Positions 1-64,000 are shown, numbered from the stretch's first letter. The stretch is 64,000 nucleotides of DNA from SAR86 cluster bacterium (GCA_002401885.1 NVUL01000001.1:32966-96965), one strand, 5' to 3'. Translations and numbers: made by a program. Notes: generated by a model from the letters alone, not told the origin.

Positions 1-675
1 CTGCAACAGACCGATTCTATCCAAATACTCTACAGTCTGCAGCGTCGCATCCAGAATGGCCTTAGCCAAGTCAGCCTCGGGATCGAGAGGTAACGGAGTA
101 AGTCGGCTGAACATTAGTTTGTTATCGGAAATTAGCGACTGGCGAATACCGTTTCGCTGCCAGTTTACTAAGAGAAATTCTTCACTCGTTTCTAGACCGA
201 GCTCCCTAGCAACTTTACAAATAGCGAACGCGGGAGACGTAATGCTCTTGATGGACACCTGCTCTTGCAGAAGGAGTCGAACCCAGTTGTCTACATTCCT
301 AGTTTGGGTTATCGCACTGAACAGAACCCTATCGTCACGGCGTCCGGTTTTTTCTCTACCAAGCACCTTGGCGGAACGAAACTCGACGTTTCGAAAATGC
401 TGCTCAAGCTTCCTAGTCAGGAATGATTTTCTGTCGTAGGGGCTTACATGGACAACTTTCTCCACTATAAAGTCTTCGGCAGGAGAATCTACAACCAGGG
501 ATATTTGCGTAAGTGACTCGTCGATGATGTAGGTTCTAAATTTGTCGTGACCAACATCATCGTCGATAAATACACCTAGCCTCATCAGACGGTCATTATC
601 CAGGCCATACACAGTCAATCCCTCAAAATTTATGAGGATTATGCGCTTCTCTGATGATGAGCCGAGACCTAACAT
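1..675 (-). CDS. Partial CDS (C-terminus beyond window), likely pilus/MSHA-associated protein of unknown family
   Basis: Manual reverse-strand translation from ATG at 675 (MLGLGSSSEKRIILINFEGLTVYGLDNDRLMRLGVF...) stays open to base 1; 20 nt downstream of the mshG-like start in the same direction; not in the ORF track, probably because it has no stop in the window. Confidence 0.75.
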   Translation of the reverse strand, partial: MLGLGSSSEKRIILINFEGLTVYGLDNDRLMRLGVFIDDDVGHDKFRTYIIDESLTQISLVVDSPAEDFIVEKVVHVSPYDRKSFLTRKLEQHFRNVEFRSAKVLGREKTGRRDDRVLFSAITQTRNVDNWVRLLLQEQVSIKSITSPAFAICKVARELGLETSEEFLLVNWQRNGIRQSLISDNKLMFSRLTPLPLDPEADLAKAILDATLQTVEYLDRIGLLQ

Positions 676-694
676 TACTTTCCCTACCCTTTCC

Positions 695-1900
695 TTAAAT
701 CGCCATATTGCTAATGGAGCTGTAAACTGGGCCCATGACCGACAGCATCACCCAGCCTAGAATGGCACCTAAAAGAACTGTCATTGCCGGCTGAATCATG
801 GCCTGTACTTTGTCGATTGAATCTTTAATATCACGCTCGTAAAAATAACTTACGTTCAACAACGCATTGTCCAACTGGCCGGTAGCCTCGCCAACTTTTA
901 TCATTCTTACAACTAAGGGAGGGAATAGCCCGGTATTGCGAAAACTTGTGGACACTCCCTTACCTTCCTGAATCTCATCGCGCGCCTTGCTCAAGGCATG
1001 ACGAATAGCTTCATTGCCCGAGGCACGCTCGGTAATCTCTATACACTTTAGGACGGGAATACCCGCCTTGTACAGCATCGCGAACAAATTGGCGAAACGC
1101 GACAATATAATTTTCTTCAATACCGGCCCAATCTGCCATGCCCGTAGCTTGAACGAATCGACCTGATAGCGCGCCTCGTAGCTCACGCTGGTTGAAGTTT
1201 TAATAGCAGCCCACATAGCCATTGGTACTAATGTAAATAGGTACCAGAAGTTAACAAAGAAATTCGAGGTAGCTATCAGCAGTTTCGTATGAGTAGGTAA
1301 TTCTTGACCGATGCCCTCTATAAAACTTACCAGTTGGGGCACCAGATAGACCATTAGAAAACCCACCACTGCCATCACTACCGCTCCTACGAATACTGGA
1401 AATATAAGCAACTTCTTAGTCGTGTTAATCAACTCATCATGCCATTTAATCATCTCGTTCAAGGAGAGGAATACATCGGGCAGCTGCCCGCTCTCTTCAC
1501 CTGCGGCAATCAAGTTACTAAACATGTCATCGAAAACTTTGGGATGCTCACCCAGAGCCTGCGAAAGTGTCATGCCCCCCTCAATGTCATCAATCACCTG
1601 CCCGATGACACGCCGAAAACTTGCCTGTTCAACGCTATCACGTAGATCGACAAGTCCATCGATTATCGAAACGCCAGAACGGGTTAATTGCTCCATGTGA
1701 AAACAGAAATTGATTAGGTCGATTCGTCGAATCGCACCACCGCCGAATAGGCTTCTCTTTTCTTCGACAAATTTGCATTTGATCAGGTCCATGCCCATTC
1801 GACTGAGCCGAAATTCGAGATCATTCTCGTTCGAGGCATCTAATGTCCCAAACTGATTTCGACCTTTGCTGTCGATTGCCTTGTAACTGAAGAGTGACAT
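695..1900 (-). CDS. mshG: Type II secretion / MSHA inner membrane protein (GspF/PilC/MshG-like)
   Basis: 401 aa; MSLFSYKAIDSKGRNQFGTLDA start and two GspF-like halves with TM segments. Confidence 0.85.
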   Translation of the reverse strand: MSLFSYKAIDSKGRNQFGTLDASNENDLEFRLSRMGMDLIKCKFVEEKRSLFGGGAIRRIDLINFCFHMEQLTRSGVSIIDGLVDLRDSVEQASFRRVIGQVIDDIEGGMTLSQALGEHPKVFDDMFSNLIAAGEESGQLPDVFLSLNEMIKWHDELINTTKKLLIFPVFVGAVVMAVVGFLMVYLVPQLVSFIEGIGQELPTHTKLLIATSNFFVNFWYLFTLVPMAMWAAIKTSTSVSYEARYQVDSFKLRAWQIGPVLKKIILSRFANLFAMLYKAGIPVLKCIEITERASGNEAIRHALSKARDEIQEGKGVSTSFRNTGLFPPLVVRMIKVGEATGQLDNALLNVSYFYERDIKDSIDKVQAMIQPAMTVLLGAILGWVMLSVMGPVYSSISNMAI

Positions 1901-1907
1901 AGAATGC

Positions 1908-3626
1908 TTAGTCTCCTAGTCTGTCGGTGAGATCTACGATACGAGTAATTTCATCCAGGCTAGTGGTACCATCGATAACGCGTCTACAGGCATCATCGGC
2001 AAGCGTCCTAAAGCCTTCCTCGGCAGCTGCCTGTTTGAGAGTATGAGCGGACGCATTCTCCGAGATAAGCCTTCGAAGATTGTCACTATTCTGCAGAATT
2101 TCAAGTATCGACGTACGTCCTTTGTAGCCAAGCCCAGAGCACTTAGTACAACCAACGGCCTGATATATTTGCGTTTGGGTGTCATTTGCATCGAGCTTGA
2201 GCAGCGTGCGCTCCAGATCACCAAGTTCTTGCGGCTGCTTGCATTCGGCGCAGAGTCTGCGCACTAGTCGCTGACCGATAATTCCAATCAGATTCGCTGA
2301 AAGAAGGTCTGGCAACACGTCGAGGTCCGTGAGTCGTGGCACTGAGCCGATCGCCGAGTTGGTATGCAGAGTTGAGAATACTTGATGGCCTGTCATCGCG
2401 GCACGGAAGGCCATTTCTGCTGTTACGTTGTCACGAATCTCACCCACCAGAATTACATCTGGGTCCTGACGCATCATTGAGCGAATGCCTTCCGCGAAAT
2501 CCATCTTGGCCGCTGCATTGATTGAAGATTGACGAATCATTGGCATCGGATATTCGACCGGGTCTTCCATAGTCATTATATTGATGGCCTCCGTGTTGAT
2601 GTGATTCAACACAGAATAGAGCGTGGTGGTCTTCCCGCTACCGGTAGGGCCAGTCACGAGAATAACGCCCTCCGGCTTGGCGAGCATCATCTTGATCGCA
2701 TATAGGTTCTCTTCGCTCAGGCCCAGCGATTCTAGGGGGACGATGCCCTTACGTCTGTCCAGAATTCTGAGCACGATGTTTTCACCGTGTGTAGTGGGCT
2801 GGGCAGCAACTCTGAAATCGATCTGTCTGCCGATCAATGTGAGAGAAATCCGCCCATCTTGTGGCGCTCTCGATTCGGCTATATTCATACCACTGATTAC
2901 CTTTAGCCGCACGACCATCGCTGCCCAATAGCTCTTGTGCAGACTTCTAATCTGACGCAGTACGCCGTCGACACGATAGCGAATTCTTAGAAAGGCTTCT
3001 TCCGGCTCGAAGTGAATATCCGAGGCCCCCTGTTGTACCGCATCTGCCATCAATGCGTTGATGAGACGTACCATGGGATGATGGTATTGGTCGCCCTCAG
3101 TCTGCAGATTATCTAGATCTATCTCGCCGGTTTCGATTTCTTCCAAAATTCCATCGATGGATAGATTGAAACCATAGATTTCTTCGATGGTGCCAGCTAT
3201 GTCAGTCTCGTTACCCAGCACTGGTTGAATCTGCAGCTTGCTATCATGCAGGGCGCGAATTTGATCGAGCGCAACAATATTGTAGGTGTCTGGCATCGCT
3301 ACCGTGAGTTCATGCAAAGCCGAGTTATATGAAAGTGGCAAAACCTTGTAGCGACGTGCAAGTTCTTGCGGAACCATTTTTATCGCGTCGGCATCGATTA
3401 CGGAGCCGGTTACATCGACAGTGGAGTAGCCGGTATTCTCACTCAAGGCATCTCGAATAATGGAATCTGTTACGAAACCTAAGTGGATAAGAACGGCGCC
3501 TATACGCTTTCCAAGATTCTCTTGCTCTAAGAGTGCGATCGTTAATTGATCCGGAGTGATAATTCCCTTCTCGATCAATGCATCACCGAGTTGTTTCTTA
3601 CCAGTAGATTTAGGTTTCTCACTCAT
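1908..3626 (-). CDS. mshE: MSHA/T2SS assembly ATPase (GspE/PulE/MshE-like) with N-terminal MshEN-like domain
   Basis: Walker A GPTGSGKTTTLYS, Walker B VGEIRD, Cys-rich CAECKQ...CTKCSGLGYKGR; N-terminal QLGDALIEKGIITPDQLTIALLEQ. Confidence 0.9.
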   Translation of the reverse strand: MSEKPKSTGKKQLGDALIEKGIITPDQLTIALLEQENLGKRIGAVLIHLGFVTDSIIRDALSENTGYSTVDVTGSVIDADAIKMVPQELARRYKVLPLSYNSALHELTVAMPDTYNIVALDQIRALHDSKLQIQPVLGNETDIAGTIEEIYGFNLSIDGILEEIETGEIDLDNLQTEGDQYHHPMVRLINALMADAVQQGASDIHFEPEEAFLRIRYRVDGVLRQIRSLHKSYWAAMVVRLKVISGMNIAESRAPQDGRISLTLIGRQIDFRVAAQPTTHGENIVLRILDRRKGIVPLESLGLSEENLYAIKMMLAKPEGVILVTGPTGSGKTTTLYSVLNHINTEAINIMTMEDPVEYPMPMIRQSSINAAAKMDFAEGIRSMMRQDPDVILVGEIRDNVTAEMAFRAAMTGHQVFSTLHTNSAIGSVPRLTDLDVLPDLLSANLIGIIGQRLVRRLCAECKQPQELGDLERTLLKLDANDTQTQIYQAVGCTKCSGLGYKGRTSILEILQNSDNLRRLISENASAHTLKQAAAEEGFRTLADDACRRVIDGTTSLDEITRIVDLTDRLGD

Positions 3627-5430
3627 CGTTGCCGTTTCCTGCCATGTTCGCGAGGCGGCTTCTGACCGCAGTTAGATCGAATCCTGCTGGATGATTCGCT
3701 GAATAACCCAATGCTTCGCGATAGTAGTTCTGTGCCGGCTCACTCTGATTCAGGTGTTCCAGGCTCACCGCCAGGTTAAACGCGTAGTCTGGATTTACTA
3801 GACCATTTAGAAGCGCGTCGGACTTAGCCAACTGTAAAGCTCTGAAGTAGGCTTGCTGAGCCTCGGACCAGCGTTGATTCGATGCTAGAAAGTTGCCATA
3901 AGCATAGGAGAGTGCAGCAACATCTGGGTGCTCATTGAGTAAGCGTTTAAGTTCAGCCTCCTGCTCGGAGGGACTGCCCGCCGGCAATAGTTCCATTAAT
4001 CCTGCACGTGCAATCGGGTCACTAGGATTGCGCGCCAGTAATCTAGAGTAGAGATCCAGGGCTTCTGTTAAGTTTCCATTTCGCGCCGTAATATTTGCAA
4101 GACCTAACAATGCGTCGCGCTGCCTAGGATCGCTAGCTAGTGTCTGACGATACAACACTTCGGCCTGATCGAGAGAGCCCTGTTGATAGGCCGCATAGGC
4201 TCGATCCACATTCGGATCGACTATCGCAACAGTCTCCTGTTTCCTGAAGCTAATTAAATTTGTAGGCTCCGCCGATTGAACGCCAATATTGGCAACAGGC
4301 TGAATTATAACCTCAGACGCAACAGCAACTGTTGGAGTATCGCCGATGATTGTCGTGGCCGTTTCAGGCTGCGGCATCTCTTCCACTATTGTCTCGGGCT
4401 GTAAGTTTGCCGCACTTCGACTCGCCTCAGGTACAGCCAGGATCTCAAGCACCGGGAGTTCGATGAGAGTATCTGCCACTGACGCTACTGCAGAAGTATC
4501 GCCAGTTTCCACATCAACGCCTCCTGGGATGACCAATTTCTCCGGCACACTGTCTGCAATATTGACCGCCGCCGTCTCCTCGGCTTCAGTAACATTAACA
4601 GCGTCAATGGACAATTGATTCCCGTCCGCTTCTGAGGAGACTCCGTCATCCACAAATTCTGTTGTCGAGTAGCTTCCCGCTGGGATATTGAACGTCGATT
4701 CCTGATTTAGAGAGACATAGAAATAAGCGGAAAGCGCAACAACAACGAGCCCTGATACGCCGCCTGCTGCGACCCTCATATTGACGTTTTTTAGTAGCGG
4801 TGACTTCTTTGCGGCGAAAACACTGCGGGCGGTTCTTCGCCCGGGCTCGTCTCTATCCCTCGCTCGCTCTCTAGCCTGCTCTGCACCCTTGGCGATCACG
4901 CGAGAATTCTGCATCTTGACAGATTTTACTGAGCCCGATGCCCCAACTATCGCTGTATCTGGGGCCGCCTCTTCGCCGGTAGTTGTATTGTCCTCTTCGC
5001 TCTCAAAACTATCGAAGTCGAAGGCCCCGTGCACAGATTTTGGTTCTTGCTGTTGTTCTGGCTCGGGCGATGCTTTCTCAACACTAGCCGCATCTCCACG
5101 GGAAGGACTTTGTTCTAAATCCGTGTCACTGCCGGCCGCGGATTCTTTAGCAGCTCCAACCGAAGTTGGCAGCACATAATCATCTTCGTCTTCAAATTTG
5201 ATTGCGGCTTCGAGGTTGGGTACAGCCGAACGCGTAGAAACTTCTTCTATGGCTTCCATGCTGAGTTTGATTTCAGATGCGGGGGAATCTTCCGAAACTT
5301 TTTCGGCCACTACACTCGCCTGCTGCGTTACATCAGCGGCGGCAGGAACAGCTTCTTCGGACTTATTCTCTTGCGCGGCCTTCTTCTTCGCTTCCTCGGC
5401 CTTGCGCAGCGCGTCCATCAATAAACTCAT
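3619..5430 (-). CDS. TPR-containing membrane protein, MshN-like
   Basis: 603 aa; MSLLMDALRKAEEAKKKAA start, acidic linker, one TM segment, C-terminal TPR repeats; 8 nt overlap with the downstream GspE-like gene. Confidence 0.75.
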   Translation of the reverse strand: MSLLMDALRKAEEAKKKAAQENKSEEAVPAAADVTQQASVVAEKVSEDSPASEIKLSMEAIEEVSTRSAVPNLEAAIKFEDEDDYVLPTSVGAAKESAAGSDTDLEQSPSRGDAASVEKASPEPEQQQEPKSVHGAFDFDSFESEEDNTTTGEEAAPDTAIVGASGSVKSVKMQNSRVIAKGAEQARERARDRDEPGRRTARSVFAAKKSPLLKNVNMRVAAGGVSGLVVVALSAYFYVSLNQESTFNIPAGSYSTTEFVDDGVSSEADGNQLSIDAVNVTEAEETAAVNIADSVPEKLVIPGGVDVETGDTSAVASVADTLIELPVLEILAVPEASRSAANLQPETIVEEMPQPETATTIIGDTPTVAVASEVIIQPVANIGVQSAEPTNLISFRKQETVAIVDPNVDRAYAAYQQGSLDQAEVLYRQTLASDPRQRDALLGLANITARNGNLTEALDLYSRLLARNPSDPIARAGLMELLPAGSPSEQEAELKRLLNEHPDVAALSYAYGNFLASNQRWSEAQQAYFRALQLAKSDALLNGLVNPDYAFNLAVSLEHLNQSEPAQNYYREALGYSANHPAGFDLTAVRSRLANMAGNGNDE

Positions 5431-5465
5431 GGAGTCTTCTCAGTTAATTCGTGGTGACGTCGTCT

Positions 5466-7082
5466 TTAGAATGCTAGCCGAGCATTCCGGCTGGTATCAG
5501 AATTTGAAGCCGTTGGAAGATACTCTCTAAAATTCTCAAAATCACCCTCTATGCTAGGCTGCCTAATAACAACCGGACGGATGAAAATAATTAGCTCTGT
5601 CTTGACCAAGTTTTCATCTTTCTGGCTAAACAAATTGCCTACAATTGGAAGACGGTTCAGTCCGGGCAAACCTGAGTTGCTGTTCTCGACCGTGTCTTGC
5701 ATCAAACCACCTAGAATCGCTATCTGCCCACTTTCGACTTTTAGTATGGATTCAATCTCGCGAATCTGAACCTCCGGTATCTGGTTGATGACGTTCTCCT
5801 GAGCCAAGGCAGGGTTCGGGTCATTAACGAAACGAATTATGCGGGATATAGTCGGTCGTACGTTCAGCGTGACTTGATCGTTCTCGCTTATCTGCGGAGT
5901 CACCGCCATCGTAAAGCCGATGGGAACACTATGGACTTCACTAGTGAAGACGGTCGGAGTTCCTGGGCCGGCCGCACTCGCCGCGACGCCGGGCTCGACC
6001 GAGATCGTAAAATAAATTCTGCTGTCGACAACTCTGAGCATCGCCGTTTGATTATTGAGAGCCATAATCTTCGGGCTAGACAATACTTTCGTTTCACCGA
6101 ACTGAGATAGTAACCTAACCGTTGAGGTGATCGCATCAGGCCCTGCCGACTTGTCTATGGTTAAGACATTTGTTGGCGTAGAAGCCAAGTTTAGGCCCAG
6201 TAAATCCTGGGTAAAGCTTACCTGTCCGTTATCTCTCGCGAGCAGGGACCAATCAACTCCAGACTGGAATCGATCATTTAGATTTACTTCAACGATAGTC
6301 GCCTCAATCAGCACCTGATAAAGAGCTCGGGTTCGAACCGTCTCGATAAAGGTGAAGACGTCTTCATGCTGGCGGTTCGTTGCGCGAACAGTGACCAGGC
6401 CGCTCTCAGGACTCATTATAATGGAACTGCTACTATCACCCTCTGCACTTTCGCCAAGTATAGTCGCTAAGTTAGATTCCAACATCTGCCAAAAATCATT
6501 ATTTGAAACTTGGCTTAACGTCGAAGTGGAAGTATTGGTTTCATCGCCTCCTACGCCAGAGGCTACCGCAACTGTAGACTGCGCATTCCTAGCTACGTTG
6601 ACATAGTCGATTCGGTAGTTACGCAACTCTGGTAGGTCGGCCTCTACAGTCAGATAGTCTTCGCGCTCGAAATCCCAGACTATTGATACCTGCCTAGCGA
6701 GCCGATCGAGAATTTGCGGCAGGGTCTGATCAATCGCGTTCAAGCTAACAGAGCCGGTTACTGCGGAGTGCACATCGATATTGATGTCCGCGTCTCTCGC
6801 CATAGCGAATAGCAGCTGCCTAACCTCGACATCTTGTACAACCACCGAATAGAGCGCTAAGGGTGCTTCCGATTGCGGGGCAGTTACTGCGGGCAATGGC
6901 CTGACGATATTTGGGATGTTTGATTCGGGAGCCGCTTCAGGCGCGGCGAGGTGCCTGCCATCGACGGGTCGTTCCCCGATGGCGTCCGCGGGGTCAAACT
7001 GCAATGTGTCACAAGCCGAGAGCAGCGCTAAACTAAAGGCGATGCTCAAAATTTTTCGATCAACGTTCAACATACAGATCAC
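5466..7082 (-). CDS. mshL: Secretin (GspD/PilQ/MshL-like)
   Basis: Lipoprotein-like N-terminus (LLSACDT); secretin core LIEATIVEVNLND...VLSSPKIMALNNQTA...GGLMQD...GLPGLNRLPIVGNLF. Confidence 0.9.
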   Translation of the reverse strand: MICMLNVDRKILSIAFSLALLSACDTLQFDPADAIGERPVDGRHLAAPEAAPESNIPNIVRPLPAVTAPQSEAPLALYSVVVQDVEVRQLLFAMARDADINIDVHSAVTGSVSLNAIDQTLPQILDRLARQVSIVWDFEREDYLTVEADLPELRNYRIDYVNVARNAQSTVAVASGVGGDETNTSTSTLSQVSNNDFWQMLESNLATILGESAEGDSSSSIIMSPESGLVTVRATNRQHEDVFTFIETVRTRALYQVLIEATIVEVNLNDRFQSGVDWSLLARDNGQVSFTQDLLGLNLASTPTNVLTIDKSAGPDAITSTVRLLSQFGETKVLSSPKIMALNNQTAMLRVVDSRIYFTISVEPGVAASAAGPGTPTVFTSEVHSVPIGFTMAVTPQISENDQVTLNVRPTISRIIRFVNDPNPALAQENVINQIPEVQIREIESILKVESGQIAILGGLMQDTVENSNSGLPGLNRLPIVGNLFSQKDENLVKTELIIFIRPVVIRQPSIEGDFENFREYLPTASNSDTSRNARLAF

Positions 7083-8803
7083 TCCAGGATCAGGCCGGCA
7101 ATGCTATTGTTTATGTTGCATTCAACACTGCTCATATTCTGCACAAAAGGTTCGAATTCATAGATAGTCGCTGGAAGCCCCTCGATAAAATCTTGCGCAA
7201 GACTTACGCCGTCGAAATTCCCATACTTGATAGTCCAATAACTACGGTTGCTGTTGCTGGACATACAGACGTAACTGTCAGCCAGATAATCATGCTCGTC
7301 GAGTATTTGTAGGAATGATTCTGCAAATTCCAAATTGCTAGCATCCCCAGAAAGGAACTGCACGGTATATCCGCCACCTTCAGAACTCCTCAGCCAGTCG
7401 ATAGATGCAAGCACGCGATTCTGCAGCTTGCCTCCTGATGCCGATCTGCCGAAACCCATTTCAGCGGGAGTGAGCTGTTGCTCTGCAGGCGTGGCCACGA
7501 TGTTATTAACCCAACCAGGCTGAACAAATCCTTCTGCCAGGCTAGGCTCAATACGTACGACTTCCTCGGGAGCAACTGCAATTCGAGCTCGGCTTGCCCT
7601 CTCGGCGCCATCTACTAACCCTGCTGCGACTGTAGCTGCATGTGCTGCTACGTTTAGCTGATTAACGTCACCTTCAACCGGCATGGGAGGGAACTGAGGC
7701 TTCTGAGACTGTGGCCATTGTTCTTGCTCGAGTTCTACGACTATTTCTTCATCACCATCTTCGACGATTGATATGCGGACAGGATTGCTTGCTGGCTGTT
7801 GTTCCAGGAACTTGCCGCTAAACTGATCAATCACTTGTGACTGCATTGCTATGCTACCCGCCTGCGGCCAGACAACGAACGCAACTGCCAAAACAGCGGC
7901 CAACATACCAGCACTAACTACACGCAGAGGTGAAAACAGGGTACGCAGCGCTGCGGTTAGGTAGTCGCTATCGCAGATGGCTGCCCATACATGATGCGCA
8001 GTGATTAGCGGAGACGTGCCCCCGTTTAATTCACTGCCAGCTAGCACGTCCTCGGCAAATGCAGCCAGCAGTGCCTTATCTACAAGTATATTAATACGTC
8101 GCGTAAGGCCTCCCGAGGCCTTCGACACTAGCCATTCGGCACTTCTCGTAAGCAACTGTGGACAGGGACAACCTGCAGCTCCCAGACGAAAACGCACATA
8201 TTCCGACAGTTCATTCGTAGTCAGCGGATTCAGGTGAAAACTATGAGTGATACGCTCGCGAAGCTGACGTATATTCTTCGAGCTCAGATTCTTATCCAGT
8301 TCAGGTTGACCGAAAAGAATAATCTGCATCAACTTGTCGACTTGTGTTTCGAGATTACTGAACAGCCGAATCTCTTCCAGAGTTTCTACCGACATACCCT
8401 GAGCTTCTTCGATGATAACGAGGACTCTTCTATTCGCCGTATGCTGTTTGATAAGGTAATTTTGTAGCTGCTGCATAACCAACAGCTTCGATGTATCGCG
8501 TCTCACCGGCAGCTTCAATTCAAATGCGATGGCATACAGAACTTCATCTGGACTGAGCCTAGGGTTAGCGAGGTAGACAATTTCTGTGGTTTCCGGCAAA
8601 CGTTCTTCCAGCATGCGGCAGAGCATCGTTTTTCCGCTGCCAACCTCGCCTACTACCTTGAGAATTCCTTCGCCACTCTCGATTGCAAATAGCATTGCAT
8701 CGAGCACTACGCCCCTACCCTGATTGCCACCGGAAAAAAACAACGATGTGTCGGGCGTAATACGGAACGGATGTCTTTCGAGTGAAAAATAATCCAAGTA
8801 CAT
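7079..8803 (-). CDS. mshM: ExeA/MshM-like AAA ATPase with C-terminal transmembrane/periplasmic region
   Basis: MYLDYFSLERHPFRITPDTSLFF start (8803) and GEVGSGKTMLCR Walker A; 4 nt overlap with the secretin gene; ORF-track start (8848) trimmed. Confidence 0.85.
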   Translation of the reverse strand: MYLDYFSLERHPFRITPDTSLFFSGGNQGRGVVLDAMLFAIESGEGILKVVGEVGSGKTMLCRMLEERLPETTEIVYLANPRLSPDEVLYAIAFELKLPVRRDTSKLLVMQQLQNYLIKQHTANRRVLVIIEEAQGMSVETLEEIRLFSNLETQVDKLMQIILFGQPELDKNLSSKNIRQLRERITHSFHLNPLTTNELSEYVRFRLGAAGCPCPQLLTRSAEWLVSKASGGLTRRINILVDKALLAAFAEDVLAGSELNGGTSPLITAHHVWAAICDSDYLTAALRTLFSPLRVVSAGMLAAVLAVAFVVWPQAGSIAMQSQVIDQFSGKFLEQQPASNPVRISIVEDGDEEIVVELEQEQWPQSQKPQFPPMPVEGDVNQLNVAAHAATVAAGLVDGAERASRARIAVAPEEVVRIEPSLAEGFVQPGWVNNIVATPAEQQLTPAEMGFGRSASGGKLQNRVLASIDWLRSSEGGGYTVQFLSGDASNLEFAESFLQILDEHDYLADSYVCMSSNSNRSYWTIKYGNFDGVSLAQDFIEGLPATIYEFEPFVQNMSSVECNINNSIAGLILE

Positions 8804-9000
8804 TTTTGCGTGGCTCCTGCCAGATACAGACTCTAAGCACAGACACATTTCGCGCGCCCAACACCAAGGCCTGATAAAAAAAACCAGTTCTAGTCATAGT
8901 ATCGGGCAGGTTCAGGAGAAATTGACTAAAATCGCGGGATTTAACCGCCTTTTTGGGGTCGAGGACGCAATTGAGACAGATTGCGGGAGAATCAGGGAAT

Positions 9001-9660
9001 TCAGGGGTTTGTCTCTTCTCCCAATTCGAATTCTGCAAGGATTTGTGACTCATTACGGGCATCCTCAACCCAAACGGATAAAGCGGTATTTTGCTGCATT
9101 GTTCTTATGTATTCCTGGCTGGAATCGGAAAGCTCAATGCCATAGGTAGTGAGGCGCATTACGATAGGCGCGAACATACAATCGGCCACAGAAAACTCCC
9201 CGAAGAGATATTCGCCGCGCGGAAAGAACTTAGCCCTCGCATCGCTAAACAGCTGGTCCACCCGTCTACAGTCTGCTTCGGCCGCCGCAGTGATCTCTAG
9301 TCTCTTTCGAGCTCTGCAGTTCATGGGCATCTCGGAACGAATCGCCATGAAGCCGGAATGCATCTCGCTACAATAGGCGCGGCATAGTGCGCGCTCCTCA
9401 ATGTTCCTGGGCCAAGCCGACCCTTGTAGGTATTTTTCTGATACATACTCACAAATAGCCAGTGAATCCCAGATTGTGCTATCGCCATCCTTCAGCACAG
9501 GCACACGCAGCGTTGGCGAATACTGCGCAAGCTCCTGCTGGTACCCCTCGGTAAAGAGCGCAATGCAAATTTCCTCGAAAGGGATATCGAAGTGCTTTAG
9601 CAACAGCCAAGGCCGCAGCGACCAAGCTGAATAGTTCTTGCTACCGATAACTAGTTGCAC
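9001..9660 (-). CDS. Glutathione S-transferase family protein
   Basis: MQLVIGSKNYSAWSLRPWLLLKHFDIPFEEI N-terminal thioredoxin-like GST domain; ~219 aa. Confidence 0.85.
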   Translation of the reverse strand: MQLVIGSKNYSAWSLRPWLLLKHFDIPFEEICIALFTEGYQQELAQYSPTLRVPVLKDGDSTIWDSLAICEYVSEKYLQGSAWPRNIEERALCRAYCSEMHSGFMAIRSEMPMNCRARKRLEITAAAEADCRRVDQLFSDARAKFFPRGEYLFGEFSVADCMFAPIVMRLTTYGIELSDSSQEYIRTMQQNTALSVWVEDARNESQILAEFELGEETNP

Positions 9661-9704
9661 AATCGCTCCCCCACTCCCACTTTGTTGAAACTTCCTCTAC
9701 ATTA

Positions 9705-9747
9705 CAAAAAAAGCCTGACCATTGCGAAATGATCAGGCTTTTTTTGC
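9705..9747. terminator. Bidirectional intrinsic terminator
   Basis: aaaaaaagcctgacc...gatcaggcttttttt hairpin with T tract between two minus-strand genes. Confidence 0.8.
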
Positions 9748-9774
9748 GGCGCTACAGACTTTAGAATCAACGCT

Positions 9775-12264
9775 CTACAGTGTCCGAATCTGAGTATAGT
9801 CTGTATAGCCCATTAGTATCTTCTCGATACCATCCTGCTTCCTGGTGTGCATGCCCGCTTTGATTGCCGCAATATGTACTTCCGATGCTGGGGCCCGACG
9901 CAAGACCAAATTCTTGATTTCAGAATTGTTCATCAAGAGTTCGTGAACACCCATGCGCCCTCTATAACCCGTATCAAGGCAATCCATGCAGCCCGGCGCT
10001 TTATAGAGAGTGAACTGACCTTTCTGCGCGAAGTCCTTATGCCAGAGTTCAATCTGCCTGATTACTTCTTCATCACTAGGTGCAGAACGAGAATCTCCCG
10101 ACATTGCCTCACTGCAATATTCGACTGCCAGGAACTCGAGCTCTCGCTTCTCAGGTGTGTAAGCTTTCTTACAAGAGGTGCACAAGGTTCTTGTTAGGCG
10201 TTGGGAGAGTACACCGATCATCGCATCGGCGAAGTTGAATGGATCCATATCCATATCTAATAAGCGCACGATACTTTCCGCTGCGCTATTGGTATGCAGC
10301 GTTGATAGCACCAAGTGACCAGTGAGCGATGCCTCGATCGCTGTTGATGCTGTTTCATGGTCACGCATCTCGCCTACCATGATGATGTCTGGGTCAGCAC
10401 GCAGGAAGGCTCTCATCGCGATAGAAAATGTCATTCCAACTTTGTCGTTTACTTCAACTTGGCGTAGCCCCGGCTGAGTAATTTCCACTGGATCTTCCGC
10501 TGTCCAAATTTTTCGCTCAGTACCATTCAAATAATTTAAAACGGAATGCAAGGTTGTACTCTTACCAGAACCGGTAGGGCCACAAACGAGAAACAAGCCG
10601 TGCGGCCTGGAAATGCCATCTAATAAACGGTCGAGATTGTCACTACTTAGCCCGATGGCGTTGATCGGCATACACTTACCGCCACTAAGCAGACGAATAA
10701 CAACATCTTCTATACCACCGGCGGTAGGAATGGTTGCCACACGTAGCTCTACATCAACTGGAGCGAAGTGTCTGAAATTAATCTTTCCATCCTGAGGCTT
10801 GTTCTTGTTAGAAATGTCTAGGTGCGCCATTACCTTGATTCTGGAAACGAACACGGCGCGATATTTTGTGGGAAATTTGTAGTAGGTCGCTAGCACACCA
10901 TCTTTTCTGAAGCGCACGACAACCTTCTGCTTGCCCATACCAGGCTCTATATGTATGTCCGACACCTTCTGCCGATGCGCATCTTCGACAATTTTATTGA
11001 CTATGCGCACTACGACATTGTCAGTAACCTGCGCAGTTTCTGCTGCTGAGAAGAGCGTCGAATCATAGGAATCGTCTTCACCATCGGCATCTAACTCGCC
11101 ATCGAAATCGGCTATCGTCGCTTCGATGTCTTCGGATGAATAATAGAACTGTAGTGCCCAGTTAATGTCCTCTGGGGACGCCATGACAGGCTCGACATAT
11201 TTGTTAATGTTAAAACTTAGAGCGTCAGTAACCTGCCAATCCATTGGGTTCTCGATCGCTACGACGATCTTGCCCTCGTAGACATAGAGGGGTACAACCT
11301 TGTGCTTAAATGCGATAGCCGCGGTGAGCACTCGAATAACTTCCGGCTCCACAATAAATTCGCGTAGGTTTACAAAGGGAATACCTAGCTTCTTGGCGAG
11401 GCTCTGTTGAATCTCATCCTTCGCGATGACTCCGGCGTTGACCAAAATCTCGCCAAGCGCGCTCTTACGACTCTTCTTCTGTTCTTTTAACGCGTCTTGA
11501 AGCTGCACCTCCGTTACCAGATCTTCCGACAGCAGAATCTCACCGAGTTTTAGGTTCGGCATGTTCTTCTGCCGAGAGAGAGCGCCCTCTAATTCATCTG
11601 CATCAACGATCTTATTGCTTACTAAGTATTCGCCGATCGTGCGCGAGCGCTCTGTCTGTTGCTCCTCGAGAGCAGTGCTTAGTGCTTCCTGAGAAATCTG
11701 CTTCTCTTGAACGAGCAGGTCGCCGATCTGACCACCGATGGTATTGCTTTCGATTGAGGCTTTGGAGACGAAGAGGTGGGTACAGTAGCGCCACTTGCGT
11801 CCGACCTTTGTCTGCTCGTAAAAATGGAGTCCGTTCTTGTCGGTGCGCGAGCCGTAGGTCTTGCCGGTGATTTCTGTTCGATCTTTAAAAAATACCTCGA
11901 AGGAACGCGCAGCCGTATCGACATCCAGTCCTTTGATTTTCTCTTCGGTATTCTGGCTTTCTAACATCAATTGATACGGTTTCTCCAGTCGAAGAAACTT
12001 AATGTTAGCCATATCGATATCGGTAGGATTGTTAGCACGCGGTTCGAGAATGCTGATTGTTTCGGTAGACGCGTTGAACTGAGTGAGCTTACCCTTAGTA
12101 CGGCTATTATTATTCAGCTCAATAGTTACTGAGGTATTGGAGTATTCAGGCCCCTCATGCACATCCGAGAACGGCGGTGGCTGAAGGTCTATCTTCATAA
12201 TTACTGGGGATTGTGAATTCATGCCCGAAGAAGGCCCCATCACAATCGCTGAATCGCTTTGCAT
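9775..12264 (-). CDS. GspE/PilB-family ATPase with extended N-terminus (MshEN-like repeats)
   Basis: Walker A CGPTGSGKSTTLHS, Walker B VGEMRD, CTSCKK...CMDCLDTGYRGR; repeated IGDLLVQEK.../IGEYLVSNK.../LGEILLSED.../LGEILVNAG... motifs. Confidence 0.88.
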   Translation of the reverse strand: MQSDSAIVMGPSSGMNSQSPVIMKIDLQPPPFSDVHEGPEYSNTSVTIELNNNSRTKGKLTQFNASTETISILEPRANNPTDIDMANIKFLRLEKPYQLMLESQNTEEKIKGLDVDTAARSFEVFFKDRTEITGKTYGSRTDKNGLHFYEQTKVGRKWRYCTHLFVSKASIESNTIGGQIGDLLVQEKQISQEALSTALEEQQTERSRTIGEYLVSNKIVDADELEGALSRQKNMPNLKLGEILLSEDLVTEVQLQDALKEQKKSRKSALGEILVNAGVIAKDEIQQSLAKKLGIPFVNLREFIVEPEVIRVLTAAIAFKHKVVPLYVYEGKIVVAIENPMDWQVTDALSFNINKYVEPVMASPEDINWALQFYYSSEDIEATIADFDGELDADGEDDSYDSTLFSAAETAQVTDNVVVRIVNKIVEDAHRQKVSDIHIEPGMGKQKVVVRFRKDGVLATYYKFPTKYRAVFVSRIKVMAHLDISNKNKPQDGKINFRHFAPVDVELRVATIPTAGGIEDVVIRLLSGGKCMPINAIGLSSDNLDRLLDGISRPHGLFLVCGPTGSGKSTTLHSVLNYLNGTERKIWTAEDPVEITQPGLRQVEVNDKVGMTFSIAMRAFLRADPDIIMVGEMRDHETASTAIEASLTGHLVLSTLHTNSAAESIVRLLDMDMDPFNFADAMIGVLSQRLTRTLCTSCKKAYTPEKRELEFLAVEYCSEAMSGDSRSAPSDEEVIRQIELWHKDFAQKGQFTLYKAPGCMDCLDTGYRGRMGVHELLMNNSEIKNLVLRRAPASEVHIAAIKAGMHTRKQDGIEKILMGYTDYTQIRTL

Positions 12265-12424
12265 ATTTACTCCTCAACTCCTGCAGTACTTTAGCAGGAA
12301 TTGGAAAACTGCACAATTTGTGCATCTTATTGAATTTATTAGCTATTCATCCTGTTGCTGATCGCTATTTCCAGCAAGCAAGGTGAGACTTTGTAATTCG
12401 TTCTGCTTCGACTCAGGTCGCTTT

Positions 12425-13339
12425 TTATCTGGCCAGTTTGGTTTTGCAGAAAATGATCAATTTAGTTAGGCTTCCAGTGGTCAAGCCTACTCCCGTCAGC
12501 ACAAGCGTACAGGCAAATAGCATGAAAAATGTAACTTCTTCTGCAAGAAAAAGATTCGCCCAAAACAGGCTGAATAAGGGGATCAAAAATGTATTGGTGA
12601 CAGCAAGATTCGATCCTACCCGCGAAATGAGCCTGTAGAACAAAACGAAGGCGAAGCCTGTGCAAATTATCCCCAGAGATAGGACACTCAGCCAGATCGA
12701 ACCCGTTGGCATTATCTCGGGCATTTGCCAGAGAGCGAGGGGCAATAGAGTTAACGAAGAAAAAATCAAACTACCTGTCGTAACTGCTACGCCACTCACG
12801 GCAGGGAGATATCGAGCCATTAGGTTAATTGCTAGACCATAGAATACCGACGCCAAAATACCTGCCGCTATCGCCAACAGACTTGTGCTTGACGCTAACG
12901 GCCCGGAGTAATCCAACATCAATAGAACTACTCCCAAAAAACCGACGAACATACCCACTATTGCTATCAATGAGAGTCGCTGCTGCCACAAAGTAAACGC
13001 AATAATAGCTGTGAAAAATGGAACGGTGGCATTAATGATTGAGGCGAATCCGGCACCTATGCTCAGGGTAGCGTAAGCCAAAAGGCAGAATGGGACTGTC
13101 ATATTGCAGAAACTGAGAAGGAGAATAGGACGCCAGTTTGACACTATCTCATGCTGCTTTCCCAAAGCGATACAAACTGGCAATAACACCAGCAATGCTG
13201 AGGTCACGCGCATCTCAATGAGAAAGAAAGGGCCAAACACGGGCGAGCTAATTCGCAAAAACAAAAAAGATGCTCCCCAAATTGCGGAAAGCAGTATAAG
13301 CACGAGATAATCTTCTAATGCGGGTTCACGGGCCTGCAT
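12425..13339 (-). CDS. EamA/DMT-family transporter
   Basis: Ten hydrophobic segments, LSAIWGASFLFLRI N-terminal EamA motif; start trimmed to ATG at 13339 to avoid overlap with the upstream aminotransferase. Confidence 0.8.
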   Translation of the reverse strand: MQAREPALEDYLVLILLSAIWGASFLFLRISSPVFGPFFLIEMRVTSALLVLLPVCIALGKQHEIVSNWRPILLLSFCNMTVPFCLLAYATLSIGAGFASIINATVPFFTAIIAFTLWQQRLSLIAIVGMFVGFLGVVLLMLDYSGPLASSTSLLAIAAGILASVFYGLAINLMARYLPAVSGVAVTTGSLIFSSLTLLPLALWQMPEIMPTGSIWLSVLSLGIICTGFAFVLFYRLISRVGSNLAVTNTFLIPLFSLFWANLFLAEEVTFFMLFACTLVLTGVGLTTGSLTKLIIFCKTKLAR

Positions 13340-13428
13340 TGTTGGGAAACCTATTCTGCGTAACCGCAGTGAGAGTTGTGCGCGAGATAGGCCGTCGAGT
13401 TGATTTGCTCGACTGACCGCTGGACTGA

Positions 13429-14604
13429 CTAAGCTGAGTAGACTGCTTGCGCCGCAGCTACCGCCTTGCTGACTTCTGCTTGCACGCCTTGCGTAGCAAG
13501 TACGCTGCCGAGTGCCGAAATACAAAGCAACACATTGCTTTTGTTGCTAGCGAAACCCATCAGGCCAATGCGCCACACTGAACCTGCCAGCGCGCCGAGG
13601 CCAGAGCCAATTTCAAGATTGTAGTCGTTCAATAACGCCGTGCGTACTGCCGCATCATCTATTGAAGCTGGAAATGAGACGGCGTTTAACTGAGGAAGAC
13701 GGTACTCTTTGTCCACCACAAATTTGAGACCCAAAGATTCTAGACCAACGACTAAGGCAGCGTGATTCAGTGCATGCCTGTCCCAGGCATTCTGCAAACC
13801 TTCTTCCTGTAAAATCAACAAAGATTCGTGTAGAGCATAGAGAGAATTAACCGGCGCCGTGTGGTGGTAAGAGCGTTTCGCATCGCTTCCCCAATAGCCC
13901 ATGACCAAATTCAGATCGAGAAACCAACTCTGGACCTTCGATTCTCGCTCACGTATAACCTGTGCCGCTCGCTCGGAGAAAGATATCGGAGACAGTCCCG
14001 GAACACAGGATAGACACTTCTGTGTTCCGGAGTAGATCGCGTCGATACCCCATTCATCTACCTGCAACTCGATGCCACCCAGCGATGTCACAGCATCGAC
14101 GATGGAGAGACAATCGTACTTTGCAGCTAAACCACAGAGCGCCTCTACATCGGAGCGAGTTCCAGTTGAGGTTTCGGCATGTACAAAGGCGATGGCTTTC
14201 GCGTCTGGATTGTCGGTCAAAGCTTGTTCGGCCTTATCGATATCGATAGTGCTGCCCCAAGGGTCTTCCACCATGATCGCCTCGGCACCACAACGTTCTA
14301 CATTTTCTTTCATGCGCCCACCAAACACGCCATTCTGACAGATAATCACCTTGTCACCGCGCTCGATCAAGTTTACAAATACTGTTTCCATACCCGCAGA
14401 GCCAGGGGCAGATACGGGCATAGTTAGCTGGTTTTCTGTTTTAAAGGCGTGCTGTAGAAGCTGCTTGGTCTCATCCATCATCTGGATAAAGGCTGGGTCG
14501 AGATGCCCTATCGTAGGCCGTGACAAAGCCTCGAGAATTCGTGGATTCACATCGGAAGGACCGGGGCCCATAAGTGTACGAACTGGCGGATGAAATGATT
14601 TCAT
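13429..14604 (-). CDS. Class V aminotransferase, alanine--glyoxylate / serine--glyoxylate aminotransferase-like
   Basis: MGPGPSDVNPRILEALSRPTIGHLDP...; PLP Lys context YSGTQKCLSCVPGLSPISFS. Confidence 0.85.
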   Translation of the reverse strand: MKSFHPPVRTLMGPGPSDVNPRILEALSRPTIGHLDPAFIQMMDETKQLLQHAFKTENQLTMPVSAPGSAGMETVFVNLIERGDKVIICQNGVFGGRMKENVERCGAEAIMVEDPWGSTIDIDKAEQALTDNPDAKAIAFVHAETSTGTRSDVEALCGLAAKYDCLSIVDAVTSLGGIELQVDEWGIDAIYSGTQKCLSCVPGLSPISFSERAAQVIRERESKVQSWFLDLNLVMGYWGSDAKRSYHHTAPVNSLYALHESLLILQEEGLQNAWDRHALNHAALVVGLESLGLKFVVDKEYRLPQLNAVSFPASIDDAAVRTALLNDYNLEIGSGLGALAGSVWRIGLMGFASNKSNVLLCISALGSVLATQGVQAEVSKAVAAAQAVYSA

Positions 14605-14674
14605 TGAGTGCTAACCTCTAGTGTGCCTTTGCAAAAGTGGCTCTTTTATAGTGCCTCGGTAAAAACGGAGCCCA

Positions 14675-14707
14675 TAAAAAAGCCGAGTATAACCCGGCTT
14701 TTCTGAA
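14675..14707. terminator. Intrinsic terminator downstream of rplQ
   Basis: aaaaaagccgagtataacccggcttttc hairpin. Confidence 0.65.
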
Positions 14708-14727
14708 TACACTTGAAAACTAACTGC

Positions 14728-15129
14728 TTAATCCTCAGTAGCTTCCACCACTGCATCGTCAGCTTCGGTATTGGGTCGATCTACCAGTTCAACATAAGCC
14801 ATAGTCGCTTTGTCACCGGCGCGCTCGCCACACTTAAGAATGCGGATATAACCACCGGGGCGGTCTGTGTAGCGCGGGCCTAGTTCGGTGAACAATTTAC
14901 CCACTGTAGCTTTGCTACGAGTACGGCTGAATGCCAAGCGGCGGTTCGCCACACTGTCCTTCTTTGCCAAAGTAATCAGAGGCTCAGCAACGGACCGCAG
15001 CTCCTTCGCCTTGATTAGTGTGGTTTTAATAATTTCATGCTCAACTAATGAGATAGTCATATTTCTGAACATGGCTGATCGGTGCGAACTATTTCTATTT
15101 AGCTGGCGACCGCTTTGTCGATGACGCAT
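14728..15129 (-). CDS. rplQ: 50S ribosomal protein L17
   Basis: [24 protein letters not shown]. Confidence 0.98.
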
Positions 15130-15162
15130 AACTCGTTACCTTATCTAAGGGCTTAACTAATT

Positions 15163-16161
15163 CTAAGCTGCCCGATCGTCTGATTTAAGACTGGACGGAG
15201 GCCAATTTTCAAGACGCAGACCAAGTGATAGCCCACGCGTAGCCAACACGTCTTTAATCTCTGTTAGAGACTTCTTACCTAGGTTTGGTGTCTTCAACAG
15301 CTCAACTTCTGTGCGCTGTATAAGATCGCCAATGTAATAAATATCTTCAGCCTTGAGGCAGTTCGCAGAGCGTACAGTCAACTCAAGATCATCGACCGGG
15401 CGAAGAAGAATCGGATCAATCTCGTCTTCATGCTCTTCGGGTTCTGCAATGATTTCACTTTGCAGGTCGACGAATACTGCTAGCTGATGCTGCAAGATTG
15501 TAGCAGCACGACGAATAGCTTCTTCTGGCTCAATAGTGCCGTTAGTTTCAATATCGATCACTAATTTATCGAGGTCAGTGCGTTGTTCAACACGGGCACT
15601 ATCTACCGAGTAGGACACACGAATAACTGGCGTGTAGGAAGCGTCGAGGAGAAGTCTTCCAACACTACGAGTCTCATCGTCTTCAGAAGCACGACTATCC
15701 GCTGGAGAGTAACCTCTGCCCTTGCGAACAGTTAGGCGCATGTTCAGCTCGCCATTCGCATTCAAATGCGCGATAACATGATCTGGATTCATGATCTCAA
15801 CATCATGGTCCACAGTAATATCACCCGCAGTTACAGCGCCGGATCCTTTCTTGTTTAGAGTGAGAACCGCCTCTTCGTTGTTATTTAGTACTACGGCGAG
15901 GCCTTTGAGATTAAGAAGAATTTCGATTACATCCTCTCGTACGCCTTCAATAGTGCTGTACTCATGTACAACTCCATCTATCTCGACTTCTTCAACTGCA
16001 GCCCCAGGCATAGAAGAAAGTAGGATCCTTCGTAATGCGTTACCCAATGTATGACCAAAGCCCCGCTCTAGCGGCTCTAATACAACCTTCGAGTGACAAG
16101 CATCGAACTCGTCGACCTGTATCACTTGCGGCGTTAGAAAATCTGATAAAGAAATTTGCAT
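15163..16161 (-). CDS. rpoA: DNA-directed RNA polymerase subunit alpha
   Basis: [26 protein letters not shown]; start trimmed to MQISLSDFL. Confidence 0.98.
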
Positions 16162-16187
16162 GAAATCCACCCTTTGTGTGATTGTCA

Positions 16188-16808
16188 CTACTTAGAATAT
16201 AGCTCGACGATTAGGTTCTCGTTGATCTCTGAAGGCAGATCTTCACGCTCAGGCTTGCGCGTGAACTGACCTTCTAGCTTGCTTTGATCTACTGTTACCC
16301 AATCGATCGGATTACGCTGCGAAGCTAATTCCAATGCTGATTTAATTCGTAGCTGCTCTTTAGCTTTCTGACGAATGGCAACAGAGTCACCTTCAGAAAC
16401 ACGGTAAGAAGCAATATTTACCACTTCACCATTCACAGTGATGGATTTGTGTGCAACAAGTTGACGTGATTCGGCGCGAGTCGAGCCAAAACCCATGCGA
16501 TAGACAACGTTATCTAGACGGCATTCCAATAGCTGCAATAGATTTTCGCCTGTCGCACCTTTAATTCGAGCCGCTTCCTTATAGTAGCCTCGGAACTGCT
16601 TCTCCAGCACACCATAAGTTCTTCTGACTTTTTGCTTCTCGCGAAGTTGCACACCGTAATCAGATAGGCGGCCACGACGTGCACCGTGCTGGCCAGGAAT
16701 CGTATCGGCTTTGCACTTGCTATCTAATGGACGAACGCCGCTCTTCAGAAACAGATCTGTTCCTTCACGACGGGACAACTTACATTTTGGGCCTAAATAA
16801 CGGGCCAT
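16188..16808 (-). CDS. rpsD: 30S ribosomal protein S4
   Basis: [24 protein letters not shown]. Confidence 0.98.
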
Positions 16809-16862
16809 AGTCTATCTCCTGTGCTCTTTCACGTATCAGAAGAGCTTCTGCTTACTTATCGT

Positions 16863-17258
16863 TTAAACGCGACGTTTCTTAGGGGGTCTGCAGCCATTGT
16901 GTGGAATAGGCGTGACGTCAGTAATATTTCCGACTCGAAGACCGCAATTATTCAGCGCTCTAACAGCCGACTCACGACCAGGACCAGGACCATTAACCTT
17001 CACGTCCAGAGTCTGCAATCCATAAAGTTCAATAGCCGCTTTTCCTGCCTTCTCTGCAGCAACCTGAGCTGCGAAAGGCGTGCTCTTTCTGGAACCACGG
17101 AAACCGGAACCGCCGGCAGTCGCCCAGCTCAATGCATTACCCTGACGATCGGTAATAGTGATGATCGTGTTATTAAAGGATGCATGAATATAAGCAAGGC
17201 CATCGATAACGGCGTTGCGGGTTTTCTTCTTAGTCGACTTCTCTGCTGGCTTAGCCAT
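16863..17258 (-). CDS. rpsK: 30S ribosomal protein S11
   Basis: [41 protein letters not shown]. Confidence 0.98.
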
Positions 17259-17317
17259 AAATTATTCCATCTAACTCTTTTGTACGTTCTAAATACTTAG
17301 CTGACTACGCTTGCCAA

Positions 17318-17674
17318 TTACTTACGAATTGGTTTGCGTGGACCTTTTCTCGTTCTAGCATTTGTTTTCGTGCGCTGACCACGAACTGGCAGAGAACGAC
17401 GATGACGAATACCACGGTTGCAACCTAAATCCATAAGACGCTTGATGTTCATGGATACTGCGCGCCTGAGATCACCCTCAGTAGTATGGTTCGCTACTTC
17501 CGCTCGAATGCTGTCCAATTGTTCAGGGCTGAGCTCACTAGTCTTCAACGAAGGCGTGATTCCAGTCTTGTCACAAATCGCACTTGCGGTAGTTGGGCCA
17601 ATTCCAAACACATAACGTAAAGAAATAACGATGTGCTTGTTATCGGGTATGTTGATTCCGGCAATACGTGCCAT
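17318..17674 (-). CDS. rpsM: 30S ribosomal protein S13
   Basis: [26 protein letters not shown]. Confidence 0.98.
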
Positions 17675-17727
17675 AAAAGGTGCTCCGTTCTCTACTATTC
17701 TTGCTTACGAATTCAGTCGTGTCAGGA

Positions 17728-17844
17728 TTAACCCTGACGTTGCTTGTGTCTTGGCTCAGATTTGCAAATTACTCGCACAGAGCCATTACGCTTAATTACT
17801 TTGCAGTTTCGGCAAATCTTCTTTACAGATGCTCTAACTTTCAT
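17728..17844 (-). CDS. rpmJ: 50S ribosomal protein L36
   Basis: Manual translation [38 protein letters not shown] (38 aa), below the ORF-track length cutoff; between secY and rpsM. Confidence 0.95.
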
Positions 17845-17896
17845 GTTCGTTCTCCGTTGTTCTTTAAGTAGTCTCTATAACTCAGCGAGCAAGTGA

Positions 17897-19222
17897 CTAA
17901 ATACCACTACGTCCGTAGCTGCCTAACTTCGATTTCTTCATCAGAGAATCATACTGATGAGACATTAGGTGCGACTGTACCTGTGACCAGAAGTCCATAG
18001 TTACAACCACCGAAATTAATAGCGCCGTACCACCCAAGTTAAAGGGCACGTTAGCAAACATTTGCATAAAATTCGGCAACAAACATACAAGTGTAATATA
18101 CACAGCACCGAACATAGTCAGCCTCGTGATTACACCGTCGATGTACTTCGCAGTTTGCTCACCAGGTCTAATGCCGGGAATAAATGCACTTGAGCGCTTC
18201 AAGTTCTCGGCAACATCGCGTGGATTAAATACTAGTGCCGTATAAAAGAAGCAGAAGAATATAATCATCGCGCTAAAAATAATGATGTAAAGAGGCTGGC
18301 CCGGTCCGATGAGGAATGCTAATTCCTGCAACCACTCCGAACCCTCAGCCTGACCAAACCAGTTCGCGATACTGGCAGGGAATAACAAGATACTGCTGGC
18401 GAAAATCGCTGGTATAACGCCCGCCATATTAATCTTAAGTGGTAGATGACTAGCTTGAGCCTGATACATCTTTCTACCCTGCTGGCGTTTCGCATAGTTG
18501 ACGGTAATGCGACGCTGCGCTCTTTCTATATAGACGATACAGGCAACAACACCGATCGCGATCAAACCCACGACTAGCAGTAACACACCATTGATCTGGC
18601 CTTCGTAAGCTTGCGTCAACGATGTACCGATAGCTGCCGGAAAGCCTGCAACGATGCCGGCGAAGATCAACATCGATATTCCGTTGCCGATACCTTTTTC
18701 TGTAATCTGCTCACCCAACCACATCAGGAACATTGCCCCGGTAACCAGAGATACAATAGCAGTCAGGTTAAATGCAAGACCCGGCGCGTAAGCCATTGGC
18801 GCCAAAAGCCCAACAGTCATACCGGTTCCCTGAACAGTCGCTAGCACCAAGGCACCGTAACGCGTGTACTGGGATATCTTACGGCGACCAGATTCGCCTT
18901 CTTTCTTTAACTGATCTAACTGCGGGCTTACTGCAGAAAGCAACTGCATAATAATCGAGGCCGATATATAAGGCATGATGCCCAGGGCTAGGATGCTCAT
19001 TCTTTCCAGAGCACCACCGCCGAACATATTAATCATATCCGTGAACGTGCCTTCCTGTGCTGAGAAGAAGGACGCCAACTGCAATGGATCAATTCCAGGG
19101 ACAGGGATATGTGTGCCAATTCGGTATACGAAAATAGCAAACAATAGAAACAACAGACGTGACTTAAGCTCGCCTAGTCCCGCGCCTATGTTTTCTGGAG
19201 TTATGTTGGGTTTGTTTGCCAT
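17897..19222 (-). CDS. secY: Preprotein translocase subunit SecY
   Basis: [13 protein letters not shown]...[14 protein letters not shown]; spc operon position. Confidence 0.98.
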
Positions 19223-19240
19223 TATCTATTTTACTGTTCG

Positions 19241-19792
19241 CTATTCTTCTGCCGCAGGAGCGTCGTCTTTTTTAGCCTTAGCCGGCTTCTTCTTAGCCGC
19301 CTTGGCAGGCTTGTCAGCTTTCTTCGCTAACTTCTTAACTTTCACCGGAACTTCAATGTCGATGACCTTGCCACCGGCAGCTTCGATTGCTGCTCGCGCA
19401 CCCTTAGTTGCACCAATTCCTTCGAGAGTAACTGCCTTAGTTACATCACCGGATAACATTACCTTCGCTCTCTTGATTCCAGCAGTAATTAAGTTCGCCT
19501 TCCGCAGCACTTCAATAGTGACAACGTCCGCATCCAATTTATTTAATTCTGATGTGCGAACCTCGGCTGAAACACGTCCTATACGGGAGCTAAAGCCGTA
19601 CTTCGGTAGACGCATTTGCAAAGGCATCTGGCCGCCTTCGAATCCCGGTCGAACTGTGCCGCCAGTACGAGACTTCTGACCTTTGTGACCGCTTCCAGCA
19701 GTCTTGCCCGAGCCACTACCGATACCGCGACCGACGCGTTTCTTGGCTTTATGGCTGCCAGGAGCTGGGCTTAATGTATTTAGTTCCATCAC
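19241..19792 (-). CDS. rplO: 50S ribosomal protein L15 with long Lys/Ala-rich C-terminal tail
   Basis: [39 protein letters not shown]. Confidence 0.97.
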
Positions 19793-19799
19793 GATATCC

Positions 19800-19982
19800 T
19801 TAGTCTACGGCGACCATGTAGCTAACTTTGTTAATCATTCCGCGTACCGATGGAGTATCTTCCACCTCGACGGATTGGTTCATGCGACGCAGGCCCAGGC
19901 CCCTCAAGCAAAGCTTGTGCTTTGGAAGTGTGCCGATCGGGCTACGTACTAATGTAACTTTGACTATCTTTTTCTTCGCCAT
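19800..19982 (-). CDS. rpmD: 50S ribosomal protein L30
   Basis: [46 protein letters not shown]. Confidence 0.97.
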
Positions 19983-20016
19983 TTTTCTACCTGCTGTTCC
20001 TTAAGCCGTCTAGTCT

Positions 20017-20526
20017 TTAACCGAGAATCTCTTCGACTGACTTACCGCGTTTGCCTGCAATGTCTTCAGGTGAACGCATGTCTCGCAGACCGTTAAAAGT
20101 AGCGCGCACTACGTTAACTGGGTTAGTGGAGCCATAACACTTGGCCAGTACATTCTGTACACCCGCCAATTCTAGAATCGCACGCATTGCACCACCGGCG
20201 ATTATGCCAGTACCTTCAGATGCTGGCTGCATATATACCTTAGACGCGCCGTGCTTTGCTTTAATTGGATACTGCAAAGTATGGCCATCTAAACTCACCG
20301 TAATCATGTTACGGCGTGCCGCTTCCATAGCCTTCTGAATCGCCAAAGGAACCTCACGAGCCTTACCGCGACCAAAACCGATGCGGCCATTGCCGTCACC
20401 AACTGCAGTAAGTGCTGTAAAACCAAAAACCCGACCACCTTTAACCACTTTCGCTACGCGGTTAACCTGGATCAGCTTTTCTTGCATGCCTTCTTCGTTC
20501 TTATCAGGCTGGTCTCTATATGCCAT
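20017..20526 (-). CDS. rpsE: 30S ribosomal protein S5
   Basis: [39 protein letters not shown]. Confidence 0.98.
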
Positions 20527-20538
20527 AGTTCAAAACCC

Positions 20539-20889
20539 TTAAAATTTCAATCCGCCTTCACGAGCCGCTTCGGCAAGAGCCTTGATGCGGCCATGATAGG
20601 CATAACCTGATCGATCGAAAGCAACTTTCTCAATGCCAGCTGCTTTAGCTCGTTCAGCGATTAATTTCCCGACTTTGCCAGCTGCATCGACATTGCCAGT
20701 CTTTCCACCACGCGCATCTTTCTCAACAGTAGATGCAGAGGCCAAAATTTGATCACCAGAAGGCGAGATTACTTGCGCATAGATATGTCTAGGCGAGCGG
20801 TATACACACAGTCTGTTCACGCGTAGTTCGCTAATCTTTGCTCTGGCTCTTTTTGCCCGTCTAATACGAGCTACTTTTTTAACGTTCAT
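20539..20889 (-). CDS. rplR: 50S ribosomal protein L18
   Basis: [29 protein letters not shown]. Confidence 0.97.
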
Positions 20890-20900
20890 ATCTATGTGCC

Positions 20901-21434
20901 CTATTTCTTCTTCGCTTCTTTTCTAAATACACGCTCATCAACGTAGCGAATTCCCTTGCCCTTATAAGGCTCAGGTGGACGAAAATCTCTGATTTCCGCA
21001 GCGACTTGACCTACTAACTGTTTGTCAGCACCAGAGATCACAATTTCTGTCTGTGAAGGAGTTTCCGCAGAGACGCCTTCTGGGAGCTGATAGTTGATTG
21101 GGTGGGAATATCCAACCGTGATATTGATTTTCTTACCTTCAGCTTTGGCTCTATAACCAACGCCTTGTAGCTCTAATTTCTTTTCAAATCCTTGGCTAAC
21201 ACCAAGCATCATGTTGTTGATTAGCGAACGGAAAGTACCAGCCATGGCATTTGCCTGACGCGAGCCATCTTTCGCTGAGATACTAAGCACCTCTCCATCC
21301 TGAACAACGGCAACAGAACTATGCAGCTCCAAGCGCAGGTTTCCCTTGCCGCCCTTTGCCAGAATCTCGGTATCGCTAACGTTTGTTTCTACGCCTTTAG
21401 GTATCTCTACCGGGCTATTTGCTACTCTAGACAT
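20901..21434 (-). CDS. rplF: 50S ribosomal protein L6
   Basis: [16 protein letters not shown]...[13 protein letters not shown]. Confidence 0.98.
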
Positions 21435-21498
21435 AATATTGCTCTATTGACGATCTCAGCTCTCGCTCGCGAGACTCAAGATCGAGTATCAACACCAA

Positions 21499-21894
21499 TT
21501 AGAAAACTGTGCAAAGAACCTCGCCGCCGAGTCCGGCCGCGCGTGCTTGCGTTTCAGTCATCAGGCCTTTGTTTGTAGACATTATTGAGATGCCCAAACC
21601 GGCTCTAACCTTTGGTAAATCTTCTTTACCTTTATAACTGCGCAGGCCCGGCCGGCTTGCGCGCTTAATTTCTTCTATAACGGGTTTTCCCTGAAAATAC
21701 TTCAGATCTATGTTCAGGTTAGGCTTGCCGCCATTTTCATCTACCTGATAACCAGCAATATAACCTTCGTCCTGTAAAACTTTTGCGATTGCCACCTTCA
21801 TCTTAGAAGAAGGCATACCAACCGTTGGCAATTTCGCCATCTGCGCATTGCGAATGCGAGTTAAAAGATCTGCTATGGGATCTGACATGCTCAT
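21499..21894 (-). CDS. rpsH: 30S ribosomal protein S8
   Basis: [16 protein letters not shown]...[18 protein letters not shown]. Confidence 0.98.
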
Positions 21895-21907
21895 AATTCT
21901 TCTCCGA

Positions 21908-22213
21908 CTACCAGCTGGCCTTGGTTAAACCAGGCACATCGCCGCGCATTGCTGCTTCGCGCAACTTATTACGGCACAAACCAAATTTACGATACACACC
22001 ATGAGGGCGACCTGTAATCTGGCATCTTCGTCGCTGACGAACTGGGCTGGCATCACGAGGCAGTTTTTGCAACTTAACCTGTGCTTCCCATCTCTCGTCA
22101 TCACTAGCATTAACATCATTGAGAACAGCCTTTATAGCAGCACGCTTGGCAGCAAATTTCTCTACTGTCTTAGTACGCTTGTTCTCTCTAGCTATCATTG
22201 AAGTCTTAGCCAT
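21908..22213 (-). CDS. rpsN: 30S ribosomal protein S14
   Basis: [12 protein letters not shown]-type core ([26 protein letters not shown]). Confidence 0.98.
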
Positions 22214-22215
22214 TA

Positions 22216-22884
22216 TTAAGAGTCCTTTTCTTCATCAGTTGCAGGCGCGTCTACCGCTGCAGGTGTTTCTTCTACTGCAACGATGGCTGGCGCAACTGGC
22301 GCTGCCTCTGCTTTTTGTTCGTCAGCAACAGGTGCTAAGTTTCTAAACGGAAAGCGCATTGCCCTTAAGAGTGCACGGCCTTCGTCGTCGCTTTCTGCTG
22401 TTGTGGTAATAGCGATATCCAGACCGCGCAATGTATCGATCTTGTCGTAGTCGATCTCTGGGAAAATAATCTGCTCTGTAACGCCCATAGCATAGTTGCC
22501 ACGGCCGTCAAAAGACTTAGGATTCAGACCACGGAAATCTCTAATACGTGGAATCGAAATACCAACCAATCTTTCCAAGAAGTCATACATACGCTCACCA
22601 CGAAGTGTAACCTTACAACCTACAGGCCAACCTTCACGAACCTTGAATGCAGCAACAGACTTTCGCGCCTTCGTGATCACTACTTTCTGTCCGCAAATCT
22701 GAGTTAGATCGTTAGCCGCATTTTCAAGAACCTTCTTGTCTGTCAATGCCTCACCAACACCCATATTTAGCACAACCTTAGTAATCTTAGGCACGCGCAT
22801 AGGATTGTCATAACCAAATTCTTTGGTTAGAGCGGGTATTACTTCTTTCTTATAAAATTCTTTAAACTGAGCCATGCTTGGCAA
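22216..22884 (-). CDS. rplE: 50S ribosomal protein L5 with ~40 aa Ala/Glu-rich C-terminal extension
   Basis: [37 protein letters not shown]; extension [41 protein letters not shown]. Confidence 0.97.
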
Positions 22885-22894
22885 CCTACCGTTA

Positions 22895-23209
22895 TTAATC
22901 TATATCTTGACCGTTTGACTTAAAGACACGCTTCTTATCGCCATCTTCAAGCACCTGAATACCAACGCGGTCTGCCTTGTTAGTCTCAGAATTAAAAATG
23001 GCAACGTTCGAAATACTAAGCGCTGCCTCTTTCTCAACAATTCCACCAGCCTGACCCGCGTTAGGGTTTGGCTTAGTGTGACGTTTAACCATGTTCACAC
23101 CATGAACGATTACTCGATCAGTACCAACGAGACGGGAAATAGTTCCGCGTTTACCCTTGTCTTTGCCAGTGATTACTATCACTTCATCATCACGTTTAAG
23201 TTTGCGCAT
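22895..23209 (-). CDS. rplX: 50S ribosomal protein L24
   Basis: [23 protein letters not shown]. Confidence 0.98.
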
Positions 23210-23287
23210 TTCCTGCCCTTGCCTCTATAACTCTATCTTGTTTACGATAACTCTATTCAGTTGGCGCAAAATCGAATCTATTAACGC

Positions 23288-23656
23288 CTAAAGTACTTCT
23301 GGCGCCAATGAAATAATTCGCATAAATTTTTCATTTCGCAGCTCTCTCGTAACCGGACCGAAAACACGGGTGCCGATTGGAGCTTGCTGCGCGTTCAATA
23401 AGATCGCCGCGTTGTCGTCGAAACGAATCTGAGAACCATCACCGCGTCGAACACCTTTCTTAGTGCGTACGACCAACGCAGTCAGTACCTGACCCTTCTT
23501 TACCTTACCGCGTGGAATCGCTTCCTTGACGGTAACTTTAATCATGTCGCCAATGTGAGCGTAACGACGATGAGACCCGCCCAACACCTTAATACACATT
23601 ACGCGTCTAGCGCCGCTGTTATCCGCGACATCTAAGTAAGACTGCACTTGAATCAT
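23288..23656 (-). CDS. rplN: 50S ribosomal protein L14
   Basis: [28 protein letters not shown]. Confidence 0.99.
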
Positions 23657-23711
23657 CGATCCACTCCAGTTGCATTCGCTGTCGAATGCAAACTCTTAAT
23701 CTAAAGCTAAT

Positions 23712-23987
23712 TTAAACTTGCGCTGCCCGCTCGTCTATTGACACCAAAGACCAAGACTTTGTCTTGGACAGAGGACGCACTTCCTTAATTGTTACTTCAT
23801 CGCCTGGCAAACAGTCGTTGTTCGCATCATGCGCATGAATCTTCGTAGACCGTTTGATGATCTTTCCATATACCGGGTGTGTTACCCGACGCTCTACGAG
23901 CACAACGATGGACTTGTCCATCTTGTTGCTGATTACCTTCCCAGAGGTCGTACGAGCAGTTTTCTCGATGTTCTCAGTAGCCGACAT
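23712..23987 (-). CDS. rpsQ: 30S ribosomal protein S17
   Basis: [34 protein letters not shown]. Confidence 0.98.
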
Positions 23988-23989
23988 AT

Positions 23990-24187
23990 CTATGATCCAC
24001 TTTTCTGTTTTTCGGTGATAATGGTTTTCACGCGAGAAATATCCCTGCGCACAGCACCAATCAAGTGAACCTGGCTCAACTGACCAGTACCATTCTGCAT
24101 ACGGTAGTTAAACTGATCTTTATGAAGATCCTGCAATTGTGTCTGCAGTTCCTCTACCGACTTTTCTCTCAACTCACTGGCTTTCAT
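23990..24187 (-). CDS. rpmC: 50S ribosomal protein L29
   Basis: [19 protein letters not shown]17-L29-L16 order. Confidence 0.97.
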
Positions 24188-24600
24188 TACATTACCGTCC
24201 GCTTTACGAAGACTGTTTCAAAAGGCAATTTGGCGGCTGCCAAATCAAAGGCTTCGCGAGCCACGCTTTCTTCAACACCTTCCATTTCAAACATAATTCT
24301 TCCTGGCTGAATCTGGGCTACCCAGTACTCAACGTTACCCTTGCCTTTACCCTGTCTGACCTCAAGAGGCTTCTGTGTAATAGGCTTGTCGGGAAATACA
24401 CGAATCCAAATCTTTCCGCCACGTTTTACGTGTCTAGTCATTGCTCGACGAGCAGCTTCGATCTGGCGTGCAGTCAATCGTCCACGTGATATGGCTTTCA
24501 AACCATAATCACCAAAATCTACGTTGCTGCCTCTATGTGAAAGACCACGGTTGCGGCCCTTCATCATCTTGCGAAATTTTGTGCGCTTTGGTTGTAACAC
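24187..24600 (-). CDS. rplP: 50S ribosomal protein L16
   Basis: [19 protein letters not shown]. Confidence 0.99.
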
Positions 24601-24606
24601 GTCTCT

Positions 24607-25287
24607 TTACCCTTGGTTGGTTTTAGCAGGAGCAGGAGCAGGCACAATTGCCTCTTCTAGATCCAAAACCTCACCTTTAAATATCCAAACCTTTACGCCA
24701 ATCAAGCCATAAGTAGTGCTTGCCTCAGCAGTTCCGTAATCGATATCCGCTCTGAGTGTATGCAAAGGTACGCGACCTTCTCTGTACCATTCAGAACGTG
24801 CAATCTCAGCACCACCTAAACGACCACCCACTTGTATCTTTATGCCTTGAGCACCCTGTCGCATTGCATTCTGTACGGCACGCTTCATGGCGCGACGAAA
24901 CATCACACGACGCTCTAACTGCGAAGCAACACCGTCTGCCACCAATTGTGCATCTAAGTCTGGCTTGCGAATTTCTTCGATATTGATCTGCACGGGTACA
25001 CCCATCTTTGCAGTCAATGTATTGCGAAGCGCTTCAACGTCTTCGCCTTTCTTGCCAATCACGATACCTGGTCGCGCAGTGTAGATCGTAATCTTGGCTG
25101 TTTTCGCAGGACGCTCTATCTCAACTCTGGAAACGGACGCACTCGCCAACTTCTTCTTAATGAAATCTCTAACCTTAAGATCCACAAGCAAGTTTTCTGC
25201 GTACTCTTTTCCCTCGGCATACCACACAGAAGTGTGCTTCTTAACTATGCCAAGTCGAATTCCAGTTGGATGTACTTTTTGACCCAT
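24607..25287 (-). CDS. rpsC: 30S ribosomal protein S3
   Basis: [24 protein letters not shown]. Confidence 0.99.
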
Positions 25288-25296
25288 CTGATACCC

Positions 25297-25632
25297 CTAG
25301 CTATCTGCGACTGTGATTGTTATGTGACATGAACGCTTAAGAATTCGATCAGCGCGGCCCTTTGCTCTTGGCATAATGCGTTTCATCGTCATGCCCTCAT
25401 CAACCATAATCGTTGATACTTTCAATTCATCTACGTCAGCACCTTCATTGTGCTCCGCATTTGCTATTGCCGAATTCAATACTTTCTTAATGATTTCAGC
25501 GCCTTTCTTAGGACTGTACGTCAACACCAACAAAGCTTCTTCAACAGCCTTGCCGCGTATTTGATCAGCTACAAGTCGCGCTTTCTGAGCGGAGAGACGT
25601 GCACCTTTTAATCTTGCTTGAACTTCCATCAC
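25297..25632 (-). CDS. rplV: 50S ribosomal protein L22
   Basis: [23 protein letters not shown]...[20 protein letters not shown]. Confidence 0.98.
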
Positions 25633-25642
25633 AGACCCCTAA

Positions 25643-25915
25643 TTACCGTGCCTTCTTATCAGCGTTATGACCGCGATAAGTGCGAGTTATAGAGAACTCA
25701 CCTAGCTTATGACCGACCATGTCTTCATTAATGGAGACTGGCACATGCTGTCGCCCATTATGGACGGCGATGGTCAAACCAATCATGTCCGGAGAAACCA
25801 TTGAACGTCGTGACCAAGTTTTGATTGGACGCTTGTCGTTATTCTCTGATGCGGTCTGCACCTTCTTCATTAGATGAAGATCGATGAAAGGACCTTTTTT
25901 TAGCGAACGTGGCAC
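25643..25915 (-). CDS. rpsS: 30S ribosomal protein S19
   Basis: [19 protein letters not shown]. Confidence 0.99.
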
Positions 25916-25938
25916 TAGTGAATACCTCTACTGAAGCC

Positions 25939-26769
25939 TTAGCGGCTTGAATTTCTGCGACGAACAATCATGTTATTCGTGCGCTTGTTAGTTCTAGTTT
26001 TAAAACCCTTAGTCTTCGTGCCCCAAGGTGAAACTGGGTGACGGCCGCCGGAAGTTCTTCCCTCACCACCACCATGTGGGTGATCTACTGGGTTCATGGC
26101 AACACCACGAACTGTAGGTCTTACACCTCTCCAACGCTTAGCACCCGCTTTACCGAGTGAGCGCAATGAGTGCTCGGAGTTAGACACTTCGCCTATCGTC
26201 GCGCGGCAGTCGCTCAACACCTTACGCATTTCGCCAGAGCGAAGACGAAGTGTTGCGTAGTTGCCTTCTCGTGCTACTAGCTGCAAAGAAGTACCAGCGC
26301 TGCGAGCAATTTGCGCGCCTTTACCCGGCTTCAACTCGCAGCAATGAACCGTACTACCTAGTGGCACGTTTCTAAGAGGCAAACAATTGCCAACTTTGAT
26401 TGCAGCATCTTCACCAGATATAACTGCATCGCCAGCTTTAACCTTGCCAGGCGCAATTATATAGCGACGTTCGCCATCGGCGTACAACAACAATGCGATA
26501 TTCGCGGAGCGGTTTGGATCGTATTCCAGACGCTCAACCTTCGCCACAATTCCATCTTTGTTTCTCTTGAAATCGATGATGCGGTATTTCTGCTTGTGCC
26601 CACCGCCTATATGACGCGTGGTGATGCGACCTTTGTTATTTCTACCGCCAGATTTTGACTTAGCAGCAGTTAGAGGCGCATACGGTTCGCCTTTATGTAG
26701 ATCGGGATGAACAACCTTGACGACGAAACGACGTCCTGGTGAAGTAGGTTTACACTTTACAACTGGCAT
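25939..26769 (-). CDS. rplB: 50S ribosomal protein L2
   Basis: [15 protein letters not shown]...[18 protein letters not shown]. Confidence 0.99.
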
Positions 26770-26780
26770 GACTTACCCCT

Positions 26781-27080
26781 TTACCCGATGTCCGCAAAGT
26801 CAATTTCATGACCCGCTTCAAGTCTGACATACGCCTTCTTCCAATCGGAGCGACGTCTAATTTTTCCCTTCGGAGTGCGCTTGGTCTTTCCTTTAACCAC
26901 TAGCACCTGCAAGTCAGCAACAACAACATTGAATATTGTCTCTACAGCTGTCTTGATCTCTGATTTTGTAGCATCTGTCGTGACCTTGAACGCGTACTGG
27001 TTATTCAACTCACCCATGATGGTGGTCTTTTCAGATACGTGTGGTCCGAGAATTACTGAATAGATTCTTTCAACGTTCAT
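26781..27080 (-). CDS. rplW: 50S ribosomal protein L23
   Basis: [16 protein letters not shown]...[17 protein letters not shown]. Confidence 0.98.
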
Positions 27081-27697
27081 GCCAACATCTCCTCTACTTT
27101 CTTCAATGCGGAGACTGTAATCAGCACATTCTCGAAGCCGATCAGACTAACCGGATCGAGACCAGTAACATCCAACACATCAACCTTGTGAAGGTTGCGA
27201 GCTGCGAGATACAGGTTCTTTTCTACTTGATCGGAAATAATGAGGACGTTATCTAATTCAAATTCTTTTAGCTTGCTAACGAGCGCCTGAGTCTTATGTG
27301 AATCCAGTGCGAATTCGTTAACCGCGAACAATCTGTCTTGGCGAATTAGCTCAGACAGAATGCACTGCATCGCGCCGCGATACATTTTCTTATTGAGTTT
27401 CTTAGAGTGATCTGCAGGACGTGCAGCAAAGGTAACACCGCCGCCGCGCCAGATTGGAGATCGAATAGTTCCAGCACGTGCTCGGCCAGTACCCTTTTGA
27501 CGCCAAGGCTTACGACCGCCTCCGCGAACTTCAGAACGAGTTTTCTGCTTAACTGAACCCTGTCGGGCGCCAGCCATATAGGTTACAACAGTCTGATGGA
27601 CTAAAGGCTCGTTATAGGCCTTGCTAAAAGACTCGTCTGAGAGTGAAACTGTTTCTTTGCCCGTCTTCTTGCCGGGCAACGCAAGATTTAATTCCAT
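27077..27697 (-). CDS. rplD: 50S ribosomal protein L4
   Basis: [29 protein letters not shown]. Confidence 0.98.
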
Positions 27698-27700
27698 TGC

Positions 27701-28339
27701 TTACCCCTTTGCCTTGACGGCTGGACGAACGATTACGTTTGAACCGGTAGCACCTGGCAGTGCACCTTTAATAAGAAGAAGATTGTTTTCTAAATCAACT
27801 CTTACTACTTCTAAAGATTGGGTTGTATGCCTAACGTTACCCATCTGACCCGCCATTTTCTTTCCCTTCCATACTCGACCTGGCGTCTGACACTGGCCGA
27901 TAGAACCAGGTGCACGGTGAGATAGCGAGTTACCGTGGGTGGCATCCTGCATTTGGAAATTATGTCGCTTAACGGCGCCCTGAAAACCTTTACCTTTCGA
28001 GGTGCCAGTTACATCTACCATCTGGCCAACTTCGAACTGATCAACTTTGAACTCACTACCCATTTCGATCTCAGCTGTGTCCGCTACGCGGAATTCCCAA
28101 AGACCGGAACCGGCTTCGGTGCTCGCCTTGGCAAAATGGCCCGCCATTCCTTTCGACACACGTGAAGCACGACGCGATCCAGTAGTAACCTGAATGGCGC
28201 TATAACCGTCAACATCGGGAGTCTTAACTTGTGTGACCCGGTTAGGTTGTACTTCCACAACCGTAACGGGGACAGATGTACCCTGTTCAGTGAAAATGCG
28301 GGTCATACCGCTTTTTCGACCGACTAATCCAATCGACAT
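27701..28339 (-). CDS. rplC: 50S ribosomal protein L3
   Basis: [30 protein letters not shown]; start trimmed to 28339. Confidence 0.98.
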
Positions 28340-28446
28340 TTTTCTAGACCTCATCGTGCAAGGGGCTAAACCCGCTATGGCCGCTGACGCGTTACACTAT
28401 GCTCACTACCGCATGGGTAGCTAATAGTTCAGTGCGCCAGAACTTT

Positions 28447-28481
28447 AAAAAAAGGGCAAAGAGGACTGAATGCTCTTTGCC
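28447..28481 (-). terminator. Strong intrinsic terminator/attenuator between rpsJ and rplC
   Basis: Minus strand GGCAAAGAG-cattcagtc-CTCTTTGCC-CTTTTTTT: 9 bp perfect stem followed by C and T7. Confidence 0.85.
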
Positions 28482-28504
28482 TGGTTATGTTTTACTCAGT
28501 CTGA

Positions 28505-28816
<312 letters not shown>

Positions 28817-29046
28817 CTACTTCGAGCTCCAAAAAATTCTTTAATATTAATAAGTTACTGAACGTTTCTCGTTTGGCATTTGATTAATAGCCAAATAAGG
28901 GATGCGAATATTAAGGTTTTGGCCCTATCCTGTCAAGGAATAACCGCCTGAAAGCCGCTTTTTCTCTGACTTTAGGGCATATTACTCAAGTTCACCTCAG
29001 CCTAATTACTTCGCTGTTCTAGGCAGCAGTTTGAAGTATTGGGTTT

Positions 29047-29475
29047 CGCTGCGATTAAAGACCAGCGCCGAGCGAAGCGGAATGACAAAACCCGCCACCA
29101 GTCGAAAGGTGAACACCCGATAGCTCCAGTCCTTTCGACTCCCCTGCAACGTTTAGGCGGAACGGTTATGGCATGTAGCGTAGCGAGGGCACCCCAGAGG
29201 GGCGCGGTCTGCAGCGAAATCCGATGCCTCAAACTGTAGCCGACCAGCCTTCCAATTTGCCTAGTCCTATTTTTCAGATATCTCGGAGCTCGCAGCATTG
29301 CCGTTTGCTGCAGGCCTGCCTATATCCGTATTCTTCTTTCTGACATTTCCCTTAGATATTCATTGAAGTCAGCGCATAGGCTCTATCTTCAGGTCAGCTC
29401 TCCTCCGGGGTGCCCTCGCTGCACAAAATGCCCAAGGTCATTTTGCTCCGCTCGGCGCTGGCCTCTATCGCAGCC
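29047..29475. repeat. Intergenic region with degenerate long-range inverted repeat arms plus an internal hairpin
   Basis: 29047-29086 (gctgcgattaaagaccagcgccgagcgaagcggaatgac) is similar to the reverse complement of 29437-29475; 29171-29203 (gcgtagcgagggcaccccagagg) is similar to the reverse complement of 29401-29431; perfect 10 bp IR agtcgaaagg/cctttcgact at 29100-29140. Confidence 0.7.
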
Positions 29476-29504
29476 AACGACAACACTGCGAACTCCCTGA
29501 AAAC

Positions 29505-29541
29505 GAAGAAGCCAGCGCTCCTTTCGGAGGGCTGGCTTCTA
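29505..29541 (-). terminator. Hairpin downstream of tuf, probable terminator
   Basis: gaagccagcgctcctttcggagggctggcttc. Confidence 0.65.
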
Positions 29542-29557
29542 TATTCAGATTTTCGAT

Positions 29558-30751
29558 TTACTCGATGATCTTAACTACAACGCCTGCGCCTACTGTACGA
29601 CCACCCTCTCGGATAGCAAAACGTAGACCGTCATCCATCGCGATCGGAGCAATCAACGTCACAACCATGTTCACGTTGTCACCAGGCATTACCATCTCAA
29701 CGCCTTCTGGTAGCTCACAAGCGCCTGTCACGTCCGTGGTGCGGAAGTAAAACTGGGGTCTGTAGCCTTTGAAGAATGGCGTATGACGTCCACCTTCATC
29801 CTTGTTCAAAATATACACTTCAGCTTCGAACTTCGTGTGTGGCGTTACAGATCCGGGCTTACCCAAAACCTGACCGCGCTCAACTTCTTCACGCTTAGTT
29901 CCACGCAGTAGAACACCTACGTTCTCGCCTGCACGGCCTTCGTCCAACAACTTACGAAACATCTCAACACCCGTACAAACCGTCTTCTGAGTGTCTTTAA
30001 TTCCTACGATGTCTAGCTCGTCGCCAACATTAACAATGCCGCGCTCGATTCGGCCTGTTACCACAGTACCGCGACCGGAGATTGAGAACACGTCTTCGAT
30101 TGGCATCAAGAAAGGCTTCTCAACGTCACGAACCGGATCAGGGATGTAGCTGTCTAGAGTCTCAACCAGCTTCTGTACCGCAGGCATGCCGATATCAGAT
30201 GTGTCGCCTTCAAGCGCCTTAAGCGCTGAGCCGATAATGATAGGCGTGTCGTCACCTGGGAATTCGTATTGATCCAATAGCTCACGGATCTCCATCTCTA
30301 CCAATTCAATCAATTCTTCGTCATCAACCATGTCCGCTTTGTTCATGAACACAACGATGTAAGGAACGCCAACCTGCAAAGACAGCAGAATGTGCTCACG
30401 AGTCTGTGGCATAGGGCCGTCTGCAGCCGAACAAACCAAGATAGCGCCGTCCATCTGAGCAGCACCAGTGATCATGTTCTTTACGTAGTCGGCGTGACCT
30501 GGACAGTCAACGTGCGCGTAGTGACGGTTAGGCGAATCGTATTCAACGTGAGACGTGGAAATAGTAATTCCGCGCTCTCTTTCTTCTGGCGCATTATCGA
30601 TCTGCGAAAAATCACGTATTTCACCACCGCCCCATAATTCAGAACAGACCTTAGTCAAGGCCGCTGTCAACGTCGTCTTACCATGGTCAACGTGACCAAT
30701 TGTACCTACGTTAACGTGTAATTTATTTCTTTCGAATTTTTCCTTCGCCAT
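29558..30751 (-). CDS. tuf: Elongation factor Tu
   Basis: [33 protein letters not shown]; 397 aa. Confidence 0.99.
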
Positions 30752-30810
30752 TTTCGACTGCCCCTATCTATTCTAAGCGTCATCAATTAATTTTGAATTA
30801 GGTCCTGTTT

Positions 30811-30831
30811 TTATAGTGAGAATCACTATAA
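30811..30831. promoter_or_regulatory. Perfect palindrome upstream of tuf
   Basis: TTATAGTGA-GAA-TCACTATAA between tRNA-Thr and tuf; function unknown. Confidence 0.5.
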
Positions 30832-30895
30832 AGAAACACTACCTGCTTCCGATCTATTTAAACTGCATACCTAAACTTTATACTGACCAAATGAA

Positions 30896-30971
30896 TGGTG
30901 CTCACACCCGGAGTTGAACCGGGGACCTCTTCATTACCAATGAAGTGCTCTACCGCCTGAGCTATGCGAGC
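30896..30971 (-). tRNA. tRNA-Thr(GGT)
   Basis: Cloverleaf: acceptor GCTCGCA/TGTGAGC, anticodon loop TTGGTAA, GGTTCAACTCC T-arm, encoded CCA. Confidence 0.95.
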
Positions 30972-31093
30972 CGCACATTAGTAATCTCAGCCCCTGTCCT
31001 GCAACCGACACTAACGTCGGCTTCCTCATGTATCGATCGAGCTACTCAGGTAGCTTGATCGCCGTGCTAAAAGTTCCAATTCTTTAGCTAAAT

Positions 31094-31167
31094 TGGAGCG
31101 GGTAGCGGGGATCGAACCCGCGTATCCAGCTTGGAAGGCTGGGGTTCTACCGCTGAACTATACCCGC
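31094..31167 (-). tRNA. tRNA-Gly(TCC)
   Basis: GCGGGTATAGTTCAGCGGTAGAACCCCAGCCTTCCAAGCTGGATACGCGGGTTCGATCCCCGCTACCCGCTCCA. Confidence 0.97.
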
Positions 31168-31201
31168 CTACAAAATCTACTCCCCCTAACTAGCAATGAG
31201 T

Positions 31202-31285
31202 TGGTGGAGGGGGGTGGATTTGAACCACCGAAGCTTGCGCGTCAGATTTACAGTCTGATCCCTTTGGCCACTCGGGAACCCCTCC
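31202..31285 (-). tRNA. tRNA-Tyr(GTA)
   Basis: GGAGGGGTTCCCGAGTGGCCAAAGGGATCAGACTGTAAATCTGACGCGCAAGCTTCGGTGGTTCAAATCCACCCCCCTCCACCA; long variable arm. Confidence 0.97.
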
Positions 31286-31339
31286 AACATGAACTTCCAA
31301 GGGTCAAATTCCCTGGCACTCTCACTCAGGAGCGGCATT

Positions 31340-32017
31340 TTATGGGAATTGAGTCCCTTGTGCAATCGTTTCGCAGAGATTTTCTGTAATGGTCAAATCG
31401 GGCCGACCGGCCGTCAATTCTAGCCATGCGGGGTTTTCTAAGACATATCGCTCCAGCACCTGCAATTGAACTTGGATTTCGCCAGTAGAACGCGGTATTT
31501 CTTCTATCTCTGGAGCATAACCCAGCCCCTGAACCCCATTGCGCGCTGCCTCAGCATTAGCTAGTTCGGAGAAAACGCCCAGCGCGATCCCGTTCTCCAA
31601 CATTCCTCGGGTGATTAGGTAGATTTCACTCTCCAATTCAGCCGCTATGAGGCTCTCACTCAGGCCATCTAAGGTAATAGTTGCGATCCTCCGCGAGGAC
31701 GCCGGAGGTATGAAAACCCGATATTGTGAGCTCAACGGATCGCCACTAAGACTCACATCGGAAGCGAATGCTGCGTCACCCAGCTCGGCGATCAAGCTGG
31801 AGGCGTCATCGATAGTGCTAAAACCCCCTATTGCGAAGCAATTCAGAGCGGGCTGAGCCGCGAGCTGCGCCTCATATTCACTCACCAGAGTTAAGCCACT
31901 GTTGAGCAGCTGCCTGGGAATGTTAGGCACTGGCGGGACAATGGGCTCCGCGCCATAGCGAACCCATGAAAAATAGCCGATATTAGCCAGTAAGAGAAAA
32001 ATAGCTATATAACGCAT
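31340..32017 (-). CDS. Membrane-anchored SPOR-like domain protein
   Basis: N-terminal TM, C-terminal YRVFIPPASSRR...GIALGVFSELANAEAARNGVQGLGY; downstream of coaX. Confidence 0.6.
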   Translation of the reverse strand: MRYIAIFLLLANIGYFSWVRYGAEPIVPPVPNIPRQLLNSGLTLVSEYEAQLAAQPALNCFAIGGFSTIDDASSLIAELGDAAFASDVSLSGDPLSSQYRVFIPPASSRRIATITLDGLSESLIAAELESEIYLITRGMLENGIALGVFSELANAEAARNGVQGLGYAPEIEEIPRSTGEIQVQLQVLERYVLENPAWLELTAGRPDLTITENLCETIAQGTQFP

Positions 32018-32020
32018 GAC

Positions 32021-32791
32021 CTAAGCTCGCTCTCGATCGCTGTCAGGGTATGGGCAAGCGACGTCGAGACCATCTAGAACAAGAGACGTGACAACCTCAC
32101 TGCATTCTAGGCCCGCTAACCCATGCAGCAATTCCGCATCTCCGCCTGCGAAGTAAATTTCGACACCGCTCGCACTACCTAATGACTCGCTTTGCTGTTC
32201 TATTGTTGCCAGCAATGCCGTCACTGTTCCATTAAATACGGCCTCATCTGTTGAATGCCCCAAACTTTGGGAATACGCGGAATAGTTGTCACTTAGCCGA
32301 ATCGCTGTATGTGATTCCAGGCTGCTGTGCATCAATCCTAAGCCGGGGATAATATAGCCGCCTAAATGCAGCCCCTGCTCATCGACCACGTCGATAGTGA
32401 ACGCGGTGCCACTATCTATAATCATGCAGGCACCGTCCGCCCTGCGATAAGCGGCTAACATGGCTAGCCACCTATCTATACCAAGCCTGCTGACGTCCGC
32501 ATACTGATTGGTTACGCCCCCGCAGCTTTGGGCTACCTTCGCCTGCACAAGATCTACTCGGTACTTCGCGCGCACCCAATCTTCGAGCTTCTTATTTACA
32601 TCATTGCCGCGAACACTGCACATGCGCGCCATCGTCATTGCTGCCTCTAGCTCTGTGACTCGCTGCAACTCTTCAAGCCCGGACACATGTCCTGCGTTGA
32701 TCACAGTCAAATTGCCCACTGCCAGCAGTCGCCATTTGATACGTGAATTGCCTACATCAAGTTCTAATATCATGTGCTGATTAATACTCAT
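32021..32791 (-). CDS. coaX: Type III pantothenate kinase
   Basis: MILELDVGNSRIKWRLL...GIDRWLAMLAAYRR...IIDSGTAFTIDVVDEQGLHLGGYIIPGL. Confidence 0.93.
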   Translation of the reverse strand: MSINQHMILELDVGNSRIKWRLLAVGNLTVINAGHVSGLEELQRVTELEAAMTMARMCSVRGNDVNKKLEDWVRAKYRVDLVQAKVAQSCGGVTNQYADVSRLGIDRWLAMLAAYRRADGACMIIDSGTAFTIDVVDEQGLHLGGYIIPGLGLMHSSLESHTAIRLSDNYSAYSQSLGHSTDEAVFNGTVTALLATIEQQSESLGSASGVEIYFAGGDAELLHGLAGLECSEVVTSLVLDGLDVACPYPDSDRERA

Positions 32792-33582
32792 TCTGAAAGC
32801 GGACGCAACGACGGAAATACTTCCCCACCATTGATCGATTGTATGCCGTTCGCAGTTTGTAGTCGCAATGAACCCTCTGAATCCACTCCTAGCGATTTCC
32901 CGATGAGCCGACTTTCGCCATTTTGAATTTCGATATCAATCATTCGATAGCAATCCAGGCTATTCCAGCGCTCTTCGAAAGAAGAGAATCCGCTGTTTTC
33001 GTATCTCCCCAAATTGCGGCATAAGTGATTCAAGAGTGCCGCGAGCAGAATGGCTCGAGAAGGCAGCTCATTGATGATGCTATTCAGGTCGGTTACCGGC
33101 CGATCGATGCGCTCTTGTGAACCTGCTGACAGTTCGACATTCACTCCGATGCCGAAGACAACGAAGCGGGAAGCCTCTTTCTGCTGCAATTCCAACAGGA
33201 TGCCAGCTAACTTCTTCTTCTCAAACAGAACATCGTTGGGCCATTTCAACTGAAGGCCTTGAGCACCTAATTCCCGCAGCGCTTCGAGAACGCTGATAGC
33301 GGTGACCAGACTAAGAGCCTGCAGCGCATTGGCCTCCATCGAGAAACGACGAGTCAGAGACAAATAGATACCCGCATTCTTCGGACTCAACCACTGACGA
33401 CCCCGGCGGCCCCTTCCCGCAGTTTGTGAACTGGCAACAACTACCCGGTTCTCAGTATTGCCAGATCGAATCTGCCGAAGTGATTCGGAATTTGTGGAAT
33501 CAATCTCATCAAAAATCTGAATTCTATCTATAGATTTCTCAGACTCAAGATTTAGCAGATTCCGAAGTGTTTGTTCGTCCAT
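32788..33582 (-). CDS. birA: Biotin--[acetyl-CoA-carboxylase] ligase
   Basis: QTAGRGRRGRQWLSP...LQLKWPNDVLFEKKKLAGILLE; 264 aa with little room for an N-terminal HTH. Confidence 0.92.
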   Translation of the reverse strand: MDEQTLRNLLNLESEKSIDRIQIFDEIDSTNSESLRQIRSGNTENRVVVASSQTAGRGRRGRQWLSPKNAGIYLSLTRRFSMEANALQALSLVTAISVLEALRELGAQGLQLKWPNDVLFEKKKLAGILLELQQKEASRFVVFGIGVNVELSAGSQERIDRPVTDLNSIINELPSRAILLAALLNHLCRNLGRYENSGFSSFEERWNSLDCYRMIDIEIQNGESRLIGKSLGVDSEGSLRLQTANGIQSINGGEVFPSLRPLSE

Positions 33583-33676
33583 AGCTTCAGCAATAGCTCA
33601 GAAATTCGGAAATAGTCCTATTAAAATTAGACATACCGGCGAAGCACCTCACTAGCAAGCAGGCTATGCCTGAAAT

Positions 33677-33728
33677 AAAAAAAGGAGCGTGGATATTGCC
33701 TTGAACAGCATCCGATCGCTCCTTTTTT
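33677..33728. terminator. Intrinsic terminator downstream of cstA
   Basis: aaaaaaaggagcg...cgctcctttttt. Confidence 0.7.
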
Positions 33729-33779
33729 CATTGGGCACTAGGAGTACGTACCCTAGCTACTGAATAGAATTCAGCGTTA

Positions 33780-35492
33780 CTACTCTCCCGTGCTTGCAGC
33801 GTCCGCCGATTCAATAGCAATCTCGCCACTCTTGATCTTCGAAATTATGCCGAGCGCTTCCAGCATAACCATGATGCTAGTGACCATCACTAACACCTCG
33901 ATAACAACCAATGCCCACTGCCCTTTCTGATAATGATCTACGATGTACCAGCAAGAAGCCCAGAATGCCATTGTGAAGATAAGGATCATCGGCGCCAGAA
34001 TGAATTTAGGCGAGCGCCCCAATCTCATTAGATAGACTGCGATCAGTAGCAGGGTCATCGAGGCGAGGATTTGGTTAGTTCCGCCGAACACAGGCCAGAT
34101 CAAAGCACCACCGTCTCCAGGGTAACCACCAGCAGACACACCGAAGGCCAGCATCAGACACGCCGCTATCGCGACCAGTGTAGCGACGATGTTGTTCTTC
34201 AACGCTCCTATATTATAGATACTACCCCATTCTTGAATGATGTAGCGCTGCAAGCGTAAGCCGGCATCCATAGTAGTACCCGCGAAGAGCACTACCATTA
34301 CAGCGAGCATAGTTTGCGCGAAGGCGATGGGGATGCCCCAGCCGGTGGAAATCAAGATCGCACCGCCGTCGATAAAGCCCTTCTGCCCAGGACCATCATA
34401 AAATCCAGAGTAAAGCGCACTCCAATCCGCGGAATTTGCCGCATAAAGAGATCCTGTCACCGCAACGATTGTTATCAATGCCAGCGAACCTTCACCAAGT
34501 GCACCGAGATAGCCAACAAAGCGCGCGTCCTTCTCATTGCTCAACTGCTTAGAGCTGGTTCCGGAAGCTACGATTCCGTGGAATCCAGACAGGGCACCAC
34601 AGGCAATTGTGACGAAGAGGATTGGCCATATTGGCGGTGTATCCGTAGCCAGATTCGGATTGAACGCTGGTGCGGTTACATCTGGTAATGCGATAAATAC
34701 CGCGCTGTAGAGAACGAACAAACCTACGACTAGTTGCGCACCATTAATGTAATCACGTGGTTGCAACAAGAGCCATACCGGCAACATCGAAGCAATACCG
34801 GCATAGACAAACAACAAGATAATCCAGTTGCCATTCGCTCCGAGGCCAAAAATATCGCCCGGTAATTCCAGAGGCATCACACTTCCGACGTAGATCGTGA
34901 AGTAGAGAATCGCAACACCGATTACTGATATCAGCAGAAGGTTGTAATTTTTCCGAATCAATACTCCGATGCATATCGCTACGGGAATCGCAGCCCAGGC
35001 AGGAAATACCGATGAAGGGAAGATAACCATGTCTGTCGCAATGATGGTCGCGAACATCGCGTTAACCAATACCAGCAACAGAAAAATTATTACCATGAAC
35101 AAGGCCGAGGCACGCTTACCAATAACATCTGAGGAAAGTGCACCGATTGACTTTGCGCCGTGACGGTTGCTTGCCCATAAGGCTCCCATGTCATGAACAC
35201 CGGCGAAAAATATAGATCCGAACGTCACCCACAACAAGGCTGGAACCCATCCCCAGTACACCGCGATCGCTGGACCAACGATTGGCGCGGCGCCGGCAAC
35301 AGCGGTAAAGTGCGCGCCCCAGAGCACATACCTATTAGTCGGCACATAGTCAACACCATCGTTTATTCGATGCGCTGGAGTCACGTAGTCAGGGTCTAGC
35401 TGATAGATTTTCCCTGCGATGAATTTGGAATAGACGAACCAGCCAAAAGAAAAACCAACAAGGCCGAAAATGACGATGAAGATCGAGGACAT
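33780..35492 (-). CDS. cstA: Carbon starvation protein CstA family transporter
   Basis: NDGVDYVPTNRYVLWGAHFTAVAGAAPIVGPAIAVYWGW...GFHGIVASGTSSKQL; start trimmed to 35492. Confidence 0.93.
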   Translation of the reverse strand: MSSIFIVIFGLVGFSFGWFVYSKFIAGKIYQLDPDYVTPAHRINDGVDYVPTNRYVLWGAHFTAVAGAAPIVGPAIAVYWGWVPALLWVTFGSIFFAGVHDMGALWASNRHGAKSIGALSSDVIGKRASALFMVIIFLLLVLVNAMFATIIATDMVIFPSSVFPAWAAIPVAICIGVLIRKNYNLLLISVIGVAILYFTIYVGSVMPLELPGDIFGLGANGNWIILLFVYAGIASMLPVWLLLQPRDYINGAQLVVGLFVLYSAVFIALPDVTAPAFNPNLATDTPPIWPILFVTIACGALSGFHGIVASGTSSKQLSNEKDARFVGYLGALGEGSLALITIVAVTGSLYAANSADWSALYSGFYDGPGQKGFIDGGAILISTGWGIPIAFAQTMLAVMVVLFAGTTMDAGLRLQRYIIQEWGSIYNIGALKNNIVATLVAIAACLMLAFGVSAGGYPGDGGALIWPVFGGTNQILASMTLLLIAVYLMRLGRSPKFILAPMILIFTMAFWASCWYIVDHYQKGQWALVVIEVLVMVTSIMVMLEALGIISKIKSGEIAIESADAASTGE

Positions 35493-35753
35493 AAAGCGCT
35501 CTCCCGGATTATTATTATGAAATCTAAGTTCGGCATCATAGCAAGTTAGGGGACGGCGATACAACGTAATGTCGCGTAATTACTGGCTTTGTTTGGATTA
35601 TCTGGATTCAGTTACCCACTTACTTTCCAGCTATTTAGCCAACCTATTCGACGATAGTTCAGACGCGTCTTCTTCATTAGCTTTATTCCAAAGCAGAGGA
35701 TAATAGGTGACTCTTTCTGGTGTAGCCGTTGGCCTGCGGCGTACTAACCACTC

Positions 35754-35927
35754 ACGAGCCTTCGGCTCTGATTGTTCGCCGTTACCCAACTTGAAATCTT
35801 GCAGCTCAAGGCCCTATTCACATCAATAGGATCGCTCTCTGATGCTAGCGCACAGGGTCTGGGTGTTTCCCAGCAAACAGTCAGAGCCGAAGGCTCGTTT
35901 GCAGGGAAATGCACAGACTCTGTGCGC
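35754..35927. repeat. Interleaved inverted repeats in intergenic region
   Basis: 23 bp IR (22/23) 35754-35776 / 35876-35898 containing GAGCCTTCGGCTC; 14 bp IR (13/14) 35848-35861 / 35914-35927; local hairpin CTGGG-tgttt-CCCAG 35859-35873. Confidence 0.75.
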
Positions 35928-35989
35928 GACCTTGACTGCCTATCATTCAACATTGACTCAATATTCCTAACTACCCTTTTAACGAGGCG

Positions 35990-36025
35990 AAAAAAAACCC
36001 GGTCATCTGCATGACCGGGTTTTTG
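35990..36025. terminator. Intrinsic terminator
   Basis: aaaaaaacccggtcatctgcatgaccgggttttt. Confidence 0.85.
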
Positions 36026-36041
36026 CTAGCTGTGACGAAGC

Positions 36042-37745
36042 TTAGTTAGATGGTGCCGCCGCATGGTATGTCCAGTAGCCGATGAACATCTCATCCCAGC
36101 TCTGCAATCCAAAAACAAGTTCCTGACTTGGGTCAGGGTTAGCCGGATTGAATTCGGAATTATCGAAAGCACCGGTGACGTGTACTTTAGTGCCCGCCTT
36201 AATCTGTACTGGCTCTTCCAATTCATAAGTAGGCTGCCATGCGTAGCTGTAGTTTGGAACGCTAAGCAGATCAGTCATTGTGCCGTCTTCATTTTCCATG
36301 GAGAACTTCATGTCCTTGCCACGGAAGTGCATGTGAGCACGTAGGCCAGTTACGACTACGTCCTCATCGAACGTATATTGAGCCGCTGATTCGTAGTCCT
36401 GGTCGTACGCAGGGATTTTGAACTGTGAAGCTACCGAACGAGTGAAATTCTCGTACTTAGGTGGCTCGTCGTACATATACAGACCAATGAGCGTCTCATC
36501 AGTTGTCGCTTTACCGTTAGTTGTAAAGTGGAACTGCATGGACAATTTATGATCTTTAGGAATGTACACACCCGTATCTTCAGGGAAAGACATCGCATCT
36601 ACCTTACCGGGGGCATAACCCTCGAGGAAACGACGTGCAACAGAAGTTGTGTTGCCTTCTCCACCGTCGAAATTCTCGGCGGGCGCAGTTACGTAGGTGA
36701 GAAGGTGATGAAGAACTGTCTCGTCACCGGGGATAAACTGAACCGCTTTAACCCACTTGTCTTCGTCGAAAGGAAGCTCGACGTCCACATCGATGTAGTC
36801 GAGAACACCAGTGGCTGGAATTTCCATCTTCGGCGCCTTAACGATGAAGTCAGGCTCGCCTAGGCTCCACTCTTTCCAGTTAGGCATATCTATCTCTGTT
36901 AATGGGTCAATAGCCGCGGCACCGCGTGGTGCTCCAGCATCAATCCAGTGAACAAGAGTCTGCAGGTCTGCATCTGTCATGTAGCGCGCATTGTTGAAGT
37001 GCCCGATATTTGGGTCAACCTGTGTAGGTGGCATGCGCTTAGTAATAAGTGTTTCACGAATCATCGGCGACCAGCCCTGCAGCATCAGGTGGCTGTCCAT
37101 CGCGAATGGTCCAATTCCACCCTCGCGGTGGCAAGTTGCACATTGCTCAGCAATGATTGGTGCAACTTCTGTTGCATAGTCTGGAATTGCGCTTGCGTGA
37201 AATTCTTTTACTGGGAATTCGAGATCACAACCAACAGCATCAATAATCATTGTGCGCTCTACTGTTCCAGCTAATTCACTAGACAATGTAGCTGCTGCAC
37301 TAGCTACCGGGCCACGGTAGAGAATAGTAAGACGCTCTGGGTCGAGGATAACGATCTCCCCAGCCTTAGTCAGAGACAGAGTTTCAGAAACGATCTGGCC
37401 GTCGTCGAGCAGCAGGGGCAAGTCCGAACCCAGTGCCGATTTGGCGGAGCGAATCGCCTCAATATTAGATTCTGCCGAGGAGTTGATCAACGCAAACGCG
37501 ATACCCTGATCGCTCCATGCAGACGCCATAGCCTCTAGGCTAGCTACAGACGAATTGATGGCTGAACAGCTGCTATCGAAAGACATTAATACTAATGCTT
37601 CTTTGTTGCGGTAACGGCTCAACTGGTGGAAATCGCCGTTGCTATCCATAAGTCCAAAATCACCCACTCTATCAGGCAGCGCCATGGCTGAGGCAGATAG
37701 AACTGAAGCGATCAGGGCTATGCCGAATCCGATTAATTTATTCAT
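36042..37745 (-). CDS. Exported redoxin-like / cytochrome c-like (CATCH) / copper type II PHM-DBM-like monooxygenase, paralog A
   Basis: Signal peptide; redoxin-like segment with one Cys; EQCATCHREGGIGPFAMDSH...TKRMPP; copper-site-like HHLLTY, MQFHFTT, RAHMHFRGKDMKF, SWDEMFIGY. Confidence 0.8.
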   Translation of the reverse strand: MNKLIGFGIALIASVLSASAMALPDRVGDFGLMDSNGDFHQLSRYRNKEALVLMSFDSSCSAINSSVASLEAMASAWSDQGIAFALINSSAESNIEAIRSAKSALGSDLPLLLDDGQIVSETLSLTKAGEIVILDPERLTILYRGPVASAAATLSSELAGTVERTMIIDAVGCDLEFPVKEFHASAIPDYATEVAPIIAEQCATCHREGGIGPFAMDSHLMLQGWSPMIRETLITKRMPPTQVDPNIGHFNNARYMTDADLQTLVHWIDAGAPRGAAAIDPLTEIDMPNWKEWSLGEPDFIVKAPKMEIPATGVLDYIDVDVELPFDEDKWVKAVQFIPGDETVLHHLLTYVTAPAENFDGGEGNTTSVARRFLEGYAPGKVDAMSFPEDTGVYIPKDHKLSMQFHFTTNGKATTDETLIGLYMYDEPPKYENFTRSVASQFKIPAYDQDYESAAQYTFDEDVVVTGLRAHMHFRGKDMKFSMENEDGTMTDLLSVPNYSYAWQPTYELEEPVQIKAGTKVHVTGAFDNSEFNPANPDPSQELVFGLQSWDEMFIGYWTYHAAAPSN

Positions 37746-37951
37746 TACTAAGGCTCCAAAAAGCTAATTATTAACCTATTTATTAACCACAGCAGTCTAG
37801 CCCAATTGATGCAAAATGTGCAGCCTGAAACATTACTTTTTGTAACAAGTTGACGCAGATACCGTGCGGTTTACCGAGGCTTCTAACGAGGCTTGACCGA
37901 AAAATTGGAGATTTAGGAGTGGGCTGTCAGGTTTAGCATTCACACCACACT

Positions 37952-37975
37952 AAAAAAGGCCGAAATCGGCCCTCT
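37952..37975. terminator. Probable intrinsic terminator
   Basis: aaaaaaggccgaaatcggccctc. Confidence 0.6.
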
Positions 37976-38006
37976 GTGGAGGTCGTACTGGAGATTAAGC
38001 TTGTGT

Positions 38007-39773
38007 CTACCGGCTGGTTTTATTGTAGGAAAGATAGCCAATAAACATCTCATCCCAACTCTGAGCGCCTCCCCTGACAGCAGCGGCTGGGTCTGGGTTG
38101 CCAAGATTATATTGGGAATTATCAAAGGCACCCTCGATCATCACTCTCGATCCAGCAGGCAGTAACATAGGTTCGGAGAGGCGGTAGGTTGGTTGCCAGG
38201 CGAAATTGTAGTCTGGCACATTAATGATCTGGTCTTTTGTGCCATCTGGATAGACGACGCTGAAGCGCATGCGCTTGCCACGATAATGCATGTGCGGACG
38301 CAGTCCGTGCAACAGCACCTCCTCTTCGAACACATGGGACGCACGCATCGCGTGATCGGATACGCCCGGTGGAATTTCGATGTTACGCCCACCGTGGCTT
38401 AAGGAATAAGTAGAGTACTGATAATCGGGCTCTTCCTCGGCGAAATAGAGGCCTAGCTTTGTACTATCAATCGCTTCTTTTCCGAATGTCGTGTAATGCA
38501 GAGACATTTGCACCGCTGAACCCTTGGGTACAAATACTCCCGTTTTTTCGGGATACGTTACCGCCTCATCTTTACCAGGGGCATAGCCTTCCAGAAATTC
38601 TCTGTAGTTGTCGTTTTCGCCCTCAATGATTTCTTCAGCATAGTCAGCGGGAACGATATAGCTCAGCAAATGATGAAGAACTCGGCGATCGCCCGGAAGG
38701 TGTTGCACCGACTTAACCCAGACGTCTCCCTCGAAAGGCAATTCGATCGTAACATTCTCGTAGTCTAAGACGCCGGTTGCAGGCACGGTGAAGGCGGGCA
38801 CATCGACGATGTAATCAGGCTCCCCTAGCTCCCAAGCCGAATTAGGTGGCTCGATTAGAGTGAGCGGATCAACTTCACTGACACCACGGGGCGAGCCCGC
38901 ATCTATCCAGTGAATGAGAGTTTGCAACTCCTCTGCATCCATATAACGCGCGTTGGTAAAATGATTCACGTTAGGGTCAACTTGAGCAGGCGGCATGCGC
39001 TTGGTCATCATGACTTCCTTCATCATCGGCGACCAACCTTGGACCATCATATGCGAATCCATAGCGAATGGTGCTATGCCCCCTTCTACATGGCAGCTAA
39101 TACACTTCTCTTCCAATATTGGGGCAACCTCAGTCGCATAGTCAGGCGTATAATTGGCATGCATCTCTCTGGCTGGAAATTGCAGCTCACAACCGGCCGC
39201 ATCTGTAATGATAGTTTGCTCGATTGAGGCTGCATCACCGGCAACTGCGGCGGCCAACACATCTGCAAAAACGGTAGTCCCTGCTACGGCCTCAATATTG
39301 AGTGCGGGGCGTGCTCGCACCGGGTCAGTATCCAAGCCACCGCGGTAAAGAATCTGGCTGCGCGCCGGCTCCAATACCACTATCTCACCCGCCTTGCTTA
39401 GGCCAAGACTTTCGGCGACAAGCTGACTGTCATCTAACAAGATGGGTAGTTCGAAATTGTGTAGATTGTCCATCAGACGAACATCGTCGGCACTATCAAT
39501 GGCGTCGGAATTTATGGCAAGGAAGGTAATTCCTTGTTTCTCCCAAGTAGTACGCAGTAAGCGATACTTGTGCAGCTGCTCAATATTATCAATGCAGCCC
39601 ACCGCTGTAGCAATAATGACTACCGCCTTGCTATCGCCATATTTCTGCAGTTGGTGGTAGACACCCTTGTGATCGATTAGAGCGAAATTTCCAACTCGCT
39701 CAGCGCCAGCATGGGCTTGGATCGCGAAGACACTGTTTAATATGACGAGAACTAGTGCGCATAGCTTTTTCAT
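38007..39773 (-). CDS. Exported redoxin-like / cytochrome c-like (CISCH) / copper type II PHM-DBM-like monooxygenase, paralog B
   Basis: EKCISCHVEGGIAPFAMDSH...TKRMPP; HHLLSY, MSLHYTT, RPHMHYRGKRMRF, SWDEMFIGY. Confidence 0.8.
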   Translation of the reverse strand: MKKLCALVLVILNSVFAIQAHAGAERVGNFALIDHKGVYHQLQKYGDSKAVVIIATAVGCIDNIEQLHKYRLLRTTWEKQGITFLAINSDAIDSADDVRLMDNLHNFELPILLDDSQLVAESLGLSKAGEIVVLEPARSQILYRGGLDTDPVRARPALNIEAVAGTTVFADVLAAAVAGDAASIEQTIITDAAGCELQFPAREMHANYTPDYATEVAPILEEKCISCHVEGGIAPFAMDSHMMVQGWSPMMKEVMMTKRMPPAQVDPNVNHFTNARYMDAEELQTLIHWIDAGSPRGVSEVDPLTLIEPPNSAWELGEPDYIVDVPAFTVPATGVLDYENVTIELPFEGDVWVKSVQHLPGDRRVLHHLLSYIVPADYAEEIIEGENDNYREFLEGYAPGKDEAVTYPEKTGVFVPKGSAVQMSLHYTTFGKEAIDSTKLGLYFAEEEPDYQYSTYSLSHGGRNIEIPPGVSDHAMRASHVFEEEVLLHGLRPHMHYRGKRMRFSVVYPDGTKDQIINVPDYNFAWQPTYRLSEPMLLPAGSRVMIEGAFDNSQYNLGNPDPAAAVRGGAQSWDEMFIGYLSYNKTSR

Positions 39774-40084
39774 TTAAATAACCTTTCAGTTAGCAAGGTC
39801 GCTGCTAGAGTGTAAGGGGTAATTCCTCTTAAAATCTCACTTCGCTCTACCACGATGAGACAACGGCAGAATCCGATTAGATCTGGACTCAAGCAATACC
39901 GGTAGCTTAGCGCAATCTGCTTATTAACGAGAACAATAGACTGTAAGGCTTTGTGACAAATTGAAACTGACGCGGAGGTGGAAAATGCTACTAAATTACA
40001 TTAATTCAATAGCTTAAGGAATTTTTCTGCCGACTCAGAAACGCGAGTCCAGGCCGGCAGCAGAGCGTGATAAACGCTTCAAAT

Positions 40085-41464
40085 TTAGCTGTTAGCGTCG
40101 CGGCTAGCGCCATAAGTGCTCATGTTCTCAACTAGCGAGAATCGACGGAAAAGTTCGTACATTCCCCAGAGCGCGAGCCCGATAACGATTAACATCATGC
40201 CCCAGCGCATTAACCCCGAGAAGAAGATCGAATCGAAAATAGGCGCCTGCAATTGATACTGCGCAAGCGTATTGCCGCGATCCAACATCCAGTGCCAGGC
40301 ACTGTGCGCCAGCAAAGCGGAAAGCAGAATGGTGCCAATACGCTCCTGAACGAAGAAACGAAACAGAATGCGTAGCAGAGGAATGACCAAGATGAGCACA
40401 AGGATTTGACCAAATTCCACACCTACATTGAACGCCAGCAGGGAAGAGAACAGATGTCCGCCAGCAAATTGCAGCGTGTCACTAAACAGGAATGAAAAAC
40501 CAAAGCCGTGTACCAAGCCGAAACCAAAAGCAGCCACCCAGCGATGCTGTAGTTTTGCACCGACTATGTTTTCGAATGCCATGTAGACAATGGAGAGCGC
40601 TATTAGAGTTTCGATCAAAGGTGGGAACCAGAGCGCGTTAGGCGCCATGCCAAATGCCGAACTGATGAGAGTTATCGAGTGAGCGATAGTAAAGGACGTT
40701 ATCACTGGAATTAGCGCGCGCAAGTTACGCAGAGGTATCACGAGACAGAAAAGAAACAACAAGTGATCTATGCCATCCAGAATGTGTTCGAAACCCATAT
40801 TCACAAACCGGAGTGCGGCCTGATACCAGCGCGGGTCCAATAGCACCACACCTGGATTACCGAGATAATTGAAGACGCGTTCCGCGCCCGACGGCAATAG
40901 GAAGCGCAGCACGGTCGTAGTCTGATTCGACAAGGTGCCTATCTCTGGATTGATGGAGAATTCAGACTGATCCGACGAAATGGGATACGTCACCATGACA
41001 TCCAGCACACCCTGTCGCCAAAATAAATCTACCGAATCATCGAGTCGCGGGCTAAGAATATTTTCTAAGGCATCATCGAAGGTAGTGAAGGATCGATTTG
41101 ACGGCAGAGAAACTCGAACTGCCTCCAGCTGCTTCTCGGTCAATTCCTCACCGTTCTCATAGAAGCGAATGGATTCGGTGATGTAAACGCGAGCCGCATC
41201 ATTCAGGGAGAACTCCGCCTCGGAGAACTGAAGATAACCGGGGCCGCGCAGCGGGAAACTGATCTCACTAAAAGCCTCCATCGGCACACGCAATAACGCC
41301 GTAAGCTGGTTCCCTTCGGGTTTGACGAATGCGTACACAGTGACACGACTGGGAATATCGTGAGCTAAGCTCAGCGATGGCATCAAAAGAGCCGCAAGCA
41401 ACACACAGGGTGTAATTAGTTTTTTAAGCGAAACTACGCTTAATACTGCGCTAATTTTATTCAT
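40085..41464 (-). CDS. HupE/UreJ-family membrane protein with N-terminal periplasmic domain
   Basis: GFEHILDGIDHLLFLFCLV...FTIAHSITL...GFGLVHGFGFSFLF...FNVGVEFGQ; start trimmed to ATG at 41464. Confidence 0.82.
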   Translation of the reverse strand: MNKISAVLSVVSLKKLITPCVLLAALLMPSLSLAHDIPSRVTVYAFVKPEGNQLTALLRVPMEAFSEISFPLRGPGYLQFSEAEFSLNDAARVYITESIRFYENGEELTEKQLEAVRVSLPSNRSFTTFDDALENILSPRLDDSVDLFWRQGVLDVMVTYPISSDQSEFSINPEIGTLSNQTTTVLRFLLPSGAERVFNYLGNPGVVLLDPRWYQAALRFVNMGFEHILDGIDHLLFLFCLVIPLRNLRALIPVITSFTIAHSITLISSAFGMAPNALWFPPLIETLIALSIVYMAFENIVGAKLQHRWVAAFGFGLVHGFGFSFLFSDTLQFAGGHLFSSLLAFNVGVEFGQILVLILVIPLLRILFRFFVQERIGTILLSALLAHSAWHWMLDRGNTLAQYQLQAPIFDSIFFSGLMRWGMMLIVIGLALWGMYELFRRFSLVENMSTYGASRDANS

Positions 41465-41604
41465 AATTTCTTGTTTATTATTAGTAATTTCAGTTAGATA
41501 GATAGCGCGCAGTGGAAGTTGAATAGAGCCTCGATAGCGCTTCAATCGCTATCATCTAAAGACTGTTACAAATACTTACACCAAGCCCCCGGAAAATTTG
41601 GCCT

Positions 41605-41638
41605 GTGAGTATACTGTCTACAAAGAAGTGAGTATACT
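41605..41638. promoter_or_regulatory. Paired direct repeat GTGAGTATACT in divergent intergenic region
   Basis: Identical 11-mers at 41605-41615 and 41628-41638, each containing the palindrome AGTATACT, between divergent hupE-like and PAL-like genes. Confidence 0.6.
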
Positions 41639-41697
41639 CGGCCTTGCTCTAAGAGCATAAAACCTCCCGCAATTCGGGCATTTAGAGGAAAATAAGA

Positions 41698-42888
41698 ATG
41701 ACAAAGAAACTAATTATAGGGGCAACTTTAGTCGTTGCATTGGTTGTCCTTGGTCTTGGGCAATCGAAAATACAAGAGCCAAGCATCGCCGCATCTAATG
41801 ATGTAATGGCACCACATTTTCTCGTGGATCCATTCTGGCCTAAGCCACTTCCTAATCATTGGGCAATGGGCAACACAATCGGAGTTGACGTAGACGAGAG
41901 AGATCATATCTTCATCGTGCACAGAAATGACGCGTCTCAATTCGGTGGCAACACTGAAATTGGTCTACAGGGCGGCGTCGCAGAATGCTGCACTCCTGCA
42001 CCACCAATCATTGAAATCGACATTGAAGGCAACATCATCAATGCATGGGGCGGCCCTGTTGAAGGCGCACCTTATGACTGGCCTGCATCTAACCACGGTA
42101 TCGAAATCGCGCCTAACGGTGACGTTTGGATCGGTGGTAACGGCGCCGGTGACTCCCACGTTCTCGTGTTCACACGTGACGGCGAGTACATCCGTACAAT
42201 CGGCATGCAAGGCGAAGATCGCGACAGTAACAGCGAGACACATTACGGCCGCGTTGCTGAAATCGCCATTGACGCTGAAGCCAACGAAGCCTACTTCGCT
42301 GATGGTTATCAGAATAAGCGTGTTGCGGTTGTTGACGTAGCCACTGGCGCCTTGAAGCGCTATTGGGGTGCTTACGGTAATACTCCAGACGATACGGCGG
42401 ATGTAACCTATGTTCCCGGCCAGCCTGGACCTCAGCAATTCCGTGGCCCAGTTCACTGTGCAGAGCCTTCAAACGACGGACTTGTATATGTTTGTGACCG
42501 TGGTGCTGACCGAGTTCAGGTATTCCGCAAAGACGGCACTTACGTAAGAGAAGTTGTTTATAACCCAGCTACATTGAACCAAGGTTCGACTTGGGACATC
42601 GCTTTCTCACGTGACCCTGAGCAAGAGTTCATCTATCTTGCAGACGGTCAGAACTTCAAGATCTCTGTAATCGATCGTGAGTCAATGGAAGTACTTTACA
42701 CTTTCGGTCAAGGTGGCCGTCAGCCAGGTACATTCTACGCACCTCACAGTATTGCCACTGACTCTCAGAACAACATCTACACAACTGAGACTTATGAAGG
42801 CAGCCGCGTACAGAAATTCCTCTACCAAGGAGTTCGCCCGGTGACAGTTGTAGACCGCGCGCCAACTTGGCCTGCTGACGAGCTGTAA
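41698..42888 (+). CDS. Exported NHL/beta-propeller protein, peptidyl-alpha-hydroxyglycine alpha-amidating lyase (PAL)-like
   Basis: N-terminal TM/signal; blades SNHGIEIAPNGDVWIGG, GLVYVCDRGADRVQVF, APHSIATDSQNNIYTTETYEGSRVQKF resembling PAL metal/catalytic blades. Confidence 0.75.
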   Translation: MTKKLIIGATLVVALVVLGLGQSKIQEPSIAASNDVMAPHFLVDPFWPKPLPNHWAMGNTIGVDVDERDHIFIVHRNDASQFGGNTEIGLQGGVAECCTPAPPIIEIDIEGNIINAWGGPVEGAPYDWPASNHGIEIAPNGDVWIGGNGAGDSHVLVFTRDGEYIRTIGMQGEDRDSNSETHYGRVAEIAIDAEANEAYFADGYQNKRVAVVDVATGALKRYWGAYGNTPDDTADVTYVPGQPGPQQFRGPVHCAEPSNDGLVYVCDRGADRVQVFRKDGTYVREVVYNPATLNQGSTWDIAFSRDPEQEFIYLADGQNFKISVIDRESMEVLYTFGQGGRQPGTFYAPHSIATDSQNNIYTTETYEGSRVQKFLYQGVRPVTVVDRAPTWPADEL

Positions 42889-42909
42889 GAAACTGTTCAG
42901 AGCGTTTTA

Positions 42910-42948
42910 AACTAAGCCGTATCGAAGCAATTCGATACGGCTTTTTTA
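42910..42948 (+). terminator. Intrinsic terminator downstream of PAL-like gene
   Basis: gccgtatcgaagcaattcgatacggcttttttat. Confidence 0.85.
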
Positions 42949-42976
42949 TGCTCGATGATCTCTTGCGTATTGCCTC

Positions 42977-43178
42977 CTATCTATGACCAATACCCAAACA
43001 ATACTGAGCTGTGGAGAAACGGCAGCTCATCTTTACCAACCTTTATTCAGTTCTTTCTATAAGTATCATCTACGAAATACTGAGCGCAGGAGAAACGGTC
43101 TTTTTAACTTACGATAGATGCCGAATAGCCTTCTATCTATAAATATCATCTAAGAATTACTAAGCGCAGGAGAAACGG
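42977..43178. repeat. Three imperfect direct repeats, period ~76-80 bp
   Basis: Copies at 42977-43022, 43051-43098, 43131-43178; core (t)ctat.....tatcatcta.gaa.tactgagcgcaggagaaacgg. Confidence 0.8.
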
Positions 43179-43343
43179 CGTTCCGTCTTTACAACTATCA
43201 GTTCATCTCTCATTCATATGCCATGCTTGATCATAGTTAACATGTCAATTATGCTCAGACCCCGAACAGATACGGCTAATAGAGACATTCAATTAGCCAC
43301 CGCAACTAACAATAGATCAATAAGCGACGAGAGACTCATCTCC

Positions 43344-43916
43344 ATGAAAATTCGAACCCTGATTTCACTATGTGCCGCCTGCATTAGTTTATTCTCTATC
43401 CCCGCCCTTGCCGTGGAAGATATTGTCATCAACTATGAAAAGACTGGTAGCCCGCGCGCCGATCTGAGCAACATGAAAGTTAGTTTGCGCATTGCCGAAT
43501 TTACCGACGGCAGGATGGTAGAGAACCCGCGCCTGATTTCAGATGCCCAGCTTTTGGGTGCCGATGGCTTTCAAGCTGAGAAGGCGATCTCGGCTATAAT
43601 TCAGGATGCTATGCAAAGCGGCTTCGCGAACGCGAACGCGAATCTGGTGGATGCCGACGGCGATATGTTCCTACAGGGAAACCTGACCGCCAGTGAGGTA
43701 CAGATCGTCGATCGTGGTGGCGTTGAGACACTGCAATTAACACTGCGCGCCTCTGTACAACTAATGAGTGGTAGTCGCACCGTGTGGCAGACAAACCTAT
43801 TCGGTCGCGGTAGAGCCCCTACCAGCGAAGGTATGGCAGTCACTGTACGTGCTGCCTTGGACAGGCTCATCAATGAGCTCATAGGTGATGACTATTTTCT
43901 AGCAGAGATTCGCTAG
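43344..43916 (+). CDS. Exported protein of unknown function
   Basis: MKIRTLISLCAACISLFSIPALAVEDIV signal peptide from ATG 43344; remainder resembles YajG-like lipoproteins only loosely. Confidence 0.7.
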   Translation: MKIRTLISLCAACISLFSIPALAVEDIVINYEKTGSPRADLSNMKVSLRIAEFTDGRMVENPRLISDAQLLGADGFQAEKAISAIIQDAMQSGFANANANLVDADGDMFLQGNLTASEVQIVDRGGVETLQLTLRASVQLMSGSRTVWQTNLFGRGRAPTSEGMAVTVRAALDRLINELIGDDYFLAEIR

Positions 43917-43949
43917 AAATTTATTCCGCTGTTTCCGCTCTACATTTTC

Positions 43950-43980
43950 AAAGAATCTAGAGATATCCTCTAGATTCTTT
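43950..43980. terminator. Bidirectional intrinsic terminator between convergent genes
   Basis: aaagaatctagag-atatc-ctctagattcttt. Confidence 0.75.
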
Positions 43981-43982
43981 GC

Positions 43983-44849
43983 CTAGAAACAACCCAGACT
44001 GGTGTCCATCGATCCTAATACTAGTCTGGGGTTTTCTGGGAAAAATTCCAAGCCCGTCGCTTTCTCAATCTCATCTATACTTGCCCTGTTGTCGCAATGG
44101 TGAACATGCACGGGCAAATCCTGATCGAAGATGAACGCCGTAGCCCGATTGTCCGGCGAGACTACGATTTTAAAAAATGCATCTGGCACCCTGTGCTGAG
44201 TCTGTGTTTCTAAACTCGCAGTGACTGGCGTCTCTCTGAATATAGGCCCGGTTAAGACATACACTTCGTTCTCTCTATTCACCCAATTTCTAATTGACCA
44301 TTCCAAACCATACCAGGCGCCCTGACTCAAATTCCGGCTACGCGCCACAGCATTGCTCATGTAGTTCACTTCGTTCCAGTAGGGTGTGCCTGCAAAATTG
44401 ACCAGCGGCACGAATCGCGCACGAGTAAGTCCACTCTCTTCGGCGTTGATAAAATCTGCCGCACTCAGCGTCTCCTCGACAAAGTCATCGACCAAGGCCT
44501 CGCGCGATAGGCTCGATGCAATTCCTATGGAGCCCGAGGTAACCCGATAGGCAGCCCAATCCGCCGCCTTGTTGCGTGTGCTGTATGAAAGCGCATAGAT
44601 CGGACGAAGAATCAGGTGATTCTCTGTGCTGCCTCCGACGGGGCAACCGTGCAAGCAGTGGGCTATACGCAGCTCAACAGACTGACTTTGGGACATGGAT
44701 ACAATCAACACCACTGCCAGAACAACTCTCCGAAATAGGGAGAGAACGCCTGCCGAGAACGCCGGATGCCCTAATTGAATGACAATTTCTGCCTGTTTGG
44801 TGCATTTCAGAAGCAAGCTACTAACCTCACTGAAGGTCTGGGAAGACAC
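43983..44849 (-). CDS. DNA/RNA non-specific endonuclease-like (NUC1 fold) exported protein, catalytic motif altered
   Basis: NYMSNAVARSRNLSQGAWYGLEWSIRNWVNRENEVYVLTGPIF matches the NUC1-family core, but the DRGH position reads TRAR; true start may be further downstream. Confidence 0.65.
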   Translation of the reverse strand: MSSQTFSEVSSLLLKCTKQAEIVIQLGHPAFSAGVLSLFRRVVLAVVLIVSMSQSQSVELRIAHCLHGCPVGGSTENHLILRPIYALSYSTRNKAADWAAYRVTSGSIGIASSLSREALVDDFVEETLSAADFINAEESGLTRARFVPLVNFAGTPYWNEVNYMSNAVARSRNLSQGAWYGLEWSIRNWVNRENEVYVLTGPIFRETPVTASLETQTQHRVPDAFFKIVVSPDNRATAFIFDQDLPVHVHHCDNRASIDEIEKATGLEFFPENPRLVLGSMDTSLGCF

Positions 44850-45188
44850 GGGAAGGAGTTGAATTCTAACGCCTGCTGCACCCTAAACTCCAGCACCCGT
44901 TAAGCATTAATTCGGGCCTGGCTATGGCCTAATTTTGCTCATGAAAACAGCAAAACCCCCTCTACAAGATCCACCCATTGGCAATAATTCCGCTGTTTCC
45001 TGCAATTGAAAAATTGCGCATCGCGCAAAAACACTGAGTTTCAGCTCAATTCTGCGGAAAACAGCTATTCGATTATTCAAATTCAGTATTTTTTTAATAT
45101 TCAGGAAGTATTCCTTGATTTTGCATCCTACTATGCGCCCTAAGTTAGAAAGCAGTACCTGATATTTATGAAGTTTGAGGAGAGCAAA

Positions 45189-46934
45189 ATGCTTAGATTT
45201 TCAATGATTGCCAAGATCGCAACTGCATCACTGATGACAGTTTTCATTGGCATGTCCGCCAACGCCGCTGATCGAATTAGTGATTTCTCACTAACCGATG
45301 CCGATGGCCGATTTTTCCAACTAAGTCGTCATGGCGATGAACAGGCTATTGTCCTTTTCTCCTTCGATCCAAAAAGCAGAGACGCACGTCGTGCCGCCGG
45401 TGATCTTGCCGACGTGGCTGAACAATTCGAGGGCCAGAAGGTCGAGTTCTTGATGATTAGCTCCACGGGTTCCACGGACAAACTGGCCATGAGAGAAGCA
45501 GCAGAGAAAGAAGACATCACTCTGCGCATACTCATGGATGACACTCAATTGGTAGCTGAAGAGCTGGGTCTTAGCCGAGCTGCAGAAGTAGTAATTCTTG
45601 ATCCTACCGCCAAAGAAGTTGTTTACCGCGGCGCGCTAAACGATCGCTTCGCTGAGGGTAGCCGCGCAAGACGCGCCAAAGTGCATTATGTCGCAGACGC
45701 ACTAACGGCGATTCTGGCTGGTCAGGACCTCAGCATTGAGCAAGTGGCGAGTAAGGGCGACGAGATCGACTTCTCAGCTAGCGTCGCTGTTACCGCATCA
45801 GTTTCCTACGCCAACGACATCGCGCCTATTCTTAAGGAGCGCTGTGTTACTTGTCATATGGAAGGCGGCATAGCCCCTTTCGCTATGAGCAGCCACCAGA
45901 TGGTTCAAGGTTGGTCGCCAATGATTCGTGAAACGCTCTACACCAAACGCATGCCACCGGGTCAGATTGACAATGAATTCGTGGAAAGCTTCCACGGCGT
46001 AAATCACATCACCATCGAGGAGACTCAGAAGCTGGTTAGCTGGATCAATGCAGGCTCTCCAAACAATGACGACTCCGATCCTCTTGCGGAATATCGCCCG
46101 GAAGTCGTTAAGTGGGCCAATGGCACGCCTGACATGATCATCCCAATTCCTGAGCAACGCATCCCAGCGACGGGCGTTCAAGACTATCGCAACCTGATGC
46201 TTCCTCTCGACCTTGACGAAGACATCTGGGTGAAGGCGGTTGCGTTCGCACCAGGCGACACTACGGTACTTCACCACATCATTGCCTTCTCTTATGGCGC
46301 TGATGGCATGAATGAATTTGAAATACTGAATCAAGGTATCGGTCTTGGCGCTTATGCGCCGGGCAATTCCCTTAATACCTATCCAGAAGGTGCTGGCTAC
46401 CCGCTTGAGGCTGGCGGTGGCTTGATGCTACAAATGCACTACACCACCTCAGGCAAGGAAGCAGTAGATGCATCCGAAATTGGAATCTATCTCTGGGACA
46501 AAGAGCCAGATCGCCGAATACTTGGCGGCTCAGCTGCAGACCTTGAGATCAGCATCGAGCCATTCGAAGCTGATCACGAGATGATAGCGACCAAGAAATT
46601 CCGTAAGGATGCTCTTTTGACTATGGTTGGCCCGCACATGCATTACCGCGGTTACGATGCCAATTTTAAACTCGTCTATCCTGATGGCAAGGTGGAAGAA
46701 ATTCTCAACGTACCTAATTATCAGTTCAACTGGCAGAAGACTTATGACTTCAAAGAGCCTAAGTTCTTGCCTGCTGGCACTGAGATGGTGTTCAGGGCTA
46801 CATTCGACAACTCGGCGAATAACCCTTTCAACCCTGACCCATCGTCAACGATCTCGTGGGGGGAACAAACCTGGCAAGAGATGTTCTTCGGCTTCTTCCG
46901 CTATGTAGATGCGGAAACAGGTGAAGGTGAATAA
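45189..46934 (+). CDS. Exported redoxin-like / cytochrome c-like (CVTCH) / copper type II PHM-DBM-like monooxygenase, paralog C
   Basis: ERCVTCHMEGGIAPFAMSSH...TKRMPP; HHIIAF, LQMHYTT, GPHMHYRGYDANF, TWQEMFFGF; GAGGAGA RBS before ATG 45189. Confidence 0.8.
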   Translation: MLRFSMIAKIATASLMTVFIGMSANAADRISDFSLTDADGRFFQLSRHGDEQAIVLFSFDPKSRDARRAAGDLADVAEQFEGQKVEFLMISSTGSTDKLAMREAAEKEDITLRILMDDTQLVAEELGLSRAAEVVILDPTAKEVVYRGALNDRFAEGSRARRAKVHYVADALTAILAGQDLSIEQVASKGDEIDFSASVAVTASVSYANDIAPILKERCVTCHMEGGIAPFAMSSHQMVQGWSPMIRETLYTKRMPPGQIDNEFVESFHGVNHITIEETQKLVSWINAGSPNNDDSDPLAEYRPEVVKWANGTPDMIIPIPEQRIPATGVQDYRNLMLPLDLDEDIWVKAVAFAPGDTTVLHHIIAFSYGADGMNEFEILNQGIGLGAYAPGNSLNTYPEGAGYPLEAGGGLMLQMHYTTSGKEAVDASEIGIYLWDKEPDRRILGGSAADLEISIEPFEADHEMIATKKFRKDALLTMVGPHMHYRGYDANFKLVYPDGKVEEILNVPNYQFNWQKTYDFKEPKFLPAGTEMVFRATFDNSANNPFNPDPSSTISWGEQTWQEMFFGFFRYVDAETGEGE

Positions 46935-46955
46935 TCTTAGCTAGTTGTTTGTATA

Positions 46956-46992
46956 AAACCCGGCCACTGCAAAGTGACCGGGTTTTTTTTCG
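46956..46992. terminator. Intrinsic terminator
   Basis: aaaacccggccactgcaaagtgaccgggtttttttt. Confidence 0.85.
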
Positions 46993-47141
46993 GCTAGATT
47001 TGCTGCCAGAATTCTATGGTCACACGCCGTCCCCTGAGCTATTAAGATGCAATCGGTTGCCATTACCGGTCGTCCTGACAGCATAGGGGGAAATTGCTAG
47101 TATCCAAGCTCTCCTTATCCATCTGGAAAGAATTACACACC

Positions 47142-48797
47142 ATGAAGAAGTTACTCCTATCCACACTGACTTTGTCTCTGATAGCGTCTATGAGCGCTAC
47201 GCTAATCGCTGATACCACACTCTATACAAATGTGAACGGCTATACGCTCGACTCGAATCGAGAGCTGCAGCAGTTTACCGCCATCCAGTTCACGGATGAT
47301 CGAGTTGATAGACTTTTTAGAGAAGACGAAGAACTGCCGCAGGATGTTGATACCCTAATAGATGGCAGTGGCCAGACGCTGATTCCAGGGCTCATCGATG
47401 CCCATGGACACGTTCTTAGCTACGGTCTAAGTCTGTTGCGGGTTGATTTGGTAGGAACCGAGACAGAGCAGGAGGCAGTGCAGCGGGTCGTAGACTTCGC
47501 GGAGAATAGCGAACAGCTCGAATGGATTCAGGGGCGCGGCTGGAATCAAGTGCTGTGGGATAGTAACGAGTTTCCATCGGCAGTGAGCCTGGACGCGGCC
47601 CTGTCAGACAAACCTGTTTGGCTCAGCCGTGTCGACGGCCACGCGGGATGGGCAAACAGTACGGCTATGGAATTGGCCGGAGTCGACCGTCGAAGCGGAG
47701 ATCCAGACGGCGGACAAATTATTCGTGACGAGGATGGCAATCCTACCGGCGTTTTCATAGACAATGCCATGGCGCTAATCCGGACGCAGATCCCAGCAAC
47801 GAGCATAGAAGAACAGAAATTCGCTCTGCGCACGGCGATGCTCGAACTGGCGAAGCAGGGACTAACCAGCGTGCATGATGCGGGCGTAGGGAGCAGTGCG
47901 ATAGAAGCCTATAAGCAGCTATTAGCAGACGGCCCTCTGCCTATCCGAGTCAACGTGATGTTATCTGCCGGAGACGATTTCTTTGAGCAACGCCTCAGTG
48001 AGGGACACTATCGCAGCGCAGATGATACGCTGACTATGAACAGCGTGAAAATCGCTGCAGATGGTGCACTGGGCAGCCGCGGCGCTGCGATGATTGACGC
48101 CTATTCTGACCTCTCCGGACACACTGGACTGTTACTGCACAATCCCGAACGTCTTGAGTATTTTATGCGCGCTGCCATGAACGCGGGATTTCAGGTCAAC
48201 ACCCATGCGATCGGCGACAATGCCAATAAGGTAGTACTGGATAACTACGAGCAACTTATCGCGGAAACGAACTCAAGAAGCTTGAGGCACCGAGTAGAAC
48301 ACGCACAAATCCTGCGCTTTGAGGACATACTCCGCTTCGCTGAACTAGGCGTCATTCCTTCGATGCAGGCAACACACGCGACCAGCGACAAGAATATGGC
48401 AGTGGACAGGATTGGTGATGTCCGTATTCAGGGCGCTTATGCGTGGCGCAAACTAATCGATGCCGGCGCATTGATAGCTAACGGGTCCGATTTTCCCGTA
48501 GAGTCGCCGAACCCCTTCTTCGGCCTGCACGCAGCGATCACACGCCAGGACAAGAGTAACGAACCTCCGGGTGGTTGGTTCCCCGAAGAGAAGATGACCG
48601 CAATTGAGGCCTTCGCCAGCTTTACCATCGACGCGGCCTATTCGGGCCATCAGGAAGATTTGCTCGGCACTCTGGAACCGGGCAAGAAGGCAGACTTCAT
48701 TATTCTGGATAGAGATATTTTCGCAATCGATGGGAGCGAAATCTGGCAGATCGAAGTAGAAGAAACGTGGGTTAATGGGCAACGCGTTTCCTACTAG
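47142..48797 (+). CDS. Exported amidohydrolase family protein (amidohydrolase_3/YtcJ-like)
   Basis: TLIPGLIDAHGHVLSYG...HAIGDNANKVVLDNYE...HRVEHAQ...NGSDFPVE; signal peptide from 47142. Confidence 0.88.
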   Translation: MKKLLLSTLTLSLIASMSATLIADTTLYTNVNGYTLDSNRELQQFTAIQFTDDRVDRLFREDEELPQDVDTLIDGSGQTLIPGLIDAHGHVLSYGLSLLRVDLVGTETEQEAVQRVVDFAENSEQLEWIQGRGWNQVLWDSNEFPSAVSLDAALSDKPVWLSRVDGHAGWANSTAMELAGVDRRSGDPDGGQIIRDEDGNPTGVFIDNAMALIRTQIPATSIEEQKFALRTAMLELAKQGLTSVHDAGVGSSAIEAYKQLLADGPLPIRVNVMLSAGDDFFEQRLSEGHYRSADDTLTMNSVKIAADGALGSRGAAMIDAYSDLSGHTGLLLHNPERLEYFMRAAMNAGFQVNTHAIGDNANKVVLDNYEQLIAETNSRSLRHRVEHAQILRFEDILRFAELGVIPSMQATHATSDKNMAVDRIGDVRIQGAYAWRKLIDAGALIANGSDFPVESPNPFFGLHAAITRQDKSNEPPGGWFPEEKMTAIEAFASFTIDAAYSGHQEDLLGTLEPGKKADFIILDRDIFAIDGSEIWQIEVEETWVNGQRVSY

Positions 48798-48855
48798 TTC
48801 GTAGCTGGCCACTTAAGTAACACATGGCGATGCTTCGCAGCGCAGGTGAACGACT

Positions 48856-51084
48856 ATGAATAAATGTCCCCTATCAGCTTTACTACTGACCGCTCTTCTT
48901 ACAACCTGTTCGCCGCCGTCGCAGGAGGCTGAACCGGTAAGCCAAGCGATTGCTTCGGCAGCGCAGATCGATCCTGCTGAGTTGGCTCGCTGGGAACAGC
49001 TGGCAAGCAGTGTCACCATCAGCAGAGACAAATGGGGCATCGCTCACATCTACGGAAAGACAGATGCGGATACCGTATTCGGCACGCTGTACGCACAGGC
49101 CGAAGACGATTTTAATCGAGTCGAAACCAACTACATCAATGCTATGGGGCGCTTGGCAGAGGCCGAGGGAGAAGCCGAACTGTTTCGCGACCTCCGCATG
49201 AAACTGTTCATCGATCCTGTCGATATGCAGGCGCAATATAAGGCGAGCCCAGAGTGGCTGCAGAGCCTGATGAATGCGTTCGCAGACGGGCTTAACTACT
49301 ATCTCTACACACACCCTGAGGTGACACCCAGAGTTATCGATCGCTTTGAGCCGTGGATGGCGTTGACGTTTTCGGAAGGCAGCATCGGCGGAGATATTGA
49401 GAGAGTCAATCTTCGAGAACTACAACGCTTCTATGGTGACGGCACACTAGTGGCGCAAACCGAATCAGTTTCCGATGGAGAACCGCGCGGATCCAATGGC
49501 TTCGCGATCGCCCCCTCTAATACAGAACATGGCAATGCGCTGCTGTTGATCAATCCACATACTTCCTTTTTCTTTCGTTCCGAGCTGCATATGGTCAGCG
49601 AAGAAGGGTTGAATGCCTACGGTGCGGTAACCTGGGGGCAGTTCTTTATCTATCAGGGCTTCAATGAGAACGCAGGCTGGATGCATACGTCTAGTCGCGC
49701 CGATGCGATAGATGAATACCTAGAAACCATTGTACAGAAGGATGACGGCTACTATTACCTGTTTGGCGACGAGGAACGAAAGCTAGAAGAAACTGAAATC
49801 AGCCTTCCATATAAGAATGATGATGATATGGCGGCGAAAAATTTCACTGTCTATCACAGCCACCATGGGCCGATAATTCGCGAGCGGGATGGCAAGTGGG
49901 TAAGCATTAAACTCATGCAGGAGCCAATTAAGGCGCTCACTCAATCCTACACCCGCACCAAGGCGCAGAACCATGAAGAGTTCTACGCGAGCATGGAGTT
50001 ACAGACTAACTCTTCGAACAATACGGTGTACGCCGATTCCGATGGCAATATTGCCTATTACCACGGCAACTTCATTCCGGTTCGTGACCCTTCATTCGAT
50101 TGGAACAGTCCGCTAGATGGCAGCAATCCGGAAACGGAATGGCAGGGCCTACACCCAATCGACGAGATAATTCATCTACTGAACCCGACCAACGGTTGGA
50201 TTCAAAACACTAACAACTGGCCATTCACAGCGGCTGGGGAATATAGCCCGCGAGCTGAGGACTATCCTCCCTATATGGCAAACAATGCGGAAAACTATCG
50301 CGGTGTACACGCCGTTCGTGTCTTGAAAGAGACAAGCGACTTCACCATAGATAAGCTTATCGAGGCTGCTTATGACCCCACACTAACCGCCTTCGAAGAC
50401 TTGATTCCTGGCCTTCTGCTTATAACCGCGGTTGATAACCAAGGGGAGTTGCAGGCCTCTATTCAATCTCGCACGCTCGAGTATATCGATCTACTTCGGA
50501 ACTGGGATTACAAGTATTCCATCGATTCCACTGCTACCACACTCGCGGTCTACTGGGGCCAAGCCCTGATGAATCAAGTAGCAACTGACGCCTCCAGAGC
50601 CAACATCAATGTCTACAAATACATGGCGAACAATGCCAGCATCGCACAGAAATTAAGTTCACTGCGCAACGCAGCAGAGCAGCTTGAAACCGATTTCGGC
50701 GATTGGCGTGTCCCCTGGGGAGAGATCAATCGCTATCAGCGACTGAGCGGCGATATCGTGCAAGACTTCAATGATGAAGCGGTGAGCCTTCCTGTAGCTT
50801 TCGCATCTTCACGCTGGGGTTCGCTCGCATCGTTTGGAAGCCGAACCTATCCGGGAACCAAAAAGATGTACGGCACGAGTGGAAATAGTTTTGTCGCAGC
50901 GGTGGAGTTCGGCGACAAAGTTACTGCGAAGGCAATTACGGTGGGGGGATTGAACAATGATCCCAACTCTCCCCATTTCGATGATCAGGCTGAGATGTAT
51001 ACCAAAGGCGAATTTAGGGACGTACTGTTCTATAGAGAAGATATCGAAGCGAACTTAGAAAGAGAATACACTCCCGGGAACTAA
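48856..51084 (+). CDS. Penicillin acylase (Ntn-hydrolase) family protein
   Basis: DKWGIAHIYGKTDADTVFG...GEPRGSNGFAIAP (Ntn Ser motif)...NNTVYADSDGNIAYYHGNFIPVR. Confidence 0.9.
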   Translation: MNKCPLSALLLTALLTTCSPPSQEAEPVSQAIASAAQIDPAELARWEQLASSVTISRDKWGIAHIYGKTDADTVFGTLYAQAEDDFNRVETNYINAMGRLAEAEGEAELFRDLRMKLFIDPVDMQAQYKASPEWLQSLMNAFADGLNYYLYTHPEVTPRVIDRFEPWMALTFSEGSIGGDIERVNLRELQRFYGDGTLVAQTESVSDGEPRGSNGFAIAPSNTEHGNALLLINPHTSFFFRSELHMVSEEGLNAYGAVTWGQFFIYQGFNENAGWMHTSSRADAIDEYLETIVQKDDGYYYLFGDEERKLEETEISLPYKNDDDMAAKNFTVYHSHHGPIIRERDGKWVSIKLMQEPIKALTQSYTRTKAQNHEEFYASMELQTNSSNNTVYADSDGNIAYYHGNFIPVRDPSFDWNSPLDGSNPETEWQGLHPIDEIIHLLNPTNGWIQNTNNWPFTAAGEYSPRAEDYPPYMANNAENYRGVHAVRVLKETSDFTIDKLIEAAYDPTLTAFEDLIPGLLLITAVDNQGELQASIQSRTLEYIDLLRNWDYKYSIDSTATTLAVYWGQALMNQVATDASRANINVYKYMANNASIAQKLSSLRNAAEQLETDFGDWRVPWGEINRYQRLSGDIVQDFNDEAVSLPVAFASSRWGSLASFGSRTYPGTKKMYGTSGNSFVAAVEFGDKVTAKAITVGGLNNDPNSPHFDDQAEMYTKGEFRDVLFYREDIEANLEREYTPGN

Positions 51085-51308
51085 CCTAAGACAGAGAGAG
51101 CCTATTGACCAAGCAAAGCCACAAATTTATCTGGAGGAAGAATACACTCCCGGGAACTAACCTAAGACAGAGAGCCTATTGACCAAGCAAAGCCACAAAT
51201 TTATCTGGAGGAAGAATACACTCCCGAGAATTAACCTAAGACAGAGAGAGTCTATTGACCAAGCAAAGTCACAAATTTATCTGGAGGAACATTCTCCCAG
51301 AAACTAAA
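51064..51308. repeat. Tandem repeat array, period 76/74 bp, three full copies plus partial fourth, starting inside the acylase 3' end
   Basis: gaatacactcccgggaactaacctaagacagagagagcctattgaccaagcaaagccacaaatttatctggaggaa starts at 51064, 51140 and 51214; partial copy near 51288. Confidence 0.95.
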
Positions 51309-51338
51309 AAAGCCCCGACAAATATCGAGGCTTTTTGT
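51305..51338. terminator. Intrinsic terminator
   Basis: aaaaaagccccgacaaatatcgaggctttttgt. Confidence 0.8.
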
Positions 51339-51385
51339 CAACAACTTGACGCTAAGTGTGCATCAAACCATTTGGCAACCGCTAG

Positions 51386-53104
51386 TTAGTAACCTACCGC
51401 AGCTCCATCGCCACGCCGAGAATCTGCAGAACCTTCAAACAATCCGTTCGCACGATCATGATAAACAGCCATGGCTGCTCCCTGTCCACTGCGCTCCGTC
51501 ACTCGATGACCCTTCGCCTCATACAGGCGAAGCGTATCGGGAGATAGCGCACCTGACTCCACGCTAGTTACATCGGGCAACCACTGGTGGTGAATACGCC
51601 CTGCTTCCACAGACTGCGCGATATTCATTTCGTGATCGATGACATTTAATATCAATTGCAACGTTGTATTGATGATCGTCTTCCCGCCTGGGCTACCTGC
51701 TGTGAAGACCGGCTTGCCATCTTTGGCAACAATCGTAGGCGTCATGCTAGACAGCGGACGCTTCTCTGGCGCAACTAAATTTGGAGGCGTACCGATTAAT
51801 CCACGTGCAGTAGTGACACCTGGCACTGCATTGAAATCGCCCATCTCGTTATTGAGCAAATAACCGCCACCCTCAACCACGATTCCCGAACCGTAGCCGA
51901 ATTCCAGCGTATAGGTCATGCTGACCATATTGCCCTCTTTGTCGACGACGGAGAAATGCGTAGTTTCCTCACTCTCATAGATCTGGGCGAAATCTGCAGG
52001 GCTGCTCTGTGATGCCTCATCCATGTCGATAGAAGCACGCAAGGTCTCCGCATAGTCTTTATCCATTAAGCGTTCCAGTGGCATACCTTCATTGAAATCA
52101 GGGTCGCCCAAGTGCTCTGCACGATCCGCATACGCACGACGCATGGTCTCGGTTAGAACATGTAAATAGTCAGCAGAATTGTGCCCAATATCTGCTAGAT
52201 CGAAGCCTTCGAGTATGTTCAACATCTCTACCAGAGCCACGCCACCAGAGCTAGGTGGCGGCATGCTCACGATATCGTATCCACGGTAGGTGCCACGAAT
52301 TGGCTCGCGTTCTTGTGGCGCGTATTTAAGCAAGTCCTCCTCGGTGATTATTCCACCAATGTCTGCCATGAAACCAGCTAGTCGCTCGGCGTTCTCACCT
52401 TTGTAGAAGCCGTCAGCACCATTATCTTGAATGAGCTCTAAGGTATGGGCCAAATCGGGCTGTAGCCATGTTTCTCCCAACTCATAGAGCGAACCATCAG
52501 ACTTGAAGAATTTGGCAGCGGTGGAGGGATAGCGATCGAAGCGGCCCTTGCTTCTGGCAAATCCAGTGTAGAGAGAATAGCTAATTGGAATACCCTCTCG
52601 AGCTAGCTTAACGGCTGGAGCAACAAGGTCGGCCCAAGGTAGGCTGCCAAGTTCTTGGTGCGCCTTCCACAAGCCCGCAACCGTTCCCGGTACGCCGACT
52701 GCTAAGGCTCCGATGTGGTTTGAATTGTCGACAACATTTCCATCGAGGCCAAGATACATGCGCTCGCTAGCAGCAAGCGGCGCCTTCTCTCTGAAATCAA
52801 AGGTGGTCGCATGACCATCATCGCCGTGATAAACCATAAACCCACCGCCGCCGATATTACCGGCACTGGGCCAAGTAACTGCTAAGGCAAATGCAGTTGC
52901 GATTGCCGCATCGACTGCGTTCCCACCTTGCTTAAGTGCCCCTACACCGGCTTCAGAAGCTAGTTCCGAGGCACTTGTCACGATGCCATTCTTCACTCGC
53001 AGTGGCGTTCTACCGCCTACTGAAAATGAAGTGGAAACAAGTAGGAGGCTGAGGAAAAATACTACGCCCTTTAGGGTCTTACGGCCGAACAGTTGATAAC
53101 TCAT
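51386..53104 (-). CDS. ggt: Gamma-glutamyltransferase
   Basis: NIGGGGFMVYH...ETTHFSVVDKEGNMVSMTYTLEFGYGSGIVVEGGGYLLNNEMGDF...MTPTIV...GSPGGKTIINT. Confidence 0.92.
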   Translation of the reverse strand: MSYQLFGRKTLKGVVFFLSLLLVSTSFSVGGRTPLRVKNGIVTSASELASEAGVGALKQGGNAVDAAIATAFALAVTWPSAGNIGGGGFMVYHGDDGHATTFDFREKAPLAASERMYLGLDGNVVDNSNHIGALAVGVPGTVAGLWKAHQELGSLPWADLVAPAVKLAREGIPISYSLYTGFARSKGRFDRYPSTAAKFFKSDGSLYELGETWLQPDLAHTLELIQDNGADGFYKGENAERLAGFMADIGGIITEEDLLKYAPQEREPIRGTYRGYDIVSMPPPSSGGVALVEMLNILEGFDLADIGHNSADYLHVLTETMRRAYADRAEHLGDPDFNEGMPLERLMDKDYAETLRASIDMDEASQSSPADFAQIYESEETTHFSVVDKEGNMVSMTYTLEFGYGSGIVVEGGGYLLNNEMGDFNAVPGVTTARGLIGTPPNLVAPEKRPLSSMTPTIVAKDGKPVFTAGSPGGKTIINTTLQLILNVIDHEMNIAQSVEAGRIHHQWLPDVTSVESGALSPDTLRLYEAKGHRVTERSGQGAAMAVYHDRANGLFEGSADSRRGDGAAVGY

Positions 53105-53491
53105 TAGATTGCTCTCAAATAGTGCGCTAGGCCAAATCGCCTTTTTGCATTTAGCTGTATTCCGGATCGTTGCAGACTTGCATTTTAATGCATCGCGGTC
53201 TCACGTTCACGTCATAATACCGTGCCTACTATCGAGAAAACATCGGTTTAGGAGGCAAAAATCTCCTCTTTCTCTGCCTAAATCCTCCTTGATTCACGAA
53301 ATCCAGAGTGTGAGACCAAGGGAATCATTCAATTTCCCGCTATTCCATTGTCATTAGGTAATTCTAAGTGCTAGCTTTACGGACTTGATACATCGGCAAT
53401 GACCCCGTATGGATCGGTGTATTATTCACTAGGGCCCCTGCTAGCCTGCAGAACAAGCAAATACTCAACTTACCAACGAGACACTACTACT

Positions 53492-54859
53492 ATGGTTTTT
53501 CATCTCAGATTATTAAAGCTAATTACAACAATTGCGTTTCTTGCGGCTTTTCTAACCGCTTGCAGTGAAGATGCCGTTCCAACTCAGAGCTCCGCACCGG
53601 CAGCCGAGTCAGTCGCAAACGCCGCAGTAGAGACCGAACAACAGTTAGTCGAGCGTGCCCTCGGCATCCACGAGAGAGTCATCACGCTAGACACTCACGC
53701 GGACATCAATACGAGCAATTTTACGCCCGACAATAATTACACTTCAGATCTAGATACCCAGGTAAACCTTCCTAAGATGGAACAGGGTGGATTGGATGTA
53801 GCTTGGTTTATCGTCTACACCGGTCAGTCGACACTCGACGCAGAGGGTTATGCGGCAGCGTACGCGAACGCCATCGACAAGTTCGATGCCATTCATCGTC
53901 TAGCCGAAGATATTGCACCAGAGCTGATCGAGATTGCCTATACCTCGGATGACGTAAGAAGAATCGTTGCTGCGGATAAGAAAGTCGCAATGATTGGCAT
54001 CGAAAATGCCTATCCCGTTGGCTTAAACATGGCCAATATAAAAGATTTTCAGGAACGTGGTGGTCGCTACATGTCACTAGCGCATAACGGACATAGCCAG
54101 TTCTCGGATTCGAATACCGGCGAGCGGGACAATATTTGGCTACACGATGGCTTGAGCGAGATGGGAAAAGAAGCCGTTGCCGAGATGAACAAATGGGGAA
54201 TCATGATCGATGTATCTCACCCCTCAAAAGATGCCATCATGCAGATGCTGGATCTCACTCGTGCGCCACTAGTCGCTTCTCACTCTTCCGCGCGCGCGAT
54301 GAGTGAACACAGCCGCAACTTGGACGATGAGCAGTTGCTACGCATCAAAGAGAATGGCGGCGTCGTTCAAACCGTGGCCTTCAGCAGCTACCTGAACGCG
54401 GACAAGAATGCGCGATTTAGTGAAGCGCGAAATACGCTGATTGCCGAGATAGCCACAGACCTGGGCGTTGAAGTTCTCGGCTTTGCGGAAATTCGCGCCT
54501 TGAGTGAAATTCAGAGAACGATATACCGCAGTCTTATGGATGAGGTCAATGCCCTAGCTGCACCGCGGCTGGAAGCCGAAGTTAACGCGATAGCACCACC
54601 GGTTGATGTTGTAGATCTCGTCAATCACATCGACTACATGGTAGAGCTGATTGGACTGGAACATGTGGGCATTAGCTCGGACTTCGACGGTGGTGGCGGC
54701 ATCAGTGGCTGGAACGATGCATCGGAGACAGCCAATGTGACTGTCGAATTGGTTCGTCGCGGTTATAGCGAAGAACAGATTGGTCTGCTTTGGAGTGGCA
54801 ATCTCTTGAGAGTGCTTGACGATGTACAACGCATAGCAGCCGAGATTCAAGCGGAATAG
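53492..54859 (+). CDS. Membrane dipeptidase (peptidase M19)
   Basis: VITLDTHADINTSNF...IGIENAYPVG...MSLAHNGHSQFSDS...IDVSHPSKDAI...ASHSSARAMSEHSRNLDDEQL...GISSDFDGGGG; lipobox-like FLTAC. Confidence 0.9.
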   Translation: MVFHLRLLKLITTIAFLAAFLTACSEDAVPTQSSAPAAESVANAAVETEQQLVERALGIHERVITLDTHADINTSNFTPDNNYTSDLDTQVNLPKMEQGGLDVAWFIVYTGQSTLDAEGYAAAYANAIDKFDAIHRLAEDIAPELIEIAYTSDDVRRIVAADKKVAMIGIENAYPVGLNMANIKDFQERGGRYMSLAHNGHSQFSDSNTGERDNIWLHDGLSEMGKEAVAEMNKWGIMIDVSHPSKDAIMQMLDLTRAPLVASHSSARAMSEHSRNLDDEQLLRIKENGGVVQTVAFSSYLNADKNARFSEARNTLIAEIATDLGVEVLGFAEIRALSEIQRTIYRSLMDEVNALAAPRLEAEVNAIAPPVDVVDLVNHIDYMVELIGLEHVGISSDFDGGGGISGWNDASETANVTVELVRRGYSEEQIGLLWSGNLLRVLDDVQRIAAEIQAE

Positions 54860-54960
54860 ATTTTAAGTTCTAAGCAAAAACCTAGTTTCATTGAGCAGCC
54901 GTAACTGGCACACAAAAACAAGAAAGTCGTTGGATTTAGTAAGCGACCAAGGAGCCAAGA

Positions 54961-55509
54961 ATGAAAAATTTTACGCGATTGATTTCCACAATAGCACTAA
55001 GCTGTTGCTACATTGTAGCAAGCGCCGCCGACGATGGTGGCTCTACTATAATGAGTAAAGCAGAAGTCGATGCAACACTAAAACAGGGTCTCGCCAACTT
55101 GGCGACTGGCAGGACTGTGAGTGATATCGTCATGCGCCATATTGGGGTTGGCGACGAGAACATGGGTGTATCAGTCGTGCAGCGAAGCAGGGTCGAAGCC
55201 AACGGCGTTGAGACCGGCATTGCACACGTCGATCTCGACGAGATCTACTATATCGTAGCAGGCGAAGGCACCATGGTTACGGGTGGCGAATTTGTCGACA
55301 AGCAGACCAGCGTGAGCTCATTACTTGGACCGATGGAACGCGGAGAGATTCGCGGCGGCGTGCTACAGAAAGTTAAGCCAGGCGATATCGCGATAATCCC
55401 CAAGGGTATGCCACACGGCTGGCACGAGATGACGACCGACACGATCAGCTACATCATCTTTCGCGGCGACCCTAACAAGGTTATGGAAATAAAATCTACG
55501 GCGGATTAG
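54961..55509 (+). CDS. Exported cupin-domain protein
   Basis: GIAHVDLDEIYYIVAGEGTMVTGGEF...KPGDIAIIPKGMPHGWHEM. Confidence 0.8.
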   Translation: MKNFTRLISTIALSCCYIVASAADDGGSTIMSKAEVDATLKQGLANLATGRTVSDIVMRHIGVGDENMGVSVVQRSRVEANGVETGIAHVDLDEIYYIVAGEGTMVTGGEFVDKQTSVSSLLGPMERGEIRGGVLQKVKPGDIAIIPKGMPHGWHEMTTDTISYIIFRGDPNKVMEIKSTAD

Positions 55510-55972
55510 AAACCCGCATGACAATGTAAAGGGGTGTCGGCAATCAACATCCCTTTGATATAAAAGTCAATTTGACCCATCGGTTAAATTGAGAAGCCCA
55601 GTGAAAATGGAGACACACCACGGAATTGAAATCCTCACCCTAGAGCTAGAAGCACGCATAGAGTACGCGATAATGGAATGATCCCCCCAACCCCTAACAC
55701 CCCCAGACTTGTTCTTTTCTTTACTTAGCGTTCTTTAAACTCGAGCGACCTGAAAACCCCGCATTCCTTCTCAAAGCCTCTGATTTCGGCATATGTCGTC
55801 AATAACTGAGCACTTTAGCGCCATTTTTGATTACTTCATCACATAAATAATCGCATAATCAGAGTCAAATGAGATTTGGGTCACACCTTGCAGGCCACAT
55901 AGATTTAACATAGCAACTTAATCTACTAGACCAATGGGTATATTCGAGCACTATCAAAACTAGAAAAGCGCC

Positions 55973-58420
55973 ATGACTACCTACAGCCACCAACAAGCTT
56001 CTTCTCCCAGAGTCAGAATTGCGACCTATTTGCTATCTCTGATCTTCGCCCTTGCGCCTCCTATAAGCACTGCGCAATCGAGCAGCCAAGATGATCCAGA
56101 ACTAGCCGGTCGTGTGATAGTCGTTAGCGGTAGCGCAATCGCCCGAGGAGCTGATGGCGACAGGCCGTTAAGTCGCAGAGAAGCGATCTATGTTGGCGAC
56201 ACCATCTTCACCGATGTTCAAGCGTCTATGCAGATTAGAATGGTGGACGATGCATTAATCTCGCTCCAAGAATCAACCGAATTTGCAATCGTTGCCTATC
56301 GATACGAACAAGATGTCAGTAGCGATGAGTCTACTATCAAACTCATTCAGGGTGGCTTTCGAACAATAACTGGCAATATCGGCCAGCAAAACAGGGCAGC
56401 ATATGAAGCCAATATTGCCGACTTCGCCACAATAGGAATCCGTGGCACAGATTTCGAAGCGGTAATCACAGCAAACGGAGTATTCACCGGCGTCTATGAT
56501 GGGGGCACTACGGTCTCTAATCCAGCCGGCAGTTTGGATTTAGGTGTTGATGCAAATTATGATTTCGCGCAAATCGCTACACCCAACTCTCCTCCCATAG
56601 GTTTGCTGCTGCAACCGCCAGGGCTGGGTAATATTCCATTTACGGCGGCAGCGGATGACGATGAAGAAGCTGTAAATGAAGATGAGAGTCAAGACGACAG
56701 TACGGACACTGACAATAGTAGCGACGCAGATACAAGTGACGACGAAGCTGTTGATGGCCAGAACAGCGGTGACAATGGACAGGCAGATGATACGAATAAC
56801 GACAATGATGGAAACAACGGTGGCGCCAATGCCAATAGTCTACCAAACAATGTAGTCCAGGAAATTGCCAGCACAAGTTCCAACACTGGCGGCGACAATC
56901 AAGAAGAATCCAGTGACACTGCGTTGAGCCTGCAAACACCCTCTACGGAAGTTGCGGTCGCTGCAATGGAGACCGGCACCACCAGCGCCCTATTGAGCAA
57001 CAATCAAGAAGACACTACTTCAACGGTCAACGTTAACCCTAGCGAAACCAGCACGGACGGATCACTTTCCTGCGCTACCGATTCTACTCTATGCTTGCAA
57101 CTTGTTGATGGTCAGGTTATTGGCGATGACTCTGAATCCACGTCAGGTGGCGCTGACGATACAAACACTGATACCACGGACAGTAGCGATTCAAACGACA
57201 GCTCTGGAAACAACGGAAATTCCGGCAACAATGGCAACGGAAATTCCGGTAACAATGGAAATAGTAATGGCAACAACGGAAATGGCAATTCCGGGAACAA
57301 CGGCAACACAAATTCCAACAGCGACGATGACACTACTACCACTACCACGGACACTACCGTTGTCACCAACGACGATGGCACCATTACCACGACCACGACC
57401 ACGATCACTGTTACTGACAGCAGTGGCAATGGAAATTCCGGGAACAACGGTAACAATAACGGCAATGGAAACAGCGCCGGGGATGATGACAGTTCCAGCG
57501 ATGCTACCGATTCAACCGACGACGACAACACTAACGGCAACTCCGGTAACAACGGTAACAATAACGGCAACGGAAACAGCGCCGGGGACGATGACAGTTC
57601 CAGCGATGCTACCGATTCAACCGACGACGACAACACTAACGGCAACTCCGGAAACAACGGAAACGGCAATGGAAACAGCGCTGGGGACGATGACAGTTCC
57701 AGCGACGCTGATACTACTACTACCACTGTCACCAACGACGATGGCACTACTACCACCACTACTACCACCACTACTACCACCACTACCACCACTACCACCA
57801 GCGGCAATGGCAATCCCGGGAACAACGGCAATTCCGGGAACAACGGCAATTCTGCTGGCAACAGTCAGACTCTGAAAAAACCAGAATTGACCGTCGATGC
57901 CCAAGGCATAAGTTGGGGCAGATGGAATAACACCGTCGACGATAATTTCGTCGTGATCAGCCAGATAGATGATGACCTTGTGTTGGTGGCTACTAGCGAA
58001 TACCTAGCTCAAGTTAACCCAGCACCTATCGGCAAATTAACTGGCAGTCACAACTATGCCACCACAATCATCTCTTCTTTCATAGGCAGTGGAAGCGCAG
58101 GAGATATATCAAGCCTACTAGCTGGCATGAGTGTCGATTTCGAAACAGGGGTAATCAATCAAGGTACTCTGGATATATTGGTAGCGGACCAGGCCTGGTC
58201 TATTGAATTTAATGGCTCCGTCAACAATGGTGTAGTCGAGCTAAATGCCATGAACGGACGGTTATTGGACAGCACAGGCCTCATCAGCAATTCTATCGAA
58301 GCAAACCTCGGTGGCATCTTTAGCGGAAATACCGGCTCGGCATTCGTAGGGGGATTCGACCTGATCGATGAAATCAATACCTACAATACCGTCAACGGCC
58401 TGTTTACCATAGAACGTTAA
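55973..58420 (+). CDS. FecR-domain exported protein with Asp/Ser/Gly/Asn/Thr-rich repetitive linker and C-terminal beta-rich domain
   Basis: FecR core LIQGGFRTITGNIGQQNRAAYEANIADFATIGIRGTDFEA; C-terminal IFSGNTGSAFVGGFDLIDE. Confidence 0.85.
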   Translation: MTTYSHQQASSPRVRIATYLLSLIFALAPPISTAQSSSQDDPELAGRVIVVSGSAIARGADGDRPLSRREAIYVGDTIFTDVQASMQIRMVDDALISLQESTEFAIVAYRYEQDVSSDESTIKLIQGGFRTITGNIGQQNRAAYEANIADFATIGIRGTDFEAVITANGVFTGVYDGGTTVSNPAGSLDLGVDANYDFAQIATPNSPPIGLLLQPPGLGNIPFTAAADDDEEAVNEDESQDDSTDTDNSSDADTSDDEAVDGQNSGDNGQADDTNNDNDGNNGGANANSLPNNVVQEIASTSSNTGGDNQEESSDTALSLQTPSTEVAVAAMETGTTSALLSNNQEDTTSTVNVNPSETSTDGSLSCATDSTLCLQLVDGQVIGDDSESTSGGADDTNTDTTDSSDSNDSSGNNGNSGNNGNGNSGNNGNSNGNNGNGNSGNNGNTNSNSDDDTTTTTTDTTVVTNDDGTITTTTTTITVTDSSGNGNSGNNGNNNGNGNSAGDDDSSSDATDSTDDDNTNGNSGNNGNNNGNGNSAGDDDSSSDATDSTDDDNTNGNSGNNGNGNGNSAGDDDSSSDADTTTTTVTNDDGTTTTTTTTTTTTTTTTTTSGNGNPGNNGNSGNNGNSAGNSQTLKKPELTVDAQGISWGRWNNTVDDNFVVISQIDDDLVLVATSEYLAQVNPAPIGKLTGSHNYATTIISSFIGSGSAGDISSLLAGMSVDFETGVINQGTLDILVADQAWSIEFNGSVNNGVVELNAMNGRLLDSTGLISNSIEANLGGIFSGNTGSAFVGGFDLIDEINTYNTVNGLFTIER
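57449..57710 (+). repeat. In-frame tandem repeats, 105 bp (35 aa) unit, two near-identical copies and a shorter third
   Basis: Units start at 57449, 57554 and 57659; protein NNGNNNGNGNSAGDDDSSSDATDSTDDDNTNGNSG. Confidence 0.95.
57711..57800 (+). repeat. (ACT/ACC)n threonine triplet repeat
   Basis: actactactaccactgtcacc...actactaccaccactactaccaccactactaccaccactaccacc, encoding poly-Thr. Confidence 0.95.
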
Positions 58421-58444
58421 CAATCAGTCTGGATACATTCTCTT

Positions 58445-61141
58445 CTAACGCGCCGGTCGCGCATGGGCCGCACCCCTAAAAATCGCATTCATCAGCATAA
58501 CGTTGAGACCATCTAGATAGGCGCGCACAGTTGGGTCCTGTGTGAAAGCGATAACCTCGCCCGCGCCATAGGACTCTGATACAACGAAAGGCTTATAGGC
58601 TAGTTGCCTACGATTCTCTTCCCATATATAGCCGCTCGCGAGCAGCTCATCCGGACCCTGAAATCGCGCCACGTTGAAGCCATCGCTGAGGCGAACCGGC
58701 GTATACACATCGCCGCCTCGAACCAGAACGTTGAGCACAGGCGCTACACCCGCGCTGAGCCAATGCTCCTGATCGACGTCGGCTCTCACTAACACACCGG
58801 CAACGGCATCTGGATAGTTCTCGAGGGCATGGGTCTGCGCTTCATATTGGTCAATTGAAGTAATGTATTGGCCGTCCACCGCACTCTCCTCTGCCGCATC
58901 TGCATTCTCAGAATCCGCAACCTCCTTCTCGATAACAGCCCGCTCGCGCCGGATAGAAAGTAGATCAACATCCGAGTCCGCCAGAAAACGGGTCGCATTG
59001 CCTAGGCCGATGATGACCCCACCCTGCCTCACCCAAGTCTTCAAATTCTCAATACCCGATTCTCCCAGCACCGTCTTGTAACCCGCTCCATTCATCAGCG
59101 GCAATATAAGAACCTGATACCGGTTCAGATTTGCAGAACCTAAGATGTCTACTCGTATAGCAGTTACAGGAAAGTCGAATTGACGCTCAATAACGAATCG
59201 CGTATTTCCAGCGCTATAGGATGCAGTAGGCACATCCCAGGCCATCGCTACTTTAGGCTCATTGTGCCGTACAACGTTGGCGCTGCCGAAACTCGGCCCA
59301 TCTGTCACCCAGCTATCGCTTACGGCAACCACATTCGCGCCCGTCTCTGTTGCCAGTCGATTTACGGTCTCATGCACAGAGTCTGGATTATCACTAATAT
59401 CGAGTATTAGCGTTCCCGCAGGGTATTCATTGCCGATATTCGTGAACGCCTTGTCGTTGCTCTTTACTGCTAAGCCTTCGCGTAACGCCCTTGCCAGAAA
59501 TCTGACTGCAGGCGCTGAACCCCATGGAACAAGATAGGAAACGGAAGCACGGCCACCTGCCACACTGCCCGGCTGCACGAGGTCGGTTCCTACTAGTTCG
59601 AAATCACCACTTGGGATGCGCCCGCAAATATCTGTTTCGACGTTCATCATCAGCGGCAACGACCAAGCCGTTACATCATAGATCTCATCCGGCAAATTGC
59701 GCTCCCGGCGCCGCTCTTGCTCCGCAAGAAAGTCTTCTTCCATGCCAACTTCACTATCCAGCAACGTGCGGATAAAACGCTTGGACGGTTGATCGGTACG
59801 AATCAGATAGGCACCTGGCTGGTAGGATTCGCCACAAGCATTGAACGAAGATAGGGCGCGCTGCACTTCAATGTCTTGCCGACTTAGCAGACCAGCGAGT
59901 TTATTTGCAGCCGCTTGATCTGCCTGGACAGGAAGAATATAGGCTCGGATATCTTCATCCTCACCCTCTTCAATCGCGCTAGCTCGGTATTCATAGAATT
60001 CTTGTAGAAACTTCTGTCTGTTCTCTGAGACCGTTTCAGCCGTAGCGAGTGAAGTCACGAAGTGATTTCTAACGGCATAGCGATAGTGCAAATCGTTGCC
60101 ATCATACTGCCTGACTACGAGCCCGCGTGAGGAAGCTTGCTCGTAAGTCATCGCTATGCTGCCGAAGTAAGAAGGCCAGCTAGCACCGTAGCCGGGATAG
60201 AATGCGTCATATACCTCCCGTGTAAAATAATCGAAGCCGAACATATCGAAATAGCGCGCATTATTGCGCCCAAACAACTGCAGGCTTGAACGCTGCGCCT
60301 CGGCCAGATGAGGGTTGTAAGGTATCGCCTCCGGCGCAAAGAAATAGGTTCCATCAGATCCCATCTCATGAGCATCCACATAGGCGACTGGGTACCATTC
60401 CAACATCGCCTTAGTCCTCCCCTGAGTTTCTGGCTGTGTCTGTATAAACCAATCGCGGTTCATGTCGAAGAGATAGTGGTTCGTTCTACCACCTGGCCAG
60501 GGCTCATCATGCTCAGCCGAGAGCCTATCTGAGTCGGGCAGCAGACCCTCCGCAGTTACAAAATTGTGAATGAAGCGATCGCGCCCATCAGGATTCTGCA
60601 TCGGGTCAATGACTACGATGGTGTTCTGCAAAATCGAATCGACGCGATCATCGCCACGCGATGCGAGCAGATGGTAGGCAGTCAGCATGGATGCATCGGT
60701 TGAAGAGATTTCATTGCCGTGCACGCCATAGGATAGCCAAGTCACTGCCGGCTGCTCATCAATAATTCGACTCGCTGCGGCGTCGTCGGTAATACGCGGG
60801 TCGGCTAAGGCCTGCATATTGGCCTTCGCCTCACTCAATCTTGCACTGTTCTCAGCGCTCGATATTACAGCGTAAATTAATTCTCGATTCTGCCAACTAC
60901 GCGCATATTCTACGAGCTCAACTCGATCTGGCGCCGCCTCTGCTAGGGCGTGAAAATAACGAATCGCATCCCGATGCCAGGTGATTCGCTCACCAGGCTG
61001 ATATCCAAGCACATCAAAGACAGTTGGGACGGCTGGGTCATAATTAGTATCAGGCCAGTACTCGAAATCATCCTGCGCTTGTAGGGGCAGACTGATACTA
61101 AGGACCATTAGAGTCGCTAGGGAAAGTGATCGAAGATGCAT
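58445..61141 (-). CDS. Exported M14-family zinc carboxypeptidase-like protein
   Basis: TWLSYGVHGNEISSTDASM (HxxE), IVVIDPMQNPDGRDRF, AYVDAHEMGSDGTYFFAPEAIPYNPH; signal peptide. Confidence 0.87.
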   Translation of the reverse strand: MHLRSLSLATLMVLSISLPLQAQDDFEYWPDTNYDPAVPTVFDVLGYQPGERITWHRDAIRYFHALAEAAPDRVELVEYARSWQNRELIYAVISSAENSARLSEAKANMQALADPRITDDAAASRIIDEQPAVTWLSYGVHGNEISSTDASMLTAYHLLASRGDDRVDSILQNTIVVIDPMQNPDGRDRFIHNFVTAEGLLPDSDRLSAEHDEPWPGGRTNHYLFDMNRDWFIQTQPETQGRTKAMLEWYPVAYVDAHEMGSDGTYFFAPEAIPYNPHLAEAQRSSLQLFGRNNARYFDMFGFDYFTREVYDAFYPGYGASWPSYFGSIAMTYEQASSRGLVVRQYDGNDLHYRYAVRNHFVTSLATAETVSENRQKFLQEFYEYRASAIEEGEDEDIRAYILPVQADQAAANKLAGLLSRQDIEVQRALSSFNACGESYQPGAYLIRTDQPSKRFIRTLLDSEVGMEEDFLAEQERRRERNLPDEIYDVTAWSLPLMMNVETDICGRIPSGDFELVGTDLVQPGSVAGGRASVSYLVPWGSAPAVRFLARALREGLAVKSNDKAFTNIGNEYPAGTLILDISDNPDSVHETVNRLATETGANVVAVSDSWVTDGPSFGSANVVRHNEPKVAMAWDVPTASYSAGNTRFVIERQFDFPVTAIRVDILGSANLNRYQVLILPLMNGAGYKTVLGESGIENLKTWVRQGGVIIGLGNATRFLADSDVDLLSIRRERAVIEKEVADSENADAAEESAVDGQYITSIDQYEAQTHALENYPDAVAGVLVRADVDQEHWLSAGVAPVLNVLVRGGDVYTPVRLSDGFNVARFQGPDELLASGYIWEENRRQLAYKPFVVSESYGAGEVIAFTQDPTVRAYLDGLNVMLMNAIFRGAAHARPAR

Positions 61142-61335
61142 TGTATCTCTCTGGGAATTAGGTTTAATTCAATTTGCGAATCTGATCCTACGCTTCGCAT
61201 CAATAGACTAGCGTTTTTTCGGCCCTCCATCTACTGAATCCAGAAAACAGCTCAGCTAACAGAAGTATTGTGTCACTCCGATGCAACCGGTATAAACAAA
61301 GTCTCAGAAGAATATTTAGCGTTAGCGGAAAGACT

Positions 61336-62013
61336 ATGACAAAGCAAACCCCAAATACGATCGAACTCGCTTTCGAGGAGCTGTCTGCAGAGGAAATGAA
61401 AGTGCGGGCTTTAGACTTTAATGCGCTAATGCAAAGAAGGAGGACTGTGCGTGACTTTTCCTCCAGAGAGGTCCCTAGGGTTGTAATCGACGCCTGTCTT
61501 ACCGCAGCCGGTAGCGCACCTAGCGGAGCGAATAGACAACCCTGGCACTTCGCCTTGATCAGCAACCCCGCTATCAAGCGAGAGATTCGTTCTGCAGCGG
61601 AAACCGAGGAAGAAGAATTCTACAGCAAGCGTGCTCCGCAAGACTGGCTGGACGCTCTAGCGCCGCTTGGAACAGACTCGGCCAAACCGTTTCTCGAACA
61701 CGCTCCTTTTCTAATCGTGGTCTTTGCACAGAAATTTGCTGTAGATGCCCAGGGCAACAAACAGAAGAACTACTATGTGACAGAGTCAGCTAGCATTGCG
61801 ACCGGTCTCTTGATTGCGGCTCTACACAACGCGGGCCTGGCAACTCTGACTCACACGCCCAGCCCGATGAAGTTCTTGAATACGATTCTAGAAAGACCGC
61901 GCACAGAGAAACCTTTGATGGTGGTCGTCACAGGCTACCCTGAAGTGGCAGCCAGAGTGCCGGATATTCAGCGCAAGATACTGAACGAGTTTGTGAGCAT
62001 CCATGAAGAATAA
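61336..62013 (+). CDS. Nitroreductase-family flavoprotein, iodotyrosine deiodinase-like
   Basis: [14 protein letters not shown]...[18 protein letters not shown]...[40 protein letters not shown]...[31 protein letters not shown]. Confidence 0.85.
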
Positions 62014-62039
62014 TATGCTGTTGTAACTCACCAGAGCTA

Positions 62040-63908
62040 CTAGTGTCGGTATAGGAGAAGCTGATCTACCACTTCGTCTATTCCCGTTATATCGAGATCA
62101 CCATCGTTGTCACGATCATGCAGGATTGCACAGGAGGCGGCCTCTAGGGCAAACAGTTGATTGGGTAATCGCAGGAAGGAACCATCTCCCTGATTCTCAT
62201 GAATCAGGAATAACTTAGTGCGAACATCTGAGGTCACTATGTCGAGATCACCATCGCCATCGAGATCTCCTAGGTCGACGGCGATCGGAAAGCCTTCATC
62301 GTTCTCAGCAAGACTATAACTAACCATGCTAGTTAAACTTCCACTGCCAGATCCCATAAAAACTGTTAGGCTTTTGGAATTCGCATTCACTGCCGCTATA
62401 TCAACATCGCCGTCACGATCAATGTCCCCTGCGGCGAGCATCCATGGATCGCCATTCGCAGCCACTCGATCGGACTCGGTGAAGCTTCCATCGCCATTGG
62501 ACAACAAGACGGTAAGCTCGTTACTCGTTCGCGTACCTATTGTTACATCCATCAGCCCATCCGCATTCATGTCTCCAGTTGCACAAGACCACTCGCCATC
62601 GCCTGCATCGAGAGTTTCCGGGAGCAAGCCAAAGTTTCCACTGCCATCGTTTGTGAACAGTGCCACTCGATTCGCGCCGAAACTCGTCGCTATGATATCG
62701 GGGTCACCATCGTTCTCGAAGTCTGCCAGACAGATACCTCTAACTCTCTCACCTGCTACGAGATTCTGTGTCTGGAGAAGGCCGCCTAAACCGTCTCCTT
62801 TGAAAACATGCACATAGGAACCGTTCGCGCTGCCGACGATGAAATCAATATCGCCGTCACCGTCTATGTCTGCGCCTTCATTTGGGCTCGGCCGGTCCCC
62901 GAGGATAATCGGAACAATTGAAAAGGCGCCGTAGTTGCCAGCTCCATCATTGAGAAAGATGCGCAGATCGTTCGTAATCTCGTTCGGCACAATGAAGTCG
63001 GACCACCCGTCCTCATTGAGATCGCCTGCGTAGGCACCGTAAGCCTGCACCTGCTCGGTCGAGCCCTCTTCGCGCACGGATATTGCCGAGATCTGCTCGA
63101 AGCTTAGCCCGGCTGCTGCCGACTCTATCCAAAAAGACCAATTGTAGCCTCCGTCAAGGACACCGCCATCTAGCGCAGCAATAGAGCCACCTACCAGACT
63201 AACAGTAACCCACTCGCCAGCGGACAGACTCCTAACGGGCAGAAACCGCAGGGTGCTGTTGTTGTCTTGCAGCGACACCTCGCCATCGAGAACACCAGAC
63301 CAGCGTCCGAATACTTTGATCTTGTCATTGCTGACCTGTGCAGGATCTAACGGGCGGTCGAAACTGATTCTTATCTCACCTGCAGCATCTGCCGTAGTGT
63401 CATCTTGCGCGGGAAAAACCGATAGCGCTGATAACTTCTCTGGGACTCTTACCGAGAAATTTATCGGCTGCTGATCATAGTGGAAAACGTCACCGAGGGT
63501 ATAACCAACATACAGATTAACCGACTCAACTGCGGAACCGACGACGCCACTGAATATGCTCTGCAACATCGAGCTCGCGAGAGTCACCTGCTGCCTATAG
63601 GCGCTGAGTTCATTCGTATTCAATTCGAGCAATTGACCGACATCGTTTAGAAAATAGATGACACCAGCGATCTCGAACGCCACATAAATATCTGCTGACT
63701 GACCGAGGTGTTCAGACTGAGGACAGAGCAGTCCTCCGATAGAAATCGTAGCCGCTGAGCTTACCTCTGCGGAGTAACTAATGCCGGAGTCTGAAGAGGC
63801 ACCGCCGGAGAAGACGCGCTGACCGTCGCATACTAGCTGCGCGAAAACAGGTGTGCTCGCCAGAGCAACGAGCAGTGCTAGTGCATTGATAATCGCTCTC
63901 TTCAACAT
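62040..63908 (-). CDS. Exported FG-GAP/VCBS-repeat protein with Ig-like domain
   Basis: Repeated DxNxDGxxD motifs (DLNEDGWSDFIV, DIDGDGDIDFIVG, DFENDGDPDIIAT, DMNADGLMDVTIG, DIDRDGDVDIAAV, DLDGDGDLDIVTS); signal peptide. Confidence 0.88.
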   Translation of the reverse strand: MLKRAIINALALLVALASTPVFAQLVCDGQRVFSGGASSDSGISYSAEVSSAATISIGGLLCPQSEHLGQSADIYVAFEIAGVIYFLNDVGQLLELNTNELSAYRQQVTLASSMLQSIFSGVVGSAVESVNLYVGYTLGDVFHYDQQPINFSVRVPEKLSALSVFPAQDDTTADAAGEIRISFDRPLDPAQVSNDKIKVFGRWSGVLDGEVSLQDNNSTLRFLPVRSLSAGEWVTVSLVGGSIAALDGGVLDGGYNWSFWIESAAAGLSFEQISAISVREEGSTEQVQAYGAYAGDLNEDGWSDFIVPNEITNDLRIFLNDGAGNYGAFSIVPIILGDRPSPNEGADIDGDGDIDFIVGSANGSYVHVFKGDGLGGLLQTQNLVAGERVRGICLADFENDGDPDIIATSFGANRVALFTNDGSGNFGLLPETLDAGDGEWSCATGDMNADGLMDVTIGTRTSNELTVLLSNGDGSFTESDRVAANGDPWMLAAGDIDRDGDVDIAAVNANSKSLTVFMGSGSGSLTSMVSYSLAENDEGFPIAVDLGDLDGDGDLDIVTSDVRTKLFLIHENQGDGSFLRLPNQLFALEAASCAILHDRDNDGDLDITGIDEVVDQLLLYRH

Positions 63909-63973
63909 TATCTGCTACCACTAATTCAACATCCATTAAGCTAGCATAAATTCAATCATTAATGACAGACCAT

Positions 63974-64000
63974 AAAAAAGGCCTGCGACTTAAGTCGCAG
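63974..64000. terminator. Probable terminator truncated by window end
   Basis: aaaaaaggcctgcgacttaagtcgcag hairpin. Confidence 0.5.

Follow-up and report, generated by a model that had tools for sequence, protein, structure and literature searches.

The window, a 64,000-nucleotide stretch of DNA from a marine bacterium of the SAR86 cluster, encodes three long exported proteins with copper-monooxygenase cores (A, B, and C) and, between B and C, a propeller resembling PAL, the lyase of animal peptidylglycine alpha-amidating monooxygenase (PAM), of which PHM is the hydroxylase. In the open reading frame listing of the window, these four genes have exactly the boundaries given by an earlier sequence-only reading. 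The HupE frame as listed begins at 41545; homologues fit an ATG at ~41464 instead. The features of the locus are as follows.

36042..37745, minus strand: protein A, with a signal peptide, a redoxin-like domain (residues ~25-170), a heme c domain (CATCH 202-206, M238), and a PHM-type dicopper core (~290-565), from Pfam, AlphaFold2, and Foldseek
37128..37142, minus strand: heme c attachment motif CATCH of A, residues 202-206; C, C, H, and M238 invariant in 21/21 paralogues
36705..36710, minus strand: CuH ligands H346 and H347 of A, invariant and aligned with HH of DBH
36528..36530, minus strand: CuH ligand H406 of A, invariant
36327..36341, minus strand: R469-A-H471-M-H473 of A, the Arg240 equivalent and the CuM His pair, from the orthologue alignment
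36087..36092, minus strand: E552 and M553 of A, M553 being the CuM ligand, invariant
38007..39773, minus strand: protein B, with the three-domain architecture of A, 50% identical to A, Arg240 equivalent present (Pfam, alignment)
40085..41464, minus strand: HupE/UreJ_2-type membrane protein (PF13795, 140 bits), in a conserved PHM-HupE-PAL order
41698..42888, plus strand: PAL-like six-bladed propeller with an N-terminal hydrophobic helix (profile, Foldseek, residue alignment)
43218..43916, plus strand: small exported protein with weak LptE similarity, downstream of PAL (Pfam), kept in 29/80 loci
45168..46934, plus strand: protein C, same architecture as A and B, with all copper and heme ligands (Pfam, alignment)
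47094..48797, plus strand: exported Amidohydro_3-type amidohydrolase, co-directional with C (Pfam, neighbourhood)
48856..51084, plus strand: penicillin-acylase-family Ntn hydrolase, co-directional with C (Pfam, neighbourhood)

A, B, and C are built alike, as indicated by Pfam, alignment, and an AlphaFold2 model of A (pLDDT 87.6, pTM 0.83). A signal peptide is followed by a redoxin/AhpC-TSA-like domain and a one-heme cytochrome c domain, both N-terminal to the copper type II monooxygenase core that ends the protein; the Pfam matches of A are PF03712, AhpC-TSA, and Cytochrome_CBB3. The heme motif is CATCH in A, CISCH in B, and CVTCH in C, and it is followed by a conserved KRMPP whose Met is the probable axial ligand of the heme. 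The CXXCH and this Met are present in every one of the 21 paralogues encoded in the window's genome. The redoxin-like domain is degenerate, lacking a CXXC in A, B, and C, and its role is probably structural or one of docking. In Chondrinema litorale, redoxin and heme–PHM are two adjacent genes, and the fusion in the window therefore joins parts that are neighbors elsewhere. The sequence-only reading missed the redoxin-like and CXXCH heme c domains in all three copper proteins. The presence of a fused heme changes the likely source of electrons.

The copper cores had been proposed from the His/Met pattern of copper type II monooxygenases, a reading now borne out by structure and by ligand conservation. 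When 350,542 PDB chains were searched by Foldseek with the A model, ranks 1-31 were all PHM or DBM (E 7.6e-15 to ~3e-10, TMt 0.38-0.68), sharing the two-domain PHM catalytic fold. ResA-like and related thioredoxin folds come after these ranks and match the N-terminal domain. A profile of the 21 paralogues finds human DBH with an E of 1.5e-5, and a core-only profile reaches 7e-8 against PDB chains, with HH aligned on HH, HxH on HxH, and M on M; when the profile was built solely from A and B orthologues, no PDB chain was retrieved. The Pfam search proposed with the sequence-only reading gave a divided answer. Against the PF03712 cut-off of 23 bits, A stands above at 27.5, B scores 22.3 (23.9 in the genome search), and C 17.1, while PF01082 is unlisted for any of the three at E <= 0.1.

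The ligands themselves are strongly conserved. Numbered as in A, HH346/347, H406, and M553 do not vary among the 21 paralogues, which have a mean identity of 30%, and at least 90% of these keep H471/H473. In a set of 200 unique homologues, conservation of the CuH histidines H346, H347, and H406 is essentially 100%, and A, B, C, and all their orthologues retain the CuM ligands H471, H473, and M553 at every position that is present and can be read. We take the rat PHM counterparts to be H107/H108 for H346/H347, H172 for H406, H242/H244 for H471/H473, M314 for M553, and Arg240 for R469. The assignment of A, B, and C as copper monooxygenases is near certain, and that they carry out the corresponding chemistry is predicted with high confidence. 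A chance origin of the His/Met motif was also considered and is ruled out by its invariance over 200 homologues together with the fold match.

Rat PHM (1phm/1opm/3mll) has the two-domain fold and six copper ligands in common with these proteins, as well as the Arg240 equivalent of A and B. It differs in that the proteins described here are bacterial, are ~17% identical to it, carry fused redoxin and heme c domains, go undetected by PF01082, and belong to a set of 21 paralogues. No Cys follows the heme motif in the sequence of A, and the disulfides of eukaryotic PHM are therefore missing from its Cys-free core. Human dopamine beta-monooxygenase (4zel), the one chain of the PHM/DBM family that a sequence profile retrieved (E 7e-8), has the same copper ligands; unlike A–C, it is an ascorbate-fed tetramer with a DOMON domain in place of the heme c and redoxin domains, and unlike A and B, it has Gln rather than Arg two residues before HxH.

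Paralogues designated “long-other” have lost the CuM His pair in about two thirds of cases (position 471 is Arg in 28 and Lys in 5, n = 50) while keeping CuH and heme, and the family therefore includes non-oxygenase derivatives. The cores at this locus could by the same token have become heme/copper redox relays, copper carriers, or sensors, but A, B, C, and their orthologues keep all six copper ligands wherever these are readable, and such a role is very improbable for them.

The position that bears most directly on substrate is that of Arg240, which in rat PHM lies two residues before His242 and binds the substrate carboxylate. Arg occupies the equivalent position in all 44 A and all 23 B orthologues (67/67), as R469 in A. 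The equivalent residue of C is Gly, with Phe at the position of Tyr318, a departure from A and B that the sequence-only reading missed. Short paralogues have Gln in 61 of 68 cases, as does DBH, and in six PHM homologues taken from PAL-less genomes the residue is Phe, Met, or Tyr, with Arg in 0/6. A and B are therefore set apart as PHM-type by their retained Arg, which is as expected, judging from sequence, if the substrate ends in a carboxylate. C probably acts on something other than the substrates of A and B. The suggestion that paralogs A–C differ in specificity is thus plausible in a refined form, with A and B PHM-type and C probably otherwise.

For the propeller, the proposed resemblance of its blades to those of PAL is upheld. 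Rat PAL (3fvz) ranks first when the propeller model is compared by Foldseek with 350,542 PDB chains (E 3e-16, TMt 0.74), and the propeller profile matches it over the full length (58-374, E 8e-15). Taking the rat PAL residues to be R533, H585, Y654, H690, R706, and H786, HR75-76 aligns with the HRG segment (Arg533), H133 with His585, DGY204 with DGY (Tyr654), and DR268 with DR (Arg706), and H350 pairs with His786 in a separate alignment. H253 falls one residue off His690 in the profile and ungapped alignments, which fits the blade register given a one-residue loop difference. The pocket residues R76, H133, Y204, H253, R268, and H350 do not vary among 21 homologues, the most distant at 45% identity. 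Of the Zn/Ca pocket anticipated by the sequence-only reading, the three His, the Tyr, and the two Arg are thus in place, but the Ca-site Asp (D787) is not kept, Ser351 following the third His instead. The propeller further differs from rat PAL in being a separate protein of ~20% identity that is probably anchored in the membrane.

Pfam, NCBIfam, and phmmer assign the propeller to the broad NHL family. By sequence search, the TRIM-family NHL protein Thin ranks first through its repeated blades, and TRIM-family NHL proteins, some scoring higher than PAL, match part-length stretches only. A generic NHL/TRIM-type repeat was rejected, since only PAL matches the full length and PAL comes first by structure. 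Nine remote NHL propellers from the same genome keep the Arg/His/His/Arg set and are missing the Tyr, the third His, or both, which weakens the R/H/H/R residues as diagnostic of PAL by themselves; only the Tyr and the third His distinguish the PAL-type propellers of this genome from the remote ones. PAL-type metal-dependent lyase chemistry is the likely function predicted for the propeller.

The broad NHL assignment also accords with a reading in which the copper proteins and the propeller have nothing to do with one another. A–C would then be heme-fed monooxygenases whose substrates are small or lipidic (DBM-like, or an unknown benzylic/aliphatic hydroxylation), and the propeller would be a separate metal-dependent lyase or hydrolase that is a mere genomic neighbor. 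The absence of the Arg240 equivalent from C and most short paralogues, most of the short ones having Gln like DBH, fits such a reading. The Arg in every A and B orthologue does not, nor does a propeller pocket that is complete with its Tyr and third His, unlike those of the other NHL propellers of the genome. Unlinked functions would also leave the gene order described below, which persists over diverged genomes, and the additional PAL–short PHM pairs apart from the main locus without a ready explanation, whereas they agree with the occurrence of each family alone outside the genus. On balance, separate functions are unlikely.

A scan of a genome collection found the loci nearest to that of A in Pseudohongiella/OM182-type Gammaproteobacteria, in the recurring order C–endonuclease–LptE-like–PAL–HupE–B–A–CstA–BirA. 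The PAL–HupE–PHM order holds to 60-65% protein identity, and PAL and HupE are present at nearly every A-type locus with enough flanking sequence. One locus (L108) departs from this and lacks PAL and HupE; its A-like gene is a copy with 60% identity in different surroundings. At loci L100-L104, the outer genes are rearranged while LptE-like–PAL–HupE–PHM–PHM remain together. Many of these loci have a tandem second PAL. This genus-wide synteny represents one inherited locus and not independent events. Another PAL paralogue, unlinked to the locus, immediately precedes a co-directional short PHM on contig C88 of the window's genome (L047) and in two further genomes (L175 and L178); for most of the remaining unlinked PAL copies, the surrounding ~5 kb contains no PHM. 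In the short PHM next to the C88 PAL, the Arg240 position is occupied by Gln and not by Arg.

The genome to which the window belongs is 3.6 Mb and 84% complete, and it encodes 21 PHM-type proteins, seven long and 14 short, with one CXXCH each, and four close PAL copies, the window's own included. Within the genus, the PHM family is present in 37/37 genomes (9-24 matches each) and PAL in 34/37, the three genomes without PAL being 65-75% complete. Neither family was found in 22 genomes from other families of the order. Among the sampled Pseudomonadota outside the genus, PAL occurs alone in six genomes and PHM alone in six others, with no genome combining the two. General co-occurrence of PHM and PAL across Pseudomonadota was tested and not found, and the pairing is therefore clade-specific in this sample; the recurrent pairing that the sequence-only reading named as a check was seen within the genus and not in the Pseudomonadota sampled outside it. 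The PAL-like proteins of PAL-only genomes have the same pocket residues in those checked, and, as PAL occurs without PHM outside the genus, its role there must be independent of PHM. Chondrinema litorale, of the Bacteroidota, has both families on different plasmids.

The two-step PHM and PAL reading offered earlier is thus partly supported. The folds, the active sites, the Arg240 equivalent of A and B, the synteny, and the joint presence throughout the genus speak for it; C and the short paralogues, which lack the Arg, and the lack of joint presence in the Pseudomonadota sampled outside the genus speak against it. We give about an even chance to A and/or B forming with PAL a periplasmic, heme-fed, two-step oxidative N-dealkylation (amidating) system for a glycine-like carboxylate substrate. 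Such a system would be a PAM-type one, encoded by separate genes and located in the periplasm. A (and B) would bind the glycine-like carboxylate end of a peptidyl-glycine, an N-acylglycine, or a similar compound through the Arg240 equivalent, and CuM would activate O2 for hydroxylation of the substrate alpha carbon. The fused cytochrome c domain, with its one heme, would pass electrons to CuH, being itself fed by periplasmic c-type cytochromes or the respiratory chain and not by ascorbate alone. The propeller, with its three-His metal site, Tyr, and Arg residues, would then split the carbinolamide into a primary amide and glyoxylate, and C would handle other substrates. HupE is likely a metal permease by its sequence, a candidate for metal supply, and would probably provide the metal. 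A role as copper importer through an N-terminal His after the signal peptide was dropped, because the diverged HupEs at L100, L101, and L103 begin ADD, not AHD.

Glycine may not be the group removed. The Arg240 equivalent predicts only a carboxylate, and a sequential hydroxylase and lyase could take off another N-, O-, or S-carboxyalkyl group (e.g., sarcosine-, taurine-, or betaine-like, or carboxymethyl) in scavenging N or C. The amidohydrolase and acylase genes co-directional with C suggest catabolism, and bacterial demethylation by a hydroxylase and a lyase is known for methylguanidine (PMC12508155). Set against this, the best-characterized chemistry of the two folds together concerns glycine-extended substrates, and a non-glycine substrate is rather improbable. 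The amidohydrolase and the penicillin-acylase-family hydrolase are uncertain members of the pathway; a catabolic route in which they hydrolyze the amide is speculation. The methylguanidine enzymes MdgH and MdgL resemble the proposed amidating system in being a bacterial pair that acts by hydroxylation and a dedicated carbinolamine lyase, and they differ in that the hydroxylase is an Fe/2-oxoglutarate enzyme and MdgL is, according to its authors, not homologous to PAL (PMC12508155).

Published work places this chemistry elsewhere. A 2020 review lists PHM and DBM under eukaryotic copper proteins only (Table 3; PMC7435645), and the 2025 study of the bacterial carbinolamine lyase names PAL as the only comparable activity known to its authors, and unrelated to theirs (PMC12508155). 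A literature search on bacterial PHM, bacterial PAL, and the clade returned nothing specific, and no paper was found on bacterial PHM–PAL linkage or heme-fused PHM, an absence that is weak evidence as subscription papers were mostly outside its scope. The locus is best regarded as a variant of PAM and not as a new kind of system. Tentatively, and at somewhat less than even chances, it may encode a system for amidation or dealkylation of peptides or N-acylglycines, equivalent in prokaryotes to PAM but independent of ascorbate. A PHM homologue with its own heme c donor would there work with a genuine PAL, within a set of ~20 heme-copper monooxygenase paralogues in each genome.

Linkage of a PHM and a PAL with complete active sites in bacteria would be relevant to how peptide amidation arose and would offer simple separate enzymes for making amides. 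The fused heme would make the electron route to the distant CuH/CuM pair, whose coppers lie ~11 Å apart in PHM, directly testable, and the fused heme protein may replace the vitamin C needed by the animal enzyme. That common marine bacteria have 9-24 of these enzymes in each genome also points to an unrecognized copper-dependent oxidation of dissolved organic matter.

The genome containing the window encodes 21 heme-copper monooxygenase paralogues, and across this genome and 36 relatives of its genus, each roughly 2–6.6 Mb in size, the number is 9–24 per genome. PF03712 matches only 6 of the 21 (E-value 0.05), and the expansion in the genus is largely undetected by Pfam.

A, B, and C are exported fusions of a redoxin-like domain, heme c, and a PHM/DBM-type dicopper core. 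In the paralogues at L050:2796–4535 and L055:10004–11698, and in about 33 of 50 long PHM-type homologues other than the orthologues of A, B, and C, alignment places RMN or KxN where the CuM pair HxH is expected (H471/H473 in A). These homologues, often adjoined by two to four tandem short PHM genes, retain the heme, CuH, and mostly the arginine corresponding to rat PHM Arg240 (R469 in A), and are probably CuM-less derivatives.

On a plasmid of Chondrinema litorale, the architecture of A, B, and C occurs unfused; a second plasmid of this bacterium (L195) carries a PAL-type gene.

L196:8249–10302, separate redoxin gene followed directly by a heme-PHM gene

A marine-type PHM also occurs on CAMCRC010000005.1 (L142), a contig titled as a Klebsiella pneumoniae MAG, which is probably a misnamed record.

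At window 45168–51084, the gene for C has the same orientation as those for an amidohydrolase and a PvdQ-like hydrolase of the penicillin-acylase type, a grouping that recurs in relatives and is possibly an amide-degrading operon. Near PAL paralogues are two exported proteins with the motif (R/Q)PDLQG(T/V)W and no Pfam match.

L047:5671–6642, in the window's own genome
L048:12502–13548

PAL-like propellers with PAL-type pocket residues are present in six genomes (G028, G035, G127, G151, G159, and G167) in which no PHM was found. Methylobacterium and Skermanella plasmids also carry PAL-like propellers, annotated as hypothetical in the plasmid records. The propellers of PHM-less genomes appear to be an orphan lyase-like family.

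Follow-up and report, generated by a model that had tools for sequence, protein, structure and literature searches.

Gene content of the locus

We analyzed a window of 64,000 nt from a SAR86 cluster bacterium (GCA_002401885.1 NVUL01000001.1:32966-96965), of which the interval 36042-46934 contains three paralogous genes and four further genes that encode a HupE-like protein, a PAL homolog, a small exported protein, and an endonuclease (Table 1). All three paralog ORFs are complete, each starts with a hydrophobic signal-like segment, and paralogs 2 and 3 are 50% and 39% identical to paralog 1, respectively. A sequence-only reading had proposed that each of them joins a redoxin-like domain, a CxxCH heme motif, and a copper monooxygenase in one polypeptide, and this three-domain architecture was found in all three by combining the ORFs, Pfam matches, a fold match, and a core profile aligned with DBH. 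Pfam detected AhpC-TSA (4e-11 to 6e-5) and Cu2_monoox_C (2.5e-6, 1e-4, and 4e-3) in the three proteins, although the latter family scored above its curated cut-off of 23 only in paralog 1 (27.5) and below it in paralogs 2 and 3 (22.3 and 17.1), and the weak matches to Cytochrome_CBB3, Cytochrom_C, and Haem_bd also stayed below their cut-offs. Given these scores, Pfam alone is too weak for the cytochrome and the N-terminal copper domain, and further evidence from a fold search and a core profile was required.

Table 1 Genes, domains, and candidate ligands at the locus (coordinates in the 64,000-nt window)
Feature	Position	Strand	Remarks
CstA-family transporter	33780..35564	-	downstream of paralog 1; Pfam CstA 6.6e-130; synteny kept
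Paralog 1 (P0001)	36042..37745	-	567 aa; signal-like N-terminus, redoxin-like, cytochrome c, PHM core; ORF and Pfam
Paralog 1 CxxCH	37128..37142	-	CATCH, residues 202-206; candidate axial Met238 at 37032-37034
Paralog 1 CuH ligands	HH 36705-36710; H406 36528-36530	-	conservation, DBH alignment
Paralog 1 CuM HxH	36327..36335	-	H471, H473; Arg469 precedes; third ligand M553 at 36087-36089
Paralog 2 (P0002)	38007..39773	-	588 aa; signal-like N-terminus, redoxin-like, cytochrome c, PHM core; ORF, Pfam, model
Paralog 2 domains	redoxin-like 39192-39704; cytochrome c 38847-39161; PHM core 38010-38816	-	approximate boundaries
Paralog 2 CxxCH	39090..39104	-	CISCH, residues 224-228; end of predicted helix
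Paralog 2 Met260	38994..38996	-	in TKRMPP; candidate distal heme ligand
Paralog 2 CuH ligands	38670..38675	-	H367-H368, invariant, aligned with DBH His pair; third ligand H426 at 38496-38498
Paralog 2 CuM ligands	38286..38294	-	H494, H496; third ligand M576 at 38046-38048; Arg492 two residues upstream of HxH
HupE/UreJ-like membrane protein	40085..41545	-	Pfam HupE_UreJ_2 5.8e-41; synteny kept
NHL beta-propeller protein, PAL homolog	41698..42888	+	profile match to 3fvz; invariant residues
Small exported protein	43218..43916	+	conserved neighbor
DNA/RNA non-specific endonuclease	43983..44849	-	Pfam Endonuclease_NS 1.2e-24; synteny kept
Paralog 3 (P0003)	45168..46934	+	588 aa; architecture as paralogs 1 and 2; redoxin-like domain without Cys
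Paralog 3 CxxCH	45843..45857	+	CVTCH, residues 226-230; Met262 at 45951-45953
Paralog 3 copper ligands	HH 46272-46277; H424 46437-46439; HxH 46635-46643; M572 46881-46883	+

A PHM-like copper core

The C-terminal part of the proteins had been described as PHM-like, a description that the structural comparison bears out. An AlphaFold2 model of paralog 2 built from 20 homologs (mean pLDDT 83.5, pTM 0.81) has PHM structures as its best PDB matches in Foldseek (E ~2e-14; DBH 1e-13), and the top matches 8dsl, 3mll, and 1phm (TMt 0.58-0.67) indicate that the two-domain beta-sandwich core fold is present in the predicted structure. A single-sequence PDB search with paralog 2 gave no PHM match; PHM was found by the profiles and the fold search. 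The core profile, made from 18 diverse cores, matched human DBH with an E-value of 7e-4 over positions 2-262 of 279, superposing HH, H, HxH, and M on their DBH counterparts. All six ligands belong to the 14 columns that do not vary in the core alignment (mean identity 33%), and the sets for CuH (three His) and CuM (HxH plus Met) are complete in each paralog of the window. The PHM core of P0001-P0003 contains no Cys, and the conserved disulfides of the animal core, which are not needed for the fold, are absent. A PHM/DBM-type dicopper fold is thereby supported, and the conserved ligands suggest that the core would be loaded with copper.

A candidate heme c domain ahead of the core

Every paralog contains exactly one CxxCH, one GGI.PFAM (at an offset of +7), and one TKRMPP, as had been noticed from the sequence, with the Met of TKRMPP always at +36 from the first Cys of the heme motif. 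Because CxxCH arose in only 0.03-0.12% of 20,000 composition shuffles, a chance origin is unlikely. The surrounding domain is predicted to comprise ~100 residues, with one helix ending at CxxCH, a second ending before MPP, and a third bearing a W..aGa motif. No variation is seen at either Cys, the His, the Met, or the PP after it in 26 sequences representing two classes of the family; the four putative heme-binding residues are among 10 invariant columns, and the TKRMPP Met is the only invariant Met of the domain across both classes.

A profile of this domain matched the heme domain of the hydrazine synthase alpha subunit (E 1.2e-4), with other cytochromes remaining below significance. The top five matches of the isolated domain model are all c-type cytochromes, and since none of them is significant (E 0.8 and worse), a cytochrome c fold is only suggested. 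The gene ccmE (cytochrome c maturation) is present in the same genome and in 5 of 5 relatives tested, and CxxCH is a candidate site for the covalent attachment of heme. A strongly conserved linker (DPL..W..GEPD..P..PATG) connects the cytochrome and copper domains.

The heme motif as the constant partner of the copper core

In an alignment of 148 rows (147 complete homologs and paralog 2), a count that overstates independence as it includes many close relatives, the four residues of the heme motif (both Cys, the His, and the Met) occur in 145, 145, 144, and 146 rows, respectively, and the remainder are gaps or X. The apparent absences of CxxCH were traced to a start codon called too late (L053), a stretch of N (L117), a fragment without the region (L031), and an X at the His (L057), so that no true loss was found among the ~145 homologs readable at that region. 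The suggestion of a heme c motif with a candidate axial Met is supported, and CxxCH and the Met are intact in every homolog that can be read there. The genome itself encodes ~21 such proteins, of which 7 include the redoxin domain and 14 lack it. This number derives from 25 matched stretches, six of which represent three proteins that are each split into two, while another holds just a redoxin domain; CxxCH is present in all 19 of these proteins that were read.

The redoxin-like N-terminus claimed by the sequence-only reading is present in all three paralogs, but as a redox domain it stands only in part, for paralog 3 has no cysteine there at all, including at the active-site position of peroxiredoxins. 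The domain of the paralog 2 model matches the thioredoxin-like structures 3u5r and 2ywi, and paralogs 1 and 2 have a single Cys at the active-site position and, in addition, Cys173/195. Of 125 redoxin-bearing sequences, 109 have both Cys60 and Cys195 and 9 have neither, and 23 further sequences have no redoxin domain and still retain the cytochrome-PHM pairing. We rejected the redoxin as a general electron donor, as it is missing in one class and Cys-free in several members. Since it is so often Cys-free or absent, the heme, and not the redoxin, is the constant partner of the copper core, and the AhpC/TSA-like domain is a dispensable accessory module rather than a constant redox partner. The redoxin-less genes have a companion of their own: in 10 of 11 regions of the same genome they adjoin a gene for a ~300 aa exported protein, which belongs to no Pfam family in the three of these ten regions that were scanned, and the two form a second conserved pairing.

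Nine sequences that constitute one clade (support 0.94) have RxN, RxS, or RxG instead of HxH, so CuM was probably lost there, and because the loss is confined to this clade it was probably a single event. The clade retains the heme motif and all three CuH His. Taken with the variable redoxin, this retention argues that the heme and CuH would form a unit, and it may be regarded as the strongest, if indirect, support for electron entry via the heme; the persistence of the motif in all readable homologs, the CuM-less clade included, would likewise fit such a role.

The same observations bear on two other explanations. The proteins could be true PHM-like hydroxylases whose heme serves as a sensor, handles peroxide, or is structural, while external small molecules or proteins reduce the copper. 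The ties between heme and copper lie in sequence conservation, the animal relatives use ascorbate, and the model of the cytochrome domain is weak. DBH also calls for caution, since its N-terminal DOMON domain adopts the fold of heme-binding cytochrome domains yet lacks the heme ligands (PMC4846438); here, the ligands are present and invariant. Such an uncoupled heme does not readily explain why the motif is never lost in ~145 homologs, even where CuM has gone or the redoxin is absent, or why the linker between the two domains is so strongly conserved, and we consider it unlikely.

Less likely still, and in our judgment improbable, is a copper-handling or thiol-redox assembly factor that inserts or reduces metal and is not a hydroxylase. 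Fusions of Sco with cytochrome c are known (2l4d, a weak match here), the high retention of Cys60 and Cys195 and the existence of the CuM-less clade would suit such a function, and so would the HupE/UreJ-like neighbor if it moves metal. The PHM fold of the proteins is complete, however, and includes both copper sites, no redoxin Cys is found in paralog 3 and others, and the presence of 9-21 strongly matching, divergent copies per genome fits diversified enzymes better.

The PAL homolog and the probable substrate

An Arg is located two residues ahead of HxH in paralogs 1 and 2, where paralog 3 has Gly. Of the 115 sequences of the redoxin class that have HxH, 98 carry this Arg, and the redoxin-less class has mostly Gln, as in DBH. 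The position presumably corresponds to that of PHM Arg240, the Arg for the substrate carboxylate. On this basis paralogs 1 and 2, but not paralog 3, look more PHM-like in substrate recognition and would probably hydroxylate a glycine- or carboxylate-ended substrate.

The NHL propeller encoded between the paralogs is homologous to PAL, an enzyme that relies on three Zn-binding His, a Tyr, and an Arg. Its profile matched the PAL structure 3fvz with E-values of 2.6e-13 and 2.3e-13 along a single colinear stretch (residues 60-369), and its HR, HG, and DGY motifs align with the Arg, the first His, and the Tyr of PAL. Residues H75 R76, H133, Y204, H253, and H350 are invariant in 19 homologs. The hydroxylases could nevertheless be unrelated to this protein, which would then be another NHL enzyme or a binding protein, an alternative that bears solely on the coupling and leaves the heme free to be the donor. 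TRIM-type NHL proteins score equal to or above PAL by repeat similarity, but they do so in pieces, and of the enzyme matches only PAL aligns from one end to the other in a single stretch, with the motifs in register. An NHL gene occurs in only 2 of the 14 other regions of this genome that have monooxygenase genes of this family, yet the propeller is more conserved than the adjoining monooxygenases in many genomes. Lack of coupling is in our view a real, if doubtful, prospect; gene proximity is no proof that the PAL homolog acts on the hydroxylase product, and we infer such action with that in mind.

This gene cluster has been conserved in many MAGs. Most loci of a genome scan show the arrangement PHM, endonuclease, small exported protein, NHL propeller(s), HupE, one or two PHM, CstA, biotin ligase, and pantothenate kinase, with propeller identities from 99% down to ~65%. 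Although syntenic, the endonuclease and the birA/coaX-type genes were judged incidental. The HupE/UreJ-like protein may move metal. Downstream of paralog 3 there are genes for an Amidohydro_3 protein, penicillin-amidase-family and gamma-glutamyltranspeptidase-family proteins, and a dipeptidase; as a guess, these would be consistent with the breakdown of amides or peptides.

Distribution

Each of the 18 congeners sampled has 9-21 matches at E 1e-20 or better, and no match was obtained in 10 genomes drawn from the order's other families. Even samples yielded full-length matches in 3 of 274 other genomes of the class and in one genome (G530) of another class of the phylum, and CxxCH, MPP, and HxH are all present at the loci inspected from these samples. 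Named relatives include MAGs labelled OM182, Pseudohongiella, and Pseudomonadales. Sampling was confined to one phylum, so the fusion may well be more widespread. The family was not found in plasmids, PADLOC gave no match, and within the open-licence literature we found no paper on a cytochrome c-PHM fusion.

Proposed function

The reading that we favor, and hold to be reasonably probable, is that these proteins are periplasmic PHM-like hydroxylases that receive electrons via the attached heme c and of which at least two work with a PAL-like lyase. The exported copper hydroxylases would bring their own electron-entry domain in the form of a mono-heme cytochrome c directly ahead of the copper core, so that the heme would act as an internal donor. 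Most likely the periplasmic cytochrome pool would reduce the heme, from which single electrons would pass to CuH and then to CuM, where O2 would be activated and the substrate hydroxylated. This route would replace the ascorbate of the animal enzymes, and it is possible that ascorbate or another reductant acts directly on the copper. The hydroxylated product would probably be cleaved by the PAL-like propeller, in a split form of the animal PHM-PAL pair.

A bolder and distinctly speculative proposal is that of an ascorbate-independent, lineage-expanded PHM family wired by its fused cytochrome c to the respiratory chain, with the CuM-less subfamily as a dedicated electron-transfer subunit and a split PHM-PAL system for the oxidative cleavage of glycine-ended compounds in marine bacteria.

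The family would represent bacterial hydroxylases expanded to ~20 copies in a marine group, and the adjoining lyase homolog hints at a bacterial, possibly catabolic, counterpart of animal peptide-amidation chemistry. How electrons are delivered to the two distant coppers of PHM and DBM and pass from CuH to CuM has long been debated; a natural heme fusion would come with its own optical probe and a well-defined site of electron entry, so that electron transfer to copper could be followed directly.

Comparison with known systems

Copper enzymes of the PHM/DBM type are used by animals to make peptide hormones and noradrenaline and take their electrons from ascorbate. The paralogs share with PHM and the PHM-PAL enzyme PAM the core fold, the six copper ligands, and the company of a PAL homolog, which here is a separate gene nearby; they differ in being bacterial and exported, in their fused cytochrome c and redoxin-like domains, and in lacking core cysteines. 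Electron supply from a heme domain to a copper oxygenase is known from cellobiose dehydrogenase and LPMO, where the fold is different, the heme is of the b type, and the donor is usually a separate protein. The mono-heme cytochrome c at the C-terminus of hydrazine synthase alpha aligns with the domain described here at the CxxCH stretch and the later W..aGA helix, but only short stretches align and it is part of another enzyme. The N-terminal domain resembles the thioredoxin-like proteins 3u5r, 2ywi, and 2cvb in fold and sequence, except that the paralogs have at most one Cys at the active-site position and several members have none. With DBH/DBM the paralogs share a core aligned at six ligands and an N-terminal accessory domain ahead of it, and they carry in that place a c-type heme motif, in contrast to the DBH DOMON domain, which is without heme ligands (PMC4846438).

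Variation in the copper core

The cytochrome-PHM proteins, in which a mono-heme cytochrome c motif precedes a PHM/DBM-type copper core, include one clade with both histidines of the CuM site substituted (RxN, RxS, or RxG), and its members retain the heme motif, the three histidine ligands of CuH, and the CuM methionine. Several genes of this clade adjoin cytochrome-PHM genes of the class without the N-terminal redoxin-like domain. A genome from another class of the same phylum holds a 421-aa frame (L152) with CxxCH, MPP, and HH motifs and without HxHxRG, and the profile match there extends no further than the CuH half. Relatives of the redoxin-like domain also occur as stand-alone proteins at loci L139, L153, and L154, which come from this genome and two further ones.

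Neighboring genes

A gene for an exported protein of ~300 aa adjoins redoxin-less cytochrome-PHM genes in ten regions and is a conserved partner; a Pfam scan of three of the ten proteins matched no family.

The third paralog of the window is followed by Amidohydro_3, penicillin-amidase-family, gamma-glutamyltranspeptidase, and membrane-dipeptidase genes, and a homolog of this amidohydrolase also adjoins a PHM gene in L116 and L118. The NHL beta-propeller protein of the window, a homolog of peptidyl-alpha-hydroxyglycine alpha-amidating lyase (PAL), has two adjacent invariant cysteines within ECCTPAPP.

Coordinates of the features discussed (L-numbers, loci outside the window)
Feature	Locus	Positions
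~300-aa exported protein	L137	4865-5815
	L141	6516-7391
	L143	1539-2498
	L144	6358-7272
	L145	6902-7858
	L146	7578-8504
	L147	7525-8508
	L148	9063-10034
	L149	6855-7871
	L150	6834-7814
CuM-His-replaced clade	L003	1492-3228
	L004	1495-3186
Homologs in this clade	L034, L035, L123, L125-L128	
Stand-alone redoxin-like protein	L139	3050-3637
PAL homolog	window	41698-42888 (+)
Genes after third paralog	window	47094-54859
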